Program-made: the position numbers and the translations under genes
The notes under the pieces: generated by a model
What the model saw: the letters and a program-made list of their open reading frames with translations, nothing else
What the model was told of the DNA's origin: nothing
Database searches by the model: none
Source of the DNA: a virus
Length of the DNA stretch: 29,104 nucleotides
Virus record (IMG/VR): IMGVR_UViG_3300050119_000075
Coordinates: 1-29,104 of that record
Strand: one strand, 5' to 3'
Part shown: piece after piece, positions 1 through 29,104 of the stretch
How positions within the stretch are numbered: position 1 is the first letter of the stretch
Layout: every line of letters starts with the position of its first letter

Positions 1-183
1 ACGGTTGATTGTATCCACTGGCTTAGGACATCTCCAGCAATCCGTGTTCTGCACCCACCCTCTCTGCGAGCCAGAAACCCACTTCAGGTGCCCACACGAT
101 AACGTAAGCTCGACCGACGTACCACCTCTCGACGGTACGCTGCGCCTACTCACAACCTCTTTCTTTCGACTCTGGCTGCTCAC
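1..183 (-). CDS. Partial small zinc-ribbon-like protein (3' end outside window)
   Basis: This frame is open from position 183 to the left edge, so the C-terminus is missing. The preferred start is a GTG at 183-181, which overlaps the TGA stop of the upstream gene (GTGA) like every other junction in this operon. A second GTG at 153-151 has a purine-rich AAGAGG just upstream and is the alternative start. The visible 61 residues contain LSCGH, then about 17 residues later CWRCP, which is a C-x-H ... C-x-x-C pattern resembling a small zinc ribbon. Such short Cys/His proteins are common in phage early operons, but I cannot name a family. Function is unknown; zinc binding is inference from the motif only. 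Confidence 0.65.
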   Translation of the reverse strand, partial: MSSQSRKKEVVSRRSVPSRGGTSVELTLSCGHLKWVSGSQRGWVQNTDCWRCPKPVDTINR

Positions 184-404
184 GTATCGGCGCCCTTCAT
201 GTTCGCAACGGCCTGGACGAGATCCTGCAGCCTGAACTTCAGGAATACGTCCATGCCGCGGTCATCAAATTGAATCTCTGTCCAGCCGTCCCGCTCCACC
301 TCGGTAAGCTCGATCACGGTGTGGGCGTCGACAATCTGCTCCTCGTCCCGCTTACGAAACACCATGAGCTTGCCGACGAAGTGATTGTCGTACTTGGTGC
401 TCAT
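180..404 (-). CDS. Hypothetical 74-residue acidic protein
   Basis: Begins MSTKYDNHFVGKLMVF and ends MKGADT. The ATG at 404-402 overlaps the TGA stop of the DUF2493 gene (ATGA), and a GGGGAG sequence lies about 11 bases upstream within that gene's 3' end. I do not recognise the family. It has no signal peptide or membrane segment and looks like a small soluble alpha/beta protein, with a charged middle (EVERDGWTEIQFDDRG) and a helical C-terminus. A longer reading of the same frame up to 689 is only the antisense-like extension through the DUF2493 gene and is not supported. Position in a tightly coupled leftward operon suggests an accessory early function. Confidence 0.7.
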   Translation of the reverse strand: MSTKYDNHFVGKLMVFRKRDEEQIVDAHTVIELTEVERDGWTEIQFDDRGMDVFLKFRLQDLVQAVANMKGADT

Positions 405-850
405 GGCTTGATGATCTCGCCGGGCGGGGGAATGTAGGGGCTGTTCGGGTCTTGGATGTTGACGCACATGGTGGCAATGCCGGCCGCGATGGCCTTGCGG
501 TAGGCGTCCGCCGTACCGCGACCACCGGGAAAGAAGATCCACAGGTCTGGCTTGCCAACCCCTGGGATGCCTGATGCCATGGTGCTGTTGCGAGCTGGGC
601 CTGCGGACTTGCCATAAGCCTCCCAGTTGGCCTCGCAAATCACGACCTCGACTTCCTCGTTGTGGGTGCGGCACCAATACTCCGCCCACTTGTGAGCCAG
701 GGCGTCAGCGCCGGTAGCACCGCCGTGGATCAGGACGATGGATTCTTTGTTGCCGATCTTCTTGCGCATCGCCATCACTGCTGAGTTGAGCGCGAACTTT
801 ACCGACTGCGCGTCCCGGTAGTTACGCCCGCCGCTTACCGCGATCTTCAT
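401..850 (-). CDS. DUF2493 / YspA-like SLOG-family protein
   Basis: 149 residues. The sequence shows the nucleotide-binding Rossmann-like signature of the YspA/cpYpsA-related SLOG family (DUF2493): MKIAVSGGRNY at the N-terminus, HGGATGADALAHKWA in the middle, AGPARNSTM, and FPGGRGT near the C-terminus. SLOG proteins bind nucleotides or nucleotide-derived ligands; the family is frequent in phages and conflict systems, but its phage role is not established. The ATG at 850 is chosen over an in-frame start at 871 because it has GGAGGT four bases upstream and overlaps the stop of the upstream membrane-protein gene (ATGA). The next gene overlaps its own stop in the same way. It is cytosolic and probably co-translated with its neighbours. 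Family assignment is firm; ligand and function are unknown. Confidence 0.88.
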   Translation of the reverse strand: MKIAVSGGRNYRDAQSVKFALNSAVMAMRKKIGNKESIVLIHGGATGADALAHKWAEYWCRTHNEEVEVVICEANWEAYGKSAGPARNSTMASGIPGVGKPDLWIFFPGGRGTADAYRKAIAAGIATMCVNIQDPNSPYIPPPGEIIKP

Positions 851-1008
851 GGTGACCTCCAGCTGTGCCAAAACGCCGGCTCATGGGCCTCGGTGTCCAT
901 CATGATCGGCCTGCCGTGGTGATGCTGTAGGTTGGAAACTACGACGATCATGGTGATGTAGACGGCGAATGTTACCGCGACCAGGACCATTGCCTTGATG
1001 GTGTTCAT
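847..1008 (-). CDS. Small single-pass membrane protein (53 residues)
   Basis: The frame reads MNTIKAMVLVAVTFAVYITM and continues to ...HSWRSP. Residues about 6-25 form one hydrophobic transmembrane helix, followed by a His/Met-containing polar tail (LQHHHGRPIMM). The ATG at 1008-1006 overlaps the upstream stop (ATGA) and has GAGG five bases before it. The TGA at 849-847 overlaps the ATG of the DUF2493 gene. Both junctions and the membrane-like composition argue that this short frame is real, although no family is recognisable. A longer alternative frame across 881-1111 lacks these signals. Next to the SLOG gene, a membrane-protein/sensor pairing is conceivable but speculative. Confidence 0.72.
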   Translation of the reverse strand: MNTIKAMVLVAVTFAVYITMIVVVSNLQHHHGRPIMMDTEAHEPAFWHSWRSP

Positions 1009-1214
1009 CGGTGCCTCGAAAGACTGATGCCCGCTTTGTGCGCTCGCTCAAACACACTGACATTCGGGTTTGTGAACCAGTCCCCGCGAGGACCGGCCGG
1101 TAGTGTATCACGATACGCCTTGAGCCTGGTGTGCAGGTAAGACTGCTCTGTGCGACCTGGGTAGTCTTCGCCGGGCAGCACGGTGAGAGCGTGTATCGTT
1201 GGCTTGAGCTTCAT
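1005..1214 (-). CDS. Hypothetical 69-residue protein, first gene of leftward operon
   Basis: Begins MKLKPTIHALTVLPGEDYPG and ends GISLSRHR. I recognise no family; composition is basic with several Arg/His and no membrane segment. The ATG at 1214 is chosen over a TTG at 1256 in the same frame because the promoter -10 box at 1222-1227 lies only seven bases upstream. That would make the transcript start at or next to the ATG (leaderless), consistent with the absence of any Shine-Dalgarno sequence. The TGA at 1007-1005 overlaps the ATG of the next gene. It is the promoter-proximal member of the 1-1214 operon. Confidence 0.65.
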   Translation of the reverse strand: MKLKPTIHALTVLPGEDYPGRTEQSYLHTRLKAYRDTLPAGPRGDWFTNPNVSVFERAHKAGISLSRHR

Positions 1215-1221
1215 ACCAAAC

Positions 1222-1250
1222 ACTGTACCAGATTGCCTGTGGTCAGGCAA
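1222..1250 (-). promoter_or_regulatory. Sigma70-type promoter for leftward operon
   Basis: On the minus strand TTGCCT (1250-1245) and TACAGT (1227-1222) are separated by 17 bases. The expected transcription start falls at about 1214-1216, coinciding with the ATG of the first gene, which has no Shine-Dalgarno sequence. This fits a leaderless transcript. Called by eye from consensus. Confidence 0.55.
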
Positions 1251-1446
1251 GAGCAATTCACTCTTCTTCGGATCTTAGATCCTTCTTAGGAACTACTCAC
1301 CATAGATACTAAGTACAAGTCTTACTCTTGGGTAGAGGAAGATTTAGTCCAGAGGGACGCCCTCTTCACGTCTAGGTTATCACGTTTTCAGGAAGTCTGC
1401 AAGACCACTTCTTTTGAAATGGTCCGCTTTCTACCCAACACAGGCA

Positions 1447-1464
1447 GTCAACACAGGTGTTGAC
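1447..1464. promoter_or_regulatory. Candidate operator: 18-bp palindrome over -35 box
   Basis: GTCAACAC-AG-GTGTTGAC has 8-base arms with perfect twofold symmetry around a 2-base centre. Its right arm supplies most of the TTGACA -35 hexamer (1460-1465) of the rightward promoter. A dimeric regulator bound here would occlude RNA polymerase. The regulator is not identified in the window. Confidence 0.6.
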
Positions 1465-1486
1465 AGCGAGCAATGTGGGGTATAGG
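1460..1486 (+). promoter_or_regulatory. Rightward early promoter
   Basis: TTGACA (1460-1465) and TATAGG (1481-1486) with a short 15-base spacer lie just before the HNH gene that heads the replication operon. The predicted start, about 1493, leaves only a few bases of leader before the ATG at 1498. The perfect -35 hexamer and position support it; the short spacer lowers confidence. Confidence 0.55.
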
Positions 1487-1497
1487 GTGCTGACCCA

Positions 1498-2019
1498 ATG
1501 AAAATCATCACACGAGCTGAGGCGAAATCGCAAGGCCTGAAGAGGTACTTTACTGGGGAGCCGTGCATATACGGACACATTTCTGAGCGCTACGCCAGCG
1601 CGAAACAGTGTGTTGAATGCAGTACGAATCGAGGAAAAAGCAAGAAAGAGATGGAGCGATGTGTTCGCAAAAACGCCGCCTATCGCGCAGAGAGGCCGGG
1701 AATGAATCCGGCTAACGTAAGTTATTCCAGGGCAAAGTATGCCGGTCTTTTATGCGATTGCTGCAAGAAGGAAGACTTCCACGCAATCTATATCGAAGCC
1801 GCTGATCTCGGCCACGAAGTCGATCACCGCCATCCCAAACATCTTGGTGGGTTACACTGCATGAAGAACCTTCAGATCCTCACAAAAGCAGCACACAAAG
1901 AGAAATCCAATGGAGAGCGGTCAGACGCCGCGTTCGAGCGGGCCATGGCCGTCACTAACAAACAGGTTGAAGATATGGTAGGCTCTCTGCCCCCTGACCT
2001 ATCGAGGTTTGCTGCATGA
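1498..2019 (+). CDS. HNH homing endonuclease with N-terminal zinc-finger module
   Basis: 173 residues. Residues 1-41 form a module starting MKIITRAEAKSQGLKRYFTG with a Cys-x3-His ... Cys-x2-Cys finger (C23, H27, C38, C41), shared with the HNH gene at 6440. A Cys cluster at 86-89 precedes the nuclease core, where D109-H110 (EVDH), N124 and H133 fit the HNH beta-beta-alpha metal fold. HNH enzymes nick or cut DNA and spread as free-standing homing genes in phages. It is the first gene after the rightward promoter. Its stop overlaps the primase ATG (ATGA), and its last codons contain CGAGG, the likely Shine-Dalgarno for the primase. Lower third-position GC than its neighbours suggests recent transfer. 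Family call firm; homing role inferred. Confidence 0.88.
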   Translation: MKIITRAEAKSQGLKRYFTGEPCIYGHISERYASAKQCVECSTNRGKSKKEMERCVRKNAAYRAERPGMNPANVSYSRAKYAGLLCDCCKKEDFHAIYIEAADLGHEVDHRHPKHLGGLHCMKNLQILTKAAHKEKSNGERSDAAFERAMAVTNKQVEDMVGSLPPDLSRFAA

Positions 2020-3848
2020 CCAAAATCACCGCACGTTATGTTTCAGAAAGGTTGGCGGCACAAGCCGAAGGGTTCGCAAGGGAGCTTCTCCCCCATGGGA
2101 AGCGGGATGGGGATTGCTGGGTTGTCGGTAGCTTGGATGGCGACTCCGGCAAGAGCCTGAAGGTTCACCTGACCGGAGAACATGCTGGTCAATGGCGTGA
2201 CTGGGCTGCAGAAGACCACGGCGACCTGATCGACCTGTTCGCGCAGATCCGCGGTGTAGGCATCAGCGAAGCGATCAACCAGTGCTGCATCTACCTCAAC
2301 ATCGTCCGTACCCAAATAGACAGCGATCAGAAAAAGACCTATCAAAAGGCCGAGAAACCTGAGGGTCGACGCGCTGTATCGGCGGCCAAGGCGGTCGACA
2401 CATTCTTCGCCGGCAGGATGATCTCCCCGGCAACACTGGCGACATTCAAGGTCGTCGCCAAGGACGACGACGTAGCGGTGTTCCCGTTCTTCCGATCCGA
2501 CTCAAGTGACGAGGTGGTGCATATCCAATACCGTAGCGTCAACGAGAAGAAGTTCTGGGCCAGCAAGGGCACGGAGCTGATATTGTTTGGATGGCAGGCG
2601 GTCAACCAGCGGTCGCGTGCCATCATCATCACCGAAGGCCCGATGGACGCGCTGGCATGGCGCGAGTATGGCTTTGAAGCCATGTCGGTCCCCAACGGTG
2701 CTGGTTCAAACGGCAAGAATGCGTGGATCGAGCGCCAGTACCAGGAGCTGGAGAGGTTCGACAAAGTCTATCTGTGCATGGACAAAGACACCGAGGGCGA
2801 GACGGCCACCAAGGATATTGTGTCGCGCCTTGGGCGCCAGCGGTGTTTCGTTGTCCACCTTCCCGACCCACACAAGGACGTCAACAGCTGCCTCATGGCG
2901 AAGGTACCGCGCGACATCATCACGAAGTGCATAGCTGATTCCAAGACTCTTGACCCCGGTGAGCTGCGCAACGCCAGCTACTTCACCGAGGAGGTCGTGG
3001 AGTTCTTCAACCCGAACAAGAAAAAGGCCGCCGGCTTCGCGCCGCCCTGGCCCTTGCTCGCGAACGATATCAACTTCGGCTACGGCCAGACCACCGTCCT
3101 CGCTGGGTGGAATGGCTCAGGCAAGACGACGCTCGCTGGACACATCACTCTCGATGCCATACGTCAAGGCATCCGGGTATGTGTCGCGAGCCTGGAGTTC
3201 AAGTCGCACACGTACCTGGGCTGGCTCGTGCGCCAGGCCCTGTGCCGGCCGGACCCGCAGCCGGACGATGTTCGCGCCGCGGTAGCGCAGATCAGCAACG
3301 GCCTCTGGGCCTTCGGTACCTACGGTCATGCGAAGCTCGACAAGATCCTTGAGGTCTGGGAGTACGCGCACGCGCGCTACGGCTGCAAGCTGTTCGTGCT
3401 CGACAACCTGTCCAAGCTCAACCTTGGCACGGGCGACAAGGAAGGCAAGAACGACCGTCAGGACGATGCCATAACCAAGCTGACTGAGTTCGGCGTCATT
3501 AACAACGCCCATATCCTGGTGCTGGCTCACAGCCGGAAGAAGCTCAACGAACACGAGGAGGTGGGCAAGCTGGACATCAAGGGCTCGGGCGGCACGACCG
3601 ACCTGGCCGATATAGTTCTGCTGCTGCATCGCAACAAGAAGAAAGAGCGGGCCATGCTGGACCGCAGTATGTATGCCAACCTTCCCATCGAGGAGCAGGT
3701 CAAGCTGCAGCAATCCCCGGATGCCTACTTGACGTGCGAGAAGAATCGCCACGGCGAGGTGGAACCGAGGATGTCGCTCTGGTTCGACCGACTCAGCCAC
3801 CAGTACACCGAGAACGAGCGCGGATCGCCGCGGAGGTATGTCAAATGA
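2016..3848 (+). CDS. T7 gp4-like bifunctional primase-helicase
   Basis: 610 residues. It synthesises RNA primers and unwinds duplex DNA at the phage replication fork. A TOPRIM primase domain is seen with E207 in ITEGPMDALAW and D256/D258 in CMDKDTEG. The C-terminal RecA-fold DnaB/gp4-type helicase has Walker A GWNGSGKTT (364-372), a likely catalytic glutamate in ASLEF (E394), Walker B LFVLDN (459-464) and a sensor histidine in VLAHSRK (H505). The N-terminal 100 residues occupy the place of the zinc-binding domain, but no four-cysteine cluster is present. The ATG overlaps the HNH stop, and its Shine-Dalgarno GAGG lies in the HNH coding sequence. The stop overlaps the next gene (ATGA). Function is confident; template-recognition specificity is not. 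Confidence 0.95.
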   Translation: MTKITARYVSERLAAQAEGFARELLPHGKRDGDCWVVGSLDGDSGKSLKVHLTGEHAGQWRDWAAEDHGDLIDLFAQIRGVGISEAINQCCIYLNIVRTQIDSDQKKTYQKAEKPEGRRAVSAAKAVDTFFAGRMISPATLATFKVVAKDDDVAVFPFFRSDSSDEVVHIQYRSVNEKKFWASKGTELILFGWQAVNQRSRAIIITEGPMDALAWREYGFEAMSVPNGAGSNGKNAWIERQYQELERFDKVYLCMDKDTEGETATKDIVSRLGRQRCFVVHLPDPHKDVNSCLMAKVPRDIITKCIADSKTLDPGELRNASYFTEEVVEFFNPNKKKAAGFAPPWPLLANDINFGYGQTTVLAGWNGSGKTTLAGHITLDAIRQGIRVCVASLEFKSHTYLGWLVRQALCRPDPQPDDVRAAVAQISNGLWAFGTYGHAKLDKILEVWEYAHARYGCKLFVLDNLSKLNLGTGDKEGKNDRQDDAITKLTEFGVINNAHILVLAHSRKKLNEHEEVGKLDIKGSGGTTDLADIVLLLHRNKKKERAMLDRSMYANLPIEEQVKLQQSPDAYLTCEKNRHGEVEPRMSLWFDRLSHQYTENERGSPRRYVK

Positions 3849-4621
3849 GCAGCCACCCGTCATGGATTGACGAGGTAATAGCCTCTGCCAACCCCAAGAC
3901 CGCCCAGCGGATCTATTGGGCTGGCGAGGTGGAGTTTCTGTCCGCGGCCGAGGGCGACGTCATGGGGCGCACTGTCAAGCTGCGCCTGGTACGCGGACCG
4001 GAGGAGCACGCTCTGGTCAACCCGTTCGCCAAGGCCACCAGGAAGCGCAAAGGGTTCGCCGGCACCTTCTTCGAGATGACGCTCAGCCTCCTGGGAGGCC
4101 CTGAGGGAGGCGATGACACCATGACCCTGTCTACGGTACTCCTGGGCTGGTCAGACGGCCCCAAGGGCGCCACAGCGACTCTGAAGATATCTGACGAGGA
4201 GGAAGGGGGGCACCCGTTCATGTACTTCAAGCGCCCAAGCTCCGAGGGTCCGGGCACCCGCTGGATGGCCGTGTTCGTGGAGCTGACCGACGACGAACAG
4301 CCGGTCAACCAGCAGCAGGCCGCCATTTGCGATTCGCGAATAGAGAATGCGCCCGTCGATCACCCGCCGGCCAAGGTCAAATCGTACGCCCAGAACGCGG
4401 CCATCCTGATCCAGTCTCCGGTGTTCGCCATGTACCTGCAGGAGCGGGTAGACGGCAGCCGTGGATGGGACGCTGAAACCATTGACACCTGGCTGAAGGC
4501 GAAGCTCGGGATCACATCCAAGACTGAGCTGAACGCGCCTGGCCCTGCGCGCACCGCGTTCGATGCGATCAAGTCGAACTACGTCGAGTGGAGCGGGCGG
4601 GCCCAATACAGCCCACTCTGA
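3845..4621 (+). CDS. Hypothetical phage protein in replication operon (258 residues)
   Basis: Begins MSSHPSWIDEVIASANPKTA and ends GRAQYSPL. The ATG at 3845 is chosen because GGAGGT stands six bases upstream and the start overlaps the primase stop (ATGA); an open extension back to 3734 runs through primase coding sequence. Residues 20-160 look beta-rich, with conserved-looking strands (TVKLRLVRG, FFEMTLSLLGG, WMAVFVELTDD). The C-terminal 80 residues are helical (QNAAILIQSPVFAMYLQER, then DTWLKAKLGITSKTELN), a pattern I associate with phage proteins near recombination genes, though I cannot name it. The neighbours imply a role in DNA replication or recombination. No catalytic motif is seen. 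Confidence 0.85.
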   Translation: MSSHPSWIDEVIASANPKTAQRIYWAGEVEFLSAAEGDVMGRTVKLRLVRGPEEHALVNPFAKATRKRKGFAGTFFEMTLSLLGGPEGGDDTMTLSTVLLGWSDGPKGATATLKISDEEEGGHPFMYFKRPSSEGPGTRWMAVFVELTDDEQPVNQQQAAICDSRIENAPVDHPPAKVKSYAQNAAILIQSPVFAMYLQERVDGSRGWDAETIDTWLKAKLGITSKTELNAPGPARTAFDAIKSNYVEWSGRAQYSPL

Positions 4622-4628
4622 AATAGGC

Positions 4629-4657
4629 TTGCGCTCGGTCGCGGGCTGTGGTAATCT
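4629..4657 (+). promoter_or_regulatory. Probable promoter ahead of ERF gene
   Basis: TTGCGC (4629-4634) and TAATCT (4652-4657) with a 17-base spacer lie in the 62-base gap before the ERF gene, one of the few untranslated gaps in the rightward operon. The -10 is a weak match. The downstream leader carries GGAGG before the ATG at 4684. Confidence 0.4.
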
Positions 4658-4683
4658 CGCCCAACTTAATTCTGGAGGATCAC

Positions 4684-5532
4684 ATGTCTGAAGTGTACAA
4701 GGCAATTTCCGCGGTAGCTGCAGAGCTCTGCTCAACTGGTATCAGCAAGGACCAGTTCAACCAGTCCCAAAAATTCAAGTTCCGCGGCATCGATGACACG
4801 CTCGCGGCGCTCTCGCCGTTGCTGGTCAAGCACGGCCTGGTGATCCTGCCTCAGGTAACCGGCGTGACCCAGGTCGGCCGCGATGGCACGAACGCCAGTG
4901 GCCAGTCGAAGTTCACCATGCACACCACAATCAACGTGTCCTACACGTTCGTTGCCGTGAAGGATGGTAGCAGCCACCTGTGCGCGCTCTCTGGCGAAGC
5001 CGCCGACTCAGGCGACAAGGGCGTAGCGAAGGCGCTGTCCATGGCGTTCAAGTACCTCATCTTCCAGGCGTTCGCTGTGCCCACCGAGGGCCAGGGCCAC
5101 GACCCGGATGCGGAGACCGTGGAGTTCAAAGGCAAGTCCAAGGACAGGGGCGCTGAGCAGATGTCGCAGGCAGAAGCGACCTCCGCTCCCGCTATCACCG
5201 AAGACCAGCGGCAGACGCTGATCCCGCTACTCACAGAGGCGAAAGTCGATGTCCAAACCTTCCTTAAACATTACAAGGTTGGCGCTCTGTCAGCGCTTCC
5301 TGCAAGCGAATTCGATTCCGTTCTCGCCACGCTTAATAAGCGAGTTGGCGAAGCGCGCGCCGACCGGGTTCTCGCCGGGGATGCGCCTGCTGCTGCGCAG
5401 GGAACTGCCGAACCTAAACCAGCTACGGCCGGAACAAGCCAGTCCGTTAGTGATAGTCCTGCAGGCGGTGCGTCGAAGCCGAGTGCGGCCAAGGTGGGGC
5501 CCAAAGTCAACAGGTTTCGTGGCTTGCGCTGA
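4684..5532 (+). CDS. erf: ERF-family single-strand annealing recombinase
   Basis: 282 residues. ERF proteins bind single-stranded DNA and anneal complementary strands during phage recombination. The ERF signature is clear in residues 28-57 (KFKFRGIDDTLAALSPLLVKH, followed by GLVILP) and in GEAADSGDKGVAKALSMAF and KYLIFQAFAVPTEG. After about residue 150 comes a variable linker, then a helical region ending with a basic tip (VNRFRGLR). The ATG at 4684 has GGAGG seven bases upstream; an in-frame ATG or GTG further up at 4648 would lie within the promoter region. It works with the YqaJ exonuclease and SSB encoded downstream as a Red-like recombination module. Confidence 0.93.
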   Translation: MSEVYKAISAVAAELCSTGISKDQFNQSQKFKFRGIDDTLAALSPLLVKHGLVILPQVTGVTQVGRDGTNASGQSKFTMHTTINVSYTFVAVKDGSSHLCALSGEAADSGDKGVAKALSMAFKYLIFQAFAVPTEGQGHDPDAETVEFKGKSKDRGAEQMSQAEATSAPAITEDQRQTLIPLLTEAKVDVQTFLKHYKVGALSALPASEFDSVLATLNKRVGEARADRVLAGDAPAAAQGTAEPKPATAGTSQSVSDSPAGGASKPSAAKVGPKVNRFRGLR

Positions 5533-5656
5533 GCGATTCACGCGCAAGGTCTCTGCCCCCTTATTTAGGGCCGGGATTCTACTAAGTATCAAAGGAAAGT
5601 ACATTGCAGTCGATGATAAAAAGGCTGACGAATTTTTGAAAAGGTTCGCGGGATGA
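5519..5656 (+). CDS. Small hypothetical ORF (45 residues) after ERF
   Basis: From a GTG at 5519, overlapping the ERF 3' end by 14 bases, the frame reads MACAERFTRKVSAPLF and ends KKADEFLKRFAG. Its TGA overlaps the ATG of the HNH relic (ATGA). A weak AGG precedes the GTG. It is lysine-rich and more AT-rich than ERF. The ending LKRFAG-stop resembles the end of the first HNH protein (LSRFAA-stop), so it might be a 3' remnant of a second homing endonuclease rather than an independent gene; five residues are too few to decide. A longer frame back to 5249 is the shadow of ERF. No family is recognised. Confidence 0.45.
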   Translation: MACAERFTRKVSAPLFRAGILLSIKGKYIAVDDKKADEFLKRFAG

Positions 5657-5721
5657 ATTTAATATCCAGGTCTGAGGCACAAATTGGCGGGCTGAGCCGT
5701 TACTTCAGGAGAAATCTATGA
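5653..5721 (+). pseudogene. Deletion relic of HNH homing endonuclease (22 codons)
   Basis: The frame starts MNLISRSEAQIGGLSRYF and ends RRNL then stop. The first 18 residues align with both intact HNH proteins in this window (MKTISRAQAKSLGLKRYF and MKIITRAEAKSQGLKRYF). The last residues match the end of the 6440 gene (YLRRNT-stop), also at DNA level (AGGAGAAA). This is what an internal deletion joining first and last codons would leave. It starts with an ATGA overlap on the preceding ORF and ends with an ATGA overlap on the YqaJ gene, and its AGGAGA is the YqaJ Shine-Dalgarno. It encodes no nuclease but may persist as a translational coupling peptide. Confidence 0.75.
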
Positions 5722-6443
5722 CCTGGTGTGACGACCTTCCTGCTACGCGACAAAAGGTACTTCACCTTCGGGTAGGTGGCCCAATTGAGTATTTGACGGA
5801 AAACTGGTTCCTGTGCCGAAGGGGCCGTATTACCGCGTCAACACGTTCTGACGTTCTACAGCGCGGAGACGTTGTTGCATGGCGAAAACTTGCTGACGAG
5901 TTGCGCGCAGAGATGGAGCCTGATTACGAACGCAAGGACTTCGATCACCCGGCCATGGCCTGGGGCAGGAAGCACGAGCGCCAAGCCCTGGACGAGACCA
6001 GTGAGCGCTTGGTAGGCAATAAGTTCAGGCTGATAGAGCCCGGATTCATGCTTCATCCTCTTCACGATGTTGCTGGTGCCACTCCAGACGGACTGCTGGA
6101 AGACTATACCATCCAGATCAAGTGCCCATTTCAACCAAAGAACCACATGGAGACGGTGAATACCGGAACCATCAAATCAGCCTACTACAGCCAGGTTAAT
6201 TTTGAATCATACGTAAGTGGAAAGCCCCGTATAATCTTTGGCAGTTTCGACCCCCGCATTCCAAGTGACAACCCGGATCGACTGTGTCTCATTGAGGTTC
6301 CTCGGGACGCCCAGATGATAGAAAGATTTGAATTCAACTTGGAAAAATTCCGCAAGTACTTTGATTGCGAGGAGCCCTGGCCTACTCGTGGCAGACAACT
6401 TTCTGCAAGCGGGGGAATTGATGTTGGGGGCCTATTTACGTGA
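5718..6443 (+). CDS. YqaJ-family (lambda exonuclease-like) recombination nuclease
   Basis: 241 residues. YqaJ-type PD-(D/E)xK exonucleases degrade one strand of duplex ends to load an annealing protein, here the nearby ERF. Seen: RRGRITAS (34-41), AMAWGRKHE (79-87), and the core GATPDG with D124 followed by IQIKCPF with K135. The position normally filled by the metal-binding glutamate of ExK is Q133 (codon CAG), so the canonical triad is incomplete. The C-terminal SAYYSQVNFESYVSG is typical of the family. The ATG has AGGAGA upstream inside the HNH relic, and the stop overlaps the GTG of the next HNH gene (GTGA). Family call is firm; catalytic competence is uncertain. Confidence 0.88.
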   Translation: MTWCDDLPATRQKVLHLRVGGPIEYLTENWFLCRRGRITASTRSDVLQRGDVVAWRKLADELRAEMEPDYERKDFDHPAMAWGRKHERQALDETSERLVGNKFRLIEPGFMLHPLHDVAGATPDGLLEDYTIQIKCPFQPKNHMETVNTGTIKSAYYSQVNFESYVSGKPRIIFGSFDPRIPSDNPDRLCLIEVPRDAQMIERFEFNLEKFRKYFDCEEPWPTRGRQLSASGGIDVGGLFT

Positions 6444-6937
6444 AGACCATTTCTCGCGCGCAGGCAAAATCTCTCGGCCTCAAGAGGTATTTTACCGGGC
6501 GCCCGTGCAAGCGCGGACACATTGCTGAGCGGGAAACCATAAATAGCTCTTGTTTGTGCTGTGTTCTGGTTAGGCGCAAGAAGCACTACCTAACAAACAG
6601 AGAAACCATAAGAATTGCTGCCAGAGCTGCGTATAAGGCAGATCCCGGAAAGTACAGGGCGGCTTCTGTGGCTTACAGAAGAGACTACCCAGAAAGGGTG
6701 CGCGCATCCCAGAGAAAGACACACGGGCTTCCGGTTCCTACTCGCCCGGAACCAATTCTTTGCGAAATATGTGGACAAACATCTAATGGTCGTGGTAAAC
6801 TCCACCTAGATCACGATCACGTTACGGGAAAATTTCGTGGATGGCTTTGCCACAATTGCAACACCGGACTTGGAAAATTAGGCGACAGTATGCGCGGATT
6901 AGAAACCGCCCTCATTTATCTTAGGAGAAACACTTGA
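6440..6937 (+). CDS. HNH endonuclease VII-like homing nuclease
   Basis: 165 residues from a GTG start overlapping the YqaJ stop. Residues 1-41 repeat the module of the 1498 gene (MKTISRAQAKSLGLKRYFTG, finger C23, H27, C38, C41). The C-terminal half is recombination-endonuclease-VII type: C108-x2-C111, LDHDH (123-127), and LCHNCN with C137 and C140 (zinc pair) followed by GLGKLGD. The middle is basic and probably binds DNA. The stop overlaps the TTG start of the next gene, and its final codons supply AGGAGA as that gene's Shine-Dalgarno. AT-rich wobble positions contrast with the neighbours and suggest transfer. It differs from the 1498 gene in nuclease domain although the N-terminal module is shared. 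Confidence 0.9.
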   Translation: MKTISRAQAKSLGLKRYFTGRPCKRGHIAERETINSSCLCCVLVRRKKHYLTNRETIRIAARAAYKADPGKYRAASVAYRRDYPERVRASQRKTHGLPVPTRPEPILCEICGQTSNGRGKLHLDHDHVTGKFRGWLCHNCNTGLGKLGDSMRGLETALIYLRRNT

Positions 6938-7656
6938 GCAAGCAGTTAGCACTACCAGACTACTCACCGGCTCTCGAAGAGTCACGCAGACTTACCACGA
7001 AGTCCGGGGACTTAGTCTCTGCTCAGCTCGTATCTGGGCTGTCCAAGCTCGCGAGAGACGCGGAAGACCTAGAGTCCGTCCTTCCAAAGGTCATCGTTAC
7101 GGCGGATACGCTTGAGCGTTGCGCGGATTTCAAAAAGGCCTCCTCCGCTGCCTACACGGCCGCTGAGGAAACCCGCAAGCGCATCACAGAGCCATCGCGG
7201 GACTTCACCACGCTGGTAAACACCCTCTTCAAGAAGAACACTGAGCGCGTAGGCGCCGTGGTGATCGAAGTGACGAAGCGACTTGACGCCTACTACGCAG
7301 ACGTCGAGGCGAAGCGCGTGATTGCCGAGAATGCCGCTGCTGCCGATCAGCCGGTAAGCGCTGTGGTAACCGCTGCGGTCCTGGCGCCGACCAAGGTGAC
7401 CAGCGACTACGGTACGACCGCGAGCAGCTCGCGCAAGGTCCGGGGTGAACTCGCCGACCTGCGTGTCTTCCTGGCCTGGGCGGCTACGAACGCCACGGAC
7501 CAGGAGCTGGAGGCTATCTCGGTCGGCAAGAAGCTGATCAACAGTCTGGCAATCGGCGGTGACGAGTTGGTGGTAGCCAAAGAGCTTACCGCGACAGAGT
7601 TCCTCGCCTCCACCGGAATCAAGTTCATCGTGGAACAGAAGGCCAATGTCCGCTAA
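6934..7656 (+). CDS. Conserved coiled-coil phage protein of recombination module
   Basis: 240 residues from a TTG start with AGGAGA eight bases upstream; the start overlaps the HNH stop (TTGA). Residues 55-135 are a long helical segment containing RKRITEPSRDFTTLVNTLFK and VTKRLDAYYADVEAKR. This resembles helical phage proteins that often sit beside YqaJ/ERF genes and end in a small strand-rich domain, here GIKFIVEQKANVR. I know no assigned biochemical activity. The location between exonuclease and SSB suggests a recombination accessory role. The rare TTG start may be a consequence of HNH insertion rather than the ancestral start. Confidence 0.82.
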   Translation: MSKQLALPDYSPALEESRRLTTKSGDLVSAQLVSGLSKLARDAEDLESVLPKVIVTADTLERCADFKKASSAAYTAAEETRKRITEPSRDFTTLVNTLFKKNTERVGAVVIEVTKRLDAYYADVEAKRVIAENAAAADQPVSAVVTAAVLAPTKVTSDYGTTASSSRKVRGELADLRVFLAWAATNATDQELEAISVGKKLINSLAIGGDELVVAKELTATEFLASTGIKFIVEQKANVR

Positions 7657-7942
7657 GGGAAGCGTCACCGATGGCACGGAACTCATACGCTGGAACCTTC
7701 GGGTGTTCGGTGGGGTTCGCACGGCGCGGGTAGACATCCCTGGACGCGGGATGGTCTGGGGGGCCCATGTACCTGGGGCCACTCATGAGGACGGCAGGAG
7801 CTTGATAGGGTACGGAGCGACGGAGACCGAGTCCATACAAGAGCTGTGGCGGGCCTTGACAGGAACAAAGGGCACTGGTATTATTTTCGCTGGTCGACTA
7901 TACGAATGGACGTCCGGCCTTTTTCAGGAGATTTTTCGATGA
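7646..7942 (+). CDS. Hypothetical 98-residue protein
   Basis: Begins MSAKGSVTDGTELIRWNLRV and ends SGLFQEIFR. The ATG overlaps the preceding gene by 11 bases and has AAGG six bases upstream. The TGA overlaps the SSB ATG (ATGA). The first 70 residues look like a small beta-rich domain (WNLRVFGGVRTARVDIPG); the C-terminus is helical. I recognise no family. Its last third carries the SSB promoter, so the final residues may be constrained by DNA function as much as by protein. Confidence 0.7.
   Translation: MSAKGSVTDGTELIRWNLRVFGGVRTARVDIPGRGMVWGAHVPGATHEDGRSLIGYGATETESIQELWRALTGTKGTGIIFAGRLYEWTSGLFQEIFR
7856..7884 (+). promoter_or_regulatory. Strong sigma70 promoter for SSB
   Basis: TTGACA (7856-7861), a 17-base spacer ending TGG, and TATTAT (7879-7884): a perfect -35, a near-perfect -10 and an extended -10 TGn. 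It lies inside the preceding coding sequence. A start near 7891 gives a leader of about 48 bases containing AGGAGA before the SSB ATG. Confidence 0.75.
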
Positions 7943-8397
7943 GCGGAATTCAACAACTGACCTTGATCGGCAACCTGGTACGCGACCCGGAGGAGAAGAC
8001 CTCCGCGAGTGGCGTGATCCTCACGCGCTTCACCATCCCGGTAAGCGAAAAGCGCAACGGCGAAGAGAAGACAACGTGGTTCAACTGCGTCGCCTTCGGC
8101 AAGACCGCCGAGTTCATCTCGAAGTATTTCGAGAAGGGCAAGCCGATCTACGTGATTGGCCGCGTCGAGGTGAACATGTGGGAGACCAAGGAAGGCGAGA
8201 AGAGGGCCGACCTTCAGGTAGTTGTCGACCGCGCGCAGTTCGTCCCCGGTGTGTGGGGCGAGGGCCTCGGCCGAGAGCCGGGTAGCGACGATGACGCCAG
8301 CCCTGCTGGTGACGCCCGCTCTGAGCCGCGCCAGACCGCAAAGGGCCAGGCCAATCTAATCGACAACGCCAAGAAGGCGGGTGACGCCCCATGGTAG
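7939..8397 (+). CDS. ssb: Single-stranded DNA-binding protein
   Basis: 152 residues. Residues 1-110 form the SSB OB-fold: MSGIQQLTLIGNLVRDPEEK, FTIPVSEKRNGEEKTTWFNC, VAFGKTAEFISKYFEKGKPI and YVIGRVEVNMW. A flexible acidic linker follows, and the protein ends GDAPW, a variant of the acidic DDIPF tip that recruits partner proteins. It coats single-stranded DNA during replication and works with ERF and the exonuclease. The ATG at 7939 is chosen because AGGAGA lies eight bases upstream and it overlaps the upstream stop; an open extension to 7846 lies within the upstream gene and spans the promoter. It has its own strong promoter, suggesting high expression independent of the long operon. Confidence 0.95.
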   Translation: MSGIQQLTLIGNLVRDPEEKTSASGVILTRFTIPVSEKRNGEEKTTWFNCVAFGKTAEFISKYFEKGKPIYVIGRVEVNMWETKEGEKRADLQVVVDRAQFVPGVWGEGLGREPGSDDDASPAGDARSEPRQTAKGQANLIDNAKKAGDAPW

Positions 8398-8789
8398 CCG
8401 ATACCGACAGCAAGGAGCTTCGGGAGGCCATGGCTGACTTCGTGGGTGCATGCACCTACGCGGGCAAGCGTGCCAAGGCGTGGGGCAAGAAGGCGCATCA
8501 CATCCTCGGCTCAAAGCGCAGCTTCATCGTCCACGAGGAAGATGGCACGCCCCTGGCTGTAATGGTGGTCCTTCAGCAGCCAGCGCCGTACTCCGCCACC
8601 TACGTATATGAGGCCTGGGATTGGGCGTACAAGCTCAACCTGCCGCTCTCAATCGTTGCCGGCGAAGATTCCGCGGTCAACATCCCGCGCACTGAGCTGA
8701 GCCGTACACTGGACCTGTGGCGCCCCTATGTAGGCCCTGACGGATTCATTCTGGACTTCACCCGCAACGTCGAGGAGACCGCATCGTGA
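8391..8789 (+). CDS. Hypothetical 132-residue protein
   Basis: Begins MVADTDSKELREAMADFVGA and ends NVEETAS. It overlaps the SSB stop by seven bases with only a weak GGCGGG upstream, so it is probably translationally coupled to SSB. The sequence reads as a small soluble alpha/beta protein with strands at FIVHEEDGTPLAVMVVLQQ and a helical centre (VYEAWDWAYKLNL). No motif or family is recognised. The stop overlaps the GTG of the lipoprotein gene (GTGA). Confidence 0.75.
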   Translation: MVADTDSKELREAMADFVGACTYAGKRAKAWGKKAHHILGSKRSFIVHEEDGTPLAVMVVLQQPAPYSATYVYEAWDWAYKLNLPLSIVAGEDSAVNIPRTELSRTLDLWRPYVGPDGFILDFTRNVEETAS

Positions 8790-9184
8790 AACGCAATCAA
8801 GACCCATTCTACGCGATAGTCCTCGCGGCGGTGATCATACTTCTTGGACTGGCCGTCATTGGGGCGGTCACCGGCTGCGCCAGCATACCCGAAGCCCAGA
8901 CCCATGAGACCATTGGCAAGGACAGCGCGACCGTTATCGCTGTCAGCGTGGACGGCAAGCCCTCTGCCTTCATCTTCGTCAGCAAGACCGGCCATACCGG
9001 CGGCGTGCCCGTCGATGCGTGCGCGGCCTCTGATAAGTGCGTCGCCCTGGTCAAGAAGCTGAGCGCGAATGATCAGGCCAGCGTCATGAACTTGCACAGC
9101 GAATGCACTGATTCATCTGACGACGGGTTACCCAGCCCAGGCAACCCGGCGGACCATGTGCCAGGTCGAAGCGGCCCGCTCTGA
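8786..9184 (+). CDS. Small phage lipoprotein
   Basis: 132 residues from a GTG start overlapping the previous stop. Residues 10-30 are a hydrophobic signal segment (AIVLAAVIILLGLAVIGAV) ending in a canonical lipobox V-T-G-C with C31 as the acylated residue. The mature part (ASIPEAQTHETIG...) is a small domain with cysteines at DACAASDKC and SEC, probably disulfide bonded, and a Pro/Gly-rich tail. It would be exported and lipid-anchored in the envelope. Envelope lipoproteins encoded by phages sometimes block superinfection; that role is inference. No Asp at +2, so outer-membrane sorting is possible. Confidence 0.75.
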   Translation: MKRNQDPFYAIVLAAVIILLGLAVIGAVTGCASIPEAQTHETIGKDSATVIAVSVDGKPSAFIFVSKTGHTGGVPVDACAASDKCVALVKKLSANDQASVMNLHSECTDSSDDGLPSPGNPADHVPGRSGPL

Positions 9185-9703
9185 ATGGCATCGGATGACT
9201 TTCGGGCAATCGGAAAGGTTGGTGGAGAGTTCAAGGTCTACGACGATCTGCGTCGGCACCTTGAGGAGAAGGGGGTCGACTACGACCGCCTGCCGAAGCT
9301 CTCCAGTATCGATAGCCCTCCGGCGTGTTTCGTTTACCGTGCGCGAGGAGATGTGGCGAAGGCTCGAACGGACTACGTTGCATGGCTACGTCTGGCGTCG
9401 GAAACCAGCGACATCAACTATCGGTTCGATATGCCGGCCGAAGTCAACTACTGTCGCGACTGCACACCAGCGTTCAAGAAGGAAGCTGCGGCTGCTGGGG
9501 CATGCCAATTTCCACACGTCAAATTCGAGATCGTCCAGTGCATGGGTGAGAAGGAAATGGTCGGTGTGAGCCGCGGTGAAGCGGTTGCCCCTGGTGAGCG
9601 CTGGACCTACGAGGATATGAGCCTTGCCGAGGAAGACCTACCTGACTTCATTCAGGCCCTTTTGGTCGAGGCCAGAGTTGGCGCCATAGAGGGATCGAAG
9701 TGA
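9185..9703 (+). CDS. Hypothetical protein with Cys cluster (172 residues)
   Basis: Begins MASDDFRAIGKVGGEFKVYD. The ATG follows the previous stop directly (TGAATG), so coupling is likely; no clear Shine-Dalgarno is seen. Residues about 89-113 contain NYCRDCTPAFKKEAAAAG followed by ACQFPH, a Cys-x2-Cys plus Cys/His arrangement that recurs in small uncharacterised phage proteins and probably binds zinc. The C-terminus is acidic and helical (YEDMSLAEEDLPDFIQALLV). I assign no function. Its stop overlaps the GTG of the next gene. Confidence 0.75.
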   Translation: MASDDFRAIGKVGGEFKVYDDLRRHLEEKGVDYDRLPKLSSIDSPPACFVYRARGDVAKARTDYVAWLRLASETSDINYRFDMPAEVNYCRDCTPAFKKEAAAAGACQFPHVKFEIVQCMGEKEMVGVSRGEAVAPGERWTYEDMSLAEEDLPDFIQALLVEARVGAIEGSK

Positions 9704-10026
9704 GCGAGCCCCACACCTTCGAGGTTGGCGAGCTCGCCATCCTGATCTTCTCGCGAATACATCCTGAATACGACGGCGAGGACGTCGAGGTCATCGCCCC
9801 GCTCGCGGACCGTCTGGCCCGTAGGACGCCGGGAGACAGTGGTTCAATAATTCTTGGGTATCTTGTCCGGGTAATCAACAGTGATACCCTGCATGTTGAG
9901 CCGTTCCAACTCAAGAAGAAGCCGCCGTACGATCAAAGGCTTGGTACTACATGGGACCGATGCGCGTGGCGGCCGAAGCGCTTGACAGTTCCAGCCATCG
10001 CGATATATGATGGCGAGGAAATTTAG
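9700..10026 (+). CDS. Hypothetical 108-residue beta-rich protein
   Basis: Starts at a GTG (GTGA overlap with the previous stop) and reads MSEPHTFEVGELAILIFSRI. FEVGELAILIFS followed by YDGEDVEVIAPL looks like a small beta-barrel of SH3 or KOW type, and YLVRVINSDTLHVEPFQL continues it; this is a visual impression, not a family match. Its 3' end holds the promoter of the envelope-protein cassette. No function is assigned. Confidence 0.72.
   Translation: MSEPHTFEVGELAILIFSRIHPEYDGEDVEVIAPLADRLARRTPGDSGSIILGYLVRVINSDTLHVEPFQLKKKPPYDQRLGTTWDRCAWRPKRLTVPAIAIYDGEEI
9982..10011 (+). promoter_or_regulatory. Sigma70 promoter of envelope-protein cassette
   Basis: TTGACA (9982-9987), an 18-base spacer and TATGAT (10006-10011): a perfect -35 and five of six -10 bases. 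A start near 10018 gives a leader of about 45 bases with GAGG before the ATG at 10063. This lets the three-gene cassette be expressed separately from the replication operon. Confidence 0.7.
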
Positions 10027-10062
10027 GTTTAGACGTTCAATCAACACCACAGAGGACATTGT

Positions 10063-10494
10063 ATGAAATTCTTATTGACTATCTCTCTTTCGCTGTTGCT
10101 TGGCTCCGCGGCTGCGTACGCCCAGGAAGTCCCTGTCAGCGTCGCTGTTACTGGCGATCAGGTGGCGGCCCAGGCCGCTTCCCAGGAAGCCCTGGCTGCC
10201 GAACAGGCCGCCGCAGAAGCCGCTGACAAGACCGCCGCAGAGGAGGCCAGCCCCCAGGCAGCCACAAGCCCCGATCAGGTTCACGCCGTCATGTTCGAGG
10301 TCACGATTGACCGCTACACTGGCGTGTGGACACATGCTCAGGTCATTGGCGGCTACAAGGACAATGCGGCATGCACGCGCGCAGTGCTGCCAGTAGCAGC
10401 CGTCACCTCCGGGGATCTCGGTCAGAACGACATCCCGGTGTTTCTGTGCCCGGACATCGATCTGAAGTCTGTCAAGGATTGGCAGGTCAAGTGA
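10063..10494 (+). CDS. Secreted Ala/Glu-rich protein with signal peptide
   Basis: 143 residues. Residues 1-20 (MKFLLTISLSLLLGSAAAYA) are a Sec signal peptide with an AYA cleavage site before QEVP. Residues 35-70 are an Ala/Glu-rich helical or coiled segment (EALAAEQAAAEAADKTAAEE). The C-terminal domain (HAVMFEVTIDRYTGVWTHAQ ... CTRAV ... VFLCPD) has two cysteines that may pair in the periplasm. The ATG has GAGG eight bases upstream; a 36-base gap and a good promoter separate it from the replication operon. No family is recognised. Export to the periplasm is well supported; function, perhaps modifying the infected host's envelope, is inference. Confidence 0.8.
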   Translation: MKFLLTISLSLLLGSAAAYAQEVPVSVAVTGDQVAAQAASQEALAAEQAAAEAADKTAAEEASPQAATSPDQVHAVMFEVTIDRYTGVWTHAQVIGGYKDNAACTRAVLPVAAVTSGDLGQNDIPVFLCPDIDLKSVKDWQVK

Positions 10495-10598
10495 TCGTAT
10501 GGAAGTACAGGCGCTCATCAGCATGGCTGTGGTGGGCGCCTTTCTTTGTTTCTGCATTGATAGTTGCAGGGGTTATTTGGTTGGCCATTCGGGCCTGA
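10491..10598 (+). CDS. Tiny single-pass membrane protein (35 residues)
   Basis: Starting at a GTG that overlaps the previous stop (GTGA), the frame reads MIVWKYRRSSAWLWWAPFFV and ends VIWLAIRA. A basic N-terminus (KYRR) precedes one hydrophobic Trp-rich helix of about 24 residues, predicting N-in topology. The overlap, positive-inside charge pattern and cassette position support a real gene despite its size. It would sit in the inner membrane beside an exported protein. Its stop codon region lies in the left arm of the inverted repeat at 10594. Confidence 0.62.
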   Translation: MIVWKYRRSSAWLWWAPFFVSALIVAGVIWLAIRA

Positions 10599-10632
10599 CC
10601 ACTACCGCCCATCACAGCAAGCCGTGGTCAGG
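10594..10632. repeat. Perfect 9-bp inverted repeat bracketing promoter -35
   Basis: CCTGACCAC (10594-10602) and GTGGTCAGG (10624-10632) are exact reverse complements separated by 21 bases. The right arm abuts the TATAAT of the next promoter and the left arm precedes its -35. This could be a pair of operator half-sites or a large-loop RNA hairpin; there is no T-run, so a terminator is unlikely. Confidence 0.6.
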
Positions 10633-10638
10633 TATAAT
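10611..10638 (+). promoter_or_regulatory. Promoter of DUF3494 lipoprotein gene
   Basis: A perfect TATAAT (10633-10638) with ATCACA (10611-10616, four of six matches) at 16 bases. A start near 10645 leaves about 33 bases of leader containing AGGAG before the ATG at 10678. Overlap with the inverted repeat at 10594-10632 suggests regulation. Confidence 0.62.
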
Positions 10639-10677
10639 GGCCCGACCTGTCACCCAATCTTTTTTCAGGAGTTTCAC

Positions 10678-11793
10678 ATGTTTAAGAATCTAATCGCACT
10701 CGTCGCAGCGGCGATAGTGACCGTTGGTTGCGGCGGAAGCGGTGGAGCTCTGCTGTCCACAGTGACGGTGTACCCGGTTCCGGGTAGTTCGTCCAGCTCG
10801 TCCAGCTCGTCTTCCAGCGGCGTAACCACACCCCCTTCCAGTAGCTCGTCCAGTTCGTCTGGCGGCTCGTCCAGTGGCGTGATCACACCCCCCAGCTCGT
10901 CCAGCTCGTCTGGCGTCTCGTCCAGCTCGTCCAGTTCGTCCAGCTCGTCTGGCGTCTCGACAAGCTCTAGCTCGTCAAGCAGCTCGTCTTCTAGTAGCTC
11001 CAGCTCCTCTGGTGGCACGCTCGTCCCGCTCGGCGCAGTTCAGACGGTCGGTAACTTCGGCGGTACTGCCGGGATGACCAACACCGGAACCCTGACTACG
11101 GTAGTCGGCGATGTCGGTTCGACCGCAACAGCCGCTTCGTCGCTCACGGGCTTCCATGACAGCACCGGGAACATCTACACGGAGACCACGGCTAACATTG
11201 GCACCGTGACTGGCACGATCTATTCGTGCGCGCAGTCCACGGTAGGCTCCGATGATGCCGCGCCGAACGTGCCGAAGTGCTCGACCGGCTACCCTAACGT
11301 AGGCGGCCCGAACGCTACGCAGATGGCCGCTGATGCGGATACCGCGTACCTGCAGCTCGAAGCGATGCCCTTCACGGCACCGACCCTGGTCGACAGCTTG
11401 GCTGGGCTCACCCTGCCGGCTGGCGTCTACAAGTCGGCCCCTGGGTCGTTCTCTATCGTTGGCGGCGATCTGACGCTCACTGGTTCTGACACAGACGTGT
11501 TCGTGTTCCAGATGGCTTCTACGTTAACGGTTGGTGCCGCCAATGGCGGGGCCTGTCAGAACGTGATCCTCGCTGGCGGAGTGCTGCCGAAGAATGTGTT
11601 CTGGCAAGTGGGCTCAGGGGCGACGATCAATGCGCCCGGTGGCTGCACCTTCGTCGGTACAGTGATCGCAAGCGCTGGTGTCGCCGTCTCAACGGTTGGC
11701 AATGTCGGCATTGTGGATGTCGAGGGTCGCCTCATGTCGCTGAACGCTTCAGTGACCATAGTCGACACGGTGATCAACGTCCCAACCCCGTAA
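10678..11793 (+). CDS. Ice-binding-like (DUF3494) lipoprotein with poly-Ser stalk
   Basis: 371 residues. Residues 1-17 are a signal peptide followed by C18 (TVGC), a somewhat weak lipobox. Residues about 36-111 are a serine-rich linker with SGVTTPP and SGVITPP interruptions. From residue 112 the DUF3494 ice-binding beta-helix is clear: LGAVQTVGNFGGTAGMTNTG, GDVGSTATAASSLTGF, DSLAGLTLPAGVYKS, DLTLTGSDTDVFVFQMASTL, NVFWQVGSGATINAP, CTFVGTVIASAGVAV. The domain binds ice in some bacterial and algal members; others act as adhesins or have unknown ligands. The ATG at 10678 is chosen for AGGAG upstream and the signal peptide. It has its own promoter and a terminator. Poly-Ser linkers are typical of aquatic gammaproteobacterial secreted proteins, hinting at host-derived acquisition (inference). 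Confidence 0.9.
   Translation: MFKNLIALVAAAIVTVGCGGSGGALLSTVTVYPVPGSSSSSSSSSSSGVTTPPSSSSSSSSGGSSSGVITPPSSSSSSGVSSSSSSSSSSSGVSTSSSSSSSSSSSSSSSSGGTLVPLGAVQTVGNFGGTAGMTNTGTLTTVVGDVGSTATAASSLTGFHDSTGNIYTETTANIGTVTGTIYSCAQSTVGSDDAAPNVPKCSTGYPNVGGPNATQMAADADTAYLQLEAMPFTAPTLVDSLAGLTLPAGVYKSAPGSFSIVGGDLTLTGSDTDVFVFQMASTLTVGAANGGACQNVILAGGVLPKNVFWQVGSGATINAPGGCTFVGTVIASAGVAVSTVGNVGIVDVEGRLMSLNASVTIVDTVINVPTP
10786..11013 (+). repeat. Degenerate 9-bp repeats encoding serine linker
   Basis: Tandem, imperfect copies of TCGTCCAGC-like units encode uninterrupted serines broken by SGVTTPP-type segments. Serine codons alternate among TCG, TCC, AGC and AGT. The slippage-prone array could vary in length among relatives. 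The opposite strand stays open only because of the repeat. Confidence 0.8.
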
Positions 11794-11808
11794 GACTGGG
11801 ATGACAAG

Positions 11809-11843
11809 TAGCCCCGGCTGGAAACGGCTGGGGCTATTTTTTT
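11809..11843 (+). terminator. Rho-independent terminator after DUF3494 gene
   Basis: An 11-bp stem (TAGCCCCGGCT at 11809-11819 pairing with 11826-11836, two G-U pairs) with a GGAAAC loop is followed by seven T residues (11837-11843). It ends the rightward transcript just before the convergent leftward genes. The reverse strand lacks a T-run, so it should act mainly rightward. Confidence 0.88.
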
Positions 11844-12349
11844 GCGTTGGCGCCAAGCATCTCGGCGCGAAGGGCCGCGTCTACCGCCTGCACCGCCGTT
11901 ACTTGGGCGTCTGCGTCTCTGGCGATGGTGACGGCTGCGTCGGCGAATTGCTGTAACTCTGCAACAGAGCTCTCATCTTGGCTTCCGCTGACGGGGGCGT
12001 TGTCTCCACTGGGACTACCGATGGCGGGGCCGGGCAAGGGGCCACTACCGCGTACGGTGCGGCACAGGCCGACAGGCACAGGAGCATTGGTGACAGGAAC
12101 AGCGATAACTTTTTCATTGAGCTTCTCCGCAAGAGTGGTGGCAGCTGCCGCGAGGCCTTGGACGGTCGTGTTGCGCTCCGTTTGGGCTACCACGGCCTTT
12201 TGATTCAGGGCCAGGATCTTCGCCTCACCCTCCATTACAACCGAGTGATGATACCACGCGAAGCCCCCTATGAGAGCGACCGCAGCGCCGGCAATGAGAT
12301 ATCCCTTGATGGGGTTGATGGCGCCCAGCGCCGTGCTCAGAATTGTCAT
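11834..12349 (-). CDS. Rz: Inner-membrane spanin (Rz-like)
   Basis: 171 residues. Residues 14-32 (IKGYLIAGAAVALIGGFAW) form one N-terminal transmembrane helix, followed by a periplasmic helical domain (EGEAKILALNQKAVVAQTER) and an Ala-rich C-terminal helix, the plan of an i-spanin. A Pro/Gly-rich insert (PLPGPAIGSPSGDNAPVSGS) coincides with the part overlapped by the embedded Rz1 frame. i-Spanins fuse inner and outer membranes in the last step of Gram-negative lysis together with Rz1. The ATG at 12349 has AGGAG seven bases upstream and overlaps the holin stop. Its TAG stop lies within the rightward terminator stem. Confidence 0.85.
   Translation of the reverse strand: MTILSTALGAINPIKGYLIAGAAVALIGGFAWYHHSVVMEGEAKILALNQKAVVAQTERNTTVQGLAAAATTLAEKLNEKVIAVPVTNAPVPVGLCRTVRGSGPLPGPAIGSPSGDNAPVSGSQDESSVAELQQFADAAVTIARDADAQVTAVQAVDAALRAEMLGANAKK
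11899..12117 (-). CDS. Rz1: Outer-membrane spanin lipoprotein (Rz1), nested in Rz
   Basis: 72 residues in the +1 frame, wholly inside the Rz gene as in lambda. Signal peptide MKKLSLFLSPMLLCLSAC ends in the canonical lipobox L-S-A-C with C18 acylated. The mature part is proline-rich (APYAVVAPCPAPPSVVPVET), as in o-spanins, and ends PSPETQTPK. The ATG at 12117 has GGAG eight bases upstream; an earlier in-frame start adds five residues without a better site. The product is anchored in the outer membrane and bridges the periplasm to Rz. No Asp follows the lipid cysteine, consistent with outer-membrane sorting. Confidence 0.88.
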   Translation of the reverse strand: MKKLSLFLSPMLLCLSACAAPYAVVAPCPAPPSVVPVETTPPSAEAKMRALLQSYSNSPTQPSPSPETQTPK

Positions 12350-12603
12350 GGGTGTGCTCCTATGATGTCGTGAACGAGCTCAGCATGCTCGCGTTGCTGT
12401 ATCCCAGGACGATCTGGTAGCTTGTCATCGATGCAGGAGTGCGCCGTGTAGCAGCCAAAGACCGTAGTGAAACAAGCTCCAAAAATCGTGCCACCAATGT
12501 GGTTCGTCCAGACGAGCACTGTCAGTATGACGAGCGCCGACATAGCCAGGATCGCCCGAACCTCTGCGAAGTCGTCCAGCATTTCGCTTATTGCAATTTT
12601 CAT
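12346..12603 (-). CDS. Holin-like membrane protein
   Basis: 85 residues with two hydrophobic segments: about 18-36 (AILAMSALVILTVLVWTNH) and 38-54 (GTIFGACFTTVFGCYTA). A polar N-terminus (MKIAISEMLDDFAEVR) and a charged C-terminus complete a class II holin-like topology. It lies between lysozyme and spanin genes with ATGA overlaps on both sides, the usual place of a holin, whose pore releases endolysin to the cell wall. No family signature beyond topology and context; the 169-residue membrane protein upstream is an alternative holin candidate. Confidence 0.72.
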   Translation of the reverse strand: MKIAISEMLDDFAEVRAILAMSALVILTVLVWTNHIGGTIFGACFTTVFGCYTAHSCIDDKLPDRPGIQQREHAELVHDIIGAHP

Positions 12604-13031
12604 ACGGGGCTCATGAAAAGTTTCTGCTCAGCCGCCCGTCTACGTGTTAGACCGTCGTCGACCACACCATCGCAGTGGTTCCACTTCGGAAACTCGTTGG
12701 CAGCCTGAGCCAGCTGGCTCTGATTGATGTAGTGCAACAGCGTCGAGTGCGCCTCGCTGCCGATGCCCAGGTTGTAGGTGAAGTCCACCAGGGCATCGAA
12801 TTGGTTCTGATTAATAGCCACGTCTAGTGAACGGTTGACGGCTAGTACCGCAGCGGCGGCATCCGCCTCAAGAAAGGCGTCAGCCTGCGCCTGGGTACAC
12901 GTGTCGCCCTCTTTGACGCCCGCCGTGTGACCGTAGCCTATAGTCCAAACACCCTTCTGGTCCTGGTACGCTACGGACCTGAAGGACTCGAACTGCTCGA
13001 TCAGTTGTTTGCCAGCTGGTGATAGCTTCAT
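12600..13031 (-). CDS. GH24 (T4-type) lysozyme endolysin
   Basis: 143 residues. The active-site pattern matches T4 lysozyme spacing: E15 in QFESF, D24 in AYQDQKG and T30 in VWTIGYGHT. Downstream NQNQFDALVDFTYNLGIGS and the C-terminal TRRRAAEQKLF are typical of GH24 phage muramidases, which hydrolyse the MurNAc-GlcNAc bond in peptidoglycan. No signal peptide or anchor is present, so release through a holin is expected. The ATG has GAGGG nine bases upstream, and the stop overlaps the holin start (ATGA). Confidence 0.95.
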   Translation of the reverse strand: MKLSPAGKQLIEQFESFRSVAYQDQKGVWTIGYGHTAGVKEGDTCTQAQADAFLEADAAAAVLAVNRSLDVAINQNQFDALVDFTYNLGIGSEAHSTLLHYINQSQLAQAANEFPKWNHCDGVVDDGLTRRRAAEQKLFMSPV

Positions 13032-13071
13032 GAGAATGCCCTCAACGAATTGCGAAATGTCCGGTCAGAAT

Positions 13072-13167
13072 TCAGATCAAAATTCCGACTGCGAATACTA
13101 CGGTCACAAAGACCCAAAGACAGATTGCGCATAAGGCGAGTTTTGACTTCCAGGATGCGATGCTCAT
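13072..13167 (-). CDS. Tiny lysis-cassette membrane protein (31 residues)
   Basis: The ATG at 13167-13165 overlaps the stop of the upstream 169-residue gene (ATGA), and the frame reads MSIASWKSKLALCAICLWVF then VTVVFAVGILI. Residues 10-31 are one continuous hydrophobic helix preceded by two lysines. Size, coupling and position between a membrane protein and the lysozyme suggest a lysis-modulating or holin-accessory peptide. Longer frames across this stretch are Arg-rich and lack signals. Function is inferred from context only. Confidence 0.6.
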   Translation of the reverse strand: MSIASWKSKLALCAICLWVFVTVVFAVGILI

Positions 13168-13673
13168 ACCGCCTTCTCCGTTGGGGGCGTTTGCACCACC
13201 GGGATTGGCGCATGCGCCACGACAACTACCGGGATGGGGCTTGCGTCACGGGCGGCGGCTTCGATCCGCGGATCAGGGTATCCCACCGGCCTACTGGCGA
13301 TAGTTGCTGCAGCCGATTTGGCTTCCGGCGTGGCGTTCGGGTTCGCCATCACCTCCATAAATACCGCTGTCTGCGTCTCCCTCGCGAGCTGCATCTGCTG
13401 CTCATGCTCTCTTCCGTCAACCAGTGCCTTGGCAATCAAGGCCTTGTTCATGCCGTTGGTCTGGACGTGTATCTCCTCGATCTTTGTCGCGTTCACGGCT
13501 GACAAGTCCGCCGCGCGAGCTATCGCTACGGCATTGCGCTGGGCAGCGATCTCGTTTCTCAGGGAGGTGCGCCAGCCGCCCACTGCGGCAACGCCAGCGA
13601 GCATAGTGCCGCAGGCCGATATCACCGATCCGGCGATAAGCGCCATGCTTGCTGCTGCACTGAGGTCTACCAT
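13164..13673 (-). CDS. Membrane-anchored coiled-coil protein upstream of lysis genes
   Basis: 169 residues. One hydrophobic segment (about 8-33, ASMALIAGSVISACGTMLAGVA) is followed by a long helix (LRNEIAAQRNAVAIARAADL, IEEIHVQTNGMNKALIAKAL) and a Pro/Ala-rich tail ending in PPTEKAV. Proteins with an IHVQTN-type helix after one membrane segment commonly sit beside phage endolysins, but I know of no proven activity; a holin or antiholin role is possible. The ATG has only a weak GAAG upstream. It follows the giant gene by 11 bases, so it is probably on the same late transcript. Confidence 0.75.
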   Translation of the reverse strand: MVDLSAAASMALIAGSVISACGTMLAGVAAVGGWRTSLRNEIAAQRNAVAIARAADLSAVNATKIEEIHVQTNGMNKALIAKALVDGREHEQQMQLARETQTAVFMEVMANPNATPEAKSAAATIASRPVGYPDPRIEAAARDASPIPVVVVAHAPIPVVQTPPTEKAV

Positions 13674-13683
13674 TGTTATTCTT

Positions 13684-16600
13684 CTACGCTAGAAATTTGA
13701 CCAGCGATGCGGTCGCCGGCATGCCGTAAGAGTATAGCAGGCTTGTCTGTTTTTCTCGCGTTGCACCAATCAACTTGGACGCCTGGAATGGGGAGAGCTT
13801 GCCGCCTGGACGCAGGTCGAACGCGCGTTTGGCGATAGTGTTGATGACCTCCTGTATCTGATCCATTCGCTCCTGCTTATCTTTGCCCGACATTCCCGGC
13901 ATTTGTTGTATGACGCGCTGTTGTTTGTAGAGGGAGTTGACCGCCTTAACCTGCTCGTCAATGGCCGGCTGCATCACAATGTCCGCCAGATGCTCGTTGT
14001 GGAATTCCAGCCCGCGCTCTACCTCTCCGCCCTTCATGTACTTCTTGAAGGTATCGGCGGCCTCGTCAACCTGTTTCGCATAGGCGTACATTTGATCGCT
14101 GTACTTCGTACGTCGCGACGGGCCGGTACTGTAGACCTGGCTCATTGCCGGAACGTCCTGAGGGAAGCCGCGGGTTGGCGCCTCTATCCCCTTCGACTTG
14201 TTGATCGCCCAGTCTGACGCCGCTGTCGCAAACTGACCAAGGGTTCCGAGGTAGCTGGCCCCAAGGTACTGTAGCTGCTTCGGGCTCTTGGCAAAGTCCG
14301 GCATGAACTCGGGCATGTTTTGAGCTATGCCGCGGTAGGTGGGACTGACGTACGGCGCGTCCTGCGCCTGAGGAGCTACGCTTAGATCCTGTTGATTGAG
14401 GATGGGAGAGCCGCTGTAGGCCTGCTTGTTGCGCAGCTCACCGACCATGGGGCTGATCAGGGTGGGCAGCCCACCCATTGCGATCTGATGCCACACTACG
14501 TCGCCTACCATGGACACGGCGTTTTTGACGCGGTCGTTCTCGCTGCTCAGCGCCAAGTCTGTAAGCGCCTCTGGAATCGTCGTCACGATATCTGCCGAGT
14601 CGAACCCCTTTGGAATCTGGATGTGAACCCCACCAGGCCAGAAGTGGTAGTAGTTGATCTTCTGATCGTTGGTCAGGGCCTTGTACTCTTCGTTGTCCTT
14701 GTGCATGTAGGCGTACGCAACGGCAGACATGGCCATCAAACCAGCTCGGGTTCCGACACCCAAGGGGTTACGCACGGCAAGCTCATACGCCGAGGACGCG
14801 CCTGAGATCCCGGCCTTGAGGAACGGTACGGTGTCGCAGAAGAACCGCATGACCTCGTAGTCTCCGCCCTTGCTGTAGTCGAGTACGTTGCGCGCGGCGA
14901 ACGCCTGCTGGAGTCGGCTACCGCCCTCTTTCTCGACGGCCTGCGCAACCGCCAGACGATGCGTGCCTTCGGTGGCGGACAGGAGGTGGCTGTAGAAGGC
15001 CGAGAATTTGAGCGCGCTATCTATGATGATGCCACGCCCCTTGATGCCTTTGGCTATCCCGGAAGTGTTTCCGCTTGCATGGGCTCCCACGAAGGCGCCG
15101 CCGGCCGCCGCGAGATCGCGTGACTCCTGGGTGCCCTTCATGATCTTGTAGATGCCCTTCGCCGTATCCCAGACCGGGATGAAGTCCGGCATGATGTGCT
15201 TGTCTCCAAGCACCGTCTCGCTCTGATGTCCGCTCAAGAACTGCAGGAAGCTGTGGCGCATCAGAACCTTTCCGATGAAGATTGGTGACTTGACGATAGC
15301 TGCGGTTAAAAACCTCTTCGGCGCGCTCAACACCTTCATCGCGAGCGCCTGAAACCCAGACCTTCCGTTATCGTTCATGTTCGTGAGCGCCCTGAACAGC
15401 ACCGGATCGTGTACCAGGTAGTGCTCCTTCACGCCATTGCGCCAGAGCCACACGTGGTTCTTGCTCTCCGGGATGTAGGCGGCATGCTCGTACATACGGT
15501 CGAACGTCTCTCCGGTGACCCGGTCTGCGTCGATTCCCTGATCCGACAGCTGCTGCCTGAATGCGTCCCGACTCAGCGTGGTGCCGTGCGGCGGAGTGAA
15601 ACGCTCAACCATCCCGGTGTGCGCGATGCTATCCACTGTGAGCTGTAACGCCTTCGTACGCAGGCTGGACTTCATCAGAGAATCCCAGTTGCGCAGCATG
15701 TTCTCCATGGGGTCGCCAAGCGCGGACGTTCCGCCGGTCAGCCTATTGATCTGTTGTCGCACGCGCCCAATCTCGTTTCCTGATCCGTGGCCGCCAATCT
15801 CACCATCCTCGTTCATCACGCGGAAGAATGGCACGTAGTCGTCGTGCTCCCATAGCGCGCGGGACGACTTGCTTATGACTCCGGCCTGCTCAGCGAAGTC
15901 AAGGACGCCCTTCTTGAACTTCGCCAGCTCAGTGTAGGCGTGCTCGAACTCTGGGTTCTGGGTCCACAGGCGATTGCCGGCGTCGATCTCTGGCTGCGTG
16001 AATAGGTTCTCGCGTCCCTCGCCCATCAGGCGGTCTGCGCGCCGCGCTACCATGGCCCTGAAGAAGTCGTCAACTTTTTTCCCAAGTGGCGCCAGGATAT
16101 CCTGGAAGCCGGTGTGGCCAGAGATGGCCGGGGCGTCGTCATTCCAGGTTGGCGTTCCGTAGCGAATGAGGGCGTCCATCAGGGATGCGTGGTTCGCGGC
16201 GAGGCGCGCGCTCATGCGTCCCAGATTCGGGCCTTCGTTTCCGCTGATGCGCCAGGCGCGCTGTATGCCCCATGTCTTGTCGAAGATGCCCTGTACGACC
16301 TTGTCGCGAAACAGCTCCGACTCGGACCTGATGTTCTTGAGGAAGCCACCAATTTTTTCCGTGAAGCTACGCTTGTCGGGGTTGATCTTTGACAGGAACG
16401 ATTCCATATCAGGATCGTGCGCCCCGCCTACGGCGAAGTGAGCCTCTCCCTGCTGTAGGCTGGGCTCTGTCGTCTTCTTGCTGCGCGACTCTGTCAGCCG
16501 CGCGGCTGCCTTCAGTAGACTGGGTTCGAGAGTTTCGACAGCAATCTTTGGCGCTTGTCCTGCATCTGTCGGCTGGGCAGCCTGGGACTGCCGACGTAGG

Positions 16601-19600
16601 CCGTCAAGTTGCTCGCCGTAGCCGGCTTGCCGGAGAACGGTTTCTTGCTCCCCGCCGAGGAAGAGGGTCGAGAAGTCTGGGGTACCTTTGATGAGCGCAT
16701 CGCTTATGTCCTTGTCTTTTACGAGATCGGCTATCGACGCCATCCCCTTAAATGAATCCGAGTGTTCGCTGGCCGCTTTCGACCAGGACCATATTGTTTC
16801 CTGAACCTCAGCTGGGGTCCAGGTCTCGCCGGTCAGCTTCGAGAGGTGCTCGGCAGCTTGCCGGACACGCGCCGAGTATGCCATATATGCCGTGGACTTG
16901 CCAGGCTCGGTCTTGGTAGCGTTCAGCTGGCCACCGAATATCTTGGCGTCCACGTTGGCATAGTGCGCCATCCACGAGTCGAGCGTTACATCCTCCACAT
17001 GTCCGTGGAGGTTGCGCATGAAGGAGTTGACCTTGGGTCCGCTGATCGTCAGGGTCTCTGGGTTCGGGTGCGTGAGGCTGGACACGGTGTTGTTGATCCA
17101 CGCCGGCAGCACGCTGTCAGTGAGCTTGTTGCCCTCTACCGAGTCGCCCATGATCTTGAAGATCGCGCCGCGTGTCTGTGGACGCCCCGCCGCGTCCCAG
17201 TTCTTCCACGTGCTGACGGCGTTCATCAGGTTCGTCTCTACGCTAGTCTGGGGGCTCATGCTCGCCAGTAGCGCGCTGAAGCGCGGAGCGTCATGGCCGA
17301 ATACGTTAGAGATCGCCTCGGCGCTCTGCTTGTACCAGCCGCGCTTCGCCCTACCGGCATAGGCGACGTGTGCCATCTCTTTGGCGCTCGGTAGCTGGTT
17401 AAACTGGTCTACGACGCGCTGCGCCGTGGCACGATTGAGCTTGCCCTTCTCGTCAGGGGTCAGGTACTTGGCGATCTTGGCGATGGTGTCGCGTACCGCG
17501 CGGCGGGTGGGTGATTCCTTCTCGGCGACCTTGTCGAGAAACTCACTCATGTCTTTTGACTTCTCGGCATTGGTTCTGAACATCGCCGTGAGCGGGCCGC
17601 CGGCTGTAGCGGCCTTGCGCATCTCGGGCGTGATGTCGATGCCGTGAACCATGGTATCCGGGTGGCTGTCCGTACGGTACTTCTGCATAAGCGCATCGCG
17701 CTTCTCGTTGCTAAGGTTCGCCCAGTATTCGTGTTGAGACTCGCGGGCTATCCCCATGCGGTCCATGACCAACTCTCCGCTGACCCAGTCCTTGCCAGTG
17801 GTCTGCTTTCCGATAGACTCGCTGGTGACCTTGCCACCGAACTTCTTCGTCAACTTCTCGGCAGCGCTCGGCAGCATCTTGTCATAGAAGCCGCGCATGC
17901 CGGAACCTCCTACCTCAAGGTCTTGCCCGTTGAGCTCGCGGGTTGGGAATAGGCGTGGCTTGGTCCTTTTGCCGGAGGCCCCATCATCTCGATACATGGT
18001 GGAGTCAGGGTCCGCTTCATACGCCGCATGCTCCTCGGCGGTCTTACCATTGAGTGTCAGCATGCGCTGGTTCGCCGCAAGGAGCTTGTTCGCTACTTCC
18101 TTGCCTACCATGTCAGGCAGCCCAGCTTGCATCTCTGCCTCTGACTTCCAAAACTTCGTGGTGTTGCTGCCACGGGTGTCGTGGTACGCCTTCAGGACAT
18201 GCTCGCCATCCTCGTTGGAAACCAGCTTGAGGGATTTGACGTGCTTGGAGAGGTTGTAGCGCGCGTTCTGCTGATCGCCAGTCGTCCACGACAGACGGTC
18301 GAAGCCGTTCTCTGCTGCGTGCTGCAGCATGCGCTTGAGCGCGAGCTCGTGCCAGCTGGTCTTGAAGGGGGCGTCTGGGACGCCATCGTCCTGTCCCTCA
18401 AGCTCTTTGTATTTTCTAAGTAGCTGATGGTACTCTTCCTGAACTGCGGTAATCTGAGCCTCATTAGCAACCGCGTCATCCCCGTTCAGGCGACTCTCTT
18501 TCTTACCAAGGTCTGTCATTTTTGACTGCAGATCCGCCATGGTCTGCAGTCTATCTTTCAGGCTCATGGTAGTGGAATAACCATTTTTTCGCCCCTCCTG
18601 ATGCCAGTCGCTCTGGATCTCCTGAAGGAACAGGTTGCGCTTGCCAGCGGGATCGGTGCGCTCATCGTAGCGGACATGGGCCAGGACGTTGTCGTGGCCT
18701 GACCAATGGTTAGATTTATAGGCGTCTCGCCCTCTTGGCGCTCTTGCTACTGTGCCGCCAAGGACACCGGCATCGTGCATCGCCTCGTACTGGTTATCGT
18801 AGTACCTTGGAGGTTCGATGCCATTTGAATCAGTGACCTTGAATCCGTTCGGCTCAACAGGGGTCTTCAGTAATTTCTCCGCGTAGTTCTCGCCACCGGG
18901 GATGTTCAGGCTCTCGCGGTCGTAGACGGAGGGGGTCTCGTTATCGTGGTATCCGATGCCTTTAAGGACTTCTGTGTACCAAGGATGTTCTGCGTGTGCG
19001 TTGAACAGCTCAGGAAATTTGGCGTCAATCTCTTTGTAGACATCGTAGTCATTGGCGAGGGAAATGTTCAGATCGTTTTCCCGACCATTGATGCCGCCAT
19101 TCTCTTTGATGACGCGCGCTACCTCTCGGGTGTAGTACGGGCTCTCTTTGTTTAGCGTTAGATCCCTGTGCTGCAGCGTCGTCTCACCCAGCTGTACCTG
19201 GTGCTCTCGTAGGTAGCCCAGCAGGTCAGCCTTTGATACTGTGCCAGTCTGCTTGTCGAGCCAGTCGTGGACGCCAAGCCAGTCCATCTCTTCCTTCTTC
19301 ACACCGGACAATCCCTTGAGCGTACCCTTCCACTGGTCTGCTGAGGCCTTGGCTTGTTTTGATCCCTCGACCGCATCTACCAGGGCGGAGTGCCAGCGCG
19401 GGGCCTCTGACTCGCCCATGTTGTACTGGCGTGGCTTGCCGGTGATGCGCTGGCTCAAGAGGTCGCGCGCTAGGAGACGTTTGCCGGCACCGCGGCGGAG
19501 CGCCTGTGCGCTACGGTCGATCAGCGAGGTGATGTCGGCTTCTGTCCAGATGCCGTTGCGGCCCTGCTGAAAGAGCGAGTTGAGCCTCGCGCCGTCCGCA

Positions 19601-22600
19601 TCGCGAATGACTCCAATTCTTTGCAGGGCATCGTGGACGTAATCAATAACCTTATCGAAGAGTCCTTTATGCTCGGTCGACAGTACACGCTGCTCTGATG
19701 CGTAGGCGACAATTTCCTCCGCAGCGGATCGCCTGGCAACAACCCCACCGGCCGCGAGGTCAATGCGATTGCGCTTAGCCATCTTAGGTATGAGCTGAGG
19801 GAAGCTCGTCGCGATGCCATCCATGACGCCAGCATAATGATCTACTCCGTGTTGCTTCAAAATTCCACGCAGGCCGTAGTGGCCAACGATCTCGTGATAC
19901 GCCGTGATGGCAGCGTGGTCGGCACTACCGAGGTTCGCTCGGAACAGGTGTACCGTGCCGCCATCTGGGTCATCGATGAACACGCCGCTGATCGGCAAGT
20001 TCTCCGCTTCCCACTCAGATATTCTATCAGGCATATCCCTGGGGTGTTCGACGATGTTGACCTTCACCCCAAAGCGCTTGGTTACGTGTTCGGTGACTTC
20101 CTTCAGCTCCGTGTGGCCCATGCCACCCATGCGAATAACCGTACGCTCAGCGTTGGTTCTCCCAAGCTCGTCTGGGCTGGCCTGCCACCCTTTCGCGCGG
20201 CGGGCGGAGTCTGCCTTCTTGTCTGCCGCAGACGGATTGAATGTGCGCTTGGCCTCGACCTTGCCGAAGATCCGCGCCTGGCCCTTGAAGTTGCCCTCAC
20301 CGTTCGGCAAGTGGTAACCCAGGTAGCCGGCGCGCTTGATGGCGTTCTCGGCCTTGGTGTGATCGTAGCCGTTCTTGCCGGTGGCCTTTCTCACGAAGTT
20401 CATGGGGTCTGCGCTGAGGTCGTACATCTTCGAGCGCGGCACGGTGATGCGGTACTCGGGCAGTCCGCGTAGGCCAGCCTCGATGCCACTGTTCGGGTGG
20501 TCTTCAGCGTACGCTGAAATGACCTTGGGGCCGTTGCGCCCAGCCTCCGCTCCCTTGAGGCCGGTGCCCATGCGGCTCGGGTCGACGGTGAAGCCGTTGC
20601 TGTCCGTCCTGCTGAAGTGACGGAAGCTGATTGTGTCGGCGTCCTTGTCGACGCGGAAGCCACGATCCCGCTCTGTTGAGCGAGCAGCTTCGTCTATGAT
20701 GTCGTGGCGCTGGTTGCGTAGCCAATCTTCCTTGTGCGCCTTGATGAAGTCGGCCAGGTCGTCTTGCTCCTCGGTGCGTTCGCGCGCGGGCTTGTCTCCG
20801 GCTACGGAGCCGGTCTGGTCCCTGCGGAAACCGATCTCACCCTGAATCCCTGTACGGCTGCGCGGCTCGTCGGAGAGTGGCGTACCGTTCTCCGTCAGAA
20901 AGTAGTCGGGGTTGAAGTCGCCCCATTTTTCCTTCTCCGGTCCGTGCATCTCACCCTTGCCATCGGCGTACTGCGGTATGGCTTCCTGCTTCAGGTCAAC
21001 ACTTAGGGAGTGGGCCTCTTCCGGCGTCAGCTTTCGCGACAGTTTGGCGACCAGCGTCGACTCTGTACCTGATTCGTGAACAGAAGACGAGACGATGTCG
21101 ACGCCCTTTGCCTTGAGGGCGGCCTCGGCTTCTTCTCGACTGATGGAGCCGGTCTCACCGACCTTCAGGCCGATGTTTACCAGGGGATGGCGTTCGTCGG
21201 TTCGGAACGCTATTTGTACCTTTCCGGGTACGTCTTTTCCCAGTTGATCTTTTTCTTGTGCGCCGACTCGATCTCCTTCTTCTCCTCGTACATGTCCTTC
21301 AGCGACCGCTCCTGCTTGCTCAGCGGGATTGAGTTCTGAACCTCGGACTTCCACTTGCTTTCCGGGAAGTTGTCCATGATCTGCTCCGCGGCCAACCAAT
21401 CTTTCAGCTCGCTTACCGCTGACTCCCCTGAAAACGGCTTCCGTAATTCGTCCACTTTGATACTCCTCGGCTGCGATCTTGTGTAGATGACTCGACGTGA
21501 CGTCATAGTGCTTATCGGCTATCGCATCCATGTCCGAAGATTTGAACTTGTCGACGTCGATGACGTGGAATCTAACACGTTTGTCGCCCTTGTACTGGCG
21601 TGAAAGGGCGCTGACCGTTTTGAAGCTATCGTTGTTGGCTGCGGCGTGCGCCTCGACCGGCACGGCGCGACCCATCTTCATGGCGCGCATCAGCATTGAC
21701 TTGAAAGACTCTATTGGGTCACGGTCGTGGAATTGAATGTCGACGCTGCGCCCGCTGTCTAGCGCGGCCTTGATGCGGCGCCTAGCCTTCGCCAGATTGT
21801 TCATGTTGCCGTCGTAGATCATGTCGGCGGACTGGGCTTCATCCGAACCAAGGCTGACCGACTTGCCGCTATCCGGGCCGCCAGCTGTGAAGAATACCTT
21901 GGCCTCTTTCCCGGCGCGCACCGGCTTCGCGAGTCGGCGGGTGTACAGCTGATCGGCCAGCCACGAGCTGGCTTCCTGAACGGCGTTGGAGAAGCGAGAC
22001 TTCGCTTTCAGGCTGCTGGCGTAGTCCGGGCTCATCTCACGGATACTGTCAGTGTTGATGACACTGCCACCATCGGTGTCGCTCAGTTTGGCGTACGCGA
22101 CTTCAGCTGCGTCGACATTCGAGACGACGCGCTTCATCCGGTTGCTGACAGCGGTCTCTGCGCCGCTCAGCGGATAGTTCGGGGGAGGGATGGCGGCAAT
22201 GTTCTTGCTCGCCTCGGGCGTGATGATCTTGGGTGGCTCAAACCCGCCTTCCTTGGCAGGCTTCAGCGTGATCTTCGGTTTGCCGGCGTAGACGCTTGTG
22301 ACGTCTTCTCCGGGCGTGTCCTTGAACGGACCCTCTGCGCCCAGTGGGCCAGGGAGTGGCGCGAGTTCGCGCGTCTGGTCAGGGCTTGACTTGGCCCTGA
22401 TCTTGGGCTTGCCGGCGGATTGAGTGGCAGGCTCTCCTGGGAGCGCCCCCTCTTCAACCGATAGCGGGGTTAGACTTTGCTGCCCACTGCGTCCGGCGTC
22501 ATCTCCGGCTTGCGCTTGAACCTCGGCTGCGAGCTTTCCTTCGGGCTGTTGCCCAGAGCCAGCTTCCCGCTGTGGAACCCGCCCTGCGGGCCCCGGTTCG

Positions 22601-24495
22601 GACGCTGGTCGTTGAACTCGCCCCACGACCCCTTGATCGCCGGCTGCTTGTTGAGGTCGCTCATTTGCTTCGTCTCCGATGAGGCCAGCGTTCTCGCCGG
22701 CCGCGATGTAATCTTTGAAAGCCTGGGTGCGCGTCTTCTGTGCGCGCTGCAGATCATTATAGCCTACTTGGACCCTGGGGTCGTCCAAAGCGTCCTGTAC
22801 CCGCTTGAGGGCGTAGTCCGCGGCAAGGAGGTTGTCGCGCGCCTGGGAGACGCCAACGCGCGGATGGCCGCTCATGGCGTTGTCGGTGATTTTGTTCAGC
22901 TCGGTCCTTTTGACGCCGAATCCGCCCATGAGGCCAAGGGGCGCAAAGGTGATGGCGCTGCCGATGGCGTCGTTCAGGCTGCTCTCGCGCTCCTCGTGCG
23001 CCAGGTCTGACCAGCTTGGAGCGGTGCCGGCTCGGGACGCGAGCCCAAGACCAGCGCCCTGCACTGCGCCGCCGACCGTCGCCTCCGCGGTGGACTTGGC
23101 TATGCTGCCAGCCACAGACCTGGATGCCCGCATGCCTATGGCTGTGCTGGAGATGGCGTGGCCCAGGACGCCGCCTGAGACGCCAGCGGCAGTGAACGCG
23201 ATCACCGTCGCCATCGCTGACTTGTCGTTCGCCAGATTTTCCGTGGCTACAGCCTCCGACATACCGGCATCCCGATCATCGCGATAGGACTGGAACTTCA
23301 TCTTGGTTGGGTCGTCAAGGCCAGTAATGGTTTCCCTGACCTGCTGCCCCGTCTGGCCGCCCATGGCGCCACCGTTGAAGATCACGGACGCCACCATGCC
23401 AGACTTGACGGCCTGCTTCTCAGCGGCCTGTCGCGCCAAGGCGGCGGCCATTGATTGCGGCATCTTCTGGGTGGCGAGTTCTGCCGCGGTCCTGGCGAAC
23501 GTGGATGCGTAGGCGCTGCGCGCTACCCCGCCGACCAACATGCCGTCAGTGGCCATGAATCCTAGTCCCACAGCTGCCTGGTTCTCCCACCACAGGGGAT
23601 CTTTGATGCCCTGCTGCCACTGCTTGGCGATGGAATCCTTGTACTCGGGAGTCATGTAAGACTCCGCTATGTCTCCGCCGGACTTGGCGATCTTGTGGTA
23701 CGCGGGCTCGACATCGTTTATCAGGGCGTTCATGCCCTGAGCGACGAGTGGCGTCATGATGGGGTTGAACGGAAAATCCTTGATCGGCTTGGTGCCGGTG
23801 AGCTTACCAGCAAGGTCCAGACCCCATTGCTGTGTGTCTGCCGGTAGACTGAACACCTTGGCCATGGTTCGACTGAGCTGCGGTACGCCGCCCACGGTCT
23901 CTGCCGCCATCTTGCCGGCCCCGCTCAGGAAGTCCTTAATGCCACCGACGTCTGAGCCGGCGGTCGCAATCTGCTCCTCGCTCGTGTTCGGGCCGGCCAT
24001 GGCGACAGCCTTCTTGGCGTCGCTGCGCTCCAGCGTGCGGCCAGCGCTTTCGTTGTATGGGCGCCCCGCCCACGGGCTCTGCTCCACGGCTTCCGCGCCC
24101 TTGGCGCCAATGTCTTCCTGAGTGGATGAGGCCCCCTTGAAGGCGCGCGGGGTGTTCATCTCGTCGCCAGCGTCGGCGTATTGGGTCAGCGCTGCCTTCT
24201 GGGACGTCGGTGCAACGTACCCAGGCTTGGCCGGTGGGGTAACTGGGGGGGCAAGGGGGTCTGAAGGGGGCGTACCCTGTGCCAGGGGTGCTCTATAGGT
24301 CGAAGTCGGCTCCTGGGGCTTCTCCGTGGCTCCTGGAGGGGGTGCTACGGGGTTCAGTTTGGCGCCAGGGGGCAGGGGTGGTAGCGCGGCGTCAGCGGAC
24401 ACGGGGTTAAGCGTGGCGCCGGGAGGCAATGGGGTCAGGTCCGCAGGGAGCGGGTTGAGTGTGGCGCCGGGTGGCAACGGGGGTAGGTCGGACAT
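13684..24495 (-). CDS. Giant polyvalent ejection-type protein (3603 residues)
   Basis: Domains in order by eye: N-terminal LPPGATLNP repeats (4-60); Ala/Gly-rich hydrophobic helices (about 300-540); low-complexity linker (600-800); zeta-toxin-like kinase with P-loop AGGPDSGKS (871-879); a domain from LVNIGLKVGE to FNPDYFL (about 1105-1210); possible ADP-ribosyltransferase-like segment with HFSR (1293); zinc metallopeptidase HEIVGH (1534-1539) with E1593/E1594; conserved polyvalent segments near 1955 (QEIQSDWH) and 2045-2085 (SWHELALKRML); a helical region near 2412 (ASMSPQTSVETN); C-terminal LPD38-like domain from about 2880 (HDDYVPFFRV). Phage polyvalent proteins are thought to enter the cell with DNA and act early on the host. 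The ATG overlaps the upstream stop (TAATG). It is third in an ejection-like trio. Two +1-frame genes are nested at 611-675 and 1014-1095, so one continuous product is likely but unproven. Confidence 0.85.
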   Translation of the reverse strand: MSDLPPLPPGATLNPLPADLTPLPPGATLNPVSADAALPPLPPGAKLNPVAPPPGATEKPQEPTSTYRAPLAQGTPPSDPLAPPVTPPAKPGYVAPTSQKAALTQYADAGDEMNTPRAFKGASSTQEDIGAKGAEAVEQSPWAGRPYNESAGRTLERSDAKKAVAMAGPNTSEEQIATAGSDVGGIKDFLSGAGKMAAETVGGVPQLSRTMAKVFSLPADTQQWGLDLAGKLTGTKPIKDFPFNPIMTPLVAQGMNALINDVEPAYHKIAKSGGDIAESYMTPEYKDSIAKQWQQGIKDPLWWENQAAVGLGFMATDGMLVGGVARSAYASTFARTAAELATQKMPQSMAAALARQAAEKQAVKSGMVASVIFNGGAMGGQTGQQVRETITGLDDPTKMKFQSYRDDRDAGMSEAVATENLANDKSAMATVIAFTAAGVSGGVLGHAISSTAIGMRASRSVAGSIAKSTAEATVGGAVQGAGLGLASRAGTAPSWSDLAHEERESSLNDAIGSAITFAPLGLMGGFGVKRTELNKITDNAMSGHPRVGVSQARDNLLAADYALKRVQDALDDPRVQVGYNDLQRAQKTRTQAFKDYIAAGENAGLIGDEANERPQQAAGDQGVVGRVQRPASEPGPAGRVPQREAGSGQQPEGKLAAEVQAQAGDDAGRSGQQSLTPLSVEEGALPGEPATQSAGKPKIRAKSSPDQTRELAPLPGPLGAEGPFKDTPGEDVTSVYAGKPKITLKPAKEGGFEPPKIITPEASKNIAAIPPPNYPLSGAETAVSNRMKRVVSNVDAAEVAYAKLSDTDGGSVINTDSIREMSPDYASSLKAKSRFSNAVQEASSWLADQLYTRRLAKPVRAGKEAKVFFTAGGPDSGKSVSLGSDEAQSADMIYDGNMNNLAKARRRIKAALDSGRSVDIQFHDRDPIESFKSMLMRAMKMGRAVPVEAHAAANNDSFKTVSALSRQYKGDKRVRFHVIDVDKFKSSDMDAIADKHYDVTSSHLHKIAAEEYQSGRITEAVFRGVSGKRAERLVGRGADHGQLPGKQVEVRGSELNPAEQAGAVAEGHVRGEEGDRVGAQEKDQLGKDVPGKVQIAFRTDERHPLVNIGLKVGETGSISREEAEAALKAKGVDIVSSSVHESGTESTLVAKLSRKLTPEEAHSLSVDLKQEAIPQYADGKGEMHGPEKEKWGDFNPDYFLTENGTPLSDEPRSRTGIQGEIGFRRDQTGSVAGDKPARERTEEQDDLADFIKAHKEDWLRNQRHDIIDEAARSTERDRGFRVDKDADTISFRHFSRTDSNGFTVDPSRMGTGLKGAEAGRNGPKVISAYAEDHPNSGIEAGLRGLPEYRITVPRSKMYDLSADPMNFVRKATGKNGYDHTKAENAIKRAGYLGYHLPNGEGNFKGQARIFGKVEAKRTFNPSAADKKADSARRAKGWQASPDELGRTNAERTVIRMGGMGHTELKEVTEHVTKRFGVKVNIVEHPRDMPDRISEWEAENLPISGVFIDDPDGGTVHLFRANLGSADHAAITAYHEIVGHYGLRGILKQHGVDHYAGVMDGIATSFPQLIPKMAKRNRIDLAAGGVVARRSAAEEIVAYASEQRVLSTEHKGLFDKVIDYVHDALQRIGVIRDADGARLNSLFQQGRNGIWTEADITSLIDRSAQALRRGAGKRLLARDLLSQRITGKPRQYNMGESEAPRWHSALVDAVEGSKQAKASADQWKGTLKGLSGVKKEEMDWLGVHDWLDKQTGTVSKADLLGYLREHQVQLGETTLQHRDLTLNKESPYYTREVARVIKENGGINGRENDLNISLANDYDVYKEIDAKFPELFNAHAEHPWYTEVLKGIGYHDNETPSVYDRESLNIPGGENYAEKLLKTPVEPNGFKVTDSNGIEPPRYYDNQYEAMHDAGVLGGTVARAPRGRDAYKSNHWSGHDNVLAHVRYDERTDPAGKRNLFLQEIQSDWHQEGRKNGYSTTMSLKDRLQTMADLQSKMTDLGKKESRLNGDDAVANEAQITAVQEEYHQLLRKYKELEGQDDGVPDAPFKTSWHELALKRMLQHAAENGFDRLSWTTGDQQNARYNLSKHVKSLKLVSNEDGEHVLKAYHDTRGSNTTKFWKSEAEMQAGLPDMVGKEVANKLLAANQRMLTLNGKTAEEHAAYEADPDSTMYRDDGASGKRTKPRLFPTRELNGQDLEVGGSGMRGFYDKMLPSAAEKLTKKFGGKVTSESIGKQTTGKDWVSGELVMDRMGIARESQHEYWANLSNEKRDALMQKYRTDSHPDTMVHGIDITPEMRKAATAGGPLTAMFRTNAEKSKDMSEFLDKVAEKESPTRRAVRDTIAKIAKYLTPDEKGKLNRATAQRVVDQFNQLPSAKEMAHVAYAGRAKRGWYKQSAEAISNVFGHDAPRFSALLASMSPQTSVETNLMNAVSTWKNWDAAGRPQTRGAIFKIMGDSVEGNKLTDSVLPAWINNTVSSLTHPNPETLTISGPKVNSFMRNLHGHVEDVTLDSWMAHYANVDAKIFGGQLNATKTEPGKSTAYMAYSARVRQAAEHLSKLTGETWTPAEVQETIWSWSKAASEHSDSFKGMASIADLVKDKDISDALIKGTPDFSTLFLGGEQETVLRQAGYGEQLDGLRRQSQAAQPTDAGQAPKIAVETLEPSLLKAAARLTESRSKKTTEPSLQQGEAHFAVGGAHDPDMESFLSKINPDKRSFTEKIGGFLKNIRSESELFRDKVVQGIFDKTWGIQRAWRISGNEGPNLGRMSARLAANHASLMDALIRYGTPTWNDDAPAISGHTGFQDILAPLGKKVDDFFRAMVARRADRLMGEGRENLFTQPEIDAGNRLWTQNPEFEHAYTELAKFKKGVLDFAEQAGVISKSSRALWEHDDYVPFFRVMNEDGEIGGHGSGNEIGRVRQQINRLTGGTSALGDPMENMLRNWDSLMKSSLRTKALQLTVDSIAHTGMVERFTPPHGTTLSRDAFRQQLSDQGIDADRVTGETFDRMYEHAAYIPESKNHVWLWRNGVKEHYLVHDPVLFRALTNMNDNGRSGFQALAMKVLSAPKRFLTAAIVKSPIFIGKVLMRHSFLQFLSGHQSETVLGDKHIMPDFIPVWDTAKGIYKIMKGTQESRDLAAAGGAFVGAHASGNTSGIAKGIKGRGIIIDSALKFSAFYSHLLSATEGTHRLAVAQAVEKEGGSRLQQAFAARNVLDYSKGGDYEVMRFFCDTVPFLKAGISGASSAYELAVRNPLGVGTRAGLMAMSAVAYAYMHKDNEEYKALTNDQKINYYHFWPGGVHIQIPKGFDSADIVTTIPEALTDLALSSENDRVKNAVSMVGDVVWHQIAMGGLPTLISPMVGELRNKQAYSGSPILNQQDLSVAPQAQDAPYVSPTYRGIAQNMPEFMPDFAKSPKQLQYLGASYLGTLGQFATAASDWAINKSKGIEAPTRGFPQDVPAMSQVYSTGPSRRTKYSDQMYAYAKQVDEAADTFKKYMKGGEVERGLEFHNEHLADIVMQPAIDEQVKAVNSLYKQQRVIQQMPGMSGKDKQERMDQIQEVINTIAKRAFDLRPGGKLSPFQASKLIGATREKQTSLLYSYGMPATASLVKFLA
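19560..20150 (-). other. Metallopeptidase domain of giant protein
   Basis: Approximate boundaries, residues about 1450-1645. The zincin signature is AYHEIVGHYGLRGIL, with H1534, E1535 and H1538; the second motif AEEIVAYASE (E1593 or E1594) probably gives the third zinc ligand. This matches the metallopeptidase domains described for phage polyvalent proteins. Substrate unknown; a host protein or self-cleavage are both possible. Confidence 0.75.
20240..20660 (-). other. Possible ADP-ribosyltransferase-like segment of giant protein
   Basis: Approximate boundaries, residues about 1280-1420. FRHFSR followed by VDPSRMGTGLKGAE, then EYRITVPRSKMYDL and AGYLGYHLPNGEG, resembles the ART-type domain of polyvalent proteins, where an early His-x-Ser/Thr binds NAD. 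I cannot place the catalytic glutamate with certainty, so this is tentative. Confidence 0.4.
21210..21455 (-). CDS. Embedded +1-frame gene after zeta-like domain (81 residues)
   Basis: GTG at 21455-21453 with GAGGAG seven bases upstream. The product begins MDELRKPFSGESAVSELKDW and ends NWEKTYPERYK. It is soluble, charged and helical (SKQERSLKDMYEEKKEIESA). By hand count about 66 of 81 codons end in G or C in this frame, against about 25 of 81 for the overlapping giant frame, where the giant protein reads as GGA/GAA/CAA-rich filler. This is the pattern expected if the small frame is the one under long selection. It starts inside the last codons of the zeta-like domain and stops just before the next domain. 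An antitoxin or partner of the kinase is the attractive reading; no family match is claimed. An in-frame ATG at 21506 is less well placed. Confidence 0.7.
   Translation of the reverse strand: MDELRKPFSGESAVSELKDWLAAEQIMDNFPESKWKSEVQNSIPLSKQERSLKDMYEEKKEIESAHKKKINWEKTYPERYK
21460..22098 (-). other. Zeta-toxin-like kinase domain of giant protein
   Basis: Residues about 800-1012. P-loop AGGPDSGKS with K878, then VDIQFHDRDPIESFKSMLMR and HVIDVDKFK, ending EEYQSGRITEAVFRG. This is the layout of zeta-toxin/PezT-like kinases, which phosphorylate UDP-N-acetyl sugars and block wall synthesis. Its last codons overlap the start of the embedded gene 21210-21455. Confidence 0.7.
22470..22664 (-). CDS. 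Embedded +1-frame gene in linker of giant protein (64 residues)
   Basis: ATG at 22664-22662 with GGAG nine bases upstream. The product begins MSDLNKQPAIKGSWGEFNDQ and ends DAVGSKV. It is basic, Gly/Pro/Asn-rich and probably disordered (RPNRGPQGGFHSGKLALG, QPRFKRKPEMTPD). By hand count about 59 of 64 codons end in G or C, against about 31 of 64 for the giant frame, whose reading here (RPQQAAGDQGVVGRVQRPAS) looks like out-of-frame filler. It ends TAA before the giant linker recovers normal codon use. No family is recognised; a small nucleic-acid-binding or virion-associated protein is possible. It shares the +1 offset with the other nested gene. Confidence 0.62.
   Translation of the reverse strand: MSDLNKQPAIKGSWGEFNDQRPNRGPQGGFHSGKLALGNSPKESSQPRFKRKPEMTPDAVGSKV
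24325..24490 (-). repeat. Repeats encoding LPPGATLNP at N-terminus of giant protein
   Basis: About four imperfect copies of a unit encoding LPPGA[TK]LNP or PPPGATEKP occur in the first 60 codons, with matching DNA (CCGGGTGGCAACG-like units on the plus strand is the reverse complement). They probably form a flexible proline-rich tether. Confidence 0.7.
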
Positions 24496-25958
24496 TACTT
24501 ACTCGCGACCCATGTCTTTCCGTCTGCCGAAAGCTCTTGTACGCTTCCATCGGCCATCGTTATCGTTCTTGGCTGTCCCCCTGATGTCTTCCCTGCGGCC
24601 TGCGGCTTCTGGGCGGTGGATGTGGCGGCTGATGCGCGCTGATGCGCCGGCATGGCGGAGACGTACCTGGCAGCCAACTCTTCTCGGCTGTACTGCTCGC
24701 CCGTGGCCTTGCCGGTCTTCGGATCGTTCTTGTAGGTCGATATGGCATAGGACTTGAGATCGTCGTCGGCCTTCTTCAGGGAGACGTCCTGTTCCTTGTC
24801 GAGCTCAGCCTGTGACTTGTCGTCCTTCACCTTGTCGGCCTTGGCCTGGTCAGTGTCCGCGCGCTGTTTCGCAACCGCGGTGCGGGCGGCTGCGGCTGCG
24901 GCACGCTCAGCGGTAGCGTCTGCGGTTGACTTGGCGCGCTGGGCGGCGTTCGTGCCAGTGTCAGCGGCCCTGGTGGCGTTGCTTGCTGCGTTACGATCAC
25001 CAGCGCCCTCTACCTTTTCTGTCGTCTGCTTCTCTTGAGAAGCCGCGCGAGCGCCCCACATCTCGGCCTGCGCTTTGCGCTCCTCGATAGCCTTCTCAAG
25101 GTCAGCCTGCTTGCCAGCCGCCTCCAACCCGATCTTCTGCTTGTCCTGGTACTGCTGCAGAGCGCCCTGGCGCTGCGCCTGGAGGATCTGGTCGTAGTTG
25201 CCCATCGTGTCTGAGCCAGCCTTCGCTATCTCGGCCATCGGGTTGGCGGGCGTAAAGCCAGCTCCACGCTTGACCACGGTGGCGTGCTGCTGCTGCAGCA
25301 GATCCATGCCGAACTTGGCGAACAGCTCACCCTTCTGGCGATTCGTGAGGTTCGCGCTCGTGGGCAGCACGAGGCCCTTGTTCTCCAGCTCGTCGTACAT
25401 CTCGTGCGCGGTCTTGCCGGTGTGCGCCTTCATGTCGGCATTGGCTTGGTCCCAATGGTCCTGGGTGAAGTTCTGCTGCGTCACATGTTTGTCGTAGTCC
25501 CAGCCGGCGGTGTGCTGCTTCCAGTCGTCCGCACCAGCAGCTGCTGAGTTCGGGAGCGCGCCAGCGCCGGGAGGCATGAGGGCCGTGTTCGGGGCACCAC
25601 TGCTCATGGAGAGCGCGCCCGCGGCGGGGGAATTCGTTACTGCCAGGGCATGGCGTTGCGTTGCCAACTGCAGGGCCGCATTGTCTGTCTGCTGCTGCTG
25701 CCCAATGATGGCGCGCTGCTTGGTGATGGCAAGCTGCTGGTCCTTGAGTGAGGCGTTGGCTTGGGCTGTAGCTTTGAGCTTGTCGTCCAGCGCGGCGAGC
25801 GCCGGGCCATGCACACCTTGATAGCTCGTGTCGCCCTCGCCCTGGGTGCTGTTGGCGTCCTGGTCGTCCTCGTTACCGCCGAGGGCGTTCTCGGTGGGCT
25901 GCGCGGTCGCGCCCACTCCCGCTTGACCGATGATTGGAGCCAGTGCTGGTGCGTCCAT
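24495..25958 (-). CDS. Probable internal virion/ejection protein, coiled coil (487 residues)
   Basis: Ala/Gln-rich helical protein. Residues about 55-110 (LAALDDKLKATAQANASLKD, QLAITKQRAIIGQQQQ) and 265-390 (LQQYQDKQKIGLEAAGKQAD, AQRAKSTADATAERAAAAAA) form long coiled coils separated by a globular part (HTGKTAHEMYDELENKGLVL). The C-terminus ends ELSADGKTWVASK. No enzyme motif is seen. Position between a Gly-rich 340-residue protein and the giant protein parallels the T7 gp14-gp15-gp16 ejection trio, but no sequence identity with T7 is claimed. The ATG overlaps the upstream stop (TAATG), with GGAG ten bases upstream. Virion location is inference. Confidence 0.8.
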   Translation of the reverse strand: MDAPALAPIIGQAGVGATAQPTENALGGNEDDQDANSTQGEGDTSYQGVHGPALAALDDKLKATAQANASLKDQQLAITKQRAIIGQQQQTDNAALQLATQRHALAVTNSPAAGALSMSSGAPNTALMPPGAGALPNSAAAGADDWKQHTAGWDYDKHVTQQNFTQDHWDQANADMKAHTGKTAHEMYDELENKGLVLPTSANLTNRQKGELFAKFGMDLLQQQHATVVKRGAGFTPANPMAEIAKAGSDTMGNYDQILQAQRQGALQQYQDKQKIGLEAAGKQADLEKAIEERKAQAEMWGARAASQEKQTTEKVEGAGDRNAASNATRAADTGTNAAQRAKSTADATAERAAAAAARTAVAKQRADTDQAKADKVKDDKSQAELDKEQDVSLKKADDDLKSYAISTYKNDPKTGKATGEQYSREELAARYVSAMPAHQRASAATSTAQKPQAAGKTSGGQPRTITMADGSVQELSADGKTWVASK

Positions 25959-26980
25959 TATGGTGCCACTCCGCCGCCATAGCCGCCTGCCGCACCCATC
26001 ATTGCCATCTGGGTGATGTCATCATTCGCGGTATTTGCAGCCGCATCCGTGTTGGAATTGAGTGCGCCGTTCATCGTGCTTTCCTGTCCGCTGGTCAGGC
26101 CGCCTGACGGAACTCCGCCACCGCCGCCACCCAGCATGCCACCCAGACCACCACCCATACCCATACCGGCCCCAACGCCGCTGATGGCACCACCAAGTAT
26201 TCCACTCAGCATGCTTGCCGGCTGCGGATCGGTAAGATGCCCCGCGTTACCACTGATAATCGGTGAAATAGCCTTGTACTGATCGGTCGCCCAGTTCTGC
26301 CCCTTCTCGAACTGTCCGTAGTTGGCCGTGTCCTGGGCCTGCGCGATGCTGCGCGAGTTCTGGCCGGTGACGTCCAGATTCTGAATGGCCTGGCTACCCA
26401 AGGCGCCTTGCTCGGATGCCAGCTTGGCATAGCGGCCGGTGTCGGCCTGGAAAGCGCTCTGCGCTGCACCATAGGCCTGGGCCATGCCGGTCTGCTGGAT
26501 GTTGCCGAATTCTGTTTCGTAGTTGTGACCCAAGGCCCCTTGCTGTGCCGCTGACCTACCGATACCGAAGGCGTCGGTCATGCCCTGCTTGCGCTGAAGG
26601 GCCGCGGTGTCCTGCCCGTACTGCAACCCAAGCTGCTGCTCTGGAACGTTGATGGCAGCCTGCTCGTACGGGTTCATGTACTGCTGCATCGTGCCAGAAT
26701 TCCACTGGGCTCCGGCCTTCGCTAAGTTTGGTGCCTCCTGTCCCGCAATCTGCGGAGCGAGCGCGCCAGCCGCCATTTCATTTCCGCTCTCGGGGGCGAT
26801 CATCTGTCCGGTGTACGGGGTGAACGGCTGGTTCTCCAGGGACTGTCCCTGGGCCATCTGATTGAGGTACGGAGCGTTGTTCAGCGCGGACTCTTTGGCT
26901 GCCGCGCTGTTTTTGCTGGAGGTGCTGATGCCGCCCTCTACCGCGCCGGCAACTCCAAGTCCTACTGCTACCCAGGCCAT
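25958..26980 (-). CDS. Probable ejection protein, Gly/Gln-rich (340 residues)
   Basis: Starts with a small hydrophobic helix (MAWVAVGLGVAGAVEGGIST), then a Gln/Ala-rich helical body including MQQYMNPYEQAAINVPEQQL, a motif type (YMNPY) seen in phage internal virion proteins. It ends with a Gly-rich stretch (ISGVGAGMGMGGGLGGMLGG) and GAAGGYGGGVAP. Composition and position suggest a small ejection protein that inserts into or crosses the host envelope. The ATG is preceded by GGAG and overlaps the cupin stop (TAATG); its own stop overlaps the next ATG in the same way. No firm family name. Confidence 0.8.
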   Translation of the reverse strand: MAWVAVGLGVAGAVEGGISTSSKNSAAAKESALNNAPYLNQMAQGQSLENQPFTPYTGQMIAPESGNEMAAGALAPQIAGQEAPNLAKAGAQWNSGTMQQYMNPYEQAAINVPEQQLGLQYGQDTAALQRKQGMTDAFGIGRSAAQQGALGHNYETEFGNIQQTGMAQAYGAAQSAFQADTGRYAKLASEQGALGSQAIQNLDVTGQNSRSIAQAQDTANYGQFEKGQNWATDQYKAISPIISGNAGHLTDPQPASMLSGILGGAISGVGAGMGMGGGLGGMLGGGGGGVPSGGLTSGQESTMNGALNSNTDAAANTANDDITQMAMMGAAGGYGGGVAP

Positions 26981-27708
26981 TACTTGTGCTCCAGCAGGAA
27001 CGTCTCGTAGCCCTCGAAGCTATCGGCCGTGAGCTCGGCTTCAAGTGCCACGAGGTCTTGGGTGTTGGATGGGTTCTGATGGATGACCGCCCAGGTGCAT
27101 TCCTCGATGACGACGAGCGCGCGCTTGAGACCGGCTGGGCTGATGAACACATAAGGGTGATCGCCGGGCCGCACCTCGATGACTACGATGCCATCCTGTG
27201 TCTGCGCAGCTACCTTGCCGCGGGTGATCATGCTGAGGTGCTCGTGCTTGTGGACACGCCCAGTCATCAGCGCGCCCTTGGGCATGGTGATCTCGCGCAT
27301 GTAGATGCCGGGGGCAAAGAAATGCCGCCACTCGCACTCTACGGGAAAAAGATGTTCGCGCTCACGCATCGCCTGTTCGAGGCGCATGATGGCCGCGCGC
27401 GAGTCTACGTGCGCAGTGCCAGTGGTGCTGAGGACCGGGTTACTTCGCGGTTTGGGCCGCAGTACGGGCGGCGCGTCGCGCTGCGAGCTTCTTTGCGGCA
27501 ATCTGCCCGGCAGTTGGGCCGACAGCCGCGCGGAAACGTGACTGTACGGGTACGGCGGGGTCAGAAGGAACTCGTGCGATGGCTTCGGGGGCGGCGGCAA
27601 CGGGTTCGGCTCCAGGGGTATCACTTCCCACTGGCTCAGTAATTCGTTCACCCGCGGGTTCAGCGGGTTTTGCGGCAGGTAGTCCTGCACTTGGTTGTTC
27701 GTTGACAT
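26980..27708 (-). CDS. Cupin-like virion-region protein with Pro-rich N-terminus
   Basis: 242 residues. The C-terminal half has a cupin-like metal-site pattern: MTGRVHKHEHLSMITRGKVA, then VIEVRPGDHPYVFISPAGLK and a late histidine in AVIHQNPS, as in small phage cupin proteins. Residues 1-100 are Pro-rich (PLEPNPLPPPPKPSHEF). The ATG at 27708 has AGGA six bases upstream. The first 90 codons overlap the 3' end of the GNAT-like gene by 269 bases in the +1 frame. By hand count about 71 of 90 codons there end in G or C, against about 43 of 88 for the GNAT frame, so this frame looks the better constrained. An internal ATG at 27387 lacks a ribosome site. Function unknown. Confidence 0.78.
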   Translation of the reverse strand: MSTNNQVQDYLPQNPLNPRVNELLSQWEVIPLEPNPLPPPPKPSHEFLLTPPYPYSHVSARLSAQLPGRLPQRSSQRDAPPVLRPKPRSNPVLSTTGTAHVDSRAAIMRLEQAMREREHLFPVECEWRHFFAPGIYMREITMPKGALMTGRVHKHEHLSMITRGKVAAQTQDGIVVIEVRPGDHPYVFISPAGLKRALVVIEECTWAVIHQNPSNTQDLVALEAELTADSFEGYETFLLEHK

Positions 27709-28168
27709 CAGCCTTCCTCACCCACAACCGCTGAGCTGGTTCAAGACCAAACTCTCGCAGAGTGTCGGCACCGATTTGTTCAATGTCCTGGTCGCACAGA
27801 TTGAGGAGAAGCCCGGAGCCATTCTTCTTCGCAATACGGAGGGCAAAGCGCAACAGAGATTGTGCGACGCCGCTGTCCTTGAGATGGCTCTGAACTTTGA
27901 GCCAGTCCACGAAGACGGACCACTGTTCGGAATGCGTAGGCTGTATAGCGATGCACCCGATAGATCCGACCACGTTACCAGACAGGTCTGCGATGGCAAC
28001 TAAATCTCGCGAAATCATGCCGAAGACGAACTGATAAACCCTCTTCTCGTTCGTTGGGCCGCTTCTGCCATCCCAGGCGCCTGTCTTCAGACAGAACTTG
28101 GTCACGTTCACCGAGTCGGCCAGGGTCGCCGCGCGTACGCGGATCTCTGCAGTGGTTTCAGTAGGCAT
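27440..28168 (-). CDS. GNAT-like acetyltransferase with overlapping C-terminal tail
   Basis: 242 residues. Residues 1-155 look like a GNAT fold: IRVRAATLADSVNVTKFCLK at the start, VAIADLSGNVVGSIGCIAIQ in the core strands, VQSHLKDSGVAQSLLRFALR in the position of the CoA-binding helix (a degenerate Q/R-x-x-G site), and EFGLEPAQRLWVRK as the last strand. Phage GNAT-like proteins of this kind occur among virion genes; some may be inactive. Residues 156-242 are an Ala/Pro tail ending in a basic AAKKLAARRAARTAAQTAK, encoded entirely over the cupin 5' end. The ATG at 28168 has only a weak GAGAG upstream. Substrate unknown. Confidence 0.75.
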   Translation of the reverse strand: MPTETTAEIRVRAATLADSVNVTKFCLKTGAWDGRSGPTNEKRVYQFVFGMISRDLVAIADLSGNVVGSIGCIAIQPTHSEQWSVFVDWLKVQSHLKDSGVAQSLLRFALRIAKKNGSGLLLNLCDQDIEQIGADTLREFGLEPAQRLWVRKADVNEQPSAGLPAAKPAEPAGERITEPVGSDTPGAEPVAAAPEAIARVPSDPAVPVQSRFRAAVGPTAGQIAAKKLAARRAARTAAQTAK

Positions 28169-28213
28169 GTGTCTCTCGGGCTCAGATGAGCTGCGAAGTC
28201 AATATGATAGCAC

Positions 28214-29104: not shown

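Follow-up and report, generated by a model that had tools for sequence, protein, structure and literature searches.

An anchored, poly-Ser-stalked DUF3494 lipoprotein beside the lysis genes of two phages, a candidate surface adhesin

What might a phage do with an envelope lipoprotein that carries an ice-binding fold? The question is raised by the virus record IMGVR_UViG_3300050119_000075, the whole of which (29,104 bases, hereafter the window) was analysed. Early genes occupy its + strand from 1498 to about 10026 (HNH, primase-helicase, Erf, exonuclease, endonuclease VII and SSB), and the late side lies on the − strand, encoding an Rz-like spanin, a holin-like protein, a lysozyme, a polyvalent protein and a tail-fibre-like protein. 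The DUF3494 locus sits between these two groups. With replication genes to one side of it and lysis genes to the other, the locus is not a piece of host DNA at the edge of a prophage, the case that the preliminary description had named as a way in which its reading could fail. Also present in the record are a YAcAr (SLOG family) protein at 401-871 (−) and, at 13684-24495 (−), the polyvalent protein, 3603 aa long, which takes up about 37% of the record and has LPD38, zeta-toxin-like and DUF7178 matches.

The lipoprotein gene (10678..11793, +; SD AGGAG) encodes 371 aa, arranged as a lipobox (VTVGC, Cys18), a poly-Ser stalk (residues 37-111) and a beta-solenoid domain (residues about 119-371). 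Reading of the sequence found the features of a Sec/SPII signal, namely a positively charged N-terminus, a hydrophobic stretch and the lipobox (MFKNLIALVAAAIVTVGC-GG). The Thr at −3 of the lipobox is less usual, while the homologue in the nearest phage relative, IMGVR_UViG_3300037202_000023 (G001), has the more typical LTAC. Gly at +2 fits outer-membrane sorting under the Lol rule. The stalk comprises 75 residues, 75% of them Ser, and all six Ser codons are in use, a mixture that argues against a DNA-repeat artefact. Anchored carbohydrases of Saccharophagus are known to have the same order of lipobox and poly-Ser linker (PMC2386152).

The domain matched PF11999 with an E value of 7.7e-41 (140.5 bits against a cut-off of 28.7), residues 129-366 covering profile positions 3-207 of 208; no PHROG covered the protein. 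An AlphaFold2 model built from a 42-sequence alignment (pLDDT 83.7, pTM 0.85) contained a helix at 95-111 followed by solenoid strands; this run was used in place of one with 12 sequences, which gave a pLDDT of 51.5. Foldseek gave 31 matches with E values no higher than 2e-8, every one of them an ice-binding or antifreeze protein, and VIA comparison with solved ice-binding proteins gave Z scores of about 25-27.4, the best being AnpIBP (27.4; rmsd 1.5 over 196 residues). Taken together, the profile match, the model and the structural matches rule out a chance or misread DUF3494 domain, and the central claim of the preliminary description, a DUF3494 lipoprotein on a poly-Ser stalk within a phage genome, was borne out.

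That description had further placed the gene in a self-contained three-gene envelope cassette, and each part that it named was located. A sigma-70-like promoter (TTGACA-18-TATGAT, 11/12 consensus matches; 9982..10011, +) lies, as a correction to the earlier account, within the 3′ end of an ORF at 9700-10026. Downstream are a 143-aa signal-peptide protein (10063..10494, +; SD AGAGGA), Ala-rich at first and with two Cys in its small C-terminal part, and a 35-aa single-TM ORF (10491..10598, +) whose GTG start overlaps the preceding stop and whose hydropathy is 2.2 over 19 residues. The 35-aa ORF is the weakest call, and its coding status uncertain, because an alternative ATG frame beginning at 10499 overlaps it; this 64-aa frame (10499-10693, +) contains a hydrophobic segment and also overlaps the start of the lipoprotein gene. 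A second promoter-like site (ATCACA-16-TATAAT, 10/12; 10611..10638, +) precedes the lipoprotein gene. Its −35 element is flanked by an operator-like, perfect 9-bp inverted repeat, CCTGACCAC / GTGGTCAGG (10594-10602 / 10624-10632, 21-nt spacing), the 8-bp core pattern of which occurred once in the window and in 0/100 shuffles. A strong intrinsic terminator (11806..11843, +), with a 15-pair stem at 11806-11839 and a T-run, separates the converging + strand unit from the − strand lysis block. Site counts in the region did not greatly exceed those of shuffled sequence (two promoter-like sites against 0.8 expected; four terminator-like sites against 1.9), so that the assignment of the promoters and the terminator rests on placement and strength, not number.

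As a unit the cassette fared less well than its parts. The 143-aa gene is an orphan, with no homologue in INPHARED or IMG/VR and one marginal match among 200 genomes, and no homologue of the 35-aa ORF was found. Neither product was detected in G001 by tblastn, in which the 35-aa sequence is a weak query, and G001 has the lipoprotein alone; a conserved three-gene cassette is therefore not supported. Nor are envelope products confined to this interval, since an envelope-type protein is encoded about 1 kb upstream, within the early operon (8786-9184, +); its start codon is GTG, and its strongly hydrophobic N-terminal segment closes with a lipobox-like VTGC.

G001 is an IMG/VR phage of 48.9 kb in which PHROG identified a terminase and a major head protein. 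Its DUF3494 lipoprotein (4953-6101) shares the lipobox and a Ser/Thr stalk with that of the window, the domains are 85% identical in the codon alignment, and the SD/start context of the two genes is near-identical (CAGGAG..CACATGTTTAAGA). Both genes adjoin homologous lysis blocks. In the window this block is on the − strand and begins with an Rz-like i-spanin (11834..12349), assigned from a weak PHROG match and from homology to G001 3197-3691 (46% identity), the product of which matches an Rz-like spanin at 3e-05. An Rz1-like lipoprotein with an LSAC lipobox is embedded in the Rz frame (11899-12132); a regex scan found no equivalent near the G001 Rz gene. There follow a membrane protein common to G001 (12346..12603; 73% over the best segment), a putative holin from its position and hydropathy, a phage lysozyme (endolysin; 12600..13031; 45%) and a conserved protein of no assigned function (13164..13673; 53%). 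In G001 the lipoprotein gene closes the corresponding block (holin-like, Rz-like, unknown, lysozyme), lying 53 bp after and co-directional with the lysozyme gene and showing by eye no good promoter of its own, whereas the window gene is read from the other strand, towards the block.

The two copies also allowed selection to be assessed. Between the phages the DUF3494 domain gave Ka 0.10 and Ks 0.88 (Ka/Ks about 0.12), and on these values it is under strong purifying selection; it is the best conserved protein that they have in common, the others ranging from 0.22 to 0.56 in Ka and from 1.25 to 2.4 in Ks. The lower Ks of the domain may reflect a more recent exchange of the lipoprotein gene, with most Ks values near saturation. 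This result bears on the reading that the gene is a recent capture from a host and has no function in the phage. Its rarity in phage collections would suit such a reading: tblastn of 50,697 INPHARED records returned no match to the window domain and none to a Myxococcota-type domain, in a search that may miss distant members since S-SKS1, cited elsewhere as a homologue, was not found. Purifying selection between two divergent phages, together with retention of the SD, the start region and the stalk layout, largely refutes it, and we regard it as highly improbable.

If the gene is functional, when might it be expressed? Gene order is our guide to timing, and it is not the same in the two phages. 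That of G001 suggests expression together with the lysis genes; in the window, the pair of promoter-like sites and the operator-like repeat hint at separate control of the lipoprotein gene. An alternative is that the gene is an auxiliary cryoprotection gene, a moron or AMG expressed from its own promoter throughout infection or lysogeny, which would help the host to survive freezing and would have no link to lysis. The window supplies promoter-like sites and a terminator, both as consensus matches, for what is probably a host-derived gene, and cryoprotection has been proposed for viral PF11999 genes (PMC11515562). A further, independent lipoprotein-type copy occupies positions 1-813 of a 9.75-kb viral contig (L064); a Zot-like gene on that contig makes it probably a filamentous phage, with a host-sparing life style. 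However, the G001 gene closely follows a lysozyme gene with no good promoter by eye, and no integrase was found among the window genes searched, the window being a genome fragment. We consider this alternative unlikely. The looser moron-like idea of the preliminary description, taken to mean a host-derived gene with promoters of its own, is still reasonable; the single related phage found, G001, carries the gene as well. Late-only expression, which that description had set against its own proposal, is a possibility partly raised by the G001 gene order.

Where did the domain come from? In a phylogenetic tree the window and G001 domains formed one clade (support 100) on a long stem, within a group that holds Comamonadaceae sequences, and DUF3494 proteins of this family (Rhodoferax, Polaromonas) showed 54-63% aligned identity to the phage domain. 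Of 200 Comamonadaceae genomes sampled, 18 (about 9%) had a PF11999 score above the cut-off. Because the phage clade lies beside Comamonadaceae and the family contains PF11999, the source was probably a Comamonadaceae-type host gene taken up by an ancestor of the phages. The bacterial relatives are by sequence mostly lipoproteins and share the signal and the homologous domain, but their spacers lack a poly-Ser stalk; the longer ones contain Big_5-like repeats (by eye). In the bacterial MAG contigs that carry the Comamonadaceae relatives, no other phage gene of the window was found, and a host search with a lysis-block protein found no match in 300 genomes of the order.

To place the gene among other viral homologs, IMG/VR was scanned with the 42-sequence alignment, yielding 25 viral contigs (L080 duplicating the contig L003/G002). 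Reading of their sequences divided the proteins into a signal-less majority and a lipoprotein type. The signal-less proteins (L062, L063, L065-L070, L073, L074, L076-L079), in many of which an Fn3-like motif was seen by eye at the N-terminus, had among their checked neighbours a terminase (L073), a portal (L079), a head protease (L069) and a tail fibre (L065), and constitute a possible second class that would be displayed on virions. Of the lipoprotein type, L003/G002 and L060 each lie near a major head protein of phrog_752 and have Big_5 spacers, and L059 lies near a thymidylate synthase. The L003 gene (7428-8588) encodes a Big_5-DUF3494 lipoprotein, begins 113 bp after the major head protein gene and is closest to Myxococcota copies. 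Since the window and L003 domains fall in separate clades, the lipoprotein form probably entered phages more than once.

Viral DUF3494 genes have been published before. Three Arctic vOTUs are reported to carry PF11999 'ice-binding-like' AMGs, with S-SKS1 as a homologue and a link to Flavobacteriales (PMC11515562), and one antifreeze protein is reported from Southern Ocean viruses (PMC8407431); Hyperionvirus entries in BFVD provide giant-virus DUF3494 models. These published genes resemble ours in being virus-encoded members of the family (an antifreeze protein in PMC8407431), but the accessible portions of both papers make no mention of a lipid anchor, a poly-Ser stalk or a position in a lysis block. 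Our literature search found no paper combining 'DUF3494' and 'phage', and none describing an anchor and a poly-Ser stalk together with a place by the lysis block in two phages; what is new here is the anchored, stalked form beside the lysis genes of two phages. Among cellular proteins, Flavobacterium PL002-1792, described in 2026, is reported to be an ice-binding-like lipoprotein, Sec/SPII by prediction, that inhibits recrystallisation (PMC13413566). It shares its fold with FfIBP, AnpIBP (7bwy), the Colwellia AFP (3wp9) and the phage domain (Z 26-27 for the solved ones). These proteins differ from the phage lipoprotein in being cellular and experimentally active or solved, and a poly-Ser stalk is not mentioned in the accessible parts of their sources.

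What, then, would the domain bind? Our leading proposal, to which we give an even chance, is a phage-encoded, outer-membrane-tethered adhesin that binds ice or another ordered surface. The same anchored adhesin might instead have a mineral, a polysaccharide or a cell surface as its ligand, attaching cells or debris in soil, sediment or groundwater. PF11999 is found in many ice-free habitats, including rock and subsurface metagenomes, and in substrate-binding proteins (PMC12337378), so that the fold alone is no proof of ice binding; the closest relatives in bacteria are spread over varied MAGs, and the predominance of signal-less IMG/VR proteins, several encoded among virion genes, suits a general adhesion domain. 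Against this, every closely matching solved structure is an ice-binding or antifreeze protein, and we judge a non-ice ligand of this kind a serious but somewhat unlikely option.

A phage-encoded envelope lipoprotein also calls to mind superinfection exclusion, in which, as with T5 Llp or Cor, the protein would block the phage receptor, whether on infected cells or on debris, and so save progeny. Lipoproteins of this kind are reportedly frequent among coliphages (PMC9586334), and a lysis-adjacent position fits the guarding of progeny from debris. However, Llp and Cor are small, lack DUF3494 and are encoded after receptor-binding or tail-tip protein genes (PMC9586334), whereas the window protein is 371 aa long and has a stalked head of ice-binding fold, and its gene neighbours lysis and early genes rather than a receptor-binding protein gene. 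Moreover, it is the solenoid that is conserved, and its nearest relatives elsewhere are proteins of bacteria. Exclusion accordingly appears quite improbable.

Returning to the tethered adhesin, we propose that the 371-aa protein would be made in the infected cell, exported by Sec and lipidated at Cys18, and that Gly at +2 would direct it to the outer membrane. There the Ser stalk of about 75 residues, probably disordered, would hold the DUF3494 beta-solenoid off the membrane, exposing it at the surface; the phage lineage would have captured the domain from a host gene of Comamonadaceae type, and the poly-Ser stalk occupies the place that other spacers take in the bacterial relatives. With late or late-persisting expression and ice as the ligand, the adhesin may benefit the phage by holding infected cells, or pieces of envelope after lysis, at ice-water interfaces, and it may shield the cell from ice growth during infection. 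A more specific and doubtful extension is that the host envelope is coated late with stalked ice-binding heads, placing post-lysis fragments and dying cells on ice or particle surfaces.

Were such lysis-linked coating to occur, the fragments could gather new hosts near released virions, or serve as a decoy or shelter. In the accessible portions of the sources cited above, viral DUF3494 genes are so far metagenomic entries with a possible cryoprotective AMG role, and how their products are built is not described. The protein studied here has a clear layout of anchor, stalk and ice-binding-fold head, conserved under selection and near the lysis genes of two different phages. This conserved anatomy makes possible phage control of host attachment to ice or other surfaces directly testable with one expressed protein.

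Follow-up and report, generated by a model that had tools for sequence, protein, structure and literature searches.

A putative small gene nested out of frame in a giant polyvalent phage gene, and a family of small +1-frame genes beside related zeta-like kinases

Small genes lying wholly inside a longer gene are familiar from the spanin genes of phage lambda, where Rz1 is embedded in Rz on the same strand in the +1 frame, is internally initiated and encodes the lipoprotein partner of Rz; Rz itself is small. Here we analyzed a related arrangement in the window, that is, the whole stretch of 29,104 nucleotides formed by positions 1 to 29,104 of the IMG/VR virus record IMGVR_UViG_3300050119_000075. 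It contains a candidate gene, named n1, which like Rz1 is a small phage gene placed wholly inside another one on the same strand in the +1 frame, with a predicted internal start; unlike Rz1 it has a multidomain ORF of 3603 codons as its host and is without a detected homologue. Embedded +1 genes of phages are already known (Rz1 in Rz), and what appears to be new is their placement in the linkers of giant polyvalent proteins.

Zeta-like kinases were already reported in polyvalent proteins of phages and conjugative elements (Iyer et al. 2017, PMC5512222), and the ORF of the window resembles these proteins in being many-domained and in carrying LPD38 together with a zeta-like kinase. That paper uses neither 'overlapping' nor 'linker', and it has 'nested' for a hairpin fold only; relative to it, the nested +1 genes in inter-domain linkers are a new element. 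In the open-access literature searched we found no description of nested or overlapping genes of this arrangement in polyvalent proteins, nor, in that on polyvalent proteins, of the nested small family after the kinase which is described below. Long same-strand overlaps favour the +1 phase (PMC2542354). The epsilon/zeta, PezAT and AvrRxo1:Arc1 systems share with the present loci a zeta-like kinase having a small adjacent partner gene, which in AvrRxo1:Arc1 is an antitoxin gene downstream of the kinase (PMC4938570). Unlike in those systems, the small genes here overlap the kinase ORF or are nested in it in the +1 frame, and an antitoxin role may be proposed for them by analogy; n1 differs further in lying upstream of the kinase and in being unrelated in sequence to the downstream family.

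The features of the locus are given under coordinates, strand and description.

24495-13684, minus strand: giant ORF containing n1 and n2, predicted polyvalent protein of 3603 aa
22674..22677, minus strand: GGAG Shine-Dalgarno-like (SD-like) site, 9 nt before the n1 ATG, read from the sequence
22470..22664, minus strand: n1, putative nested +1-frame gene of 64 codons (64 aa), ATG at 22664 and TAA at 22472-22470
21400..22143, minus strand: zeta-toxin-like kinase domain, giant aa 785-1032 (Pfam Zeta_toxin, 1.8e-8)
21384..21387, minus strand: GGAG SD-like site, 6 nt before the n2 ATG at 21377, read from the sequence
21210..21377, minus strand: n2, putative second nested gene with the likelier start ATG 21377, 55 aa, +1 frame, directly after the kinase domain, placed by codon signal and SD
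16789..17436, minus strand: DUF7178 match, giant aa 2354-2569 (Pfam)
14191..14691, minus strand: LPD38 (large polyvalent protein associated domain 38) match, giant aa 3269-3435 (Pfam)

By its domain content the giant ORF is a polyvalent phage protein, with Zeta_toxin, DUF7178 and LPD38 found by Pfam in one chain of 3603 aa, and in the PHROGs search it matched very long PHROG proteins. For its N-terminal region (aa 1-612), which adjoins n1, several searches gave no relative, among them HMMER with --max over the fetched loci, and none was obtained for the region of n1. An AlphaFold model of the kinase domain, made with 12 sequences, has a mean pLDDT of 85.7 and its best PDB match is gonococcal zeta1 (6eph, TM 0.82), with AvrRxo1 as a weak match; the Walker A motif TAGGPDSGKS is conserved in the kinase alignment. 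By fold and Walker A motif the domain between n1 and n2 is a zeta-like kinase, a class whose characteristic activity is toxic phosphorylation of UDP-amino-sugars or NAD. Elsewhere in the window, in the plus-strand gene block of the phage, positions 10564-11793 (plus) encode a protein of 409 aa with an Ice_binding-like (DUF3494) domain (Pfam E 1e-40).

An earlier note on this DNA, which left the strand unstated, had described n1 as 64 codons with an ATG and GGAG nine bases before it, and this geometry was borne out on the minus strand. n1 lies wholly within the giant ORF in a different frame of the same strand with its own start (aa 611 in giant-ORF numbering) and stop (aa 675), and the kinase homology begins 113 codons after its end. 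The product of n1 (MSDLNKQPAIKGSWGEFNDQRPNRGPQGGFHSGKLALGNSPKESSQPRFKRKPEMTPDAVGSKV) would be a basic and hydrophilic protein of 7 kDa with a pI of 10.1 and a GRAVY of -1.21. The SD-like site is weak evidence for the gene, since such a site precedes 10 of the 57 internal +1 ATGs of the giant ORF. The same note had reported a contrast in G/C endings, and this is correct: G or C ends 59 of the 64 codons when they are read in the +1 frame (GC3 0.92), but 31 of 64 when the giant frame is read (GC3 0.48).

Such a contrast may also come from composition. The codons of a linker rich in A, G, P, E, Q and R often have G or C as their first base, and this base is the third one in the codons of the +1 frame, which may thereby look coding. 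The high +1 GC3 is indeed partly forced by the amino acids of the giant frame, and the G/C count alone being unfair, chance was assessed at the synonymous level with the giant protein held constant and codons resampled from the window's own usage (20,000 draws for n1). Under this null the +1 frame is open at n1 with P = 0.57, so the open frame alone proves nothing as evidence for n1, and the best-scoring +1 segments of the resampled ORFs fall at n1. The observed +1 codon score, however, was reached by none of the +1-open draws among the 20,000, and the low GC3 of the giant frame at n1 was matched in no more than 0.02% of draws. In synonymous usage the +1 frame of n1 is gene-like (-0.875, where normal giant-frame windows average -1.02), and the giant frame across n1 (-1.47) is like the out-of-frame average (-1.49).

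An unsupervised three-frame Viterbi segmentation of the whole 3603-codon ORF, for which aa 600-680 and 990-1100 were excluded from the training of codon usage, gave exactly two segments in a frame other than zero, n1 and n2, and both are +1. Their gains are 29.8 for n1 and 37.1 for n2, against a top gain of 16.0 in 300 codon-resampled giant ORFs, 12 of which had an alternative-frame segment of any kind; control ORFs have 0.18 segments per 1000 codons. In view of the resampling and the segmentation n1 carries an embedded-frame coding signature beyond chance, and its origin as a compositional artefact is highly improbable. When the n1 product is instead held constant in the resampling, an uninterrupted giant frame has a P of 0.027, and the giant reading is probably maintained too, as a linker.

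The limits of the n1 segment (aa 607-674) bear on programmed frameshifting. In this case ribosomes would slip into the +1 frame before n1 and terminate at 22470, the product would be a short N-terminal piece with n1 sequence at its end, and n1 would lack an own start. An open +1 frame does extend 33 codons upstream of the n1 ATG and is closed by a stop, but those 33 codons are without coding usage and the signature starts next to the ATG; moreover the related family downstream of the kinase keeps its ATG and SD and exists as separate genes. We consider programmed frameshifting at n1 extremely improbable.

For n2 the open +1 frame extends back to an ATG at 21506 which is without SD, and the Viterbi segment covers aa 1012-1087. 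Its signal climbs from about aa 1029, and together with the SD this fits a start at 21377 better; n2 thus probably starts at ATG 21377. Resampling under a constant n2 product leaves the giant frame uninterrupted with a P of 0.005. The proposal that one ORF holds two nested +1 genes in the linkers on both sides of the zeta-like domain is in agreement with these data, as each of the two segments has a start, an SD-like site, a stop and gene-like synonymous usage. A compensated frameshift, in which a linker formerly read in the +1 frame within the giant protein was shifted by two indels, would likewise give +1 codon usage and a giant frame that looks out of frame, and n1 would then be no gene. 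That reading would need two double events in one ORF with the same phase both times, whereas the +1 segment starts beside an ATG with SD and ends at a stop, and the analogous segment in relatives has a separate-gene homologue; we regard it as very unlikely.

The first IMG/VR scans, done with a single kinase sequence and with n2, found nothing, and the kinase relatives came from an alignment query, which provided 80 viral loci, out of 347 relatives, together with 18 genome loci. The relatives are of two sorts. In the first sort the kinase has a gene to itself, with a product of about 290-340 aa that stops shortly past the motif 'RIS.A.YRGT', and most of these loci have a small +1 gene which begins within the 3' end of the kinase gene and runs about 35 codons beyond it. 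In the second sort the kinase is one domain inside a longer ORF, which may reach about 3400 aa, and a low-complexity linker follows it. The kinase tree needs five changes between separate and embedded kinases, and most separate kinases form one clade inside the embedded ones; its root and several placements are weakly supported and the row of the window is a long branch. This support was too weak for calling the direction of fusion from the tree, either as stop loss with fusion or as splitting of a fused gene.

With per-locus codon models a +1 segment was found at the kinase end in 23 cases among the 57 loci of the giant sort, some of them near-duplicates. The density of +1 segments is 5.04 per 1000 codons at the kinase end, whereas the remainder of these ORFs has 0.18 and other ORFs likewise have 0.18; coding segments of this frame are thus 28 times denser at that place. 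A family profile was built solely from the separate small genes, from the part lying beyond the kinase stop, and is therefore free of dual coding. In the +1 frame of the giant linkers this profile gave 15 matches at E<=0.1, rising to 23 at E<=1. The remaining five frames yielded a single match at E<=1 between them, which is in frame 0 and comes from a Moraxella plasmid (L005). Among 44 non-redundant giant linkers, chosen without regard to the family profile, 11.5% of the pairs are similar at z>5 in the +1 frame against 0.5% in frames 0 and +2; this set supersedes similarity figures from linkers picked by the +1 profile, which were biased by that selection.

In many giant ORFs, as also in the separate genes, an ATG accompanied by an SD-like site is again found at a distance of 16-30 codons ahead of the kinase end, and the family proteins have in common a polar N-terminus and a C-terminal segment 'L(A/V)..LN..V', a motif also written L(A/V)xxLN. 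Nested copies are found in L009, L030, L036, L037, L042, L054, L056, L116 and other loci, and separate copies in L007-L018 and L048-L096. For the 23 relatives having a family match, the corresponding P of an uninterrupted giant frame, with the small protein held constant, averages 0.20. At the level of sequence this comparison establishes nested +1 genes in the linkers of such giant ORFs as real and as kept. Among PHROGs the family had no match, and its isolated, weak hits in Pfam (YebG and others, in one member each) were judged to be chance.

Several further segments were observed in the fetched loci. The +2 segments in L043 and L059 (GC 0.70) were judged to be artefacts of the codon model. 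L035 (giant aa 1119-1164 and 1194-1235) and L044 (giant aa 1245-1327) have further +1 coding segments, which lie 310-390 codons past the kinase and are apparently unrelated to the kinase-end family. Aeromonas phage phiARM81mr (L124) has a +1 segment with a gain of 14.1 at aa 439-497 of its giant ORF 3771-13343, and Achromobacter phage CF418P1 (L125) has one with a gain of 12.2 at aa 1232-1271 of its giant ORF 5526-13580; both lie in low-complexity linkers and end at a stop, and the records list no separate gene within these ORFs. Directly before the phiARM81mr giant gene there is a stretch of about 1.9 kb (1913-3770) without an annotated gene. A Paraburkholderia plasmid (L003) has a +1 ORF at codons 266-326 of its zeta-like ORF and the Moraxella plasmid (L005) has one after the zeta-like domain; the two products (WINSAMKGIKEMHENEEARQDVA and WLNEAHELSVKMSQDESFRQEVA) are alike by eye and unlike the phage family. 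The frame-0 match of L005, also after the zeta-like domain, has an E of 0.0038, or 0.31 with the wider profile, and is possibly chance.

n2 stands at the place of this family, right after the kinase, in the +1 frame and with coding usage. As a sequence member of the family it was rejected, as neither the narrow nor the wider family profile recognises it, and being at the conserved place without a profile match n2 is either very diverged or a different gene.

The earlier note had suggested a search for stand-alone homologues of n1, and none came out of the phage records, the IMG/VR scans, 20 related records or 369 genomes. tblastn against the phage records at E up to 10 gave no match, and the IMG/VR scans gave none by peptide patterns nor by the degenerate pattern WGEFND...GGF. 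HMMER with --max over all ORFs of the fetched loci gave no n1 match, its best E in the 20 related records was 0.12 and was judged to be chance, no homologue was found in the 369 genomes, and there was no match in Pfam or PHROGs. The profile of the small family after the kinase does not match it either. A +1 coding signal before the kinase, on the same side as n1, was found in only three of 67 relatives, at aa 968-1018 of L055, aa 922-962 of L100 and aa 996-1034 of L108, and these segments have no sequence likeness to n1. By sequence comparison n1 is an orphan, though other pre-kinase +1 segments exist in kind.

These results bear on the proposal that the kinase block had entered as a multi-gene cassette. 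The part concerning the downstream side agrees with the relatives, in which the kinase comes with a small gene after it, separate or nested. The part concerning n1 was not supported: n1 is 113 codons off and has no homologue, and the pre-kinase signals, present in 3 of 67 relatives, are unlike it in sequence. The lack of a homologue also suits the possibility that n1 is a fossil, formerly a separate gene between two ancestral genes, which was read across after their fusion and is now unused with its codon usage not yet decayed. A small gene with a lost stop is what fusion leaves, and both separate and embedded kinase genes occur among the relatives. Yet the start, SD-like site and stop of n1 are intact and in codon usage it equals or exceeds the average gene, and conservation of the analogous post-kinase family within giant ORFs argues that nested copies are generally kept; a fossil is accordingly an unlikely explanation of n1.

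The reading that we favour as probable takes n1 for a real, internally initiated small gene which lies in the +1 frame inside the giant gene, the same DNA giving a linker. The case for it is strengthened by the post-kinase family conserved in giant linkers, as n1 has the same anatomy in another linker. Ribosomes would start n1 internally on the giant mRNA at ATG 22664, using the GGAG site, and would stop at 22470. In the giant frame the same DNA would be read as a low-complexity linker leading from an N-terminal, injected-protein region to the zeta-like kinase domain. Such a linker may accept almost any polar sequence, and the selection on codons and residues would then be set mainly by the small gene. 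We infer that n1 is translated and is maintained by selection.

By analogy with epsilon or Arc1, the small proteins adjacent to the kinase are tentative candidates for partners restraining the kinase in the producing cell, and n1 may possibly be a putative partner or chaperone of the giant protein; both roles are put forward with low confidence. In a wider reading, for which we see about equal reason for belief and for doubt, the linkers of giant polyvalent proteins host out-of-frame small genes, the kinase module of many otherwise different giant ORFs carries a small +1 partner gene in its own 3' end and the linker after it, and n1 is an example of further genes of this type in other linkers of one ORF, so that one mRNA would give a giant injected protein as well as the small proteins controlling or escorting it.

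Dozens of other phages hide a small gene of a related kind directly after the same kinase domain, so a single stretch of DNA can be protein linker and independent gene at once. Gene finders rarely call out-of-frame genes in long ORFs, and hence annotations as well as Pfam and PHROGs may lack a class of small phage proteins. Should the small proteins bind the kinase, the gene that controls a giant injected protein would sit in the linker of that very protein, which bears on how phages stay safe from the toxic domains that they package. Nested genes might also explain why polyvalent proteins have such odd low-complexity linkers.
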